A stretch of DNA of 64,000 bases from Tannerella sp. (GTDB lineage Bacteria; Bacteroidota; Bacteroidia; Bacteroidales; Tannerellaceae): assembly GCA_031277335.1 (NCBI GenBank), contig JAITMM010000237.1, positions 1 to 64,000 on the forward strand, in the 5' to 3' direction. The notes under the pieces were generated by a model. It was not told the origin of the DNA, searched no databases, and saw nothing but the letters and a program-made list of their open reading frames with translations. A program made the position numbers and the translations under genes. Below, in pieces: positions 1-64,000 of the stretch (position 1 is the first letter of the stretch; every line of letters starts with the position of its first letter).

Positions 1-226
1 TGTATTCTTCCGTTTTTTGCCGGATTCCGGCTTTCAAATCAACGTTGTCCTTGTCTGTTTTCAGTTTCAGTTTCAACGTTTTAATCTCCGATTTCAACAC
101 GTCCATCTCAGCCTTGTATTGCATGCTGAGTTCCTTATCGCTCTTGGGCGATACGTCCTGTGCCTTGACAATACTCACCGAAAAAGTCAGCATCAAAGCC
201 ATACATAATGCAAAAATTTTTTTCAT
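1..226 (-). CDS. Secreted coiled-coil-like protein, N-terminal part (runs off the left edge)
   Basis: Reverse strand reads MKKIFALCMALMLTFSVSIVKAQDVSPKSDKELSMQYKAEMDVLKSEIKTLKLKLK...; signal peptide then Lys/Glu-rich helix. Confidence 0.6.
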   Translation of the reverse strand, partial: MKKIFALCMALMLTFSVSIVKAQDVSPKSDKELSMQYKAEMDVLKSEIKTLKLKLKTDKDNVDLKAGIRQKTEEY

Positions 227-333
227 ACCCTAAAATTTTATAGTTTTACGCGGCAAATATAAGCAAAATATTTGAGAAAAATGTTTTTTATGTTTTTTTC
301 AGCGTAACTTGATGATTTTTCATTGGAGAAATA

Positions 334-1659
334 TCATATCCCATATCTCTCCTCCGAAATCTGTTTCAGCGATTTTCCGCGCGTGTTTGGCGTCCAGATG
401 ATTCCTACGATTAGCGATACTGCCATCAAGCCCACCATAATAACTCCCGATGTATAAAAGCCTGCCGACGCATAAACGCCCGTGAAAATAAATGACCAGA
501 TGGCTCCGCCGCCTCGCACGATAAAGAACATAAGCCCCTGAGCGGCAGCGCGATAACGTGCACGGAAAAGTTCCGAAGCCCACAACGCATAAAACGCCTG
601 CACGCCAAAACCCGCATGAACGCCCCACAGCACCACAAATGACCACAGCGCCACCGTATTCTTGATTCCCACAAAAGTCAAAACCACCCACGCCGCCACG
701 CCGAGCAACGTGCCGAAAGCGTATAAAAACCGTTGATTGACCTTGTCTGCCAAAAGGGCAAAACCGAAAAAAGAAAACAGCGAAGTCAATCCCCACATCG
801 CCATTTGCAGGAAATTTGCCGTTTCGTTGCTCAGTCCGCCCGCTGTTTCGTAAACGTGCGGCATGAAAAATCCCATGGCGCCCGCCACAAAATTCCAGGT
901 CAGGTATATGCCGACCAGAAGAGCGATTGCTTTCACATTTATAATATTGGTTAGCAGTTCCTTGTATGAATGTTCCTGTTTTTGAGGCGTTTTTTGTGTT
1001 TTCAGTTCAACCCATTCCGCCGATTCATTGAGTTGCCGCTGCAAAAGCCACGCTATAAACGCAACAACAAACAACGTAAAGAATATCAGCCGGTTACCAA
1101 ACAAATCCAAACTGACTTTATCCTGAGTTTGAAGTATCAAAGCGCCCAGACTGCGCACTTCATTTCCCAACGGACCCGTCGGCGAAAACAGCCAGCCAAA
1201 CAGGAAAATAACAGCCGGTCCCACCGACCACGCCAACTGCGAAATACCTATATTCCGTCCGCGATTGTTTGCTTCCGACGTTTCGGAAATATAAGTCCAC
1301 GAAGACGGAACTCCCACACCCACAGCAATTCCCGTAACCAGAAAACCGATCAGCAACATCGGAAAACTGCCCGAAAGCATGATAATCAACACGCCCAGCA
1401 TGTAAATCAGCATGTTGCGGGTGTAGATCGCCTTCCGACCGTATTTGTCGGCTAACCGTCCGCCGATGATGGCGCCCAACGCCGCTCCGAAACAGTTGGC
1501 GCTGATGGCATTAAGCAGTCCGAGATGCGTTTCGGTCAGCCCGAGATAATTTTGCCAGAGCGTCAGTCCGCTTGCCCCTGCCACAATCGAACCCGCATCC
1601 AGATAATTGGTCAGAGATACGGCTATCGTACTTTTAAGACTTCCTTTTTGAGTTTCCAT
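334..1659 (-). CDS. MFS sugar transporter, 441 aa; stop codon is TGA
   Basis: 12-TM MFS pattern (GGRLADKYGRKAIYTRN...); adjacent to rhaA/rhaB; ends with TGA. Confidence 0.85.
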   Translation of the reverse strand: METQKGSLKSTIAVSLTNYLDAGSIVAGASGLTLWQNYLGLTETHLGLLNAISANCFGAALGAIIGGRLADKYGRKAIYTRNMLIYMLGVLIIMLSGSFPMLLIGFLVTGIAVGVGVPSSWTYISETSEANNRGRNIGISQLAWSVGPAVIFLFGWLFSPTGPLGNEVRSLGALILQTQDKVSLDLFGNRLIFFTLFVVAFIAWLLQRQLNESAEWVELKTQKTPQKQEHSYKELLTNIINVKAIALLVGIYLTWNFVAGAMGFFMPHVYETAGGLSNETANFLQMAMWGLTSLFSFFGFALLADKVNQRFLYAFGTLLGVAAWVVLTFVGIKNTVALWSFVVLWGVHAGFGVQAFYALWASELFRARYRAAAQGLMFFIVRGGGAIWSFIFTGVYASAGFYTSGVIMVGLMAVSLIVGIIWTPNTRGKSLKQISEERYGI

Positions 1660-1668
1660 GGTGAATAT

Positions 1669-2922
1669 TTAACGTTTATTGGTTACTGTTTTTTCGTATT
1701 TTTCGATTTCCGGAATATAAGCATCGCCGACAGGCACATTATTTTGTTCGCAAAACATATCCCACACCGCGCTCCAGGGCAGCGTCTTCATTTCTTCCTG
1801 CAAGGCAAGACGCTGAAACAGACGGTCTTTCGCTTCGTATTGCTGCAATTTTTTCTGCGGTTCGAGCAAAGCCATCAACAAAGCCTTTTGCGTTGCACGG
1901 GAACCGATTACGTAAGCCCCTATGCGATTGATGGTTGCGTCAAAATAATCCAGACCGATATGAATTTTTTCCAATTGGTCGCAACGCACGATTTCGCGCG
2001 TCAAATCCAGCAAATCGTCGTTTAGAATGACGACATGATCGCTGTCCCAGCGAATCGGACGGCTCACGTGCAGCATAATTTCGGGGGTGAAAAGCAACAG
2101 CGACGAAATCTTGTCGGCAACGCTTTCGGTCAGGTGAAAATGACCGGTATCGAGCGTTACGATTTTTTGTTTTTTAGCGCCATAGCCGAGGTAAAAGTCA
2201 TAAGAACCAACGGTATAACTCTCCAAACCGATGCCAAACAGTTTCGCTTCGATGCAGTCTTTCATGTTTTTATATTTCGTCGCGAAAATTTCGTCTAACG
2301 ACTGTTCTAGTATTTGTCTGTATTTCAAGCGATTGGCAGGAACTTCCTTGCTTCCGTCGTGAATCCAGAGATTCATCATGCACGGGTCGTTCTGGAATTT
2401 TCCCATCGCTTCGCTGATTTTGCGGCAGCGTTTCGTGTGCTCAATCCAAAAATCGCGGACACCCTTGTCGGGACTTGCGAGCGTCAGATTTCCGCTTTTC
2501 GGATGCGAAAACGACGTCGAATTGAAATCCAGTTTCATACCGTTTTCGCTCGCCCACTCCATCCACGACTGAAAATGCTTCGGTTCCACCTCGTCTCTGT
2601 CCACCTTTTTCCCTTGAAAATCACCGTAAATTTCGTGCAAACTCAAGCGATGACTGCCCGGAATCAGCGATTTAGCCATTACAATGTCGTCCCTGACTTC
2701 TTCCATATTTCTTGCGCGACCGGGATAATTGCCCGTTACCTGAATGCCGCCCGTCAGCGATCCGCCCTGATTTTCAAAGCCGCCGACGTCGTCAGTCTGC
2801 CAGCAATGCAGTGATAATGAGATTTTTTGCAATTTTGCCATTGCCTTTTCGGTATCTACTCCCAAAGCAGCATACTTTTCCTGTGCCGCCTCATACGCTT
2901 TTTTAATCGTGTTATCTTTCAT
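1669..2922 (-). CDS. rhaA: L-rhamnose isomerase
   Basis: SLHCWQTDDVGGFE, GGIQVTGNYPGRARN, LDTGHFHLTESVADKISS motifs; 417 aa. Confidence 0.95.
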   Translation of the reverse strand: MKDNTIKKAYEAAQEKYAALGVDTEKAMAKLQKISLSLHCWQTDDVGGFENQGGSLTGGIQVTGNYPGRARNMEEVRDDIVMAKSLIPGSHRLSLHEIYGDFQGKKVDRDEVEPKHFQSWMEWASENGMKLDFNSTSFSHPKSGNLTLASPDKGVRDFWIEHTKRCRKISEAMGKFQNDPCMMNLWIHDGSKEVPANRLKYRQILEQSLDEIFATKYKNMKDCIEAKLFGIGLESYTVGSYDFYLGYGAKKQKIVTLDTGHFHLTESVADKISSLLLFTPEIMLHVSRPIRWDSDHVVILNDDLLDLTREIVRCDQLEKIHIGLDYFDATINRIGAYVIGSRATQKALLMALLEPQKKLQQYEAKDRLFQRLALQEEMKTLPWSAVWDMFCEQNNVPVGDAYIPEIEKYEKTVTNKR

Positions 2923-3004
2923 ATTTTGTTTATTTTTAATGAATTATCATTTTTTTATTTGAAAATTTGAGAATTTGAAGATTTGAAAATTGATCTCTGA
3001 ACTT

Positions 3005-4462
3005 TTAAACTCCCCTCTCCTGTGGAGAGGAGCAGGGGGAGAGGTGTGGCAGAAAACTCTCCACTGCGAACGCTTTCGCAATGATTTTTCGAATCTCCCA
3101 ACGGTCTTTGACCAATCCCGCCGCTTTCGCCTGCATCATGCAATTCCCAATCGCCGTCGCTTCCGAAGGTCCGGCGATGACGGGAATATTTAACAGATTG
3201 GCTGTCATTTGATTAATCAATTTATTTTGTGAGCCGCCGCCAATGATATGCAACTTTTCAATCGGGAAAGAAATCATTTCCGAAAGTTGGTCTATGATCT
3301 CTTTGTACCTGTGTGTCAGGCTTTCAAAGATACAGCGCACAAATTCGGCGTCGCTGGCAGGCGGCAAGTCGCCGTTTTCCACACAAATCGTCGCAATCAT
3401 TTTGCTCATACTCACGGGATTCGCGAGGCGCGGATCGTCGGGATTGATGTAAGATTGATAGTGCGCAGCGTTTTCTGCCATCTTAACAATCTCAGTATAA
3501 GTATATTTCCTGCCTTCCTTTTCCCATTCCCGGCGGCACTGTTCGAGCAGCCACATACCCGTAATATTTTTCAAAAATCTCGTAGTGCCCTCAATACCAC
3601 CCTCGTTGGTGAAGTTTTTTTCAAACGAATCCCGGGTCAGAATCGGTTTTTCGATTTCAACGCCCATCAAACTCCAGGTACCGCTACTGAGATACGCAAA
3701 GTTCTGATTATCTGCCGGTACAGCAAGTACAGCCGAAGCCGTATCGTGCCCCGCAACCGCCACGACAGGCACTTTTCCGATACCCGTTTCCTCCGCCAGC
3801 GAGTCGGTCAATGTCCCGATAACCGTTCCCGAATCTATCAAAGGATTTAACAGTGAAGTCTTTACGCCCGCCGCTTCGAGCAAAGAAGTTTCAAATTGTC
3901 GCGTTTCGGGATTGAGTATCTGCGAAGTGGAAGCCTCCGTATATTCGCAAACCTGCTTACCTGTAAGCAAATACGACAATAAATCCGGCATAAAGAGAAT
4001 TTTGTCCGCCGCGTTCAAGGGCGAAAAATTTTCCCGTTTTGCCGCAAACAGTTGATACAGACTGTTGAAATTCATAATCTGAATCCCCGTTTGCGCATAT
4101 ACTTTTTCGCGCGGTACAATTTCAAAAAACGCTTCGGGAGCGCCGTCCGTGTAAGGATCGCGGTAAGCGCGCGGCAAACCGAGAATCGTGCCGTCCTCGC
4201 CGACATAGCCGAAATCCACGCCCCAGGTATCTATTCCTATGGAAGTCAGTTGAATATCCTGTTTCGCACACTCCATCAGCCCTTCTTTCAGGGAGTTATA
4301 CAGTCCAAAAATATTCCAGTAATATTTACCATGAACTTCAAGAATCGTGTTTGAAAAACGGGTTAATTCTCTCATTTCAAAATTGTTACCATCCAGTATT
4401 CCCAAAATGGAACGACCGCTTGTGGCGCCCAGATCGAATGCCAAAAAATAATGTTTATTCAT
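3005..4462 (-). CDS. rhaB: Rhamnulokinase (FGGY family), likely start at MNKHYFLAFDLGATSGR
   Basis: FDLGATSGRSILG, GIDTWGVDFG, GGGSQNKLINQMTAN; next to rhaA; C-terminus (HLSPCSSPQERGV*) is encoded by a palindromic element. Confidence 0.93.
   Translation of the reverse strand: MNKHYFLAFDLGATSGRSILGILDGNNFEMRELTRFSNTILEVHGKYYWNIFGLYNSLKEGLMECAKQDIQLTSIGIDTWGVDFGYVGEDGTILGLPRAYRDPYTDGAPEAFFEIVPREKVYAQTGIQIMNFNSLYQLFAAKRENFSPLNAADKILFMPDLLSYLLTGKQVCEYTEASTSQILNPETRQFETSLLEAAGVKTSLLNPLIDSGTVIGTLTDSLAEETGIGKVPVVAVAGHDTASAVLAVPADNQNFAYLSSGTWSLMGVEIEKPILTRDSFEKNFTNEGGIEGTTRFLKNITGMWLLEQCRREWEKEGRKYTYTEIVKMAENAAHYQSYINPDDPRLANPVSMSKMIATICVENGDLPPASDAEFVRCIFESLTHRYKEIIDQLSEMISFPIEKLHIIGGGSQNKLINQMTANLLNIPVIAGPSEATAIGNCMMQAKAAGLVKDRWEIRKIIAKAFAVESFLPHLSPCSSPQERGV
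3010..3045. repeat. GC-rich palindromic element at the 3' end of rhaB
   Basis: CTCCCCTCTCCTGTGGAGAGGAGCAGGGGGAG; encodes SPCSSPQERG. Confidence 0.8.
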
Positions 4463-4600
4463 AGTATATATGTTCTTAATTTTGCACAAAATTATAATTT
4501 TTTTCTGTTTCAGACTTAACATATTTGATTTTTCTTGTTTCAATTTTGACATTATCGGTTTTCATCGTATATTTGTATCCGGTTTTTAAAAGTTGAAGCA

Positions 4601-5488
4601 ATGAATGTGCAACCTGACAGACAATTTTATCTGACCATCGGCGGCAACGACGAGGATTGGGGAATTGTGGTTACAACCGTTGGTAATCAGACCATTCCGC
4701 CACATTCAAAATATCCTCCGCTGCAACATCCCGATTCCTACTATTTTGCTCCGGAAAAAGGGCGCATACTCAATGAGTATCAGTTGGTTTGCATCACGAA
4801 AGGCAGCGGCTACTTTTCGTCGCAATCGTGCCGGAAAACGCAAAAAGTGGTAGCCGGCGCCGTCATTATGCTGTTCCCGGAAGAGTGGCACAGTTATCAG
4901 CCCGACGAAGAAACGGGCTGGAGCGAGTATTGGATAGGTTTCAGAGGGCAACATATTGATAATCGGGTTATTAAAGGATTTTTTTCAAAAATGGAACCTG
5001 TTTTCAATATCGGTTTAAGCACAAAAATCATTGATTTCTACGAAGAAATCATCCAAATCGCGCAACAGGAAAATGCCGGTTATCAGCAAATGATTTCGAG
5101 CATTGTGCTTTCCATTCTCGGCAGCGTATATTACAAAAATAAAAACCTGCAATATGCTGACAGTTATATCGTTGATAAAATCAACAGGGCGCGCGAACTT
5201 ATCAAGAAAAACATCGAAAAAGAGATGTCGCAGGAAGATATTGCCGGGGAAATCGGCATGGGATATTCGTGGTATCGCCGTATGTTTAAGGAATATACGG
5301 GAATTTCGCCCGCTCAATACCAGTTGCAGCAAAAACTGATTCGCGCCAAGGAGATATTGACGACAACCGACAAAAATATTTCGGAAATCGCTTTCACGCT
5401 GCACTTTGAGAATGTCTGTCAGTTTTCAACATTTTTCAAGAAAAAAGAAGGAATTACGCCTTCGGAATTTCGCAAACGAATACATTAA
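4601..5488 (+). CDS. AraC-family transcriptional regulator (probable rhamnose regulator)
   Basis: N-terminal cupin-like sensor and C-terminal double HTH (YSWYRRMFKEYTGISPAQY...ISEIAFTLHFENVCQFSTFFKKKEGITPSEFRK). Confidence 0.88.
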   Translation: MNVQPDRQFYLTIGGNDEDWGIVVTTVGNQTIPPHSKYPPLQHPDSYYFAPEKGRILNEYQLVCITKGSGYFSSQSCRKTQKVVAGAVIMLFPEEWHSYQPDEETGWSEYWIGFRGQHIDNRVIKGFFSKMEPVFNIGLSTKIIDFYEEIIQIAQQENAGYQQMISSIVLSILGSVYYKNKNLQYADSYIVDKINRARELIKKNIEKEMSQEDIAGEIGMGYSWYRRMFKEYTGISPAQYQLQQKLIRAKEILTTTDKNISEIAFTLHFENVCQFSTFFKKKEGITPSEFRKRIH

Positions 5489-5504
5489 TAAATTAGGAAT
5501 CAAT

Positions 5505-6353
5505 ATGTTAAGATATTTAGAAATTTCAGTGATATTTTTCCTGTTTTTAACAGGTTGTAAAAACAAACAAAATGCTGATATTAAAGAAGATATAAGAGTT
5601 GAGAATGATATAAAATTCGATTCGATTGAAGTTGACGTGGAATATTACCTGCTGGGAGACACTGCCAATCCCAACTGTTCTCTGCAATCCAAATTCATTT
5701 ATCCTGCTGAATACAAGGATATTGAAACGCTTGAAAAAATAAAAATGCAGTTCGTGGTTGACTTTTTCGGCGAAGATTACAGGGGCTTGCAGCCCGGAGA
5801 AGCGATTGAACGGTATAAAAATGCTTATCTGACTGAATATAAGAAACTTGAACGGGAATTTTCAAGAGATCCTGCCGAGAAATCGGCATATTGGTACAAT
5901 TATTACGAATCAACGAATAATGAAATCATATTCAATGAGTTAAACCTCATCAGTTACTGTGTAACCCTGAATTGCTATACCGGCGGCGCACATGGAAGCA
6001 ATGGGTATAATAATCGCATAATAGATTTAAAATCAGGGAATAAACTGGAAGAAAAAGATATTTTTACGGATAATTTTCACGACGAACTCACCTCAATCAT
6101 TGTGGATGAACTTGTCCGGAAATTTGGACTGGAAAACGCCGCTCAACTCGAAGATTCGGTACCCATATTTAATGTAAGCGAAATTTCGCCGAATAATAAT
6201 TTATTAGTTGATAATGAGGGAATTATCTATACTTACAACGAATATGAAATAGCGCCTTACTCGGTCGGAAAAATTGACGTGCTGTTGCCTTTCGACAAAA
6301 TCGAACATTTGTTAAATAAAAAAAGTCCTGTATATCAGTTTGTTAAACAATAA
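5505..6353 (+). CDS. Lipoprotein with DUF3298/RsiV-like domain
   Basis: Lipobox FLFLTGCKNK; LNCYTGGAHGSNGYNNRIIDLKSGNKL; DLLPFDKIEHLL-like C-terminus. Confidence 0.7.
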   Translation: MLRYLEISVIFFLFLTGCKNKQNADIKEDIRVENDIKFDSIEVDVEYYLLGDTANPNCSLQSKFIYPAEYKDIETLEKIKMQFVVDFFGEDYRGLQPGEAIERYKNAYLTEYKKLEREFSRDPAEKSAYWYNYYESTNNEIIFNELNLISYCVTLNCYTGGAHGSNGYNNRIIDLKSGNKLEEKDIFTDNFHDELTSIIVDELVRKFGLENAAQLEDSVPIFNVSEISPNNNLLVDNEGIIYTYNEYEIAPYSVGKIDVLLPFDKIEHLLNKKSPVYQFVKQ

Positions 6354-6354
6354 T

Positions 6355-6975
6355 ATGGAAATCGTCAAAAAATATTTTTCCCACATCAGCGCGACGCAGG
6401 AAGCGCAATTTGCCGCACTCGAAAATTTATACCGGGACTGGAACGGAAAAATCAATGTTATTTCGCGTAAAGATATTGATAATCTGTATGTTCATCACGT
6501 TTTACATTCGCTGGCAATTGCCAAATTCACCACATTCAGAGCAGGAACAAAAGCGCTTGACGTCGGTACGGGAGGCGGTTTTCCGGGTATTCCGCTTGCC
6601 GTTTTATTTCCCGACGTTCATTTTCATCTGATTGACAGCATCGCCAAGAAAATCAAAGTGGTGCAATCTATCGCGGAAGCCTTAGATTTACAGAATGTTA
6701 CGGCACAGCAATGCCGGATAGAAGACGAAAAAAGCCGGTATGATTTTGTGCTTAGCCGTGCCGTGATGCCCTTGCCGGAACTGGTAAAATTAGTGCGAAA
6801 AAATATTGACAATCAGCAGTGTAACGCTATTCCCAACGGATTGATTTGCCTGAAAGGCGGCGATACCCGGAAGGAAACGGCTTCTTTCGCTAAAAACGTT
6901 ATTATTCAGGATCTTAGCAACTATTTTAAGGAAGAATTTGTTGAAACAAAAAAAATAATATATTTACCGATATGA
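6355..6975 (+). CDS. rsmG: 16S rRNA (guanine-N7) methyltransferase RsmG; stop TGA overlaps the next start (ATGA)
   Basis: LDVGTGGGFPGIPLAVLFPDVHFHLIDSIAKKIKVV motif I. Confidence 0.93.
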   Translation: MEIVKKYFSHISATQEAQFAALENLYRDWNGKINVISRKDIDNLYVHHVLHSLAIAKFTTFRAGTKALDVGTGGGFPGIPLAVLFPDVHFHLIDSIAKKIKVVQSIAEALDLQNVTAQQCRIEDEKSRYDFVLSRAVMPLPELVKLVRKNIDNQQCNAIPNGLICLKGGDTRKETASFAKNVIIQDLSNYFKEEFVETKKIIYLPI

Positions 6976-7631
6976 TTAAAGTTCAACGATTTACATTCAA
7001 TTTTTTTGCCGAAAACACCTATCTGGCTTATGACGAAACGCGGGAAGCCGTTTTGATTGACTGCGGCTGTATGAACGGCAGGGAAGAAACCGTTCTGTCG
7101 AATTTCATCACAATGCATCAACTTGATTTAAAGCGACTTATATGTACACATTACCATACGGATCATGTCATTGGAAATCCCTTTATTTATCGCACTTATG
7201 GCTTGAAACCCGAAATACACGCGGGCGAACGGGCTCCGGGCATGCCTTCCCTGAAACAGCAAGCCGCGATGCTGGGTATGATGACTAATCTTGAAGAAGT
7301 TGATACGGAGCATTTTATCGAGGAAGGCGAAGAAATCCGCTTCGGCAATTCGGCGTTGAAAGCATTTTTGGTTCCCGGACATTCGCCCGCAAGCCTTGCC
7401 TACTACTGCCAAGACGGCAAATTCGTTTTCACGGGAGACGCTCTTTTTCAGGGTACTATCGGACGTACGGATTTGTGGGGCGGTGATTTTGAGACGCTTA
7501 TATCGAGCATTCAAAACAAACTTTTCACGCTGCCCGACGATACGGTCATCTATCCCGGACACGAATCTTCCTCCACCATAGGCATTGAAAAACAGACCAA
7601 TCCGTACTTTATATCCAATAAAAATCTCTGA
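6972..7631 (+). CDS. MBL-fold metallohydrolase (glyoxalase II-like)
   Basis: THYHTDH, VPGHSPASLAYY, FTGDALFQGTIGRTD motifs; ends in TGA. Confidence 0.9.
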   Translation: MIKVQRFTFNFFAENTYLAYDETREAVLIDCGCMNGREETVLSNFITMHQLDLKRLICTHYHTDHVIGNPFIYRTYGLKPEIHAGERAPGMPSLKQQAAMLGMMTNLEEVDTEHFIEEGEEIRFGNSALKAFLVPGHSPASLAYYCQDGKFVFTGDALFQGTIGRTDLWGGDFETLISSIQNKLFTLPDDTVIYPGHESSSTIGIEKQTNPYFISNKNL

Positions 7632-7693
7632 CGTCAAATCACAAGATGTCAGAGATACAAAAAAATTTATTATTATGGAAATGAAATCATTAG

Positions 7694-7742
7694 TGATTCC
7701 GGAGCGACTCGAACGCTCGACCCACAGCTTAGAAGGCTGTTG
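7694..7742 (-). tRNA. 3'-half fragment of tRNA-Arg(TCT); probable att site at the host/phage boundary
   Basis: Reverse strand ACAGC-CTTCTAA-GCTGT (anticodon TCT), T-arm GAGCG-TTCGAGT-CGCTC, acceptor 3' strand CGGAATC-A; no D-arm or 5' acceptor strand follows. Confidence 0.78.
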
Positions 7743-7883
7743 TTTCCTTCTATATTATCAGGTACTTACAAAGGAATTGTAAATTATTTGTAAATTACCT
7801 TTTTGCGGGCCAAAAACTCTTATCGAAATCCGGTGCAAAGATACAACAAAAATTTCAAATACATCTTACTGCTGCATTCTTTT

Positions 7884-8111
7884 TTAGGGCGGAAGATCTC
7901 CGATCTTTTCGTAGTACTCTCCGGAAATTTGGGGTCTTTGATGTTCCACGATACGGTATTTCAACATGAAACCGTTAATATTGGATTCATTGTCCGTTGA
8001 ATTTATCTCCTGACATTCTTTAATATGTTGATACATGAGATTTTCCAAAGTCTCTTCCGTTTCCCGTTCGAGTATTTGCCAAGTTCTATTTTCGGGACGA
8101 TTGTTTGTCAT
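7884..8111 (-). CDS. Hypothetical small phage protein
   Basis: ORF in a tightly packed leftward operon. Confidence 0.5.
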   Translation of the reverse strand: MTNNRPENRTWQILERETEETLENLMYQHIKECQEINSTDNESNINGFMLKYRIVEHQRPQISGEYYEKIGDLPP

Positions 8112-8122
8112 TGCAGCATTTT

Positions 8123-8365
8123 TTATTGAATATAACCGTAATATTCAGAAACTTCATCCATAATTTCCCTGTCATAGACAATATCATCGTCAAATTTCTT
8201 TTTCTGAATATAGTTTAGAAAGGAATTGACACTGTTAAACAGGGTAGTATGGCGTTCAAACAGACCGCCTGCTCCCTGATAATACCGTCCCTTCTCATCC
8301 TGTCGGGCATATCGGACATACAGTTCGTAATATCCCGGCTCTATGATAACTTTCTTTTCCTTCAT
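8123..8365 (-). CDS. Hypothetical small phage protein
   Basis: ORF; start overlaps upstream stop in ATGA. Confidence 0.55.
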   Translation of the reverse strand: MKEKKVIIEPGYYELYVRYARQDEKGRYYQGAGGLFERHTTLFNSVNSFLNYIQKKKFDDDIVYDREIMDEVSEYYGYIQ

Positions 8366-8529
8366 CGTTCAATGATTCCTTCCATTATTAATTTATTGTG
8401 CAAAACATCCATGCACGTTTCAAAGGAAAGCAATCTCACGGCAAAGTTTAAGTTCATTCCACAGGCAAGTTCAAAAACTTCTCTAATACTTGCCTTCTGT
8501 TTCCTTGTCAAGTTTCTGTACCATTCCAT
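8362..8529 (-). CDS. Hypothetical 55-aa protein terminated by TGA (below the supplied ORF-length cutoff)
   Basis: MEWYRNLTRKQKASIREVFELACGMNLNFAVRLLSFETCMDVLHNKLIMEGIIER-TGA; TGA overlaps the ATG of the next gene. Confidence 0.6.
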   Translation of the reverse strand: MEWYRNLTRKQKASIREVFELACGMNLNFAVRLLSFETCMDVLHNKLIMEGIIER

Positions 8530-8532
8530 CGT

Positions 8533-8754
8533 TTAATCTTTAGAAATCGTTACTTTCCCTATTTTTTTCTCCGTATTCAAATCAAATTTCCAATCGACTG
8601 CATCATCGGGTAAAAAGGACATGATTCCTATCTTGCCGTGCATTCCACAATGATTCCGCACTAATTCAATGGCTTCATCCCTGCTTTCAGCTTTGACTTT
8701 GAAATAGCCATTGTAAATGAATCGGGTATTTACCTTATAAAATTTCTTTTCCAT
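8533..8754 (-). CDS. Hypothetical small phage protein
   Basis: 73-aa ORF in leftward operon. Confidence 0.55.
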   Translation of the reverse strand: MEKKFYKVNTRFIYNGYFKVKAESRDEAIELVRNHCGMHGKIGIMSFLPDDAVDWKFDLNTEKKIGKVTISKD

Positions 8755-8759
8755 ATCTT

Positions 8760-9194
8760 TTATTTTTTTAAGTTATCCAGATAAAAATATTCCGTATAAA
8801 ATTCTTCAAGTGTATTTTCCCCGATGGCAATGTACCTTGCAAATCCATCCGAATAAAAATATATTTCAAAGAGTACCAGTTTCTGTTCCGGTTTTGTAAA
8901 GGATTCCGGTTCATTATTCTCCATCTCTATATATGCCCATTCTTCCGTACCCAGGAAATCGTCAATGTCAAAATCCGAATCTTCGTCAATCCTGTAGAAA
9001 TCAACATTGGTATCCCGATAAACCAGTTTCACGAAGCCTTCCGCTTTTGTTAACCGAGTGATGTCGCTTCTTTTCCCTTGCAACTTTAACCATTTATCTG
9101 TCAGATGGATAATGGCAAAGTCGCAACTATCCCATTCGCTTTCCGTATAGGCTTTGATGAGAATCCATTCTGTTGGCTTATCCGATTTTTTCAT
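8760..9194 (-). CDS. Hypothetical protein
   Basis: 144-aa ORF in leftward operon. Confidence 0.6.
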   Translation of the reverse strand: MKKSDKPTEWILIKAYTESEWDSCDFAIIHLTDKWLKLQGKRSDITRLTKAEGFVKLVYRDTNVDFYRIDEDSDFDIDDFLGTEEWAYIEMENNEPESFTKPEQKLVLFEIYFYSDGFARYIAIGENTLEEFYTEYFYLDNLKK

Positions 9195-9205
9195 AACTTT
9201 ATCGT

Positions 9206-10075
9206 TTAAATTTTACTGAAATTTTGTTTTGTTAGTACATCACGGATATTTCCGATGAACCGGAGCGTTTCCGTGGCATTTTTAACTATTTCCTGCCGGA
9301 TGGGAACAGATTCCCTGACAGATACCGGAGTATATTTTACAATATTTTTACACCGGTCAATGATACTTCCTATCCTGCTATCGTCAAAGAAATTCAGTTT
9401 TGGCGCTGTTTCCATTAACGATTTCAGGTTGTTAATCAGGCTGTCCCGAAAAACGGAATTATCTTCAATTCTCCTGACAATCAGACTGATGGATTCTTCA
9501 AAGCGTTCCATTAACGAATCGGCTGCTCTTTTTATTTTTTGACTGTTCCGTTCCTCGAGTTCTTTTCTCAACAGATTGTTTTCCTTTTCGGCGATGGAGA
9601 GAACGAAATGATCCGGGTCTTCTACGGGTCTTGTTTCAATTTTGATGGCAAAAGCCTGTCTGACTTTTTCTTTGGAAGGATAGTTGGCTGGTACATACAG
9701 TTCCTTTAAACGTAAGGAGGCGTCGGCAAGTATCCTGTCGTAGTCGTTGTAAAAGTTTTGGACTGCGTCATTAAACTGATTGTTTAAGACTGTTATCTCC
9801 TTCATATAGTTCATGTAGTTACCTGTCGGAAGCAAACGCGCTCCTTCATTATCCCAGGGCAGGGTATTGTCATAGTGAAATATCCTGATTCTACCGGCAA
9901 TCTTCTGAATGGCGTCCAGTTTGTCGCTTTCTACCAGTTTCTTGTTGTATCTGCCGGCGTCTTTTACCTTGTACAGGGATTCTACTTCGGTCGTTACTTT
10001 TTTGTCATACTTTCTTGCTGTCCACTGTGAAATTACCAGTGTGACGAGCATTGCGGATTTTTGTAATAAACTCAT
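9206..10075 (-). CDS. DUF3150-like protein
   Basis: 289-aa helical ORF directly downstream of metallopeptidase/VWA and MoxR ATPase genes, as in DUF3150 cassettes. Confidence 0.6.
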   Translation of the reverse strand: MSLLQKSAMLVTLVISQWTARKYDKKVTTEVESLYKVKDAGRYNKKLVESDKLDAIQKIAGRIRIFHYDNTLPWDNEGARLLPTGNYMNYMKEITVLNNQFNDAVQNFYNDYDRILADASLRLKELYVPANYPSKEKVRQAFAIKIETRPVEDPDHFVLSIAEKENNLLRKELEERNSQKIKRAADSLMERFEESISLIVRRIEDNSVFRDSLINNLKSLMETAPKLNFFDDSRIGSIIDRCKNIVKYTPVSVRESVPIRQEIVKNATETLRFIGNIRDVLTKQNFSKI

Positions 10076-10167
10076 AGTTATTGATTTGAAAATTTGAAAA
10101 TTTGAGGATTAGGCGAAGGCGGAAGACAGAGGCGAAGAACTATGCCTTTTGCCTATTGCCTTTTCCT

Positions 10168-11298
10168 CTAAAATAATACTGTTTCTCCGAAGGGCGGTTT
10201 GAATTTCTGATTTTTCGTTATTGCCCAGATGGTTGTATAACCCGGTTCGTCGGGAAAATCGTTGAACAGTCCATCGGTAAAATATACCAGTACCTTACAT
10301 TCGGGTATATGTTCTTCGATGTACCTGAATACCGGTATTATGTCCGTACCTCCACGTCCGACAGGATAAACGGGCTTGTCTTCGAGTTCGCTGACGCTCC
10401 GTATATCGCAATCGCAGTAGATAACCGTAACCGGCAGTTTTACCGATTCGCTTATTTCCTTCATCTCGGTATAGAAATCGGAGAGCATGTCGTCGTCAAT
10501 ACTTCCGGAAGTGTCAATAGCGACTACCGTTTTGCCTATTTCCGGCGATTCGAGCGTTGGCAGATAGATACCGCGATAGATGTATCTCCTGTTCGGTTTA
10601 GACCACGTGTAATCGTTGGTCGTTATTTCCGACATGAGATGGCGCAATTGCGTCTTCCAATCTATTTTGGGATAGAGATATGCTTCCACCATCTGTTCAA
10701 TACCTCCGGGTATGTTTCCGGCGTTCTTTCCTGCCATTACCGCCTGAACAATTTTGCCCATGGTTTCGATTTCCATCTGTCTCTTTTCTTCGGGCGTATT
10801 GGCGGGAGCGTCTTCTATTCTTCCAAAGTCGTGCGCCTGTGGCTTGTTATCGGGCGTGCCATCTCCGGTACCGGTACCTTCATTGTCTCCGTTTCCATTG
10901 TTGTCCGATTGATTCGATTGAAGGTCTGCATAGATGGTTTCCGCATTCATGTTATCGTACCGGTTGTTATACAGTCCGTTTTTTGGCAGTTTGAACTTAT
11001 TGTTTAATAGTCCATTGATGGCATAGTCACAGGCTTTATTCCAGAGTTCCGTGTCCCTTCCTTCGCGTCTAAGGTGATGAAGGTTTACGATATGCAATAC
11101 CTCATGCGCGAGCAGTCCAACCGTTTCTTCCACCGTCATGCCATTGATATAATCCGGATTGTATTTCAAGATGATACCGTTAGTGGAAGCCGTCTTTTCA
11201 TTAATGTCTTCCACGTATTTCAAGCCCAGGGCGATAGTGGCGAAGAAGGGTTGTGATAAAACCAGGGATGTTTTTGCCTTTTCGATATTTGACTTCAT
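10168..11298 (-). CDS. VWA-like / putative metallopeptidase (DUF2201-type)
   Basis: HEVLHIVNLHHLRR zinc motif plus VVAIDTSGSIDDDMLSDFYTEM VWA/MIDAS-like motif. Confidence 0.8.
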   Translation of the reverse strand: MKSNIEKAKTSLVLSQPFFATIALGLKYVEDINEKTASTNGIILKYNPDYINGMTVEETVGLLAHEVLHIVNLHHLRREGRDTELWNKACDYAINGLLNNKFKLPKNGLYNNRYDNMNAETIYADLQSNQSDNNGNGDNEGTGTGDGTPDNKPQAHDFGRIEDAPANTPEEKRQMEIETMGKIVQAVMAGKNAGNIPGGIEQMVEAYLYPKIDWKTQLRHLMSEITTNDYTWSKPNRRYIYRGIYLPTLESPEIGKTVVAIDTSGSIDDDMLSDFYTEMKEISESVKLPVTVIYCDCDIRSVSELEDKPVYPVGRGGTDIIPVFRYIEEHIPECKVLVYFTDGLFNDFPDEPGYTTIWAITKNQKFKPPFGETVLF

Positions 11299-11358
11299 GT
11301 TTAATCGTTTAGTTGAGATGAACGGCTGTTCATCTTTACATGGACGTTCATTTTTATG

Positions 11359-12378
11359 TTAAATACTGTTCAGGTACTTGCAAGCCCAGTTGATATAGGC
11401 TAAGGTATTGACAAATTCATCCCATCGCAATTGCGTTTCCTTGACCATGACGGTAGCAAATTCCGTGGGCATTCGCTGCACGTATTTCATAATGGCGTCG
11501 CAGGTAACGTCCCTGCAATTGGACGCCAGCATTCCGGTAAGGGCATACAATGTGGCAGGATCGGTTGGAACGGGCGTTTCTTCCGGGTTCATGATGATTC
11601 TGTCAATGCTTGGCAGTTTTGTCCATACTTTGAGAAAAGACATGTATTCGATGGCAAATCCCTGTCCCGCTGCGCCTGCAAAGACGTCGAGCATAATATC
11701 TTCGGACAATCCCTGATTTTGCATTCTGCCTACGGCGGCGATTGTTCTCGGCGACGGCGAATTGATTATGTCTCTTGTCGGTTTGAAGTCATCAAGCAGG
11801 TTAGGTCTGAAACGGATAAACGAGATAAGCGGTACGGGCATGTTGTTGTTTATCGCCCATTCTATCCAGTCGTCGGTATCCGTTTCGAGTTCGAGGATGG
11901 TAGCGAATCTGGACTTGACGGGTTCGAGAATACCCTGCACGCCTGCCAAATCATTGCGTCTGTTGGTAGCGGCACAGAATATTACGTGATCGGAGACGTT
12001 GAAACCGTTAATCTTACGCTCTAATAATAAGCACATTAAACTTTTCTGTACGGATTCAGACGATTGCCCAATATCGTCCATGAAGTACAGTAACGGTTTA
12101 TCGGCTTTGATTAGCCGGTTCAATTCTCCAAAGGGAAGGAAATGCGCTTCCCTGTCATCGGGACTTGCAAAGGGCAATCCCTTGTAATCGGTAGGGTCTG
12201 ATACTACGGGATGCGAGATGACAATATCCATTCCCAGTTCTTCGGCTACCTGTTTTACCACGGAGGTCTTCCCGGAGCCGGGTTTTCCCTTTATCAGTAC
12301 GTTTTCCCTGTTCTGAAACATGAATTTCAGAATTTTATGCAGGGTCTTGGGTTTTATGGCTGTTTTTAATTCTTGCAT
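11359..12378 (-). CDS. MoxR-type AAA ATPase
   Basis: Walker A IKGKPGSGKTSVV, Walker B LLYFMDDIGQ, sensor FCAATNRRNDLAG. Confidence 0.85.
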   Translation of the reverse strand: MQELKTAIKPKTLHKILKFMFQNRENVLIKGKPGSGKTSVVKQVAEELGMDIVISHPVVSDPTDYKGLPFASPDDREAHFLPFGELNRLIKADKPLLYFMDDIGQSSESVQKSLMCLLLERKINGFNVSDHVIFCAATNRRNDLAGVQGILEPVKSRFATILELETDTDDWIEWAINNNMPVPLISFIRFRPNLLDDFKPTRDIINSPSPRTIAAVGRMQNQGLSEDIMLDVFAGAAGQGFAIEYMSFLKVWTKLPSIDRIIMNPEETPVPTDPATLYALTGMLASNCRDVTCDAIMKYVQRMPTEFATVMVKETQLRWDEFVNTLAYINWACKYLNSI

Positions 12379-12379
12379 G

Positions 12380-12440
12380 AGTGTTCAATTGTTTAATCGT
12401 TTAGTTGTTTAACTGTTTAGTCGTTTGATATTAGAATTAT
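12380..12440 (-). repeat. Heptad-type intergenic repeat in leftward arm, inverted to match transcription
   Basis: GTTCAATTGTTTAATCGTTTAGTTGTTTAACTGTTTAGTCGTTTG, reverse complement of the AAACGACTAAACAGTTAAAC module. Confidence 0.8.
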
Positions 12441-12443
12441 CAA

Positions 12444-13055
12444 TTAGCCGTGAATCCATTCCAGTTCGGCTTTGTTTTCTTCGGTTGGCATTTCTTCATC
12501 GCCAATGGTTTCGATGCAGGTGAGCAACATGGAACTGTGTTCGATTGCGCCGTTATCGTTGTCGGTTTTCAGGATGAAGGATGTAATGGGAGTCATGTAG
12601 GCATAGTCCATACCGAATGCGGAAGTGTAAAAACATGTAGCATCGTAGATTTTGTACTTGTCCGTTACGCCGGTAAGCAGTATGAATCTTTTCAGTCTTT
12701 GTTTTACTTCCATCGTATTCTTTCTGAAATATCTTTTTTTGCCTGTTGTTTCATCCACCAGTCCGTTTTCGGGGAACAGTTGCATGAGCGCCCTGATAAA
12801 CGAATCGTCATTAACAACTTCATTGATGGCTTCAAGTGGCAGGTTTGCCGTATTGGGCGTTGTGGCGCTGACAAGGATATTTCTGATGTCCGTGCGTGAA
12901 ACCTGCGTATTCTTTTCCATCATGTCGTTGTCTATCAGTCTTTCGATAACCGTTCGAACATCTTCTTCTCCGGTAAACGACGCCAGGAGAAGGAGAAATT
13001 CGGGTTTCGTGAGATTGTTCTCCTTCAATATTTCTTCGTTAATCGTTAATGTCAT
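12444..13055 (-). CDS. Hypothetical phage protein (start probably MTLTINEE)
   Basis: ~200-aa ORF upstream of MoxR gene in the same operon. Confidence 0.6.
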   Translation of the reverse strand: MTLTINEEILKENNLTKPEFLLLLASFTGEEDVRTVIERLIDNDMMEKNTQVSRTDIRNILVSATTPNTANLPLEAINEVVNDDSFIRALMQLFPENGLVDETTGKKRYFRKNTMEVKQRLKRFILLTGVTDKYKIYDATCFYTSAFGMDYAYMTPITSFILKTDNDNGAIEHSSMLLTCIETIGDEEMPTEENKAELEWIHG

Positions 13056-13485
13056 AATAACCAATGAGTTTAAAGTTTCTAAAATTTATCACGGCTCTAA
13101 TTTCCATCAGAAAATTGGCTCCGAGTATTCCTGCTATTTCTCTTCCCATGAAATATTCCCGGTTAAAATCATGCTGCGAAAGAAGGAACCGTATCTTGAA
13201 GCGGTTGCTCTTGAATCTTCTCTGTATCATTTTTCCCATCGAAAGTGTAATCCAGTGTTCTTTGGATTTCTCCCTGCTGTTCAGCGCGATCAGGGTATCC
13301 GTTTTTTCATTGCGTACTGTTTCCATTTCCACGACAGCATCTCCGGAGATGACACAGGTATTGGCCCCCGTATCGAGAATGAAATTATACTCTTTTTCGT
13401 TGTGCCATGCCTTGACTATCAGTATGTTCCTTTCAATGAGTACTTCGCGGTCTATCTCTATTTCAATTACCTTTTTCAAGCTCAT
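13039..13485 (-). CDS. Retropepsin-like aspartyl protease, copy 1
   Basis: FILDTGANTCVISGDAV motif and HDFNREYFMGREIAGILGANFL second half. Confidence 0.7.
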   Translation of the reverse strand: MSLKKVIEIEIDREVLIERNILIVKAWHNEKEYNFILDTGANTCVISGDAVVEMETVRNEKTDTLIALNSREKSKEHWITLSMGKMIQRRFKSNRFKIRFLLSQHDFNREYFMGREIAGILGANFLMEIRAVINFRNFKLIGYYDIND

Positions 13486-13906
13486 GTCCGGTCAGTTTAC
13501 AGTTCTTATAGTCAATGATAGCTCTCACGTCATGCAGGAAATCGTTTCCGAGTATTCCGTGTATCGGTTTGCCGAGGAAGAGGTTTTCATCCGGCTCGTC
13601 TTCGACGAGGTAGAATGTAACCATGAAACGGTTTGATTTACGCTCTCTTTCTTCGCTATTGCCGATGGCTATGAGTATTCTGTGTAAGTCCGATTCTCCG
13701 GAATTGTGCAGTGTTACAAGATTTGCCTTTCCGACATTTTCATTTTCGAGAATCTCCAGCAGGGAACGGGCGATGACGCTACCGTCGGCTCCCGTATCGA
13801 GCATGAAATTCAGTTCGTTTTCCTTGTGGAAGGCTGTTATAACCGGGAAATTCATCTTTTCGAGTATTTCCCGGTCTATTTCTATTTCAAATATTTTCTT
13901 TTCCAT
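13463..13906 (-). CDS. Retropepsin-like aspartyl protease, copy 2; terminates at TGA
   Basis: FMLDTGADGSVIARSL; IHGILGNDFLHDVRAIIDYKNCKLTG; C-terminus aligns with copy 1 when TGA is a stop. Confidence 0.72.
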   Translation of the reverse strand: MEKKIFEIEIDREILEKMNFPVITAFHKENELNFMLDTGADGSVIARSLLEILENENVGKANLVTLHNSGESDLHRILIAIGNSEERERKSNRFMVTFYLVEDEPDENLFLGKPIHGILGNDFLHDVRAIIDYKNCKLTGHELEKGN

Positions 13907-13911
13907 TGGTG

Positions 13912-14160
13912 TTATTTTTCTACGGAAGCGCTGAACGAATCCATTTCAAGTATGCCGGAACACCAGTCTTCATAGAACTCATCCATGGCATGTTCGGCGG
14001 CAATCATTTTCAACTGCTGTTCGTTTAATGAACTGAAAGACCTTTTATTGTCTCCGTCGTTCCATACGGTTTCGCCGCTTTCAAACTTTTTCCGCACGTC
14101 TTCCATTGTTACGGAATAGATTCTTGAGATTTTTACGTCAATTTGATTTTTGCTGTTCAT
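13912..14160 (-). CDS. Hypothetical protein
   Basis: 82-aa ORF in leftward operon. Confidence 0.5.
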   Translation of the reverse strand: MNSKNQIDVKISRIYSVTMEDVRKKFESGETVWNDGDNKRSFSSLNEQQLKMIAAEHAMDEFYEDWCSGILEMDSFSASVEK

Positions 14161-14172
14161 AATTTTATTTGT

Positions 14173-14778
14173 TTATAAGTTTTCTTCTATCCATTTCATA
14201 GGAGATTCATAAGTTGATGTATCGTACCATACTTTATAAATAATTTTACATACTTCCTCTCTGTTCCATGTATCTTTTACGGGAAAAATTGAAATGGTGT
14301 TGTCAGGTGCTATTTTTAAATAATAAATTGAATCTCCATTTTCATCAACATTTGCAACATATCTTTCATATTCAACTATTACTTCCCAAATACCATTATT
14401 TTCACAGAACTTTTTAATAAAATCGTCCGGGATGGATGGCAGGCTACATTGAGTAGTGAAATCCGGAAATTGATAGCAATCCAATTTCAATGACGAATCG
14501 GTAGTGGCTATAATCTTTTTGTAATCTTGTCTTACCTCCCAATACTCCCTGTCGGAAGTAACGGCTTTTCTAACTTTGCTACAATCGTCAATGTACCAAT
14601 TTCCAATTTTTATATCATCGTCAGATAAAACGTAAATGTTTTGTGGAGTCAATCCATTTATTATTCTACTGTAATTGTTGCTGGCTATAAATAAATCTCC
14701 TTTTACTTCTACAATTATTTGTCCTTTTTGGGCTATTTCATTAACGGGAAGCATGACTATTTTACATTTTTTTTTCAT
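14173..14778 (-). CDS. Hypothetical protein
   Basis: 201-aa ORF in leftward operon. Confidence 0.6.
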   Translation of the reverse strand: MKKKCKIVMLPVNEIAQKGQIIVEVKGDLFIASNNYSRIINGLTPQNIYVLSDDDIKIGNWYIDDCSKVRKAVTSDREYWEVRQDYKKIIATTDSSLKLDCYQFPDFTTQCSLPSIPDDFIKKFCENNGIWEVIVEYERYVANVDENGDSIYYLKIAPDNTISIFPVKDTWNREEVCKIIYKVWYDTSTYESPMKWIEENL

Positions 14779-15847
14779 TTTCGTATATGTTAAAATTTAC
14801 ATTCTTGAGTTCTTTTTTCAGTCTGTTGAGAAATGTTTCATCCGCCGTATCCTTATAGCAAAAGATATGAATGGACGGATGTTTGGAGCGTAACAGCCGT
14901 CCGACGATTTGCAGTTGCTGCTGTCTGTTTGCGGGGAGTTGTATGATAACGCCATGATCCGTATCTTTCAGGTTTACGCCTTCCTGCAACATGCCCACGA
15001 CATAGAGTTTATCCCTTTCATGTTTATTGAAATCCCTGATTTTCTGCTGCGGTTTCCTTATTTTGCTGTGCATGGCTGCATTGAAATCGTCGTCCAAGGC
15101 ATTGCACTGCTCAATGCTGGAACAGAAAACGATATGTCTCCTATTCTCCATTCCGGAGAGAAAGTCCCTTACCTTTTCCGTCTTTGATTCTCCCAGGAAA
15201 AGTTTACGCTGCAAGCCTGTTCTTTTAAGTCTATCAGTGATTTTTTCCTTTCTAATACTGTCCGGTTCCATGTCAATTTCCAGTTTCAACCGTTCGATGG
15301 CAGCGTCGTAGTTTTTGCTGATTTCCCTTTCTTTTGGCGTCATGTCGAGATGGATGACATTGATTTCGGGCTTGGCAATGATCTTTTCGCTGATGGATGT
15401 TGCCAGGTCGTTTCTGATAATGTTTATTCCACTGAATATCGGAAATATTTCCTTTAACTTATCATCCATTATGGTTGCAGACAATCCGATGAAGCGCATG
15501 TCGGGGTTTCCCTTTTTCATTTTAGCCAGTAATTTCCGTCTTTTGGCGCTTAGATGATGGCATTCGTCAGCGATGACAACACCGTATCTGTTCCATATTT
15601 CCTTTTCAAGGGAGGCGTAACAGACGATTTTATAGTTGCAGAAATCCCTGCCATACTTTTCTATTTCTTCCTCCCAGAGGTTTATGTGCGCCGTTTCGCT
15701 TACCAGTATGAGTTTGCGTACGGGACTGCCGTCGAGTATGGCGATGGCGATGGACGTCTTGCCCATGCCCGTTGCCAGGTTAAGCACGACATTTTTGCCA
15801 TACTGATAACTTTTTATTGCCTTTTCGCGTATTTCTTCTCTTGTCAT
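14762..15847 (-). CDS. SF2 DEAD/DEAH-box helicase
   Basis: NLATGMGKTSIAIAIL (Walker A), VVIADECHHL (DECH), FIGLSATIMDD (SAT), QIVGRLLRSKHPSIHI (motif VI). Confidence 0.85.
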   Translation of the reverse strand: MTREEIREKAIKSYQYGKNVVLNLATGMGKTSIAIAILDGSPVRKLILVSETAHINLWEEEIEKYGRDFCNYKIVCYASLEKEIWNRYGVVIADECHHLSAKRRKLLAKMKKGNPDMRFIGLSATIMDDKLKEIFPIFSGINIIRNDLATSISEKIIAKPEINVIHLDMTPKEREISKNYDAAIERLKLEIDMEPDSIRKEKITDRLKRTGLQRKLFLGESKTEKVRDFLSGMENRRHIVFCSSIEQCNALDDDFNAAMHSKIRKPQQKIRDFNKHERDKLYVVGMLQEGVNLKDTDHGVIIQLPANRQQQLQIVGRLLRSKHPSIHIFCYKDTADETFLNRLKKELKNVNFNIYENEKKM

Positions 15848-16194
15848 TATTTTAATTTTGAATTGAAAGGCTCAATGAATGAAGGATTGTCTGTGGCATA
15901 GTCTGTTATAGTATCGATATCGATGAGAAAGCGGAGATCGTTTGAGGTTGTGAAATTGGCGTATGCTGTTATCCCGATATAGTTATCGGTAAAATTGTAA
16001 GTATTGCCGCTTGCCCATATTGCTCTTGCCAGTTCCTGTTCCCTGTTGCGATAGATTTCGCTGTAGAAATCTTCATCGTTATCGAACACTGTCAATTCGG
16101 TATCCGTTTGATTGCAATATCCGGTGTATATTTCCATTAAGGTACTGTCGCTGCAATTTTCCAGATATTCCCTGATTTTCTGTTTTCGTGTCAT
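15847..16194 (-). CDS. Hypothetical protein
   Basis: 115-aa ORF; TAATG overlap with helicase start. Confidence 0.55.
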   Translation of the reverse strand: MTRKQKIREYLENCSDSTLMEIYTGYCNQTDTELTVFDNDEDFYSEIYRNREQELARAIWASGNTYNFTDNYIGITAYANFTTSNDLRFLIDIDTITDYATDNPSFIEPFNSKLK

Positions 16195-16385
16195 TGTTCT
16201 AATCGTTATTATTGAAAAATATATTTTTTATAAATTCAACGATATCCATTATTATGCAAACCATAAGTAAGATAGCAAAAAAACCTATTACGGTCTTATC
16301 TTCCTGTTTTTCGGGAGCAAGAGCATCTGAAATGATTAATCCTGCAAGTAGTATAACTGTTCTCATAATTTTTATAGTAAAAAGT

Positions 16386-16745
16386 TTATTGTTCAAGGTT
16401 TTGAGCGTAATAGTCAAGCGTCTTTTGGAGCGCTTCGAGACGCTTGGCATACCATAATTCCAATTCGGATAAGGTTGTAACATTATAAACACTTTTGCCA
16501 TAAAATGATTTATGGTAGGTGTCCCTAATTATGGTGATTCCATTTGCCTCTTCAACATCGCGAATCAATTCTTCGATTAATTCTTCACTGTTCGGATATT
16601 CATTTGTGGCATGATGAAAAAGAGTACAGATTCCGAATGCGCTTAAACGATAATCTTCCTCCGAATGGAAATTATCCGATTTCATTATGCAATTGATTCT
16701 CCAGATTATTTTTCTGATGATGATTGCTTTTTCTTCTGTTGTCAT
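16386..16745 (-). CDS. Hypothetical protein, paralog of 17087-17461
   Basis: Shared pattern (M)TTEEKxIII...RxINxI...GIC...LELWYAKRLEALQKTLDY. Confidence 0.6.
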   Translation of the reverse strand: MTTEEKAIIIRKIIWRINCIMKSDNFHSEEDYRLSAFGICTLFHHATNEYPNSEELIEELIRDVEEANGITIIRDTYHKSFYGKSVYNVTTLSELELWYAKRLEALQKTLDYYAQNLEQ

Positions 16746-17074
16746 TGCGTCTCCTGTTTTAACTGTTCGATTTTTTTCTTCTCCTTTTGGATGATGGATT
16801 GAAGGTACTGTATATTTTTCTCCGTATATTCAATGAGCATCAGTTTGGCTGTTTTCTCGCTGTCGGTCATGTTGCGGTGCGAAAATGTTTCAGATTTGGA
16901 GTTATAGTACGCCTTTATGCTTATTGTAAAATTTCCCTTGAAAATGCATTTTATATCACCGTCGTCCAATGTATCACACAATTCCATGGATGTGCACTGT
17001 ACCTCTTCGAGTTCATGTGTCCCTAAATGGGACGGTCTCAGATACCAGTAAAATTTTCCCGTTTCTATTTTCAT
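16742..17074 (-). CDS. Hypothetical protein terminated by TGA (ATGA overlap)
   Basis: 110-aa ORF whose TGA overlaps the ATG of 16386-16745. Confidence 0.6.
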   Translation of the reverse strand: MKIETGKFYWYLRPSHLGTHELEEVQCTSMELCDTLDDGDIKCIFKGNFTISIKAYYNSKSETFSHRNMTDSEKTAKLMLIEYTEKNIQYLQSIIQKEKKKIEQLKQETQ

Positions 17075-17086
17075 ACTATTTTCTGT

Positions 17087-17461
17087 TTAGAGTTTATTTT
17101 TTAGATATTCCAGTGTCTTTTCAAGCGCTTTCAAACGCTTTTTATACCATAGATTCAGAAGTTCCATGGTATCAATCTTGGAAAGTTCTATTTTGCAGAA
17201 TGACCAGTAATATTTTCTTCTGTTAATGGTGAATCCGGTTGCATCATTAATGTCATTTAATATTGCATTTAAACAGGATTCAGATTCTTGATTTGGAATA
17301 TCCAATCCTTTTACAATAAATATACCTTCGGTTATAAAACGGCATATTCCATGGACGTGAAACTGTTTAACTCCGTTTTCCTCGCTGTATGCCAGGATAT
17401 TGTTTATTTTGCGGATACATTCCCCGATGATGATTATTTTTTCTTCCGTACTTATTTCCAT
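17087..17461 (-). CDS. Hypothetical protein, paralog of 16386-16745
   Basis: STEEKIIIIGECIRKINNIL...LNLWYKKRLKALEKTLEYL. Confidence 0.6.
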   Translation of the reverse strand: MEISTEEKIIIIGECIRKINNILAYSEENGVKQFHVHGICRFITEGIFIVKGLDIPNQESESCLNAILNDINDATGFTINRRKYYWSFCKIELSKIDTMELLNLWYKKRLKALEKTLEYLKNKL

Positions 17462-17481
17462 AATTGATTGTCTTTATCTGT

Positions 17482-17637
17482 TTATTTGCATTCGATGTAT
17501 GATTCCGTTATCCTTCCGTTCAAATCGTATGTCTCGACATTTTTACCGTTCACTGTTGTTTGTCGCTTGATACATCCGCATTTGACGCATTTTCTTGTGC
17601 CTTTGTTCGGATAGTTTATCCAGTAATGCACTTTCAT
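17482..17637 (-). CDS. Small Cys-rich protein (start at ATG overlapping upstream TGA)
   Basis: MKVHYWINYPNKGTRKCVKCGCIKRQTTVNGKNVETYDLNGRITESYIECK. Confidence 0.55.
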   Translation of the reverse strand: MKVHYWINYPNKGTRKCVKCGCIKRQTTVNGKNVETYDLNGRITESYIECK

Positions 17638-17789
17638 TCCGGATGTTCGCATGATTCTTGTTCTATTAAAGTTAATAAATCGTCTAAAAGTGCACTTTCG
17701 GCGGCTTCGCATGTTCCATAGAACTTGCTCATTTCAAATTCAAGATAGGAAGCAATGTTGTCTTCCATATATTCCCGTCCGTAACTCAT
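17634..17789 (-). CDS. Hypothetical 51-aa protein terminated by TGA (ATGA overlaps at both ends)
   Basis: MSYGREYMEDNIASYLEFEMSKFYGTCEAAESALLDDLLTLIEQESCEHPE-TGA. Confidence 0.55.
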   Translation of the reverse strand: MSYGREYMEDNIASYLEFEMSKFYGTCEAAESALLDDLLTLIEQESCEHPE

Positions 17790-18331
17790 AACTGTTTATA
17801 CGAATTAATATCAAATGCCATACCTGTGTTGATCAGATTACGGTAATCTATGAAGCGCGAGTGCATATAATCTAAAATTTGATATTGTTTCGTTACAGGG
17901 TTACCATAAGAATCAGGTGATGATACTATAATACAATGTCTTTTGGTGCAATATCTCACACAGAGAAAAGCATCGGACATGGCACACGGTGATTTTAATA
18001 CGCTATAAAATTTAGATTCTTTCGAATGAAATTCCCATTTTTCTTCCGGAAATTCTATTTTTGCCAGTTCAACGATAGGTATTTCTATTTTATCTTCATG
18101 CGTTATTTCCCTGTATATGTCTGAAAGAGGACGCAATAACGGTTTAATATTTTTGATAACCTCATGGCAAGATAACAATCCCTTATCCGTTTCTACCGGT
18201 ATCAGTTCAACAGTTTCCAGCATTGGATTGACCGTTTTGATATAGTATCTTTCTTTACGGCATATTACTATCGGTTTATGGGCAATGTAACCCTGTATGT
18301 CCTGTAATTTTAATATTCTCTTTTTTTTCAT
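17786..18331 (-). CDS. Hypothetical protein terminated by TGA, paralog of 18343-18861
   Basis: Shared LRPLSDIY/LRPVSDLY and DYMHSRFIDYRNLINTG/DYLHSRFIDYRNLIDAG. Confidence 0.65.
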   Translation of the reverse strand: MKKKRILKLQDIQGYIAHKPIVICRKERYYIKTVNPMLETVELIPVETDKGLLSCHEVIKNIKPLLRPLSDIYREITHEDKIEIPIVELAKIEFPEEKWEFHSKESKFYSVLKSPCAMSDAFLCVRYCTKRHCIIVSSPDSYGNPVTKQYQILDYMHSRFIDYRNLINTGMAFDINSYKQL

Positions 18332-18342
18332 ATCCGTTTTAA

Positions 18343-18861
18343 TTATTTATAGGGGTTTGTTTCTATATCATAACAGGAAACTGCCAATCCTGCGTCTATA
18401 AGATTTCGATAGTCAATGAAGCGACTGTGGAGATAGTCGAATACCTTATACTGATTTTTGATAAATGAAGGTTTGCCTTGATTATTTAAATACAAATAGA
18501 ACTCTCCGTCATCAGTAGAAAATTCAATCTCTCTATCTTCCGACCAGGCACATTTACTGAATTTTGAATGTCTCCACTTTTTTCCCGGAATGGATATTTC
18601 CGCACATTCCATAATCGGGATTTCTTCCTTTCCATTATGCTGAATGGGCTTGTACAGGTCAGAGACTGGACGGAGAACGGGCTTGTATTGCTGGCTTGCC
18701 ACCCATTCATCATCTTCCGCATCGTCCTGTAACTCAATGCCTCTTATTAAATTGCCAACATTGCAAAAATCAATTTCCTCGATACAATCATCGCAATTCA
18801 AACAATGCAATCCGTATGGCAAATACCCCGCAACGTCTCTTAATTCCAATTTCTTTTCCAT
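18343..18861 (-). CDS. Hypothetical protein, paralog of 17786-18331
   Basis: 172-aa ORF; shared DYLHSRFIDYRNLI motif. Confidence 0.65.
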   Translation of the reverse strand: MEKKLELRDVAGYLPYGLHCLNCDDCIEEIDFCNVGNLIRGIELQDDAEDDEWVASQQYKPVLRPVSDLYKPIQHNGKEEIPIMECAEISIPGKKWRHSKFSKCAWSEDREIEFSTDDGEFYLYLNNQGKPSFIKNQYKVFDYLHSRFIDYRNLIDAGLAVSCYDIETNPYK

Positions 18862-19044
18862 AATTTTATCAATTTATTTATAAAGTTTTTTTTACCGCAA
18901 AATTAATTGCGAATGTTCATATTATATGTTAATTTTAAAAATCGTGTCAGAGATTTTCTTAACTCACTGATTCTCACATGCTATTTTGCATAGTTTTTTT
19001 ATTTTTAATTTTATTCTGCGTTTCCGACTTGGCTCAAGCTTTCA

Positions 19045-19341
19045 CTATTTCCGTATATTCAGGAATCTGATTCCGGCATTATGAGGCTTTACTTCTTCCA
19101 AGCAAAGTTCAATACACGCCGCATCAAACATCAGGTTATCCACTCTCCTGCACTCCGGCGTAAGCGTAATCAAAAACGCCCGTTCCCAGGCAGCATATTC
19201 CGACTTACTCAATGTCTCGTCATAGTCATACCACATAGCTATTCGACCTTCTTTCTTAGCCAGAATACGCGCCCTTTTCAAATGCAAGTGCATATAGTAA
19301 CGCTCCTGCTCTATCGCTCTTTTATATATTTCCGGATCCAT
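19045..19341 (-). CDS. Hypothetical protein
   Basis: 98-aa ORF in leftward arm. Confidence 0.5.
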   Translation of the reverse strand: MDPEIYKRAIEQERYYMHLHLKRARILAKKEGRIAMWYDYDETLSKSEYAAWERAFLITLTPECRRVDNLMFDAACIELCLEEVKPHNAGIRFLNIRK

Positions 19342-20659
19342 AGTCTTTCAATTTATTTATATTATTTTCCTGTTATATTTCAATGCAAACCGCAAACAGT
19401 TTACATTTTTCCGCTTTTTATTGATCTTTTTACCATTTCAACGTCTCGAAAACAAACAATAACATCAAAAATAGCCCCTACACATATCTGTAACGCCTTT
19501 TTTATCCCCCTTACCGCTTATATAGCGGCAAATTTATTATTTAACTAACTGATATTTAGCATTTTATGTGTTGATTTTGATAATGTTTATTTTGTATATT
19601 TATGATGGTGAGGAGATTATCGCATTAACAGCCGTGTTAATAAACGTTATCTACCTGTAAAACAACGTATTGTGGTTGTGTTGTAGTCGTCTTTGTTTAA
19701 TCTGTTGATTTACAGTGTTTTGATAGTGCTTGTAGTCGTTCTGTAGTCGCTGTAGAATTACAGTGGCTGTAATGCAGATTAAACCTTTTGGCGTTTGGCA
19801 AGTCTTGTGCGCACACGTGTGTATGGGTGAGCGTCGTGTGCGCGAGGCTTGCCGTTTCTTCCAAGCCGCAGATTATTTTCGGGTGTTGCTTTCCTGCGGC
19901 TTGTTCCCTTGGATAAACGCGAGAGTGATTTCACGACCGGGATGGGAGTCTCTCGCGTACATCTCTGCCCACGCGCGGGTGGGTGGGCGCCCGTTCTTCT
20001 TTTCTTTTTTAAATAGGATAGAGAGTATGAGAGAAAGGGAAACTGTTTTTTCTTTTCTTCTTTGGCGATTGAAATTTTGTGGTTGAAAGTTCAAAGTTCA
20101 AGATTCCGTGTTTAACCTGAAACCCTGAACTCCGAACTTTTGCCTGTTGCCCTTGCCTTAGAAGACGAACCTGAATCCTTCCTCTTCCATCCGGTAGCCG
20201 TCTTCAATCTAGCGGAGCCTTTCCTCGCGCTTTCCTTCCCTGAATATGCGAATGGCTTTTTCTATGGCGTTCTCCGCTCTTTCGTTTGCTGCTGCCTGCG
20301 GCTTTCTGAACCGCTTTCTGCCGAATACCTTGCCTGTGGCGTTGTAGCCAAGTACTTTTGTTGCTTTTTCTGCTTGCATGACTGTATTATTTTGTAAACC
20401 TAATATTTCAATTGTAAAAAAGGCGCAGGGAATATGACCCGTCATTACCCTGTTTTTGGGCATAAAAAATGCGTATAACAGTTTTATTTTCAAAAATGGA
20501 TATGTTGTTCCACTTTTAATAATATGCGCTTAAATCGCTTTTAAATGCCAAATAACGGGATCATCGTTCCTGCGCCCCTTGCAGACTGTTCTCCGGACTT
20601 ATTCATCTGCGTCCTCCCTGTTTCCCGCCAGGAGGGTCGTGTTTTCATTGTTGAACTGT

Positions 20660-20790
20660 GTGTAATTGTTTAGTTGTTAAGGCGTTTAATCGTTTAGTTG
20701 TTCGATGTCAGCCTTTGCCTCTTGCCTATCGCCTGACGCCTCATTCGTAATTGAAGATTCGTAATTCGTAATTGCTCTTGCCTTGTATTC
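20660..20790 (-). repeat. Modular intergenic repeat block in leftward arm, partly coding
   Basis: GTTTAGTTGTTAAGGCGTTTAATCGTTTAGTTG, CCTTTGCCTCTTGCCTATCGCC, CGTAATTGAAGATTCGTAATTCGTAATTG. Confidence 0.8.
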
Positions 20791-21084
20791 CTGTATCTCG
20801 TCCCACAGTTCCTCGCAGCGGAGGTCGGTGCCGTCTTCCCACAGCACGCTGTCTATATAGTGCGATATTCTGAGGTATTCGTCCTTGTCGATCAGGTCGC
20901 TGTAATACAGCGTGTCTATCTGTTCCTGTATATTTCCGACTGCCTCGATCGACTGTGAGTAGTCAAGCCGCTCCGTCTTGCAGTTGTTGTACTCGTGATT
21001 CCGGAACATTATCGCTGTACTCAATATTGCTATTACTCCAACGAGCAGGAGCACGAGCATATTCATTGCTGTTTCTCTTTTCAT
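20686..21084 (-). CDS. Small membrane protein with C-terminus encoded by intergenic repeat modules
   Basis: MNMLVLLLVGVIAILSTAIMF TM; C-terminal ITNYESSITNEASGDRQEAKADIEQLND* is the AATTACGAATT / AGGCAAGAGGCAAAGGC / AACAACTAAACGATTAA repeat in frame. Confidence 0.55.
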   Translation of the reverse strand: MKRETAMNMLVLLLVGVIAILSTAIMFRNHEYNNCKTERLDYSQSIEAVGNIQEQIDTLYYSDLIDKDEYLRISHYIDSVLWEDGTDLRCEELWDEIQEYKARAITNYESSITNEASGDRQEAKADIEQLND

Positions 21085-21229
21085 GTCTGTATGTTTTATT
21101 GATTTGTATTCTGAAAAAAAGGACGCCGACTTTCGACGGCGCCCGTAACTCTGGCTTCATCCCGCATCCTGCGGTCTTTTAGCCTTGAATAAAATATTGC
21201 TTTTTGGAGAGAAGCATAACTCCCGACGG

Positions 21230-21508
21230 TTACACGAAGCCGTCGATCTGATTGTTGCCGCGCAAGCCAAAGACAATCTTTACTTCGCCAGTTTCGTCGT
21301 CAGCCGTCTCATACATCGAGACCCGTCCGTCAGCCTTTGCCGCTTTAAATAATCCGGGAGCGTCTCCACCAAGCGCCGCAGTCATCTTGGGCGAACAGAA
21401 TCCGCTCTTGCCGCCGAAGCGATACAGGTGAATGGTTGCTCCGTTGAACGGAACAACAGTGTACTCTACTTTATCGGTCGTGCCGATTTGAACTTCCTTG
21501 TTAATCAT
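21230..21508 (-). CDS. Hypothetical 92-aa protein
   Basis: MINKEVQIGTTDKVEYTVVPFNGATIHLYRFGGKSG...; clear ORF in leftward arm. Confidence 0.6.
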   Translation of the reverse strand: MINKEVQIGTTDKVEYTVVPFNGATIHLYRFGGKSGFCSPKMTAALGGDAPGLFKAAKADGRVSMYETADDETGEVKIVFGLRGNNQIDGFV

Positions 21509-21857
21509 AATTTGAATTGTTATAGGGTTTATATGTCGAACGGAATGGGGAGTTCAACTTTGGATTTAAAGGGGGGGTGAAGGAAATGCCATCCGATAGC
21601 CCCGGGCGCATCGTGGTTAATCCTCTCTCACATGCCTAACTTGAATTTTTTAATCCTCTCTCGCGTGCGTATCCTAAAAAAAGTCGCAGTCCTGAAATCG
21701 GTGTATGGGGGGGTATGTTAAAGTGAAGTTGTGATGGGCGGGTGGCTTTTTAGAGTGCAGTTGTAAGTGTGTGGAGTGTAGTAGGAATTGGGGACATGTT
21801 GGGGGGGGAGATTATATAATAAAATATGTACAGGTACCAAATAATAATAATGGACTT

Positions 21858-23057
21858 TTACGCTACAATTCGTAAATTCATATTTTGACGCTTCTTCGCC
21901 CCGACCAATGCCGGAAACTCCACGTCCCCTTTCCCGCCTATTGCAGGTGTTTTTAAATTCAGTTTTTGCAAACCGAATCTCTTTATATTGTTCGCAGCAA
22001 GAATATCCCTGTCGTGGACTGTTCCACATGCCGGACACTGCCACTGCCTGTCCGACAGTTTCAGTCCGTCATGCTTGAAGCCACAGGTACACAACTTGCT
22101 GCTCGGTTCAAACCTGCCAATTCTTATCAGGTTTTTACCGTGCCATTCACACTTGTAATTCAAAATACGGAAGAACTCGCTCCACGAGACAGATTGAATG
22201 CTTTTAGCCAGATTGTGATTCTGTAACATACCTTCCACATTCAAGTCTTCAATGACAACAGTTTGGTTCTCGCTGACTATCATTTTAACTGCCTTGTGAA
22301 GAAAGTCTTTCCGTTTATTTGCTATCTTTTCATATCTTTTCGCAAGCATGAAGACTGCCATCATTCTCCGGTTGCTGCCCTTCTGCTTACGCGAAACTCT
22401 CCGATGCAATACCTTTATTCTCTTTTCATCGTTTTCGTAATATTTTGGGTTTGATATTTTTGTTCCGCTGGATAACGTTGCAAAGTCCTTTATGCCAACA
22501 TCTATCCCAACGGTACTGTTTTCTTCAATCTTTGCCTTTTCCGGCAACGGTTTTCCATCATCGACCAACACAGATGCGTAATATTTATTTGTTGGCGTTT
22601 GAGAAATTACAATACTCTTTAAAATTCCCTCAAACTTTCTGTCCAGAGCAAATTTTATCTTTCCGATTTTTAGGACTTTGATCCGTTTTTTATCGAAATC
22701 TATTCCTGTACCATTTATATTTTTGAAACTTTTTCCTGAATAATGTTTACTTTTGAATTTTGGAAAGCCATATCCATGTTTAAAAAAATGATTATAGGCA
22801 GAATCCATGTTACGGATTGCCTGTTGAAGTATTTCGCTGGACACTTCATTTAACCATTCGTATTCCGGTTCCTTTTTAAGATACGTTAGTTCTCTGCTTA
22901 ATTCCGTTACACTTAGAGTTCTTTTTTCAGTTTCATATACATTTTTACGTCGTGCTAAAGCCCAGTTATAGATATAGCGGCAGCAGCCGATACTTTTGTT
23001 TATCAGTACCTGCTGTTCCCTGTCGGGATAAATTCTATATTTATAATCTTTCAACAT
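21858..23057 (-). CDS. tnpB: TnpB-type RNA-guided nuclease (IS200/IS605 OrfB family), no TnpA seen
   Basis: RuvC-like VGIDVGIKDFATLSSG, VVIEDLNVEGM, DRDILAANNI; zinc finger CTCGFKHDGLKLSDRQWQCPACG; N-terminal KYRIYPDREQQVLINKSIGCCRYIYNWAL. Confidence 0.92.
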   Translation of the reverse strand: MLKDYKYRIYPDREQQVLINKSIGCCRYIYNWALARRKNVYETEKRTLSVTELSRELTYLKKEPEYEWLNEVSSEILQQAIRNMDSAYNHFFKHGYGFPKFKSKHYSGKSFKNINGTGIDFDKKRIKVLKIGKIKFALDRKFEGILKSIVISQTPTNKYYASVLVDDGKPLPEKAKIEENSTVGIDVGIKDFATLSSGTKISNPKYYENDEKRIKVLHRRVSRKQKGSNRRMMAVFMLAKRYEKIANKRKDFLHKAVKMIVSENQTVVIEDLNVEGMLQNHNLAKSIQSVSWSEFFRILNYKCEWHGKNLIRIGRFEPSSKLCTCGFKHDGLKLSDRQWQCPACGTVHDRDILAANNIKRFGLQKLNLKTPAIGGKGDVEFPALVGAKKRQNMNLRIVA

Positions 23058-23114
23058 ATCTTTTTTAATTCGTAATTCGTAATTTTTAATTCGCCTTCGC
23101 CTCTTGCCTTTCGC

Positions 23115-23414
23115 CTAATTTCCTCTTACTTTGTTGAGGTAGTCTTCGGTGTTTGTATGTTCGAGCCATGACATTGCTCTTTTGCGGAGACCGTCGATGT
23201 AGTTCTGGTCGTATATCTGTTTTGGCTTTTCCATTTCTTCTTCTACGGATATTATGTCTTTTAAGATTATAGGACTTTCGTAAATATTTTTGTTTGCCTG
23301 TATCCAGTCTTCCGTGAATTTCATGTAGAAATCGACATCGTAATCGGGTGTGTCTTCTACGCCTAATGGCAGGGAGATTGTTATATCTGTTTTGTTTTCT
23401 GTTAAATCTTCCAT
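23115..23414 (-). CDS. Hypothetical protein
   Basis: 99-aa ORF in leftward arm. Confidence 0.5.
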   Translation of the reverse strand: MEDLTENKTDITISLPLGVEDTPDYDVDFYMKFTEDWIQANKNIYESPIILKDIISVEEEMEKPKQIYDQNYIDGLRKRAMSWLEHTNTEDYLNKVRGN

Positions 23415-23451
23415 AAAAATCAGTATAAAATATTGATAATAAATAATTTAG

Positions 23452-23900
23452 TGGAGTTGCGGGGAGTCGAACCCCGATCCATACGATTGACGAATCCGTT
23501 TTCTACATGCTTATAAACAGGCATTTGTAAAAAATTTTGAAGCAATTCACAACTACATGTTTATCTTCCAATTTGTTTTGGTACCGTGTTAATCGGGAAG
23601 CGCGATAATGGCACGGTCTTGTTTCCTGATGTGTTCGCAGAAAGTTCGGAACTGACTTGCTGTTATCTTCGATATTGTTGCACCATCTTAATCGTTAAGC
23701 CTCGAAGAGAGGGCTTCGGATGATGTCCCGTCCTCATGCCTTGCATGGGATTAAGCCTTGCCTACTGCCATTCGGTTTAAGCTGCGAGAGCGTAATTTTC
23801 TTCGCCGTTTGTTTTTTGATAGCGTTTATTTAAGTGTCTGCTATTGGGACACTACATGCTTACGGATCGGTCTTGACCGCTGTCAAATCCATTCAACCCC
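23452..23900 (-). ncRNA. ssrA: tmRNA; tag reads ...(N)GEENYALAA*
   Basis: Acceptor GGGGUUG/CAACUCC with G3:U70 and A73; T-arm CGGGGTTCGACTCCCCG; tag ORF AAC GGC GAA GAA AAT TAC GCT CTC GCA GCT TAA on the minus strand at about 23809-23777. Confidence 0.9.
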
Positions 23901-24441
23901 GTGTTTTAGTGATTAGTTGTTAGTTGTCCAATGTACCATTGTTCATTAAACTCTGCACTCTGATAACTGCACTCTAAATCGAGTGCAAAGGTAGGGGTAA
24001 ATTTTTCAATAAAAAAAGGGTCGTTGCAAAAAAAAAAAACTTTTTCGGAAAAATGTATACAACGATGAAAAAAAGGTCTTATATTTGCCGCGAAATTTCG
24101 ATGGTAATTGTGAATTAGTGTATTCAGACCTGCCGTGTGGGGGCAGGCAAAGCGGATGGATTGAGAGCGAGAGAAGGGAAGACAGCCTTCCCACTGCATA
24201 CGGGGCTGTTTTCTTTTTGATTGCAACGGGCGATGGAAAGCCTGCCACGATAGCGGACTTTTGAAACGCGGGGACTTTTTTGATTGGTGTTTTGATTATT
24301 TCATTTACTCGACATATTTACTCATTTATCTTTGCCGGTAATACGTAAAATATTGAAAACACTAATTTAGTGGAAACGGATTTTTAGTGTATAGAGTTTG
24401 GAGTGTAGAGTGTAGTTTTTTTATTGAAAATTGATTTTATT

Positions 24442-24675
24442 ATGAGAAATATTTTGAAAACTTTTCTGGCTATCATTGTTGTTGTGGCTGCCATGGCGGG
24501 TGTGGATTTTGCCTTTAACCTGCTGAACAGTTCTACCGGATACTGGTGGACGGGATTCCTTGTCTTTGCGGCTGTTGCCTTTGGCTGCTACTATTCCATC
24601 AAGTGGCTTGCATTTAAAAAATCATATAAAAATATTGAAAATGAAGAAGTTAATGACAATTTTAATGGGGCTTAG
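24442..24675 (+). CDS. Small two-TM membrane protein
   Basis: MRNILKTFLAIIVVVAAMAGVDFAFNLL...WWTGFLVFAAVAFGCYYSIKWLAF. Confidence 0.6.
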   Translation: MRNILKTFLAIIVVVAAMAGVDFAFNLLNSSTGYWWTGFLVFAAVAFGCYYSIKWLAFKKSYKNIENEEVNDNFNGA

Positions 24676-25417
24676 CCTTATTGTGTTATCGTCCTGCACA
24701 CGGGTAGATGCGGGGTACGAGGGTATCAAAGTGAATCTGGCGGGTTCGCAGCGGGGCGTTGATTCGACCAATCTTGTTACTGGATGGGTTTGGTACAATC
24801 CGTTTACTACCAAAGTTTACAAGTATGCGGCTTTTGCACTTACCATAGATTACGAGCCGTTTACGGTGAATGCGAAAGGCGGCGCGGAGTTTACGGTTGA
24901 TCCTACGGTTACGATGTCTGTTGCTCCCGGATATACACCTTTCATCTTTGGCAAGTACCGGGCGACGCTTGAAGAGATAATGCACGGGCCACTGTATAAC
25001 CAGACAAAGGATGCTTTCAGGATTCAACTGAACAAGTTTACAGTGGATGAGTTGATTAACAATCGCGATTCCTTAGACCGGCAAATCGAACAGACGTTAA
25101 GGGAGATTTTACAGCGGGAGGGTTTTGTCCTCGATCAATTAACGTCGGGACTTAAATATCCGGAAGAATTGGTTGCTTCCATCAACAAGAAGAATATCGC
25201 CATCCAAGATGCCATGACTGCCCAAAACAAGATTGTTGAGGCGGAGGCTATTGCACAGGCAATGGTAAAAAAGGCGGAAGGCGAAGCGGAAGCGAATAGG
25301 AAGAGACAGACGGCTTTAACGCCACAGATTCTGGAGCAGATGTGGATAGAAAAGTGGGACGGCAAACTGCCTGTATATGGAGAGGTGCCGGTGCTTTTTC
25401 GGGACATCACGAAATAA
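24641..25417 (+). CDS. SPFH/prohibitin-like lipoprotein
   Basis: Lipobox LIVLSSCTRVDAGYEGIKVNL; EAEAIAQAMVKKAEGEAEANRKR helix typical of SPFH proteins. Confidence 0.78.
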   Translation: MKKLMTILMGLSLIVLSSCTRVDAGYEGIKVNLAGSQRGVDSTNLVTGWVWYNPFTTKVYKYAAFALTIDYEPFTVNAKGGAEFTVDPTVTMSVAPGYTPFIFGKYRATLEEIMHGPLYNQTKDAFRIQLNKFTVDELINNRDSLDRQIEQTLREILQREGFVLDQLTSGLKYPEELVASINKKNIAIQDAMTAQNKIVEAEAIAQAMVKKAEGEAEANRKRQTALTPQILEQMWIEKWDGKLPVYGEVPVLFRDITK

Positions 25418-25513
25418 TGGAGAATTGACAATGGATAATGTACAGATGAACGGCCGTTCATCTCTGCAACGAATAAACGATTAAACGACTTAATATTTTA
25501 ACAGTTATAGATT

Positions 25514-25993
25514 ATGGATAACAAAAATTTGTACGACAAGTCCCTGGGACTTATTAACCGGTTGGAGGGTTACAAGACCGTTTTGAAAAACCTTCATTGA
25601 AGCGCGGAGAACCTGCCTCTGCATCAGGAGATAGATTCCGTTCTGTCGGGTGTTTCCGATTTTGAGGACGTCTTTGCGGAGTGTATGCAGGGTTATATGG
25701 GGCAGCAGTATCGTCCGGGTGATGTGCAGGGTGATATGAATGCCATGCCGACGGGATCTGCCGGAGGGCTGGTCGAGGCTTTGGAACAGGATGTTTTTGA
25801 TTTCCTGAATATCATACAGAGCGACGGTACGCTGGCGGGTATCGTGAATGTCATTAATGATTTCCAACAATCCATTTTGAAATGGAAGTATCTGTTGAGA
25901 CTGTGCGGGGGCTATCCGGGTGATTTGATAGTAGAAAAACCGGTTCGCAAGGGATTGAAGGGAATGGAAATGTTTGTGGTGGATCTTGGTTAA
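25514..25993 (+). CDS. Dps/ferritin-like phage protein (TGA 25598 = Trp)
   Basis: KTVLKNLH[W]SAENLPLHQEIDSVLSGVSDFEDVFAE; Dps-like L-H-W-x(n)-H; one frame across the TGA. Confidence 0.7.
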
Positions 25994-26081
25994 TTGATAA
26001 TGGACAATTGATAATGGACAATGAAGAATTGGGCTAAGGCTAAACCTTGAACTTGGAATCTTGAACTTTGAATTATTAACT

Positions 26082-26357
26082 ATGCAAATTGATGATTACA
26101 TAAGGCTGCGGGAAGAGACTTTGTTTCCGATGTTTTATCCGTATAAACTTCAACGGGTATCGGAGAAGTTGCCGTGAGTTACTGTTCTGATTGGCGTTCC
26201 TGTCGAACAGATTGACTATGACAATTTCGATATTGACAAGCCGACAAGTTATACGTTCCATCCGGTTTGCCGGGTGAAGGGAAGGAATGAGGCTGAAACA
26301 GTGAGGGCTTTGCAGATTATTGAATGGGATACGGACTTGAAAGAGAAGTTTTGTTAG
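26082..26357 (+). CDS. Hypothetical phage protein (TGA 26175 = Trp)
   Basis: MQIDDYIRLREETLFPMFYPYKLQRVSEKLP[W]VTVLIGVPVEQIDYDNFDIDKPTSYTFHPVCRVKGRNEAETVRALQIIEWDTDLKEKFC, stop TAG. Confidence 0.65.
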
Positions 26358-26480
26358 AGTGTAGAGTGCAGTTAATCAATTGATAATTGATAATTGACAA
26401 TTATGAATTGGGAAAAGGCAAACCTTAAACTTTAAACAGTTAAACAACTAAACATTTTAACATTTAAAATAGATTTTGTT

Positions 26481-26711
26481 ATGAAAAAAATTTTTAAAAC
26501 ATTGAAATTGTGGATACTGATGTTGCTTGGATACCGGTTTATCGGTAACAGGGGCACGATGGAGATTCACCGGATTGATAGCCGGCTTCCGAACTGTCGC
26601 TTGCCAATGATTGTAAACAGGGAGTATATACATGTACTGTCGCTGCGGAAGTATCTCCGCAAGGGATGGAATGGATGCCGGTTTTGCATGAAGCGGTTTG
26701 ACACGGGGTAG
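26481..26711 (+). CDS. Hypothetical small protein
   Basis: 76-aa ORF with preceding repeat-type leader. Confidence 0.45.
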   Translation: MKKIFKTLKLWILMLLGYRFIGNRGTMEIHRIDSRLPNCRLPMIVNREYIHVLSLRKYLRKGWNGCRFCMKRFDTG

Positions 26712-26803
26712 GCTTTAGTGTGTAGTGTTTAGAGTGCAGTGTGTAGTTATTCAATTGATAATTGACAATTGATAATTGACAATGAACTTTAAACTCTAAT
26801 TTT

Positions 26804-26876
26804 GCCGAAGTGGTGAAATTTGTTATCACGGATCACTTCAAATGATCTTTTGTGGGTTAGAGTCCTGCCTTCGGCG
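26804..26876 (+). tRNA. Suppressor-type tRNA with anticodon UCA (decodes UGA), probably charged with Trp
   Basis: GCCGAAG TG GTGA-AATTTGTTA-TCAC G GATCA-CTTCAAA-TGATC TTTT GTGGG-TTAGAGT-CCTGC CTTCGGC G; 7-bp acceptor, 5-bp anticodon stem, loop CU-UCA-AA, G73. Confidence 0.9.
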
Positions 26877-27180
26877 CAAACTTTTTTCCATCTGTCTGTT
26901 GGCGAATGGATGGATGATTTGAAGAATGGAATTAGTTTTTTTGTTGTAGGTTTTTTTTCATGGATAACAATTAATAATCAAGCAAGTCCCGTGAGTTTTT
27001 CTCATAGACTCAAATGTTTTTCCTCCAATGTGAATTTAAATTTTAGGACGGGACTTCACTTAAACGCATTCGTTTGCGAAAACTCCAGGCGTTTTAAGTT
27101 TTTTTTGAAATAGGGAGAAAGAAGGCAAAGGCAGAGACTAAGGCTAAGAAAAGGGAAGAGGTGAAATTTTGAACGATTTA

Positions 27181-27510
27181 ATGGTGATGTGTATGAGAAT
27201 GAATAAAAAATGTAAACAGTGTGGAGATGCTGTATGATTGAACGGGCTTTGTGTGGATTGCTACATGATGGACGCGGGTAAAAAGTATGACCTGGATAGG
27301 ATACGGGCTATGATTATGAATGGCGAGAACGTGCGTTCCATTCAGGTGAAGTGCGGGAAGCCACCACAAAAGTTTATTATGAAGTTGAGTTATAACCTGT
27401 TTCCTGAATTGCGCGTGATGTCCACGGAGGAGTTGAGGACATTCCGGGAAATGCTTTGGGAGAAGAGTCTTTCGGAGTATGTAGGGGAAGGAGAAAAGGC
27501 GAAGGCTTAG
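27181..27510 (+). CDS. Small Cys-rich (zinc-ribbon-like) protein (TGA 27235 = Trp)
   Basis: MNKKCKQCGDAV[W]LNGLCVDCYMMDAGKKYDLDRIRAMIMNG...; CxxC...CxxC spans the TGA. Confidence 0.65.
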
Positions 27511-27705
27511 GCAAATTGGAAGTTCAAGATTAAAGGTTCAAGGTTGAATTATTTTCAACTTTCAATCAGGGAAACGATGTTATTCTTTTTTTGTTAGTAT
27601 GATGATTATAGTTTTGTTTTTTTAACATTAATTTTGACTTGAAAAGGGATACGTTGTGAAACGTGCTACCTTTTTATAATTTGTTGATTTTTAAAATTTT
27701 AGGAG

Positions 27706-27945
27706 ATGAACATAAAAGCGGCGGAGTTGTGGAAGACAAACGAACCTTTTGCCCTGTACCGGCAAACGGAGGAGAAGAAGATTGGGTACAATAATGAACC
27801 GGTGTACTGATGCAGGGATTGCGGTTCGCTGCGCATCGGGAATATTGATATTGACGACGGTACTGTAATGGTTGCCTATTGTTGCGATTGCAATTCGGAC
27901 AATATCAAAAAGGGACATATCGAGGAGTGAGTGAGGGTCTTTGGT
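27706..27945 (+). CDS. Small zinc-ribbon-like protein (TGA 27808, and probably 27928, as Trp)
   Basis: MNIKAAELWKTNEPFALYRQTEEKKIGYNNEPVY[W]CRDCGSLRIGNIDIDDGTVMVAYCCDCNSDNIKKGHIEE; CxxC pair spans first TGA. Confidence 0.6.
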
Positions 27946-27998
27946 TAATGGACAATGAACTTGGAGTATTGAATTTGAAATTTTAACTTATTAATATA

Positions 27999-28376
27999 TT
28001 GGAGATTATGGAAGAAAAGGATTTAAAAGAAGAGAAGAAAGTATCCCTTCACGGCGCGAACCTTTACGGCGCGAAGGAACAGGAATTTAAGGAGACCTAT
28101 ACGCGGGAAGAGTATCAGCAATTAGCCGGTATTGCAAACAATCTATATCAGGATGTGCGCAAGTATCAGGAAGAGAACATGCGGTTGCAGAATGATACGC
28201 TGCTGATGCGGCTTAACTTTTTGTTCGACGTTATCAGGAACAGGGAACATTTCAACGATTTTGAATTTGCACATGATGAAGCAAAGGGTTTCATGGATTC
28301 TGTAACAATGGAGATTATTCGGGGTCTTTATCCGGATAGGAAGGAAGAGGCGAAGGCAGAGGAAGGAGGCAGTTAA
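27999..28376 (+). CDS. Hypothetical phage protein
   Basis: 125-aa ORF; C-terminus EEAKAEEGGS from repeat modules. Confidence 0.55.
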   Translation: MEIMEEKDLKEEKKVSLHGANLYGAKEQEFKETYTREEYQQLAGIANNLYQDVRKYQEENMRLQNDTLLMRLNFLFDVIRNREHFNDFEFAHDEAKGFMDSVTMEIIRGLYPDRKEEAKAEEGGS

Positions 28377-28453
28377 TCTATATGAGCGCTCTTTTTATTA
28401 CTAAAATCACATGTAACAACCTGTTGCAGTTTTATTACCGGTGATTGAGATTT

Positions 28454-28789
28454 ATGACGCCTATGCACCATTTGACCAATCGGGAGATACGGATATTGAG
28501 CGTTATTCTTAAAAAAAGGTATGAACTGTTGGAAAAGGTGAAGGACGATTCGGTAATTGACAGTCTTCTGTTTGATTCTTCCACGCGGAGGGAAATGGAA
28601 GCGGAAGTCAAACGATCGGCTAACGTGTTCAATGTTGTTTTGTCGAAACTGCGCAAGGTGGGTATCATTGATGAAAACGGTAAATTGAACAGGAAGTATA
28701 TTCCCAGGATTGATCCCAAAACCTTGTCGAATCGAACGGAGATCATTTTCAATATCATAGAGCAACAGGATGGCAGTAACAGTAGATAA
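28454..28789 (+). CDS. Conserved crAss-like late-operon protein
   Basis: MTPMHHLTNREIRILSVILKKRYELLEKVKDDSVIDSLLFDSSTRREMEAEVK...; overlaps next gene start. Confidence 0.6.
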   Translation: MTPMHHLTNREIRILSVILKKRYELLEKVKDDSVIDSLLFDSSTRREMEAEVKRSANVFNVVLSKLRKVGIIDENGKLNRKYIPRIDPKTLSNRTEIIFNIIEQQDGSNSR

Positions 28790-29225
28790 AAAATTCAGGG
28801 ATTTCTATCTGATGCACCAGGACACGATTGATGAAGTGGCTCGGAAGTACAATCTTACCGTAGATATTGTTCTTGGAATTGTATTTGCATATTTTGAGAA
28901 TATAAAGTGGTACATGAGCAAGTTACCCGATTTCAGGACGATTACAGAAGAAGAATTTGAAAACTTGAAAGTCATGGAAAAGGGTAAGCCAAAGTATATC
29001 TACTATCATTTGCCGCATTTGGGAACGCTCCGGATTACGTGGAACAGACTGGATTTCATCCGTAGAAATAATGTGCATGACGTAAACCGTAAACAGTTTC
29101 AGCAAAAGATGCTTGCCAAGAGATTGAAGATGGAGAAGTTGGAGAAGTTGCAGGCTACGGGAAAGTATGACAAAATGGATGTGGTCTTTGGGAAGAGGAG
29201 CAAGTTTTACAAGGAAGGGAAATAA
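28770..29225 (+). CDS. Conserved phage protein upstream of TerL
   Basis: MAVTVDKKFRDFYLMHQDTIDEVARKYNLTVDIVLGIVFAYFENIKWYM... Confidence 0.6.
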   Translation: MAVTVDKKFRDFYLMHQDTIDEVARKYNLTVDIVLGIVFAYFENIKWYMSKLPDFRTITEEEFENLKVMEKGKPKYIYYHLPHLGTLRITWNRLDFIRRNNVHDVNRKQFQQKMLAKRLKMEKLEKLQATGKYDKMDVVFGKRSKFYKEGK

Positions 29226-29346
29226 AATCAATTACGAATTAAGAATTAAGAAAAGGCAGAGGCTAAGGCTTAGGCAAGAGGCTAAGAACTTTAAACGATT
29301 AAACAACTAAACATTTGAAAATTAAACGATTAAACAATAATAAATT

Positions 29347-29790
29347 ATGAATGGAATTGTATTGAAAAAATTAAAGCCGATGCTGAATCATATCATCACC
29401 ACGGCTAATGCGTTTACGGAGGATGAATTGACTTCGGAAAGCGGGTTGATAGAGGTGTCGCGCCTGAATCAGATTAAGGATATGCAAACGATTGTCGCCG
29501 TATCGGAGAACGCGGCTAATCGGGGATTGAAAGTTGGCGACATTGTGTTGCTGAACTTTAACAAGTCACAGTATTCGAGGGTTATTCAATCACGGGATAT
29601 TGCGGACAATAACAAGCATAACGCGCAGATTGAATATACTTTTCCCATGCTCGAAATTGACGGGGTGGAATATCTCAACATGAATGCGGAAGATGTGGAG
29701 TATATCGTGGAAGAGTATGAGGTTGTCAAGGCGCCTCCGAAAAAGAAGTTGCTCTTGCCCAACAAGGGACTTATTGTGGGAAAGGCGTAG
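29347..29790 (+). CDS. Hypothetical phage protein
   Basis: 147-aa ORF; long open frame in late operon. Confidence 0.6.
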   Translation: MNGIVLKKLKPMLNHIITTANAFTEDELTSESGLIEVSRLNQIKDMQTIVAVSENAANRGLKVGDIVLLNFNKSQYSRVIQSRDIADNNKHNAQIEYTFPMLEIDGVEYLNMNAEDVEYIVEEYEVVKAPPKKKLLLPNKGLIVGKA

Positions 29791-29894
29791 TCAATGGATA
29801 ATTGACAATTGATAATTGACAATGTAAAGATGAACGGCCGTTCATCTCAACAGTTAAACGGTTAAACGATTAAACGGTTAAACATTAATATATT

Positions 29895-30428
29895 ATGCGA
29901 TTATTGAGTTGGGAAGGAAATACGGTTAAGATTGCGCCGGAGATTATGGGTATCCAGAGTTTCAGGCAGATTTGGGACGAGGATAAGGATAAGAACAAGT
30001 CGAATGCTATTACTGTTTTCTCTCTTATCTATTTCATGTACGATCCGCGAAGTTCCTATCATCTTGAAGATGATGAGGATACACGGTTGGCTATCGTGAA
30101 ACGGGATATTGGTGTTCCGGACAACTGGACGCCGGACAGGAATTATGAAAAGGCGTGCGAAGTGTTCCGACGTTCCTGCGAAACGACGGCAACGATAACA
30201 GTCGGAAAGAACAGGCAACTTATGCAGAAAATGCAGAAGTATATTGACGAGGTTACTATCGGGGACAAGAATATCAAGACGGTTGCGTCTATTGTGCTTG
30301 ACCTGAATGATTTGGCTGTTAAAATATCGAATACGGAACGTACCATTTTCAATGACCTCGACAGGGATGATTCCGATAAGGAGGCTAAACTATCGCTGGG
30401 AGACAGGGGGTTGGAGAAGATATTTTAA
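29895..30428 (+). CDS. Hypothetical phage protein
   Basis: 177-aa ORF in late operon. Confidence 0.65.
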   Translation: MRLLSWEGNTVKIAPEIMGIQSFRQIWDEDKDKNKSNAITVFSLIYFMYDPRSSYHLEDDEDTRLAIVKRDIGVPDNWTPDRNYEKACEVFRRSCETTATITVGKNRQLMQKMQKYIDEVTIGDKNIKTVASIVLDLNDLAVKISNTERTIFNDLDRDDSDKEAKLSLGDRGLEKIF

Positions 30429-30563
30429 GGCATTAGGCAAAAGGCGATAGGCAAATACCTGACGGCTGTGTAAAGATGAACGGACTTGTAAAGACGAACG
30501 GCCGTTAGTCTCTACAATTAAACGGTTAAACAATGATTATAAACATTTTAAATTATATAAATT

Positions 30564-31235
30564 ATGAAGGATTTAGAGAAAAAATTGATTAGGAAACGTG
30601 ATGAACTGCTGGACGAAATGATAAAACTGGAAGAGTTTATCGCAAGCGATGATTATTTGTGGTTGAGGATTTATGAACAGAAACTGCTGGATCGACAGCA
30701 TAAGGTCATGGATGATTACTATAGTGTTCTCGATGAACGTATCAGTCTGATTGAGGCTGACTTGAAGCCTGAAAAGGTTTACTGCCGGGATGGGAATGGA
30801 CGGTTTGCGTGTGCGGATGAAGAAAATAAGGCAAAGGCGGAGGCAAAAGCAAAGAAAGCGAAGGAGGATTCCGGGTGTTGTAGAGATAAAATAGAAGACG
30901 AAGGCAGAGGTAGAGAAGAAAAGAAAGAAACCTCATCTTTTGACCGTCTGGAAAAAATATGGAATGATATTCTGGAATCGAATGTAAAAGATGCAAACAG
31001 GTGGGTTACTCTGAAATGTTCTCCGGAAAAGGAAAGTAAACCGGTGGAAGAAAAGAAAACGGAAAAGGATAATGACTTGGACAAAATGGAAAAGTTTTTC
31101 CAATCAATGTATGATTCTCTCTCCACGAGAAATCTTAATTCCGTTGAACTGGATTTTGACTGTCAGGGAAATCCAATATTCAAACTGATTCTCAATCATG
31201 GGGCGCAAGTGAAAGGGGAAAACGGAAAGCCGTAA
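30564..31235 (+). CDS. Hypothetical coiled-coil protein containing AKA-rich repeat-derived segment
   Basis: 223-aa ORF; ENKAKAEAKAKKAKE encoded by GGCAAAGGC-type repeats. Confidence 0.6.
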   Translation: MKDLEKKLIRKRDELLDEMIKLEEFIASDDYLWLRIYEQKLLDRQHKVMDDYYSVLDERISLIEADLKPEKVYCRDGNGRFACADEENKAKAEAKAKKAKEDSGCCRDKIEDEGRGREEKKETSSFDRLEKIWNDILESNVKDANRWVTLKCSPEKESKPVEEKKTEKDNDLDKMEKFFQSMYDSLSTRNLNSVELDFDCQGNPIFKLILNHGAQVKGENGKP

Positions 31236-31404
31236 CAACGAGCATATCCGGCTCAACGAGTTTAAGAACTATGCACAAGCCGGAAATGTTAGGGACTATG
31301 ACCATGAGTACGGGTACGAGAGGAATAATCTGCGGAAGATTCCACGACGGAAAGAGTGATATTAATTCAATTACGAATTACGAATTATCAATTACGATGT
31401 AAAG

Positions 31405-32034
31405 ATGAAAAGATTTTTGATTGTTGGGGGTATCATTCTTGCTTTGGTTGGGGCTGTTACTTGGCAGTATGATTTACTTAAAAAGGCGCGACAGGAGAGG
31501 GATACTTACCGGAATAATACGGCGGTTTTGTTGCAGGATGTTTCGGCATACCGAACGAAAGACAGTTTGAATGCTGTTAGTGTTGGTAATTTGGAGTTTA
31601 AGTTATCGGAAATGGAGAAATACCGCGCCGGTGATTTAAAACTTATTGAAACGCTCAAAGTGGACAGGAAAAGGCTTGAAAGTATTACTACGGCACAGAC
31701 GCAGACTATCTATGAATTGAGGGGAAACCTCTCCCCCGTCCCCTCTCCACAAGGAGAGGGGGAAAGCCCTGTTCCTCCCGAAAGCGCTATACGGGATACG
31801 CTTAGGTGTGTTTCGATTAGGGATAAGTGGTTTGAGATGAGCGGGTGCATTACTCCGGATTCGCGGTTTGAAGGGTGGTTCTTGAGTCGGGATTCGCTGT
31901 TGTATGTAGAGCATATTATTCCCAAACGGTTTCTTTTTATCAAATGGGGCGTTAAGGAACGGAGACAGGAGATTGTTTCGCGCAATCCGAATACGGTTAT
32001 TCTGGGAGCGGAGTTTATTACGATTAGGAGATAG
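31405..32034 (+). CDS. Spanin-like (Rz-like, DUF6549-type) membrane-anchored coiled coil
   Basis: N-terminal TM MKRFLIVGGIILALVGAVTW followed by coiled coil; palindromic element inserted in frame (NLSPVPSPQGEGES). Confidence 0.55.
   Translation: MKRFLIVGGIILALVGAVTWQYDLLKKARQERDTYRNNTAVLLQDVSAYRTKDSLNAVSVGNLEFKLSEMEKYRAGDLKLIETLKVDRKRLESITTAQTQTIYELRGNLSPVPSPQGEGESPVPPESAIRDTLRCVSIRDKWFEMSGCITPDSRFEGWFLSRDSLLYVEHIIPKRFLFIKWGVKERRQEIVSRNPNTVILGAEFITIRR
31728..31765. repeat. Palindromic element, in frame in spanin-like gene
   Basis: CCTCTCCCCCGTCCCCTCTCCACAAGGAGAGGGGGA; encodes SPVPSPQGEG. Confidence 0.85.
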
Positions 32035-32094
32035 GATTCAATTACGAATTAAAAATTACGAATTACGATTAAACGACTAAACAGTTAAACAATC

Positions 32095-35000
32095 ATGGCA
32101 AAAAAGGAAAAAGAAAAGGAAGAAGGACTGTGAGACCTTATCAAAATGAATAAGTTTCAGACACAACTTACGGAGGAGATTATTAAACTGTATCCGAAAG
32201 AGGTGATTGACGATTTGTATATGTATATCAATCAGGTTCCTTATATTCAGCATCTTATATCTGACAAACGCAAACGTGCAAGGGATTTGCCACGCAAGGA
32301 AAACGGGCGTATCATCGTGGATTTATCCAATCCGCATATTCTGGAAGACATGGATTACTTTCGTCCCGTTGCCCTGCACTATGAAAAGAAACATACATTT
32401 ACAGATTTGAAGGTAAACTTCAATCCATATTCAGAATATATGAAATGGTTCCGGGAAGAGTTGATGCGCTGCTGGTATGGCATGACACGACCGGAAGACG
32501 GAGAATGAATTCCGGGAGCGCTGTATTTCTACTGGAATTATTTTACCATTAACAAAATTAAAACGGTAAACAGGGACGGTACAATTGTGAAGGGACTTGT
32601 ACCGGGATTTCCCAATGTTCGCGAGGGCGATTATCTGCGCTTTCACTATCATGAACAGGCACAGTATGGAGGGTTGTATAACGACTTCAAGGGGAATCAG
32701 CACGCGATTGAAATATCGTCGCGTACAAAAGGAAAAGCGATCAGTGTTAATCAGTTTATTATCACTCCATTAGGGGAACGCAAATGGGGCGACTTGCAAA
32801 TTGGAGATGAAGTATTCAATGAAAAGGGTGGCGTTTCCATTATCCGCGATATTCCATACGAAGGCTATGACGACATGTATGAGATTATGTTAAAAGATGG
32901 AAGAACTGTTTTGAGCAGCAAGGAACATCTCTGGAATGTTATTGACCGGAATGGAATTGCAAAGACTGTTTCCCTGGCAGAGATTATGAAAGATTATAGG
33001 GAAAATGTCTATTCGATACCGAATCATCAAGGTGTGGAATATCCGGAACGGGAGGATATTTCCGACCCCTATCTCTATGGACAACTTTTTAGATCATGGA
33101 GGTATCTTGTTACAAATACTGAACGGACGTTTCCGGAAAAATTAAAATATTCTTCAAGAGAACAGCGTCTGGAATTTCTAAAAGGTCTTTTTGATTGGAA
33201 CGGCAAAGTAAACGATTCCGGGAATCCCGAATACAGGGCATTCTTTTTGCCTCTCATCGAGGATATTGCATGGTTATGCAGAAGTTTGGGTTTCAACTGT
33301 TCTTACAGGTATAACAATGAATATTATACGCTGACCGTTTTTGCCAATGAATATTTATTCAAGGAGAAATATCTTAGTTCCCTTCAAGATTTAAAGCCCA
33401 AAGAACTGTATGCTACGGAAATTGTAGATATTGCATATTTGTATAAGGAGCAGTGTAAGTGTATCACTGTAGATGGCGGGACATATCTCGTGGGTGATTT
33501 TGTGCAGTCGCACAATTCCTACTCTATGGCTGCGCGGTTGCTCCGGGACTATCAGTTGGGGCCTATTAAGGAACTGACCAAGAATAACGAGATTGCCGTT
33601 GTCGCGTACATGGAAGATTATCTGACCAATGACGGTTTTATGGACAAGATACGCTTTGCATTCAACGAGTTAAAGCAGATATACGAAGAGACGGGTACGC
33701 CGCAGTTTCCATTCAGAGAGAGCCGCAATACGATGACTAAATTGCGCTTTGAACTGGAAAAGGTGAATAATGGTTTGAAGGGACTGATAGCGGGTATGAC
33801 TACGGACAAGGGACGCGGTCGAAGGAATATTGCTATTGCCGTGGAGGAATTTGGCGCTTTCCCGGAAAGTATTCAATTCCTTGATACCGTGCGTGCAAAC
33901 GTGGAGATTGACCGGACGGTTATCGGATTGATTATGGCGGCAGGATGCTTGACAGAAGGAAACATGGTTTATACGAAAGAGGGACAATTGATTGATATAA
34001 AGGATGTTTCGGATACTATTGTCGGATATGATGAGAAGAGTTATCAGGCTACGGTTGAGCCTGTTACGTATAAACAGCCGGAAGTGTACAAACCATGTAT
34101 CCGAATAACAACAAGATATGGAGAATGGATTGAATGCAGCGAAGATCATCCATTGCTTGTTCTTGAAATGGAACACAAGAACGTAGGCAAGTCTGAAACT
34201 ACTATATGGACAGAAAAATGGATTGAGGCAAAAGATGTTGATATTAAGAAACATAGATTATTATCTCTGAAAACTATTAATATGTGGGGAGACTATAAAA
34301 TTGACGATCCGTACATGGCAGGACAGGAATGTAAATTACCGGAACAGTACATGGAAATGAAATGGGTATGTTCTATGTCTTTTCTTGCCGGTTTATATGA
34401 TACTTATGGCAATTTTAAGGGACAGACTTTAACACTGACACATACAGATCGCGACTTTCTGCAAAAGATTAAATTCATTCTGCGGAAATTAGGTATAATC
34501 AGCCGGATAATAAAAGAAAAAAATATTGCAGCGCATTTTCTGAAAATAGATTACTATGACGGCATATTTCTGTTTTTAGAGAATGTACCTGTTAAAATAT
34601 CGTCTATGAGAGATAGCATGATAGATTATATTCGATTTAATAAATCTTCACGCAAAAAAATAAAACAGTTGAACGGAAAGACGTTAAAAGAAAATTATAT
34701 TCATTACAGAAACAAATATATCGAACAGATTGTTAAAATTGTGAATACGGGTGTAAAAAGGGTCTATAATCTTACTGCGGATAAGACGCATACGTATCTT
34801 GCGAACAATCTCATCACGCATAACACGGGCGGTAGTAAGCATACTTCTTTCTTTGGGGCGATGGAACTGATTAACAATCCGGAGAGCCGTAACTTTTATG
34901 GCTTACCCAATATCTATGACAAGGGTTCCACCGGTGCAAGCCGTACCGTTTTCTTTTATCCTACCTATCTGTGTGCGGAAGGATACTATAACAAGGATGG

Positions 35001-36129
35001 CGTTACGGATATTATCGGCTCGATGCTTGAAGTATTGAGCGTTCGGCACAAGATAAAGTTTACATCGTCCGATCCCAGCGCATTGACTTCCTACATGGCT
35101 GAATATCCGTTTACGATTCAGGAGGCTATCATACGGAAGGAAACGGCTATCTATCCGGTTATTACGATTAACGACCGTATTCTTGAACTGGATAATCACC
35201 GGGAACTAACCTCCGGGATGTATATCGGAGAGTTGAAGATGCAGAACAGCAAGGTTCAATTCGAGCCGAACCATGACCTGTATCCTATATTGCAGTTTCC
35301 GCACAAGGATAACAAATTAAAAGGGGCTGTCTATATTTCGGAGATGCCGCAGAAGGATTCTACGGGCAACGTTCCGCGGGGAAGGTATGTAAGTGGATTC
35401 GACCCGACAGATACAGATGGAGCCAGCACGCTGTCTCTCAATGCCTGTTACGTATTGGATTTGTGGACGGATAGACTTGTGGCGGAATATGTCGGACGTG
35501 AAGATTTTACAGAGGATTCTTTTGAGATTGTTCGCAAACTGCTGTTTTTTTACAATGCGGAATGTCTGTATGAGAACAATAAGAAGGGTCTGTTTTCCTA
35601 TTTCTCGAAAATGAACTGTCTATATTTACTTTCTCCTACTCCGGATTTTTTGAAGGACAAGTCTGTAAACAGACCGACCTATGGGAACAGTTACTATGGC
35701 GTTACGGCAACACAACCCAACAAGGCTTATGGCAGGCGTGCCTTGCGCGATTATCTGCTAAAACCGGTTGAAATCGAGCAGGTGAACGAGATTACGCACG
35801 AAACGGAGACTGTTACCGTTCCGATGGTACAAACCATCAAATTCAGGGCTTTATTGCAGGAACTGGCGCTGTACAATCCGGATGGGAACTTCGACCGGCA
35901 TGACGCCATGATTTGGCTGATGGTATTACGGGAGGATAAGTTGCGTTTGCAAATGGACAGACAACGATATAGCGAGGAGGATATAACGGGGCTTGGTCAG
36001 GATCAGTTCTTTACACGCAACTATGAGAATGCGAGTCAGAATAAAAGGAATGGGCATTTTGTCAGTACTTGGGAGAGTATCAGGGAAGTTGATGAGGAAG
36101 ACTTGAGGGTTATAGAGTTTAGTTTATAG
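32095..36129 (+). CDS. terL: Terminase large subunit with two inteins (TGA 32131 and 32506 = Trp); 1344 codons, ~791 aa after splicing
   Basis: MAKKEKEKEEGL[W]DLIKMNKFQ...GE[W]IPGALYFYWNYF...SSRTKGK|SYSMAARLL (Walker A), IAIAVEEFGAFPE (Walker B), MAAG|TGGSKHTSFFGAMEL, C-terminal nuclease VSGFDPTDTDG; one frame to TAG. Confidence 0.93.
32737..33516 (+). other. Intein 1 in TerL, inserted inside Walker A; Ala1-type, +1 Ser
   Basis: AISVNQFIITPLGERKWGDLQIGDEVF...FLKGLFDWNGKV (LAGLIDADG-like)...GDFVQSHN|S; removing it restores RTKGKSYSMA. Confidence 0.88.
33946..34824 (+). other. Intein 2 in TerL; Cys1, ...HN, +1 Thr
   Basis: CLTEGNMVYTKEGQLIDIKDV...ECSEDHPLLVLE...SFLAGLYDTYGNF (LAGLIDADG)...RVYNLTADKTHTYLANNLITHN|T; removing it restores MAAGTGGSKHTSF. 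Confidence 0.95.
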
Positions 36130-36432
36130 TGTGCAGAGTGTAGAGTTTAATTGATAATGGACAATTGACAATTGACAATGAAACTTGGAACAACTAAACG
36201 ATTAAACGATTAAACGATTAAACAATGATAATGATTATGGGTTTTATAATGTAATATTACGGGGCGTGTAATGATTGTTTGAGGCTTGAATATTATGCTT
36301 ACTTTTGCGGCGGAGAAATAATGCTGTTTTAGACTGGAAGGCAAAAGGCTTAGGCAAGAGGCAGAGGCTTAGACCGGGACAAAATTGTATTGATTCGTGA
36401 TTTTTAATTTTTAATTCGTAATTGATATTTAG

Positions 36433-38742
36433 ATGGATTTAGAAGTAAAGTTGCCACCGGAGCGGATTCCTTACCGGAAGAAGACTAAGGATTGACGCAG
36501 AAGACATATTGACTGGGCGTCGAATTATATTTGAGTTTATGACACGAAAGTGCGCAAGAGTTTGAAAAACAAACTTATCAACTATAATTTGATCGCCGGG
36601 CATCTTGATATGGCTGACTTGAAGATGATTCTTAATCCGGACAATCTGGAAGCGTCCTATATCCCCGATGATATTCAACATTATCCCATCATCAACGGCA
36701 AACTGAATCTGCTTGCCGGTGAGGAAATCAAACGGAGATTTGACTTTCGCGTTGTCATCACGAATCCGGATCAGGTGTCGGATATTGAGACGATACGCCG
36801 GGATAAATATGTGGGAGACCTTCAATCCATGATCGAACAGAACGCACAGTCGGAAGAAGAATTGCAAAATGAATTGCAGAAATTGGACAAGTATATCAAA
36901 TATGAATGGCAGGATATACGCGAAATACGCGGTAGTGCGGTACTGAATCACTATGCCAAGGAACTTGATTTTCCACTTCTCTTCAACAAGGGATACTATA
37001 ATGCCATGAGCGTCGGTGAAGAGTTATATCAATGTGATATTGAAGGCGGAGAACCTGTATTGAAAGTATTGAATCCGGCACAGGTTATCATTCTGAAAAA
37101 CGGCTATAACAGCAACTTTGAAAATGCAGACATGGTTATCATGTGGGATTACTGGTCGCTTGGTAAAATAGTTGATACTTACTATGATATATTAACCAAA
37201 GACGATATTGACTATCTGGAAAGTCTTCCTTTTACTTCAACAAGCGAGAATACGGATATTGAAGATCCGCGGCGACAATTTCTACCGATGTTCGATGACT
37301 GGGCTTTAGACAGGAATGTGATGAACAGCATGTATTTCGACAGCAAGATGTTCGGCTACGAAAGTATTCTGAATGCGGCTCCGACGGACATGTACGGGAA
37401 TATCAGGGTATTGAAACTGTACTGGAAATCGTTGCGTAAAATATTGAAAGTAAAGTCTTATCATCCGGATACTGGCGAAGAGGAATATAATTTCTATCCC
37501 GAAAACTATGTTGTAAACGAGGCACAAGGCGAAGAATATGACGTATTGTGAATCAACGAGGCATGGGAGGCTACCAAGATTGGTATGGACAGGTATGTGA
37601 ACATGCGCCCGCGGGTGGTACAGTATAACCGCCTGACAAATCCTTCGCGCTGTCATTTCGGCATTATCGGTTCGAGTTACAACATCAACAATTCCAAGCC
37701 TTTATCATTGGTTGATCTGGCTAAGCCGTACAACTATTTATATGACGTTATCCATGACCGGTTGAACCGGAATCTGGCTGCATCGTGGGGCGTTAAGGCT
37801 GCCATGGACTTTTCATTGATACCGGACAAGTGGGATATAGACAAGTGGCTTTATTTTACCAAGACTACGCCTTTCTATCCGAAGGATTCCTTCAAGGAAG
37901 GTAACAAGGGAGCGGCTACGGGCAAGTTGGCGGGTATGATGAACAGTTCGGCAACTACGCTGAATCTGGATCAGTCGGCCATTATCTCCCAGGATATTCA
38001 GTTATTAAACTTTATCAAGGCGGAGATGGGCGAGGTGATGGGTATAACGCCGCAGCGCGAAGGGGCTATCTCTTCGAGCGAGACGGTAGGAGGCGTGGAA
38101 CGCTCTGTTATACAGTCCAACTCGATTACGGAATGGCTTTTTACTTTACACGATAATATCAAGAAACGGGTGTGCGAGTGCTTCTTGGAAACGGCTAAGG
38201 TTGCCTTCCGGGGACGCTCGATTAAACTTCCGTATATCCTTCATTCGGGCTATCAGCAGATGCTTGAATTTGACGGAGACGAATTTGCGGAATGCGACTA
38301 CGGGCTTGTGGTGGATAATACGAATGACGTGCAGTCGTTCCTGCAAAAATTGGAAATGTACGCTCATGCGCTGATACAGAACAAACAGATTACAACGGGT
38401 ACGCTTGCGAAAATATGGAACAAGGCTTCCATCAATGATATTGTCAGGAGTATCGAGTATGACGAGCGCAAGACGGAAGAATCGAACTTGCAGTCCATGC
38501 GAATGCAGCAGGAACAGTTTAAGGCTGAACTGGAACGCAAGGCTGTCATGGATGAACGGTTGATGCAACTGGAAGAGTTGAAGTTACAGGATAACAGGGA
38601 GGCTAATATCCGGGACAACGAGACGAGAAAGGAAATTGCGGACAAACAGGTGGAACTGAAACGGGACTTGCAGGCTTTGATTGAATCGGACAAGACGGAC
38701 TTTGAGGTGGATCAGTTGATTCGGCAGAGGCTGAAACTTTAA
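36433..38742 (+). CDS. Portal protein, crAss-like (TGA 36493, 36532, 37549 = Trp), 769 aa
   Basis: NLIAGHLDMADLKMILNPDN...LLAGEEIKRRFDFRV...YDVL[W]INEAWEATKIG...EVMGITPQREGAISSSETVGGVERSVIQSN; single frame to TAA. Confidence 0.85.
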
Positions 38743-38754
38743 GAATTGACAATT

Positions 38755-38925
38755 GATAATTAGGCGAAGAAAGAGGCGGAGGCTTAGGCAAAGTGTGTAG
38801 AGTTTAGAGTGTAATTGATAATTGATAATTGACAATGGACAATGAAACTTGAACATTGAACATTGAACTTTAAACTTTTAACAACTAAACGAATAAACGG
38901 TTAAACAATTTAAAATAATATAGCG
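38755..38925 (+). repeat. Modular intergenic repeat block preceding a late gene
   Basis: Sub-modules AATTGATAATTGACAATGGACAATG, AGGCGAAG..GGCTTAGGC, GTGTAGAGTTTAGAGTGT, TTGAACATTGAACTTTAAAC, AACTAAACGAATAAACGGTTAAAC. Confidence 0.85.
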
Positions 38926-39468
38926 ATGACAAAACAGATAGTTTATAGACAGGCTAATGAGCCGGAATATCACGATGGGCTTTGACTGGATACTTCCAGG
39001 AAGCCTCATCTTTTGAAGGAGTGGGGGCTTAATGGATGGGAAGTGATTGCAGGCGGCGGTGGGGGTGGAGGTACTGTGAATGACAGTACGATTACGTTGA
39101 AACAGCATGATGGAACTGTTATTGATGATTTTACCGTAAATCAGGATAATAATAAAGATATTCTTTTACCTGATTATTTGTTTATACTTGAAGATCCAAC
39201 AAATTTCGGTAAATATCTTGCTATTGACGGGAATGGTAAAGTGGTACTTGTTCCTGCTCCGGAAATTCCTGCCCTTATCAGGGATATTGTTGTAACATCG
39301 GCAACGACTGCCACGATTACGACTACGAAGAATATTTCAACTATTCAATATCATAGAATTGATGTGGATACACATTCGACGGCTTCCATAACAGGCAGCA
39401 ATCCCTATACCGTTGAGGTTAGCGGGGTAGATTTGACGGTAGATAATGTTGTATTTTTAATTGATTAG
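38926..39468 (+). CDS. Gly-rich fiber/tail-associated protein (TGA 38983 = Trp)
   Basis: EYHDGL[W]LDTSRKPHLLKEWGLNGWEVIAGGGGGGGTVND... Confidence 0.6.
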
Positions 39469-39470
39469 TT

Positions 39471-40205
39471 ATGGCTGTTATGAATTACGGGAAATGTATG
39501 GTAACAGGTACAAATTCAGAACTTCTCTTGTATTACGAGATTGATTCTTCGTCAATTACTGAAAAAATAACGAATAAAACAACACTAATTCCATCAACTG
39601 GAATAGAAAAATTAGATGCGCCTTATGCCTCGGGTATTGGTATTAGAAATTCAAATATATCTTTTTATTATCTTGATGTAAATGAGAGAAACCAAATAAA
39701 TTATCTGAAAAATTCAGATAAATGGAGTCATGGTGCTTGGATAAATTTGTCTAAACTGGGAGTTGATTCCTATTATCGTAATATTTTTATGATGTTTAGA
39801 GCAACGGCAGATATACAAATCCTTAGTATAAGACAAGATGATCCTGTAAATCCAATAATTTTTTCAACTTTTGCTGTAAAAGAACAGGTCTTAGGTAATG
39901 TAAATGTTAAAGTAGATTCAATAAATGTTTGAAATCATGTTTTATTCATAAGAAATGGGACAGAATTAAAAGGATACGTTAATGGTGTTTTACAGTCCAC
40001 AATGAGTTGTGCTATGAATAAATTTACAACGATAGATTTTGCCAACCAACGTTTGTTTGGTGATGGATATACTGGTTCAAGATATGCCAATGCTGGATAT
40101 ATGGCTCAATATTTTTTGGCAAGAGGCGTTTTGACTGATAATCAGATAAAATCCATTTACAATTCCGGAGCCGGGAATCCTGATTTGCGTACAATAATTC
40201 ATTAA
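39471..40205 (+). CDS. LamG/concanavalin-like domain protein (TGA 39930 = Trp)
   Basis: VKVDSINV[W]NHVLFIRNGTELKGYVNGVLQST; the TGA falls at the typical Trp of LamG domains (W-x-H-V...G...Y-V-N-G). Confidence 0.7.
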
Positions 40206-40211
40206 AATATT

Positions 40212-40685
40212 ATGAAAAAGTTTTTTATGTTTATCTGGCAGTTGCCGCAGTGATTTGTAGGGTTGATTCTTGTTTTTTACTATCAGTTGATTACCAGGAT
40301 TTATGCCTATGGAGCAGTGGATTATAAGGGTAACAAAGTTTTGTATTATCTTGTTTCGCGGGGAGACTTGGAACATATAGATTCGGTGTCTTACGGAATC
40401 GGGGGTATCTTTATTTTTACGCATCCGCAGCATTACGAGACATTGTATGAGCCTGAAATTGTAGCGAAGATTCTGGAAGAGTATGCGGTAACGGAATGGT
40501 CTGCCAATATCGGTCTGTTTTATGTGCCTTTTATTTCGATTCCGATGCATCTGTCCAAGTTTCTGAAAATGTTCGAGAGTACGGTTTTCAACGAATCCAT
40601 TATGCGACGCAAGGAGGAACTGAAAAAGGAGTATGCCTTGAAAAACTTGACTATTAGGAGATTACTAAACTTTAATTCGTTTTAG
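40212..40685 (+). CDS. Membrane-anchored phage protein (TGA 40251 = Trp)
   Basis: MKKFFMFIWQLPQ[W]FVGLILVFYYQLITRIYAYG...; N-terminus resembles 43541-44011. Confidence 0.65.
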
Positions 40686-40688
40686 AAT

Positions 40689-41006
40689 ATGAAATTGAGT
40701 TGGCATGACATATATGGCTTTGTTGTAATGTTTATTCTGGGCGGTTTGGGGGCGTTGGTACGGTATATGAACCGGTATCGGGTTATCAAGTCGTGATGGC
40801 ATTTTACGGGCGAGATTATGACTGGTTGCTTTGTCTCGTGGATTTGCGGTATCATAACACAGGAATATACGGAGTTTACGGATAAGATGGTCTTTGCACT
40901 TTGCGGTATCTATGGCTTTGCGGGTATTACGCTGTTCAATTTGATTATTGATGTGATTCGGCTTCGGCTGATGAAGGGAGAGGGGGAAGGCAAAGGTAAA
41001 GGCTAA
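40689..41006 (+). CDS. Holin-like membrane protein (TGA 40794 = Trp)
   Basis: MKLSWHDIYGFVVMFILGGLGALVRYMNRYRVIKS[W]WHFTGEIMTGCFVSWICG...; TM pattern, immediately before endolysin. Confidence 0.6.
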
Positions 41007-41074
41007 GGCTAAGGCTAAGGCTAAGATAAGACGAGAGGTTAAGGATTAAAGAATAAAAAAGAAAGGAGATTTAT

Positions 41075-41437
41075 ATGATAACGGCAAATTTTTTTAAAGA
41101 AAGTGAGTTTCAGCGGTGTGTACCTGCATGTTCTTTACAGGACATGGATCAGGAGTTGATGAATAGGCTGGACTTACTTCGGGAGAAGGCGGGGATTCCG
41201 CTTGTTCTCAATAGCGCTTACCGTTCTGTGGCGCATGAGAAGAAAATGGGACGGGCAGGAACGAGCGCCCATACGTTGCGCGTGGCTGTGGATATTCGTT
41301 GCGGTACGGATGCTAATCGCTTTAAGATTGTCAAGGCGGCTATCGAGTTAGGATTTGCGCGGATAGGAATTGCAAAAACGTATTTGCACCTGGATATCTC
41401 TACACGCCATACACAGGAAGTTGTTTGGCTTTATTAG
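41075..41437 (+). CDS. Peptidase M15 endolysin
   Basis: LVLNSAYRSVAHEKKMGRAGTSAHTLRVAVDIRC...YLHLDIS. Confidence 0.88.
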   Translation: MITANFFKESEFQRCVPACSLQDMDQELMNRLDLLREKAGIPLVLNSAYRSVAHEKKMGRAGTSAHTLRVAVDIRCGTDANRFKIVKAAIELGFARIGIAKTYLHLDISTRHTQEVVWLY

Positions 41438-41439
41438 AA

Positions 41440-41680
41440 GTGGAGGATTAGGCGAAAGGCAAAGGCAAGAGGCAATAGATTTCTAATTTTTACAGAATTA
41501 ACATAATTTACATATTTTGGGGATTTTGGTTTACAGATTTGGAAAGATAAGACAATTACGAATTAGGAAACAGGCAAAGGCTAAGACGATATGTGTAGAG
41601 TTTAGAGTATAATTGACAATTGACAATGAAACTTGTAACGATTAAACGATTTAACAGTTAAACGATTAAACAATTATAGA
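41440..41680 (+). repeat. Modular intergenic repeat block preceding a late gene
   Basis: Same sub-modules (AGGCGAAAGGCAAAGGC, GTGTAGAGTTTAGAGT, AATTGACAATTGACAATG, ACGATTAAACGATTTAACAGTTAAACGATTAAAC). Confidence 0.85.
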
Positions 41681-41682
41681 GT

Positions 41683-42414
41683 ATGGATTTGAAGGAATTT
41701 TCGGAAGGGTTTGATTCTTTGCTTGACAGTTACAAGTTGAAGAATACGTTTGGGGAGGATGAGAATCTTTTTACGCTCAAACTGGATGAGTATGAGAAAT
41801 CTCTCTTTCTTACACAGACACAGGAAGAATTGGTTTATGCCTTTTATACGGGCAAGAATCCGTTGAATGAATCTTATGAGCGGACGGAAGAGATGCGGCG
41901 CTATCTGGCATCGTTGAACAGGACTATTATTGTCAGCGGTAAGGATTTGGTTGCTACCAGCAAGGGGGCTGCTCCTTCTTCCGTTATTGCCAATATCAAG
42001 GACGACAATATAAAACGTCTGATGTTTATTACGCTGGAACAGTGTCAGTTGGATGATCCAGAGGATGAGTGTACCGACGGTACGTGGGTGGATGTTATTC
42101 CGGTTAAGCGGGATATTTATCCGAACTATCGCAGAAATCCTTTCCGTACTGTGAGGGTGTTCCGTATTGACGAGGCTTTTGACCGCGTCGAACTGATTTA
42201 TAAAAAGCCGATTAAGGCTTATAAGGTTTCGTTTCTGTCGCGTCCCACGCCTATCATACTGGAAGATTTGGATTATGTGAGCATTGACAGTTACTATAAG
42301 GCTATGGAGTGTATGTTGCCCAAGATTTTGCATAACAAGATTTTGGAGGCTGCGGTTGCCAAGGCTTATGCTTATCTGGGAACGAGGAGTACGCAGGGGA
42401 CTAAAGAGGAATAG
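41683..42414 (+). CDS. crAss-like ring/head-tail adaptor protein
   Basis: FSEGFDSLLDSYKLKN...DEYEKSLFLTQTQEELVYAFYTG; paralogous to 55974-56741. Confidence 0.65.
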   Translation: MDLKEFSEGFDSLLDSYKLKNTFGEDENLFTLKLDEYEKSLFLTQTQEELVYAFYTGKNPLNESYERTEEMRRYLASLNRTIIVSGKDLVATSKGAAPSSVIANIKDDNIKRLMFITLEQCQLDDPEDECTDGTWVDVIPVKRDIYPNYRRNPFRTVRVFRIDEAFDRVELIYKKPIKAYKVSFLSRPTPIILEDLDYVSIDSYYKAMECMLPKILHNKILEAAVAKAYAYLGTRSTQGTKEE

Positions 42415-42535
42415 ATGAAGGCAAAGGCTTAGGCAAAGTGTTTAGTGTGTAGAGTATAATTGATAATGAATTTGAAGAACTAAACGGTTAGACAATTGAA
42501 TTTTGAATTGATAATTATTTTAAAAATTTAGATAT

Positions 42536-43423
42536 ATGAAAAAAATTTTTGTTTTAGTGAGTTTGTTTATTGTCTTGATGTTTGCTTCGGGACAGAATAT
42601 TACGCAGTTTACCATGAATGGAACTGCACCTGCAACTACGGTACGGGAAGGAGATACCGTGGAAATTATTACCGGGATTAATCCGGGATTGCTGTTGTTT
42701 GATAGCGTGTACTACCTGATTGATGAACATTTAACCGACACGCCGGATACGCTGCTTGTGATGACGGGAGATACGGGTTATCTTGTTGCGGATTACGGGG
42801 TTTATGATTCTCTGTTTATCGTGGCTGTTGCACGGGATACTTCGCTGCTTTTAGACCCGGAAGTGTATGTTCGGAATTTTGTGCCGCGTGAATTGACTGT
42901 CTATCCAAAAATCAAAATAACGGAATTTTATACCGGGTGAGCGCCACAGGGTCATTTGTGGGATACGGATACGGTTACTTTTATTGGAAACGAAGTTGTC
43001 CTGCATGTGGAGACAAATGAATCGGAGATTGTGCCCTACGGAACAGTTAATTATATATGGTACAGATTGCCTAAACTGTTTGGGGATTTGCCGGTATCGT
43101 ACTCATCTTTCATTGCGGAAGATTTTTCAGGATGGAACGGCGTGGATGTGGACTATGAAGTAACAGTTACGGATGGAATAGATACTGTCCGGCGTGTCTT
43201 TACTGTATCGCATACGGCGTTGTATAATGGTCATTATGTTGTTGGTAATAACTATGTTGCAGATGGTTCCGTTATCGGGGCTGTTGGCGGTATCCGGGTT
43301 AATGCGGACAATGTTGCTCTTTACAGTATAAATGGACAGTATCTGGGCATTTTCAAACGGGGATGGCATTCGCTTGGACGCGGGATTTATGTTTCTGCTT
43401 TTGGAAAAGTGGTAGTTCTTTAG
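42536..43423 (+). CDS. Secreted protein with T9SS-like C-terminal sorting domain (TGA 42938 = Trp)
   Basis: Signal peptide MKKIFVLVSLFIVLMFASGQ; C-terminus VALYSINGQYLGIFKRGWHSLGRGIYVSAFGKVVVL. Confidence 0.65.
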
Positions 43424-43540
43424 TGTGTAGTGTTTAGAGTGTAGAGTTTAATGAATAATTGACAATTGACAATGAACATCTAAACGATAAAACAACTAAA
43501 CGACTAAACATTTACAAATTAAACGATTAAACATTTTATT

Positions 43541-44011
43541 ATGAAGTGGATTATTAAGTTTTTACTTTATTTGTGGCAACTGCCACAGATTTTATTGGGT
43601 GAGATTGTATGGTTTTTCTGTTTGTGGAAAAACCGTATTGTAGATTTGAAAGTTAAAAGTAAGGAATATCCATCTGTGGATGCTTCTGTTCACGTCTATA
43701 ATCTACGAAACAGTAACAATATTACTGGCTTCTCGATGGGACGGAGGATATTTCTATTCTATAATGAGGTACTCGCACGGGAAAAATGAAAGACGGAATA
43801 CAAGGCAATGCAGCGGAGATATATTACGCATGAATATGGTCATAGTATTCAGTCCTGTTATCTTGGTTTTTTCTATTTTATTGTCATAGGACTTCCTTCC
43901 CTGTTCTTTACGGGATTTAATAGCGCACAGGCTAAACGGATGTATATGGAACGATGGGCTGAAAGATTGATTCGGGATGTGGTATTGGAAGACGTTGAGG
44001 AACCGCCTTAA
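43541..44011 (+). CDS. Membrane protein with HEYGH motif (TGA 43787 = Trp)
   Basis: MKWIIKFLLYLWQLPQILLGE...VLAREK[W]KTEYKAMQRRYITHEYGHSIQSCYLGFFYFIVIGLPSLFF. Confidence 0.65.
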
Positions 44012-44050
44012 CACCTCTCCACCTACCCCTCTCCACAGGAGAGGGGAGTA
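44012..44050. repeat. Palindromic element, intergenic, directly after a stop codon
   Basis: CACCTCTCCACCTACCCCTCTCCACAGGAGAGGGGAGTA. Confidence 0.85.
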
Positions 44051-44115
44051 AGAGAAAGTTTATGGGATTTACAGGTTGGTAGTAAATGGATTAAGAAATT
44101 TAGAGAGTTTAAGGT

Positions 44116-47100
44116 ATGAGTTTAGCGAGTGGAAAGTGTCCGAATAAATCTTCCAAGGAATGGAAGGATTTGATTGGGAAGCATGGCGAAAAGGTAACGT
44201 GATTGCTTTATGTTTCCAATGGTTTTGATATTCCAAGTATGGAAGAGGCAGAGCGTATGTTGGAACGGGTGAGGGAAAGTAGTTCTCTGCCCGGTCGGGA
44301 ATCGTCGTTTTCGGAAGAGAGGGAGGCGGAGTTTATGCGGCGTTTGGGCATTGCAGAGACTGAACTTTCAAAATACGGGGAACAGTATAATAACGCTAAA
44401 ACGCTTGATGAGAAGCAGGAGGTTGCCAGAAGGATAGATGAAGTTCTTGGCTTTTTGACGGGTGAGATGCCTTTTGGAATGACAAAGGAAAGTATTATGG
44501 CTTCGCCTTATTATGAAGAAGGAAATGAAGATTCAAAGGGTTTTTATGATCCGAAAGACAAATCTATGACTTTGAATATCGAAGAGAATGAAGGTTATAA
44601 AGACTATTTGAACTCCTGATTGCATGAAATGACGCATTTTACATTTGACAATAGCGTTGTCAAGTTAAAACGTAAAATGTTTTACAATCTGCTTTCTGAA
44701 AAAACAAAAGTTAAAATGAAACAACTATTGGAAGAAATGGGGCATAAAAATCTAAGTTCTGAAATGGTTGTAGAAGAGTATTTTGCGCATACATTTGGAG
44801 AAAGTATGGAAATAAAATCTTTATCAGAAATATTTAATGAAAATAATTTCTTATCTTTGCTGGAAGAAAACATGCCAAATGAAATTAAAGATACATTTAG
44901 ACAAATTATAAAAACGATAAAAAATGGAAATGGTAAAAAGATGTACTTGGATAAACGGGAAACAACGTTTAGAAGCAGTACCACGCAAAATGATAATTAT
45001 CCGCAACGAATTGTGGAAGAAGATGGAGAAGGAATTGGAACGTCCGTTAACAGAGGCGGAAATAGACGATTTGGAGAAACAGGCATGGGAACTGTACCCG
45101 AAACAGTATCCGGAGGATTACAAGGAATATCAAGAGGGAAAGAGAAATTCCAAACCGGAAGTTCCCTGGAGAGAACAGTTGGCGGCTATTTTCAACGAGG
45201 ATTAGAAGAAGAAGGTTTAGATCCCGACGATACTTTTTCGGATGATAATACGGTCATGGATGAGGCTGATTATCTGGAATTGGAACGGGAGTTTAAAGAA
45301 ATATTTGACCTCTCCCCCTACCCCTCTCCACAAGAGAGGGGAGCAGTATCGGGTGAAAGTAGTTTTTATTATAATGTAGCAGCGCCTCAAAGACCTATTC
45401 GGAATGATTTTGAAAATGAACTTGATTATCAAGAGGCTACAATTATTTACAATCGAAATCGTGAGATACAGAGAGAGATTGAACGATTGGATAGGGAAAC
45501 AGGATTTGAAAGTGTATTCTATGAGACAATAGAGGACTACATAAAACAGAATAAAGATTATATTCATGTTCAAGAAAACAGCATAACAAATATTGCAGGG
45601 GCTTTTAATAGAAGAACTAAAAAAATAGAATTTATATTGCCAAATTTATATGATGATTATTTATCTAATCGAATAGAAGAAGTTTATATGCATGAATTTG
45701 TTCATGCAGAATTATATTCAAGTCTATATATTGATTTGGTTGATCGTCTTAATAAAATGATTGAGGATTCTCCAATAGATATTCAAGTAAAATTTGGAGA
45801 TTATCTTTCGGAAAAAGGATATAAAGTATTTACTACTTATATGATTGTCGATGAAATGTTAGCATTTTCAATATCCGAAACAGCATGAAGAAATGGAAAT
45901 TCATTGCAGGATTTAATACAAGGTAAAATAAATCCTTTATCTTTGCACTCAAAATTAATAGAAGAATTTAAAGGATTAGAAAATCTTATAGAATTATTTT
46001 TAAAATCAATAAAAAATGGAAACAGTAGGTATTTGGGTTTCATACAAAGAGGGAGATCATTATTATATGAGAATCCCAAAGAAGGAAATGGAGATAGGAA
46101 CAGAGTTGCAACGAGAACACAGACCTCAGACGGATGAGGAACTCAATATGATTATGCAAAAAGCACAGGAAATTTACAAGGAACGTTATCCGGAAGAAGC
46201 AATACCTTATTATGAAGAGAGGGAGCGGAGGAACAAACTTCTATCGAGGATGAGCAATCGTCAATAGAAAATGGAAACAGTAAATACAACAGTCAGCTTT
46301 ATGAACGGAGAACGTTATTGGATAACTCTTCCGAAGAAACAGGACGAAATAACCCGGCGCCTTATGGGTGAAAAATTGCCGGAAACAGACGAAGCGCTCA
46401 GTTCAATAATGAAGGAGGAACTGAGGTTTTACAAGGAACAGTATCCGGAAGAAGCGTCAAGTTTTTACAAGAATCGGGCATAGATACAAATAATAAAATG
46501 GAAAAGGTTTTGAACTCCCCGACCAACAGCAGAAATCCCGCTGACGTGGCTTTCGGCTTACCTGAAAATCAGGCGCAACAGGAAAATTCAAAACCTAAAA
46601 ATGAATCCAATTCAGACATCAAAAGTACAAATAATTTCTCGAATGAGGAAGTAAAAGCCACAAGAAAACTTCGGGATAGCATTATTGGTATCTTGAAGGA
46701 ATTGGGTGTGGGCGTTGGTACATTGGAACGTTTTGAGGAGTTTATCGGGGGTGCTGCCATCACGGGTTTATTCGATCCGGATGCTACCAAGCGCACGGCT
46801 AACGGTCTATTGGAACTGATTCGCGTTGCACAGGGAGAAGCCGGTGAACAGGCGTTGCCGGAAGAATTTGCGCATCTGTTAGACATGATTCTTTCGGACA
46901 AGTCGAATCCGCTCTACAATCGCCTGACCAATCTGATTAACGGAAGTCCCGAACTGGTTGAACAGATATTGAATGAAGAAGAGGGCGGCTTTGAACGGTA
47001 TAACAATCTGTATGGCGGCGATACTATCCGTTTGGCAGCCGAAGCGCGTACCAAACTGATTGCACGTCATCTTGTCAATAATCAGTCCATCAGCAAGGCT

Positions 47101-50100
47101 CCGGAGATAACGCGCTCGCTATTGTCGCGTATCCTTCAATGATTCGAGCAACTGTTTTCCAAAATACTTAAAACGCAACTGGAACGGGACAGGATGGAGG
47201 CTGACGAAGCTGCCAATCGCTTTACGCTTGAACTGATGGACAGGAAAGTGAAATTGGAGATTGATTTAAATGATCTTAAAGGCAAAGGCAGAGGGATTAT
47301 GTATCAGGCTAAGAAATCATTGGACAAGGCTTATGTGATGCTGGAAAAACTGCGCTCCGGAGAGTTGAAAAAGGAGAAAATAGCAAGAGCCAGCGGCAGG
47401 GCTAATCCGACGGATACGGCACGCCGCAAAGTGATGGTTACGGATATAATGAAAACCATTGAAGATTGAAGGACACTCGGTCGGGAAGATGGTACTAACG
47501 GGATGATTGTCCTTGCTTTTGAAGGCGCCATAGAAGAACTGAACGATGTTATCAGCCGTCTCGAAGAAATAGCCCGGAATTATGAAAACGAAATAGACCC
47601 GCAAGTGATGAACGAAATTGCGGGTATATTGAGGGATATGTATCAGTATGTCAATTACTACAAGGATTTAATCAGGGATATGAACGACTATATCGCTACG
47701 ACGGAATTTGACGATCCGGAAACAAAGCAGGATTTGGAAAATGTCAGGGACAATCTCCTCATTATGACAAACAGCGTCGAATCGAAATACAACAATATGG
47801 GAAAGCCGCTTTTCAAGCAGTTTATCAAGCCTTATCTTGCAGAGATGGCGAGACAACAAAACATGAATGACGATAAGTTGGAGGCATACATGGAAAAGAT
47901 ATTGACAACCGCAGAACGGGACGAGAGTTTCTATGGCACGATGTGTACGGCAATGGCAAATTCCCGGAACGATATTCTGCGCATATTCGATTTGCCTGTC
48001 AAGCAGATGAAAGACAAGGCGCGGATGGAAATAGAAAATATCATGCACCGGCTGGCAAAAGCGCAGCAGGACTTGGAAGAAGCGGGAGAAAATACCGGTT
48101 TTCTTGCGGAACGGGACAAGAACGGTTTGCGTACAGGACGCCATATTCAAAGAGTTGATACCAAACGATATAATGATGATCTGACAAAATACGGGACGTC
48201 TCTTATAAATGGAAAAAAGACTTATGAAGAACGGCAGGAACTTGAAAACGGGTGAATTGCGGAACATACAGACGAGAATGGAGAACCGCGTACCGATTTA
48301 TATGCAACCGAAGAATATAAAAGACTGAGTGCAGCGCAAAAGGCATATTACGACGCATGAGTGGAAGTGAAGGACAAGATGGATTCCTACCTGCCGGACA
48401 GTCGCATTCTGAAAGGCTGGGATGATAAAAATAAGCGTATGCAAAAAGGCTTTTTACCTCAAAAGAGAAAGAGCAAATACGAACGGTTAAAAGGAAATCC
48501 GCTTCGGAACATGAAGGAAAATATTCGGGAAGATTTCAGTTTTATGGAGGATGAGGATCAATACGGCGACGCCAGCGGAATAGAAGATTTTGCCGGACAG
48601 GAATATCATTTGTTGCCCGTTTATTACAACAGCAGGCTTGGAAGGAACAAGGACGGTAAAGTTGTTCCGGAACTGATAGAGCAGAATTTGTCCGAAGACT
48701 ACACGACCATGCTGATGGAATATGCGAACATGGCTGTGATGTACAACAAGATGGGCATGATAAACAATCTGATGGAACTGGGCGGCAACCTTGTCAGGAA
48801 TATCAGGGTAAATGTTCGGTGAGGAAACAGGAATATTTCGGAAAGACTTTCGGAACTGGGGCAGTCGGCTATCCGTAACCTAACCAAAAATGATGATACC
48901 AATATCAATAGGAAGTATCAGCATTTCCTACGGATGCAGGTTTACGGGAAAATGATAAAGCAGGAGACTATTGGTAAATTCAATCTGACCAAGAGCGGAG
49001 ACTTGCTGATGAAATATACGGCTTTGAATACTTTTGCACTCAACTTCCTGGGTGGCAGCGCGAATATTCTCATGGGTCGCGTGCAGCAACGTATCGAAGG
49101 TTTTTCCGGCAAGTATTTTACAAACAAGAATCTATATAACGCTTCCTATCAGTACAAGAAGTTTCTGGCTGACTTTATGAAGGAGACAGCATCGCGTCGT
49201 CCCCATACGTTTGCCGGTTTATTGATGCGTAAGTTTGACGTAATGCAGAATTTTGGCGAACAGGCGCGCATGACGGAAATGAATAGGCGTGGTGCATGGC
49301 GATTGCTGAACAGCCGCAATCTTTTCTTCCTGAATACGATGGGCGAACATTTTCTCTATACACGCACGTTTCTTGCATACGCGGATACCATCAAACTAAC
49401 GCTGAACGGTAATCCAATCAAACTTGTAGATGCTTTCGAGATGAAAAAGATAAACGGTATTGAAGAACTGGCGATTAAGAAAGGGGTCAAGAATGAGGAC
49501 GGGAGCGATTTCACGGACGCCAATATCAACGATATTTCCCGTACCGCCGCGGACATCAACCAGAAACTGAACGGTATCTATAACCGGGATGACGTGGCTG
49601 CCGCACAGTATTATGTGCTTGGACGCATGACGGCTATGTTTCGCAAGTGGATACCGACTGCGCTGCAACGTCGGTTTGGAAAGGAACATTACAATTATAT
49701 TACCAATGAAGTAGAAAAGGGATTTTACAACAGTTTCTTCAATGACTTTATCTGGCAGAGTATCAGGGATATGAAGAACGGACAGTTTAGACTTGCATCT
49801 GCATGGAGCAGGTTGGACGACAATACGAAAGCAGGCGTCCGGGCGGCTCTTGCGGAGATGGGTATCTGGGCGTTTGCAGGGTTGTTAATGCCGGTTATCT
49901 TTGGGGCTTTGGGATGGGATGACGATGATGACAATGATTCCTGAATAAGGAATTATGTTGTCTATCTGTCCACGCGACTGACCAACGAAATTGGCGTAAT
50001 GATGCCACTGGGTTTTCTAAGGGGAGATTCGATGTATTCGGAATTGAAGAATATAAGACAGTCTGCCATGGCGCCAATCAGTTACATGGATAAATTAGTT

Positions 50101-50262
50101 AAAATATTCTCTATCGGAGACTGGTCTAAGGAGTATGTGCAGGGCACGTGGAAAGGTTGGAACAAAGGGGTTGTGAATACTATCAAGGCTATGCCTTATG
50201 TCAATCCTATCAAGAGGGCTATGGATCCGGAACAGGCAGCGTCGTTCTATCGGGCGTATTAA
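44116..50262 (+). CDS. Giant phage protein, ~2048 codons, with two HEXXH metalloprotease-like modules (12 in-frame TGA = Trp)
   Basis: Single frame from ATG to TAA when TGA (44200, 44617, 45886, 46135, 46213, 46369, 47140, 47467, 48253, 48358, 48820, 49942) is sense; LNS[W]LHEMTHF and YMHEFVHAE motifs. Confidence 0.75.
44924..45205 (+). CDS. Out-of-frame nested small ORF, paralog a
   Basis: MEMVKRCTWINGK...ERPLTEAEIDDLEKQAWELYPKQYPEDYKEYQEG; shares P-T-x-x-E...A-x-E-x-Y...Y-P-E with the two other nested ORFs. Confidence 0.5.
   Translation: MEMVKRCTWINGKQRLEAVPRKMIIIRNELWKKMEKELERPLTEAEIDDLEKQAWELYPKQYPEDYKEYQEGKRNSKPEVPWREQLAAIFNED
45308..45345. repeat. Palindromic element, in frame in giant gene
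   Basis: CCTCTCCCCCTACCCCTCTCCACAAGAGAGGGGAGCAG; encodes LSPYPSPQERG. Confidence 0.85.
46016..46267 (+). CDS. Out-of-frame nested small ORF, paralog b
   Basis: METVGIWVSYKEGDHYYMRIPKKEMEIGTELQREHRPQTDEELNMIMQKAQEIYKERYPEEAIPYYEERER; TAG stop 3 nt before paralog c. Confidence 0.55.
   Translation: METVGIWVSYKEGDHYYMRIPKKEMEIGTELQREHRPQTDEELNMIMQKAQEIYKERYPEEAIPYYEERERRNKLLSRMSNRQ
46271..46483 (+). CDS. Out-of-frame nested small ORF, paralog c
   Basis: METVNTTVSFMNGERYWITLPKKQDEITRRLMGEKLPETDEALSSIMKEELRFYKEQYPEEASSFYKNRA. Confidence 0.55.
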   Translation: METVNTTVSFMNGERYWITLPKKQDEITRRLMGEKLPETDEALSSIMKEELRFYKEQYPEEASSFYKNRA

Positions 50263-50571
50263 TTTTAGTTTGTAGTTTGTAGTGTGTAGAGTTTAGAGTT
50301 TAGTGGAAAGGCGAAGGCTTAGGCGAGAGGCTAAGAATTTTGAACTTATTTCTGAAAATATTACAGCGATTGTAATGATGGTACGGGATTAGCGGGGTTG
50401 GCGTAACTTTGCAGCCCGGAAGAGGTTTATTTAATTGACAATGGACAATTAGGCGGAGACTTAGGCAAAGAGTATGGAGTTTAGTGGATAATTAACAACT
50501 AAACAATTAAACGACTTAACGGCTAAACAATTAAAGACGATTAAACAATAATAAAGATAGGAGATTGGGAT

Positions 50572-51786
50572 ATGGACGAATTTGACGACAATTTCGGTAT
50601 CAGTATAGTTACCGAAGGAGGCGAACCGAATAACGATTCGGCGCCGGTAGAAAAGGAAAAGGATAATTTTTCGGTATTGATGGATACTTCTTCCTGAAAA
50701 ATGGAGGATGAGACGGAACAGCCGGAAGAGAAAGAGGAAACAGGGTCGGATAGCGATGAGACGGAAGATAGTCCGGACGCTTCGGAAAGTGCAGAGAATG
50801 CAGTATCTACGGAGCAGGACGATAAAAAAACTCAGGAGAAAGTAGCTAACACACAGGGTGAAGATAAAGGCGAACAATCTCCTAAAACAAATTTATATTC
50901 TTCCATCGCCAAAGCCCTCAAGGAGGACGATATTTTCACCCTGGAAGACCTTGATACTGAAAAAATACAGAGCGCGGACGATTTTGCAGATACTTTTAAC
51001 CGTGAGATTGAAAAGAAGGTGCAGGAGCGTTTTGACGAGACGCAGAAGAAGATTTACGAGGCTATGAATGCCGGAATGACCGGCGATAGCATCCGTGAGT
51101 TTGAAGGCATGATCAATCAGTTGAATGCCATTAGCGATGAAACTCTTGCAGGTGAAGACTCACAGGCTGAAAAATTGAGAACGGATTTGATTTTTACGTA
51201 TTTTTACACCAAGGGATTTGACCAGGCAAAGGCGCAAAAAATGACCCGCAAAAGTATAGACGCGGGAACGGATGTGGAAGACGCCAGGGATGCGCTCGAA
51301 GAACTCAAAACACATTACCGTGGCGAATATGACAGGAAGATTGAGGAGACACGCAAGGCTACGGAAGATAGACGCGCAAGAGAGCGCGACATGAGCAAAA
51401 ATATAGAAAAGAAAATTTTGGAAACGGAAGAGCCTGTAAAAGGCGTTAAACTGACGGCTACGGAACGGAAGGCTGTACTGTCCCAATTCAAGGATTATGT
51501 GGATAAGACGGACGGGAAGGAAAACAGCGTTCCGCTGAATGCAATTGGCAAATACGCAAAGGAGAATCCGATAGACTTTCAATATAACCTGAATATCCTG
51601 TATTATCTGACTAATGGATTCAAAGATTTGTCAAAGGTTTTATCGAAGGAGAAGGCGAATGTTAAGAAGAGTGCGCTGTCGGACTTGGAACGTATCATAC
51701 GGAATCCGGCTTCGGGTAATGGTGCGGAACTCGACTTTGGCAATGACAGGTCTGCGGAATCGAAGTATAACGTTGTATTCGATTAG
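50572..51786 (+). CDS. Scaffold-like acidic protein preceding MCP (TGA 50695 = Trp)
   Basis: MDEFDDNFGISIVTEGG...LMDTSS[W]KMEDETEQPEEKEETGSDSDE...; acidic N-terminus, helical C-terminus, directly upstream of MCP. Confidence 0.68.
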
Positions 51787-51983
51787 GCGGAAGGCTAAGG
51801 CAAAGGCGAAAGGTGAAAGGCGAAGTGTTTAGTGTTTAGAGTGTAGAGTTCAATTGAACTTGGCACATTAAACTTTAAACTTTGAACATCGAACCTTGAA
51901 TTTTTAATTCGTAATTGTCAATTATTCTGTTGTTTCCAAAGTGTTAAGTTATTGATTTTGAACCCAATTAAAATATATTGAAA

Positions 51984-52541
51984 ATGAGTTTAGGAAAATT
52001 TCAAATGCGGGACGCAACGTCCTGAAAAGGTTTGACCACGTCGAACCACTTGAATGCTGTTTACAGGACAAGTCCACAGCAAGCAACACAGACTTATATC
52101 CGTCTGTTGGAACATAACTATGGCAGGAGTATGGAGAGTTTCCTGATGAGATTCCCCATCAAATACTTTGAAAACGATGAGGACATGGTGTGAAAACTGA
52201 TCGGCAGCGCCAGAAAAAACATACCTTTATATGAAGCGCGGGACTGCGACGGTAACGTTATTGGCGTAAACGATATGGCAGGAATAAACACGGAACCGTT
52301 CTATCTTGTATTTCAGGAAGATTACTTTGCGGACGGCAATTGGCTCGTAGGAGAATTGAATGAGGAATATCTGCTTATTGTTAAGGATGATCCAAAAATT
52401 GAAGGTTCGCTTTACGTCTATCAGGTAGAATTGGCAGGCGGTAACGTTAGCGGTATGCCGGGTAGTGAATTGCAACCGGGCAAGAGATTCTCGGATGAAT
52501 ATTCGGCAGTCGAGAAAGATTTATCAAGAAAAGTTGGCGAT
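51984..52541 (+). CDS. Major capsid protein, exon 1 (TGA 52023 and 52191 = Trp)
   Basis: MSLGKFQMRDATS[W]KGLTTSNHLNAVYRTSPQQATQTYIRLLEHNYGRSMESFLMRFPIKYFENDEDMV[W]KLIGSARKNIPLYEARD...; ends KVGD at the predicted intron 5' splice site. Confidence 0.82.
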
Positions 52542-53694
52542 AGAATGGAATGTCGCCTCGCAGCGTAATCTGCGATAAATAAACTGGGCAAAAACGGTGG
52601 AGTTCAAAAAGAGTTTTGATAATACCGTGCTAACTTGCCACTAACGATGGCAAGTAGTGTAGAGAGTAGAACATGAGGATAAGATAGTAAAAGATGAAAG
52701 GATATATCTATAAAATTACCAATAAGGTAAATGGAACGTCCTATATAGGACAAACAAGATATACAGTAGAATTTCGATGGAAACAGCATTGATTTAAAAA
52801 AGATGACAATACTAAATTCCATAATGCCATAAAATATTACGGCGTCGAGAATTTCACTGTGGAAACATTAGAAGAATGTAATGTTGATGATTTGGACAGC
52901 AGAGAGATTTTCTATATTGCTAAATACAATACTTTTGAAAAAGGGTATAATTTAACAATAGGAGGAGGAGGAAAACGCAAGATAATTTCAGACAGTCAGT
53001 ATGAAGAAATAGAAGGTTTGTATTTATCAGGTTTTACAACCTATAAAATCGCTGCTTTATTTAGAGTTGATAAGGCAACAATAACCAAGATATTAAAAGT
53101 CATGGGGGTTAAGATGCGCAGCGATAAAATACAAATGAATCATCAAGAATTTCTGGAACTGGTTAGTGATTATAAAAGTGGCTATTCATTAAGAGAATTA
53201 GCCAAAAGATATGATTGCTCTGCACCCGGATTAAAAGAATACTTAAAAAGAAAAGGTGTTGATATTCAAGAAAAGTATTCAATTCTGGAAGATGAAGAAT
53301 CTCAACAGGCTCTAATAAAAGATTATTTGGATAAAGATGTAATGACAAAAGACATTTTTGAAAAATATCATGTAAGTTGAGCAACATTCTATAAAATTCT
53401 TTCATTGCATGGTATAAGTAAAAGTCATAGAAAACATTTTAAACTTACCGAAAAAGAATGTTTGGAAGCAATATCATTATTCAATTCAGGAATGATGATA
53501 CCCAATATAGCAAGAAGGTTTAAGGTTGATAAAACGACCATATATTCAATGTTTAAAAGATACCATGTTAACTATCTGACAGTATAATTGTTCCAAGAGT
53601 GTCCACTCCCTATTATTAAGTTAAGGGAGAAAATGTACTCCAAAACACTTCGTAAGAAGTTCGCAGGATAAAGAGCCTGCGATGAAAAGTTTAG
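52542..53694 (+). other. Group I intron (1153 nt) in the major capsid gene
   Basis: P1: exon GGCGAU (52536-52541) pairs with GUCGCC (52552-52557) giving a U-G pair at the splice site; P10: GAAU (52548-52551) pairs with exon 2 AUUC (53695-53698); intron ends in G (53694); frame restored. Confidence 0.83.
52694..53587 (+). CDS. GIY-YIG homing endonuclease inside the intron (TGA 52790 and 53378 = Trp)
   Basis: MKGYIYKITNKVNGTSYIGQTRYTVEFRWKQH[W]FKKDDNTKFHNAIKYYGVENFTVETLEE...; C-terminal HTH modules; stop TAA. Confidence 0.9.
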
Positions 53695-54642
53695 ATTCGA
53701 TTTAGTGCACCTATCACTATGCGTAACGAATTTTCGCGCATTCGTCTGCAACACAAAGTTCCGGGCAGGATGCTGAATCGCAGAGTTGAATGCGGAATCC
53801 CCTGTAAGGATCCGAAAACGAATCAGGTAAAAGTAGAGACGCTGTGGATGTATCACGTCGAATGGGTTTTTGAACAGCAATTTTCGCAGGACAAGAACTA
53901 TTGTTTGATGTATGCACGTTCCAATAGAAGTTCCAATGGGGAAGTGAGAAACTACGGTAAATCGGGTAATATCCTTTCTACCGGTAGCGGTATCCGCGAA
54001 CAGATGTCGGTAGGTCATGTTACCTACTATAATCAGTTCAGTTTGAAGATGTTGGAGAACGCCTTGTTTGAATTGAGCACGGGAGTGCTGGGATATAACA
54101 TGCGTAATTTCGTTCTGGAAACGGGCGAACGCGGAGCTGCGAAGTTCAGCGAAGAAGCGCTGAAAACTACTTCCGGATGGCAGTCGAATATTTGGATGGA
54201 TGCTGAACGCCTGGGTATGGTAGGCAAGACAACTTCCGAACTGTCGAGCAACGCTTTAAAAGCGGGCTTCCAGTTTACGGAGTTTCTGTTTGCCAATAAC
54301 ATTCGCGTTACCATTAAGGTGAATCCGTTCTATGATGATGTGGTGAGAAATAAACTCATCCATCCGGTCTTCGGAGGGCCTGCGGAATCTTACCGCTACG
54401 ATATTTACTATATCGGAAACACGGACGAACCGAACATTCAATTGTGCAAGATCAACGGTATGGAAGAGCAAAGAGGTTTCCAAGCCGGGCCATTTGGCAA
54501 TCCGTTCACGGGCGAAGCGAACACGAATTTTGCTTCCTTTGACGAGGATGCGGCTGTAATCCATAAGATGGCTACGTTGGGTGCTATTGTGCTTGACCCG
54601 CTGCGGACGATGAGCTTTATTCCTTCGGTGTTGGCGGCTTAG
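53695..54642 (+). CDS. Major capsid protein, exon 2
   Basis: IRFSAPITMRNEFSRIRLQHKVPGRMLNRRVECGIPC...; joined with exon 1 gives a ~501-aa crAss-like MCP. Confidence 0.82.
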   Translation: MRFSAPITMRNEFSRIRLQHKVPGRMLNRRVECGIPCKDPKTNQVKVETLWMYHVEWVFEQQFSQDKNYCLMYARSNRSSNGEVRNYGKSGNILSTGSGIREQMSVGHVTYYNQFSLKMLENALFELSTGVLGYNMRNFVLETGERGAAKFSEEALKTTSGWQSNIWMDAERLGMVGKTTSELSSNALKAGFQFTEFLFANNIRVTIKVNPFYDDVVRNKLIHPVFGGPAESYRYDIYYIGNTDEPNIQLCKINGMEEQRGFQAGPFGNPFTGEANTNFASFDEDAAVIHKMATLGAIVLDPLRTMSFIPSVLAA

Positions 54643-54887
54643 AATTTAAAGGCTTAGGCAAGAGGCTAAGGCGAAGGCGAAAGTTTGGAGTTTAAGGTTC
54701 AAAGTTCGTCATTCGTAATTGTAAAGGGGTTAGGGATTCTAACCGGTTTCTGACCCCTTTTTTTAAATTGATAATTGATAATTGATAATTGACAATTGAC
54801 AGTTAAGAATTAAGAGTTTTTGAACTGAACGATTAAACGAATTAACAACTAAACGGTTAAACAATAATAAAAATAGGAGATTGGAGT

Positions 54888-55820
54888 ATGGAAGAGAAAG
54901 AAGGGACGGCAAGAGGGTCGTCCAAAAAAGAAACATTGACAGAGGGATTGAATCGCTTGGCGAGCAGAAAACTTATATCGTGTCTTACAGACAAGGTTAT
55001 TTATGTTCGATGGATCCCCAAAGAGGGCGGTATCATAACAGATCCCAAGCATGTGCTGGCAGGCGGTATGGCGCCAACGGCAAAGCGTACTTATACGGTA
55101 CCGATGCTGAAAAGCGGTACATATGCGAATCCGCTTACCAACGAGGAGAAAGCCTTTTTGGAAGCGTATATGGGATTGGAGCCTAACGCGCTCTCGGTGT
55201 ATAAAAAGGATGATAACTACTGGGATAACAGACAGGTGGAACTTGGGAAGGGGACAACGACCCTGCATCTGTCAGACCCGAATGATTACATCCGTTACAA
55301 AATCCTGTTGATGAACAAGGATTTTATCGCTCCGGACGAGATTACGTTGAAGAACGCACGCAAGGCTACGTATCAGTATGTTATCACCGGAAACAATGAG
55401 GACGACGTAACTGAAAGTCTTGACAAGAAAAGTAGGGCATACAAGAAATATGCAGACTTGAAGAATGAGATTGAAAAACTGGCTCTGATCGTGGAAGAAA
55501 CAACGGGGCGTTCGGTAGCGAAACTGAAAAAGGAAACGATCTACAGGGAAGTGGAGAAGGCAATAGATAATCATCTTGATGCGTTTCTCAAGTATGCCGA
55601 AGACTTGTATTTGGATACGAAACTGTTGCTGTATCGCTCACTTGATATTGGTACGGTACGCAGAAAGGGAACTTACTTCTATTTGACGGATGGTATGCGT
55701 CCGCTTTGCACCGGTAATCAGGAACCGACATTGCAGTCGGCTTGCGAGATGCTGAACAATCCGCGGTACCAGGAGATTAAGTTTACGCTTGAGGCGAAAT
55801 TGAACAATACGAATCAGTAG
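54888..55820 (+). CDS. Capsid-associated structural protein
   Basis: 310-aa ORF after MCP; leader matches that of 50572 gene. Confidence 0.65.
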   Translation: MEEKEGTARGSSKKETLTEGLNRLASRKLISCLTDKVIYVRWIPKEGGIITDPKHVLAGGMAPTAKRTYTVPMLKSGTYANPLTNEEKAFLEAYMGLEPNALSVYKKDDNYWDNRQVELGKGTTTLHLSDPNDYIRYKILLMNKDFIAPDEITLKNARKATYQYVITGNNEDDVTESLDKKSRAYKKYADLKNEIEKLALIVEETTGRSVAKLKKETIYREVEKAIDNHLDAFLKYAEDLYLDTKLLLYRSLDIGTVRRKGTYFYLTDGMRPLCTGNQEPTLQSACEMLNNPRYQEIKFTLEAKLNNTNQ

Positions 55821-55821
55821 T

Positions 55822-55972
55822 GTGCAGTGTTTAGAGTGTAGAGTGTAGTTATTTAATTGACAATTGACAATTGATAATGGACAATGAATTTTGAACCTTG
55901 AACTTTGAATATTGAACTTTAAACAATTAAACGACTAAACGATTAAACAATTGAACGACTAAACAATTTAGG
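55822..55972 (+). repeat. Modular intergenic repeat block preceding a late gene
   Basis: GTGTAGAGTGTAG, AATTGACAATTGACAATTGATAATGG, TTGAACCTTGAACTTTGAATATTGAAC, AAACGACTAAACGATTAAACAATTGAACGACTAAAC. Confidence 0.85.
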
Positions 55973-55973
55973 C

Positions 55974-56741
55974 ATGAGTAATTCTGAATTTGAGAATGGA
56001 TTTAACATATTGTATAACAACATCCTGTCGGGACAGTCGCCGGGGATTAATTCTTACGAGAAATCGTTCTTTCTGACAAAAGCACAGGAGGAGATTGTCA
56101 AGAATTATTTTAATCCCTTGGGCAACAAGTATCAGGATGGGGTTGAAGGTTCCCCGAAAAGGAACATTGATTTTTCATCCATTATCAGGGAACGTTCAAT
56201 AACCGGCTCTTTTATCCCGTTCGGAAGGATATATGATAACATGCTTGTTTATGAACTCCCGGAAGATTACTTTTTGGAGTTGTCGTTGCGATTGCGAAGC
56301 GTCCCTCAACAGGGTCAGCAACTCTTGCACAGGGTGATAAAAAATGTAACGTCCATGGAGATGGACAGATTGCAGTCAAAACCTTATAGGGAGCCATTTC
56401 GCGCACAGGCTTGAAAGGTTCATACGCTTGCCTATAACGGCAAGGATAGCGAGTTTAACATTGTAATTAACAAGAATGACGTTGCTATAACGTGGCTGCT
56501 TGACGTGCGTTACGTGAAACGCCTAAAACCGATTATACTCGAAGATTTGAGTATCACGGAAAACGAGTTTGGATTATCGGCGGGAACGCTTACGATAGAG
56601 GGCGAATCACAGGCTATGGCTTGCGAATTGGACAGTCAGATTCATCAGGAGGTATTGAACAGGGCGGTCGAATTGGCTGCGCTTTCGATGACGAATGATA
56701 AACTGGCGCCGATGTTGCAGGTTAATGCGAGGAGTGAATAA
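55974..56741 (+). CDS. Ring/head-tail adaptor protein, paralog of 41683-42414 (TGA 56412 = Trp)
   Basis: FENGFNILYNNILSGQSPGINSYEKSFFLTKAQEEIVKNYF...FRAQA[W]KVHTLAYNGKDSEFNIVINKNDVAIT. Confidence 0.68.
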
Positions 56742-56922
56742 GGCTGAGGCGAAAGGCGAGAGGCAAAGTGTGTAGTGTTTAGAGTTTAATTGACAATGAA
56801 CATGAAACCTTGAACATTGAACTTTAAAATTTTAACGACTAAACGGTTAAACGATTAAACAATGAAAGTAAACATTTTTTTTGTAGATATATTTTTAGTA
56901 TTCATTTAATATTTAAGAGATT

Positions 56923-57966
56923 ATGGCAGCATTTTCACAAGATCAATTCCGGCAGTTTTATGCCGTATTAAAATTTAACAACACGGATCCCAAGGTAGAT
57001 ACCTGGGTTACGGCGGGAGACGCCGGTTTTGGCAAAAACGCAACCAACACGCAGTTCTGGCTTAACTATGCCAGTCCGAATGGCGTTTGGGAACCCAATG
57101 CTACGGGTTCGAGAGTACAGGTTACGAGGGGAGACATCATCCACAAGGACAGAATTGTTTATGCGAAGATGTCCACGGCGGGAGACCGTCCCCTGCAACG
57201 CATGGAGGTGGTATTGAATCCTACTTTGAACAGCGGTGCGCCGATTATAGGACAGGACTATTTGCTGAATTTCGTATTCACCAATCTGAATATCGGTGGC
57301 CCGGAAAATCAGTATTTCAAGACGGGCGCTTCTTACAGGGCAAGAACGGGAGACACGGCTGCCATCGTTTATAACGAACTGGCTGACAGTGCGAAGAGAA
57401 ATTTCTCTCGCGAGAGTTATCCCTATGTTCATGTCTATACGGATACGTGGGATCCGTGGACTACGCCGAAACCGGCTACTTCGACTTCTACCAAGATCAT
57501 CGTTGAAGAGGTATTGCAACCTTATGCCCGTGGCAAACGTTCCGGCAATCAGGTGCCGTTCTCCATGGTCGCGGCTCCCGTTATTGACAACGGCAGTTAT
57601 GTAGCGTGGGGTAACATCACGAATACTACGGCTACGAATGCGAAATATTCGCCTTCGGGACGTATCGTGGCTGATATGGAATGGTTCTATCTTGGACAAA
57701 GGGCTGAACAGTTCCGGTTTGACGGATATAACAATTTCGAGACTGTTTATCTTACCGATCCTACTGCGTCTTACGATTCATTGGACATAGAATTCTATTG
57801 AGCAGGAAACAATGAAGATATTCAAAAGTCCACGCGCTGGCTTTCCATTTTTGTTCCGCGTATTCCGGCTACTGCGCCTGCTACGGGTCTTGTCAAGAAT
57901 CCGATACTGGATAGTTTGGCGGGACAATTGACGGGGGTTACGGTGTTGGATAACAGGAAGCCGTAG
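56923..57966 (+). CDS. Structural protein (TGA 57799 = Trp)
   Basis: MAAFSQDQFRQFYAVLKFNNTDPKVDTWVT...SLDIEFY[W]AGNNEDIQKSTRWLSIFVPRIPATAPATGLVKNP, stop TAG. Confidence 0.68.
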
Positions 57967-58148
57967 TCAATTGACAATGGACAATTGATAATGGATAATT
58001 AAAGGGTGATGGCATTCTTGGCAGGTTTGCCATTGGTCATCATCCTTTTTTTTAGAGGGTAAAATTTAGAGTTTAGAGGCGATAGGCATTAGGCGAAAGG
58101 CTAACGCCTAAACAACTAAACAATTAAACAGTTAAACAATTATAGGAC

Positions 58149-58859
58149 ATGGATATAATCAATTTCAGGGTGGCGCCTACTGCCGATGCGTTGGAGTTAT
58201 GGGTCGAGGTTCCGGACGGGCCTAATTACGAAGGAATAACGATTGACAAGATTGCTATTCAGGATGACAAGCACTGAACGGTGGGTTATCCGGAACATCC
58301 GCAATTCGAGATGAAGTATAATCCGATGTTTCTTCCACAGGGATCGCCTGCATTACCGACTGATTTCTACAACAATAAAAAGGTTTCCAAGATTTTAACG
58401 TTCAAGGATTTGAAGAAGTTATCCCGCACTGGCAAGTGCCCGGACACCAAGTGTTCGCACAAGTTTACCAATTCGGGCTTGTTTTTCATGTATGTGCATC
58501 AGGTAGATGACGGTACGAATCCATTAACGGAGGCTATTCCCTGTTGCTGCAACAAGGAAACGACTGTTGCCGTGGCTGCCAATCTGTATCCTATCTATAA
58601 TACGGTTGCGAAGTTGATTGACGGATGGAATGCCACATGCAACGATAATAAAAATCAGGACTTGTTGATTGATTTGTATTTGAAGAAACAGATTTTTCTG
58701 GATGCTATCGAAATGGAAGATTATTGTACTGCCATCAAGATTTGGCATTCGTCGCTGTTTAAAGATGTGCGGACGGGAGACTGTCTGAATGGTTGCAATA
58801 ACAGCGGGTATTCGGGCGGGTCTTATGATGTGGGAAGAGGGTGTAGGACTTGCGGTTAG
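58149..58859 (+). CDS. Cys-rich structural/tail protein (TGA 58275 = Trp)
   Basis: MDIINFRVAPTADALELWVEVPDGPNYEGITIDKIAIQDDKH[W]TVGYPEHPQFEMKYNPMFLPQGSPALP... Confidence 0.65.
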
Positions 58860-58869
58860 GTATTAGGCG

Positions 58870-58996
58870 AAAGGCAAGAGGCAAAGTGTGTAGTGTTTAG
58901 AGTTTAATTGATAATTGACAATAAAACTTTAAACCTTGAACTTTGAACATCGAACTTTTAACGACTAAACAACTAAACGAATAAACAATAATTTAG
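58870..58996 (+). repeat. Modular intergenic repeat block preceding a late gene
   Basis: Same sub-modules in the same order relative to the downstream ATG. Confidence 0.85.
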
Positions 58997-58998
58997 GT

Positions 58999-61593
58999 AT
59001 GGAGAATTTGGGAAAGGCGAATATTATCAATGCGTTGAATCTGTACGATTATCTGGCTTTGTACGGATTTGACAAGTATCATACCAAGGATGACTTGATT
59101 GTCCTTGCGATGATTAATGATTTTTTGTCGAATAACTGCCATTACAATATCCTGGATGATTGTCTATACCGTAAATTGCTTTGTATCGTTGAAAAAATTA
59201 TGAACGGTAATCCTATGATGAAGTATTGCCGTATCTTCTTTACCGAATATAAAAATCTGGACGGTTCTCAAAATATACGCGATTATCAGAAAGTTAAGGA
59301 TGAAACGGGTATTGATTATTCGATACCGGCGTTTAAATACACGATAGATCAAAGTCCCCCAGCCCAAATCCCTTCTCAAGGGGGAGGCGTGGTACTTGAC
59401 GGTTCGCCAACGGGATTTTATCAGGTAGGGAAAAAGATTGTAATTCCTACGGTTGTTCCAATTGCTACGGGTTATACTTTTGATTATTGATTGCGGAATG
59501 ATACGGGATTGCCTGTTTCGGGCAGTTTTGTTATGCCGGAAAATGATGTTACCGTTGAAGCGCAATGGATTGCTAATTCCTATACATTGACGATAGACTT
59601 GAATGGGGGAAGCCCCTCCTCTTCCCCCCAAGGGGGGACTCCTGACGGGGTATATGCTTACGGGACGGTTATTGAATTGATGAATCCCGATCCTGTCCGG
59701 ACTAATTATACGTTTGCGGGTTGGATACGGTTGGATACAAATGAGAATGTTACGGCATCGTTTATCATGCCTGCTTCCGATTTGACGTTGCAGGCGCAAT
59801 GAATTGAGAATCAGAAATATTTATATAAGATAGATTTAAGCGGAGGCACAGGCAGTTCGGGCGGAACGGATCCCGGTAATTACTATGAGGGAACTACCAT
59901 TAGTTTACCTTCGGTTTCTCCTTCCAAGGCGGAGTATAACTTTACCGGTTGGAAGAGAAGTGATACAAATACGGCTGTCAGCGGCAGTTTTGTAATGCCT
60001 GACAATGACGTTACCATTATTGCACAGTGGGAACTGATTCCTAAATATGCTTTCAGCATAGATTTGAATAGCGGTTCGGGTGGTTTGGGCGGTACTGTTC
60101 CGGGAAACTACTATGCGGGAACTGTTATTGATTTGATGACAACAAATCCTTCGCGTACCGGTTATATTTTTGACGGTTGGATACGCTTGGACACGAATCA
60201 GGCTGTAACAGGTTCTTTTGCCATGCCTGCCAATAATATTGTTTTGCAAGCACAATGGGAGTTGGCTCCGGTTACGGTTACGTTTAACGGTAATGGCGGC
60301 GTTTTACAGTCGGGACAGGAACAGGTTACTGTACCTTATGGAACGTTGTGGATAGATGTGGCAAAACCTTCGTATAAGAGACCTCAACTGGCGTCGCAGC
60401 AAGGCGGATTTACGTATATAAAAGACGATGACAGTACACTTGTCAATGATACGGATATTCTTACGGCAGATATTACGGTATATGCTTCATTTACAGTCAT
60501 AGAAATAGGCGTGATTACGCATGACGGAGAGATACTTTCGGCGCAGGGGTGGATCGAGAAGTATGGAGTGAATTTATATTCGATTTACGATTCGGGAAGT
60601 GGAAATTTGCGTGTATTTTTCAAAAATGACGACGACAGTTTAAAAGATCATCTTGTCGAATATATTTATTTTAAGGACGGCGATTTTGCGTTCGGTATTG
60701 CGTGCGATCATCTGGATGACGGTTCGAGCCGAAACATGCTTTCGGGCGGAACCGATTTTTTCAACATGCAGCAAGTATTGACGTCTCCTGACTCGGTACT
60801 GAATGGCAAAGCCTATCAGATTTCAGCGTTTATCAATCAGCAGGGAATAGGGATTGGCGGTTACAATAGCGGTATTTATCCGCGGATGTTGGATCCGATG
60901 ATGACTTTTGCAGATGCACTGCAGTTTACACAGACGGGCGTCAATGAGGCGGCGGTTGAAGCGATTCTAAACAATAAAAACGGGAAACAACTGACGGCGG
61001 AGATTATCGCCGTGGGACAAAGCACGGAACTTACCGGTATGCAGACGTGGGCAATTGATACTCCGGCTTTGCAGAATGAGAAGTTTTATGTGGGCACGCC
61101 TTACGAGTATAGTATCCTGTCTAAAAATCTTCCGCGTTTGTGGGATTTGATAGACATTCTGGATAATTGAGGCAGTACGGCATTTCCAAATCCCAATGTT
61201 CCGGGAGCGTATATACCTTTCGAGGATCCACGCCAGACACCGGAGCCTACATATAAGCAATGGATTCCCTATACGTATTTTGCAGGCTCTTATGCGGTGG
61301 GATTTTATCCCGGTGATGGCAAGGTCTGTAGTCAGGGATTTCAACGGATTGACCGGAATCAAATTATTTGGAGTATGAATAACTTTTACACTACATCCAT
61401 ACCTCTTGTTACCGGATATGTGAGCAATACACAGGGAAACGAGGATTATGCGAATTGCAATCTGATACACATGGATATTTTGAACAATCAGTTATTGGAC
61501 GGCGAAGGAAAGTTTGAACGGAGTAATGGAGGTTTGGGCAGGGCTATTCCGTTGATTGATGTTATGGCTTTGTTTTTGGAACGGGGTTATTAG
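58999..61593 (+). CDS. InlB/Flg_new-repeat tail or fiber protein (TGA 59488, 59800, 61168 = Trp)
   Basis: Repeats Y-x-F-x-G-W-x-R-x-D-T-N...S-F-x-M-P-x-x-D-x-T-x-x-A-Q-W with TGA and TGG alternating at equivalent Trp positions. Confidence 0.85.
59354..59388. repeat. Second-type palindromic element, in frame in InlB-repeat gene
   Basis: GTCCCCCAGCCCAAATCCCTTCTCAAGGGGGAGGC; encodes SPPAQIPSQGGG. Confidence 0.75.
59610..59643. repeat. Second-type palindromic element, in frame in InlB-repeat gene
   Basis: AAGCCCCTCCTCTTCCCCCCAAGGGGGGACTCCT; encodes SPSSSPQGG. Confidence 0.75.
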
Positions 61594-61720
61594 GAATTAG
61601 GCTATAGGCGAAGGCTTAGGCAATTACGAATTATGAATCAGGAAAAGGCGAAGGCTTAGGCAGAGGCGAACTATGAACAATTAAACAACTAAACGATTAA
61701 ACGATTAAACAGGATAGACT

Positions 61721-64000
61721 ATGGCAAACAATAACATAAGAAAGAGCGTGGGTTGCGATTCGGGAATAACCGGAGGCAATACATATAACGCACGGTATCA
61801 ATATACGCTGGATTTGGATGGCGGAAACTTTGTTCTGGATACGCCGGAGATTGACGGGACTGTTAGCGGGGCTTATCCTGCCGGTCAGACGATTTATATT
61901 CCGTCCGTTAAGCCCGTCAAGGAGGGTTATACCTTCAAACAGTGATGCAGAACGGATACGAATACGGAAGTAACGGATGAGTTCTCGATGCCCGACCATG
62001 ATACTACCGTTATTGCGATATGGGAACCCAACGCGGTCTATGCCTATACGTTGGATTTGGCAGGAGGAACATTCGGGATTCCGGGTTCGGGGTTACAGAT
62101 TCAAGGTTCGCCTTTCGGTACGCCTAACGGGAATTATGAGGAGGGGACTGAAATTGTGCTTCCATTATTCGATCCCGTGAAACAGGGATTTGTCTTTGTT
62201 GAATGATTGCGAAGCGATACGGGACTTGCTGTTACGGATGGTTTTTCCATGCCTGCCAATGACGTTACGGTTACGGCTGTCTATAAGGGTATTTATCAAT
62301 ATACGTTGGATTTGGATGGAGGACACCTCCCACCTGCTTCCTCCCAAGGAGGGGCTGATGGTACGCCAAGTGGGAGTTACGTTGAGGGTGAGACTATTTG
62401 AATGCCTTCTTATATTCCTGAAAAATTAGGTTATAATTTTGTGAAATGGGTTCGGTTGGATATGGATACGGAGGTTATCATCAGTATGGTGATGCCTGCA
62501 AACGATGTTACTGTCAAGGCTGTATGGGAATCGAATCCCTATCAATATGTATTGGATTTCGATGGTGGAAGCCTTCCCAATCCTCCAAGCGGGACTATAG
62601 GAACTCCGAACGGGATGTATTTGCCGGGTACTGTTATTACTTTGCCTGTTGATATTCCCGTGCGAATGGATTATGATTTCAACGGATGGCAGCGAAACGA
62701 TACGAATGTAATTGTTGCAGGCTCTTTCGTGATGCCTGCAAACGATGTTATAGTCAAGGCTTCGTGAACTTATGCTCCCTACTATAACTATACGATTGAC
62801 TTGGGCGGCGGTTCGGGTGTTACGGGTGGTACGCCGGGAGGAAAGTATAAGGCGGGAGATACGATAACCCTTCCAAACGGAACTCCAACAAAACAGGGAT
62901 GTGTCTTTATGTATTGACAGCGTAGCGATACGGCGACGCAAGTTACGGGCAGTTTTGTCATGCCTTCGCACGACGTTACTGTAACTGCTGTTTTTGATTG
63001 CAGTACGTACAGTGTTTCTTTTAACGGGAATGGCGGAAACAATATTCCAGGAACTGTGAGTAATGTTTCGATGGGCAGTACTTTCAATATTCCGACCGTG
63101 ATTCCGACCAAGGATTCATCTACTTTCCTGGGATGGAAAGACAAGAATGGCAGTCCGGTATTTAGCGGGTACAAGAATCCCGGCGATACGTTTACGATGC
63201 CGCAGCGGAATGTTACATTGGACGCTTCATGGGCTACGATATACTGGAAATCTACGGCTATTAATGCTATTGTTCCTTTGATTAATTCGGATACGCTGGA
63301 AATATTGGGTACGAATAACTTGGCGGGAACGGTATATTCAAACCTTGATGGCGGCGGAAAGGGATGGACGGCGGTATCGAACAATTCATGGATTACGATT
63401 ACCAACAATGGTTCCGGAACGATGGACAACAACGGAAATATTGCAGCCGATATATGGAGTTGCGATATAAAACTTGATCCGAATACGACGACTTCTTCCC
63501 GCACGGGATCGGTAACATTTACGCAAAAGGATAGCGGTCTTGTTTTTGTACAGTCGTTTGAACAGGAAGGACAGAACAATCAGGTATTTGTCGTATTCCA
63601 GAGTAAAGACCCCGGTTCCATGTATGACGGATTTGCCATTCATAGCGTTACGGTACCATTAAACGATCCGGGTTCCACGCCAAGTATTTTGCCGGGCGCC
63701 AGTTACAAGGCAACGGTAGATAGCAGTGTTATTACTTCTTCTACTTTTGGTTTTGGACGGATGTGGGAAGTTGCGGTAGGAGGTCAAAACGAGAATGTCC
63801 ATGTATGAATGGGTTATTATATCGGAGGCGCGGCTTATATACCCGCAGTGCAGACACAGACGCTTACGCAGATTGAAGTGATTCCGCCTACGGGATATGG
63901 TTTTATTTATACATTGACAATGCAAAATGTAATGGCTGAAATAGAGTATAACGGAGTTGTCAAGGCGGTCAGTTTCTCCTATTCGACAAACGGACAGTCC
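61721..64000 (+). CDS. InlB-repeat plus BACON-like adhesin/tail protein, 3' truncated (TGA 61943, 62204, 62399, 62765, 62914, 63806 = Trp)
   Basis: Repeats ...GYTFKQ[W]CRTDTN..., GFVFVE[W]LRSDTG..., GYNFVKWVRLD..., YDFNGWQRND...; BACON-like GWTAVSNNSWITITNNGSG...SSRTGSVTFTQ. Confidence 0.82.
62322..62355. repeat. Second-type palindromic element, in frame in second InlB-repeat gene
   Basis: GACACCTCCCACCTGCTTCCTCCCAAGGAGGGGCTG; encodes LPPASSQGG. Confidence 0.75.

Follow-up and report, generated by a model that had tools for sequence, protein, structure and literature searches.

Among the crAss-like phages, the closest described relatives of the phage reported here are the Steigviridae (beta crAss-like phages: crAss001, DAC15, cr85_1 and crAssBcn). 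The crAss001 and crAssBcn isolates lack an integrase, and crAss001 gave no stable lysogens (PMC6235969, PMC10354031). A 2023 review concluded that true lysogeny of crAss-like phages finds no support in the evidence (PMC10136315). Because the isolates have neither integrases nor stable lysogens, lysogeny has been set aside for these phages, and their months-long persistence alongside their hosts still awaits an explanation (PMC6235969, PMC10354031, PMC10136315). Two incomplete epsilon crAss-like prophages were reported in Parabacteroides in 2024 (PMC11054128), and a pig-gut survey counted 12 crAss-like members among predicted prophages (PMC12454387). For the Azobacteroides phage ProJPt-Bp1, which is crAss-like and has a Bacteroidales symbiont as its host, a tRNA-Gln was discussed as a possible attachment site; the tRNA gene is full length, and no integrase and no host junction were found (PMC5478533). 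Recoding of late genes is already known in crAss-like phages (PMC7886860). A literature search covering few subscription papers turned up no Steigviridae phage for which a tRNA attachment site had been defined.

We analyzed a 64,000-nucleotide window, the first 64 kb of contig G000:C190 (104,297 bp, hereafter C190), which belongs to a metagenome-assembled genome (MAG) of 3.43 Mb in 284 contigs obtained from a single metagenomic assembly. The comparison set comprised 41 genomes of the genus, which include Tannerella sp. MAGs presumably from termite guts; a wider portal search covered 395 order-level genomes. The phage on C190 shares with the Steigviridae a similar late-gene order, giant RNAP-like ORFs and a crAss-type helicase but, in contrast to the isolates, it has a probable tRNA attachment junction. 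The Parabacteroides prophages are likewise crAss-like sequences inside Bacteroidales chromosomes, whereas they belong to another crAss-like group and are incomplete, and the passages of that report consulted here describe no tRNA attachment site (PMC11054128). ProJPt-Bp1 is a distant relative, with a portal identity of 23.6%.

A recoded crAss-like phage adjoins chromosomal genes

Positions 1-7631 of C190 are chromosomal and encode an MFS transporter, a rhamnose isomerase, an FGGY kinase, an AraC-type regulator, a DUF3298 protein, GidB/RsmG (6340-6975, plus strand; Pfam GidB, 3e-35) and an MBL-fold protein (6972-7631, plus strand; Pfam Lactamase_B, 2e-32), which confirms the rhamnose/rsmG/MBL neighbourhood that a preliminary description had placed at this border. 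Beyond position 7742, phage sequence extends over at least 96.5 kb to the contig end at 104,297. Its left arm (7884-24226, minus strand) contains small ORFs and genes for DUF3150, VWA/DUF2201 and AAA ATPase proteins, a crAss-like helicase and a TnpB-like transposase. A crAss-like late arm in which TGA encodes tryptophan follows on the plus strand (24431-64000 in the window, and on to 104,297). It encodes TerL (32095-36129) with an intein carrying a LAGLIDADG homing endonuclease, the portal (36433-38742) and an MCP (51978-54642) split into two ORFs by a GIY-YIG/HNH homing endonuclease ORF, all on the plus strand; the MCP interruption is probably a self-splicing intron.

TerL, portal, MCP, virion proteins and a giant RNAP-like ORF have counterparts in bajarodcaudo virus 1 and Steigviridae, although the RNAP-like genes lie on the late strand, unlike in bajarodcaudo virus 1. 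The portal shares about 50% identity with those of Asinivirinae members and 40% with that of phi14:2, against mostly 20-30% for other crAss-like phages, and the MCP is 53-56% identical to those of Steigviridae. With a crAss-type TerL, and with its portal and MCP nearest Steigviridae, the phage is assigned to the Crassvirales by pairwise identity. We found no close relative in the viral_contigs collection by portal, VWA protein or core pattern, and no portal relative in the other 40 genomes of the genus; in the 395 order-level genomes no more than three crAss-like sequences came up, each of them distant and on a short contig. The 96.5 kb available from the incomplete contig revealed neither a crAss-like DNA polymerase nor a primase, and the polymerase was also not found in the rest of the bin. 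A DNA polymerase on contig C215 was rejected as a phage gene: it resembles host polA and has host genes next to it.

For the helicase (14.8-15.8 kb), relatives occur among crAss-like and further Bacteroidota phages, and from this gene (14.8 kb) down to 8 kb the genes are tightly packed on the same strand. Given these relatives and this packing, the minus-strand left arm appears to belong to the crAss-like phage. The DUF3150, VWA/DUF2201 and AAA ATPase genes, a set with relatives in N4-like phages, occupy 9206-12378 (minus strand), and the VWA and AAA proteins (10-12 kb) resemble those of N4-like phages. An intact IS605 OrfB/TnpB-like ORF (21858-23057, minus strand) adjoins a full-length tmRNA match inside the phage (23449-23900, minus strand; Rfam RF00023, 97.6 bits), for which the predicted tag peptide is unusual.

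Many late genes, with ORFs of up to 6337 amino acids, are open only when TGA is read as tryptophan. TGA codons align to tryptophan in 16 of 27 residue-aligned positions, compared to 44 of 103 for TGG. A tRNA with a UCA anticodon, called as tRNA-SeC, is located at 26804-26877 (plus strand) and might act as TGA suppressor in the recoded late genes.

The border contains the 3′ part of a tRNA-Arg(TCT) that is intact in relatives

The attachment core at the border (7692-7742, minus strand) corresponds to the 3′ part of a tRNA-Arg(TCT), from about tRNA position 25 to the discriminator plus one flanking base. This segment matches tRNA-Arg(TCT) in 31 of the 41 genus genomes, mostly at 94-100% and in many cases at 98-100% identity, reaching 100% over 50-51 nt against intact congener genes, with 50/50 identities in several genomes (E about 1e-20). 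A chance match is excluded by these 50/50 identities together with the occurrence of the core only once on the entire 104-kb contig; the single copy also argues against two elements stacked at the tRNA-Arg. The congener genes run on into a normal 5′ half, whereas the window sequence does not. ARAGORN called no tRNA at the junction, and the Rfam tRNA model gave 7694-7759 a score of 31.3 bits (cut-off 29), in a fold whose D arm is collapsed and whose acceptor is mispaired. The preliminary description had assigned 7694-7760 to the 3′ half of the tRNA; the presence of a 3′ part only holds, while its span has to be corrected to 7692-7742, with 7743-7760 lying outside the tRNA. A group I intron in the anticodon was considered and rejected, since nothing interrupts the anticodon stem-loop and the break occurs at about tRNA position 25.

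Two relatives carry the unoccupied site that the preliminary description had proposed to look for. G011 is collinear with positions 1682-7742 of C190, from the rhamnose isomerase to the MBL gene, and repeats the order GidB/RsmG then MBL beside an intact tRNA-Arg, the alignment ending at 7742. G015 is 88.6% identical over 123 nt (7620-7742, across the 3′ flank of the tRNA); the match also ends at 7742, past which the G015 tRNA carries on into its normal 5′ half. The host right flank is untraceable, as the right flanks of this tRNA in six relatives have no genes in common.

An integrase-linked repeat lies at a fixed distance from the core

In G013, G054 and G055, an integrase gene starts near an intact tRNA-Arg(TCT), at 144-182 nt from its 3′ end, which makes this tRNA an integration hotspot of the genus. 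The tRNA-Arg(TCT)-adjacent integrases of G013 and G054 contain a Phage_int_SAM_5 domain (family A1). A direct repeat, WTTACAAATARWTTACA, is found directly 5′ of the start codons of A1 integrases, usually preceded by a TAnnTTTG promoter motif. Its pattern occurs at 14 sites in the 41 genus genomes, compared to none for the reversed control. Eleven of these sites are at A1 integrase starts, nine before a recognisable integrase and two before truncated start remnants, and nearly all of the eleven are beside the 3′ end of a tRNA-Arg, -Gly, -Lys or -Ala. The other three are on C190 (7778-7794), G009:C125 and G024:C169; the last (L165, 4106-4122) adjoins neither an integrase nor a tRNA fragment. In viral_contigs the pattern gave more than 100 matches, most of which such a large collection would probably yield by chance, and none was recognised as a crAss-like attP.

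On C190, the repeat TTTACAAATAATTTACA (7778-7794, minus strand) is a candidate arm-type integrase site, separated from the core by a phage P-arm spacer (7743-7777, minus strand). The distance from the repeat to the AGCC of the core is 39 nt, that is, the spacer plus the first 4 core bases. G009:C125 has the same arrangement: the repeat, 39 nt, AGCC, and then the 3′ half of a tRNA-Gly without its 5′ half. Between the two 39-nt stretches, 20 of the 39 positions are identical (shuffle p 0.003). The repeat thus keeps the same distance to the core in both cases, on what would be the arm opposite the integrase, and the integrase presumably binds it. A Bacteroidota-type promoter-like sequence, TTTG-N12-TATCTTTGCACC (7832-7861, minus strand), predicted by comparison with the promoter of the G015 tRNA, reads toward the core; in a circular phage it would point at the other phage end, possibly at the integrase.

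Like C190, the tyrosine-integrase elements of the genus in tRNA-Arg, -Gly, -Lys and -Ala (G013, G054, G049, G005 and G009) target tRNA 3′ ends, and they have the same repeat beside the core and a promoter motif before the repeat. Unlike C190, the G009:C125 element has no crAss-like genes and encodes a primase-helicase, a Lin1244-type protein and an S24 peptidase, a content that would fit a temperate phage.

C190 breaks off within the phage

The preliminary description had expected an integrase and an intact tRNA-Arg past the right edge of the window. C190 runs on for another 40 kb, which contain neither, and stops within a phage ORF of the RNAP and leucine-rich-repeat type, so that the right end of the phage is missing. 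Searches with PF00589, PF00239 and the A1 profile revealed no recombinase on C190, and the four tyrosine recombinases of the MAG (C212, C63, C197 and C203) were rejected as the phage integrase, none being near this core. There is no intact tRNA-Arg on C190, no second core or attL there or elsewhere in the bin and no matching tRNA 5′ half on any other contig of the bin, and the right end of C190 overlaps no other contig. Of a direct core repeat at both ends, a single copy is seen, with one end assembled.

Contig C107 of the same MAG carries a second RsmG-MBL locus, and its other tRNA-Arg(TCT), on C266, is 88% identical to the 7692-7742 stretch and has a different T stem. On account of these two loci the bin may mix two organisms, which leaves the junction within C190 unchanged.

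Discussion

We consider it likely, with a probability of roughly 0.8, that an A1-type integrase made this junction and that it represents the attR, or tRNA-fragment side, of a crAss-like prophage. Positions 7692-7794 are read as the attR core and P arm because the repeat is integrase-linked and its 39-nt spacing is shared with G009:C125. The insertion of a crAss-like phage into tRNA-Arg(TCT) by a core running from the anticodon to the 3′ end, as first proposed, is thus supported at the assembled end by the empty sites and by the repeat, found with the same spacing at a second half-tRNA junction; the far end is not on the contig. In this process, an A1 tyrosine integrase (Phage_int_SAM_5) would recombine a circular Steigviridae-related phage with the tRNA-Arg(TCT) of a Tannerella-type bacterium, exchanging strands within or close to the anticodon stem-loop. 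The attP would bring a tRNA 3′ part of its own, by which the tRNA would be rebuilt at the far end (attL); the displaced host 3′ part would stay next to the MBL gene, and the P arm of the phage, with TTTACAAATAATTTACA, would come after it. The integrase itself would be encoded on the minus strand, next to the intact tRNA, at the right end that C190 lacks. Points that speak against this reading are the absence of an integrase from the 96.5 kb of phage sequence, the missing attL, the origin of the contig in a single metagenomic assembly and the non-lysogenic behaviour reported for the known Steigviridae isolates (PMC6235969, PMC10354031).

An assembly artefact would account for the same contig if the assembler had joined a free circular phage (attP) and an unoccupied attB through their shared sequence of about 51 nt, in which case C190 would not represent a physical junction. 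The core is the only sequence that the two would share, the contig breaks before attL, and the possible mixing of the bin (RsmG-MBL on C107, the differing tRNA-Arg on C266) is compatible with such a join. We nevertheless regard it as unlikely: the names of related contigs contain k119, and if C190 was assembled alike, a 51-nt repeat would be too short to bridge. Moreover, even a chimera requires a phage endowed with the core and the arm, that is, with an attP, so that the phage would be integrative either way.

The similarity of the VWA and AAA proteins to N4-like rather than crAss-like phages could instead mean that a different A1-type element (7743 to about 12 kb, with the DUF3150, VWA and AAA genes) occupies the tRNA and that the crAss-like phage is joined to it or nested. 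The presence of one core copy only and the packed same-strand genes from the crAss-like helicase to 8 kb make this improbable. Even less credible is a reading without integration, in which the sequence would be either a tRNA pseudogene in decay or a modified gene for a tRNA-like RNA, driven by a promoter of its own. The promoter-like motif at 7832-7861 does resemble that upstream of the G015 tRNA, and the strand folds better than its shuffles (z -4), yet the 3′ part shows no decay, the integrase family to which the repeat and its exact spacing belong uses tRNA genes, and TAnnTTTG motifs precede the repeat at integrase genes too. We rejected a modified tRNA gene at 7743-7861 since the repeat and the G009 parallel explain this region better.

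With the junction read as the attR of a prophage, the phage would be expected to excise and to persist as a lysogen in living cells, and some crAss-like phages can probably lie dormant in their hosts. Whether C190 represents a temperate Steigviridae-related lineage that is specific for tRNA-Arg(TCT), uses an integrase shared across the genus and has recoded late genes that stay untranslatable until the phage suppressor tRNA is made seems to us evenly balanced. The tRNA core, the arm-type repeat and the candidate integrase family make lysogeny in Crassvirales directly testable, and stop-codon recoding of late genes could act as a prophage lysis gate in a host that uses the standard code.
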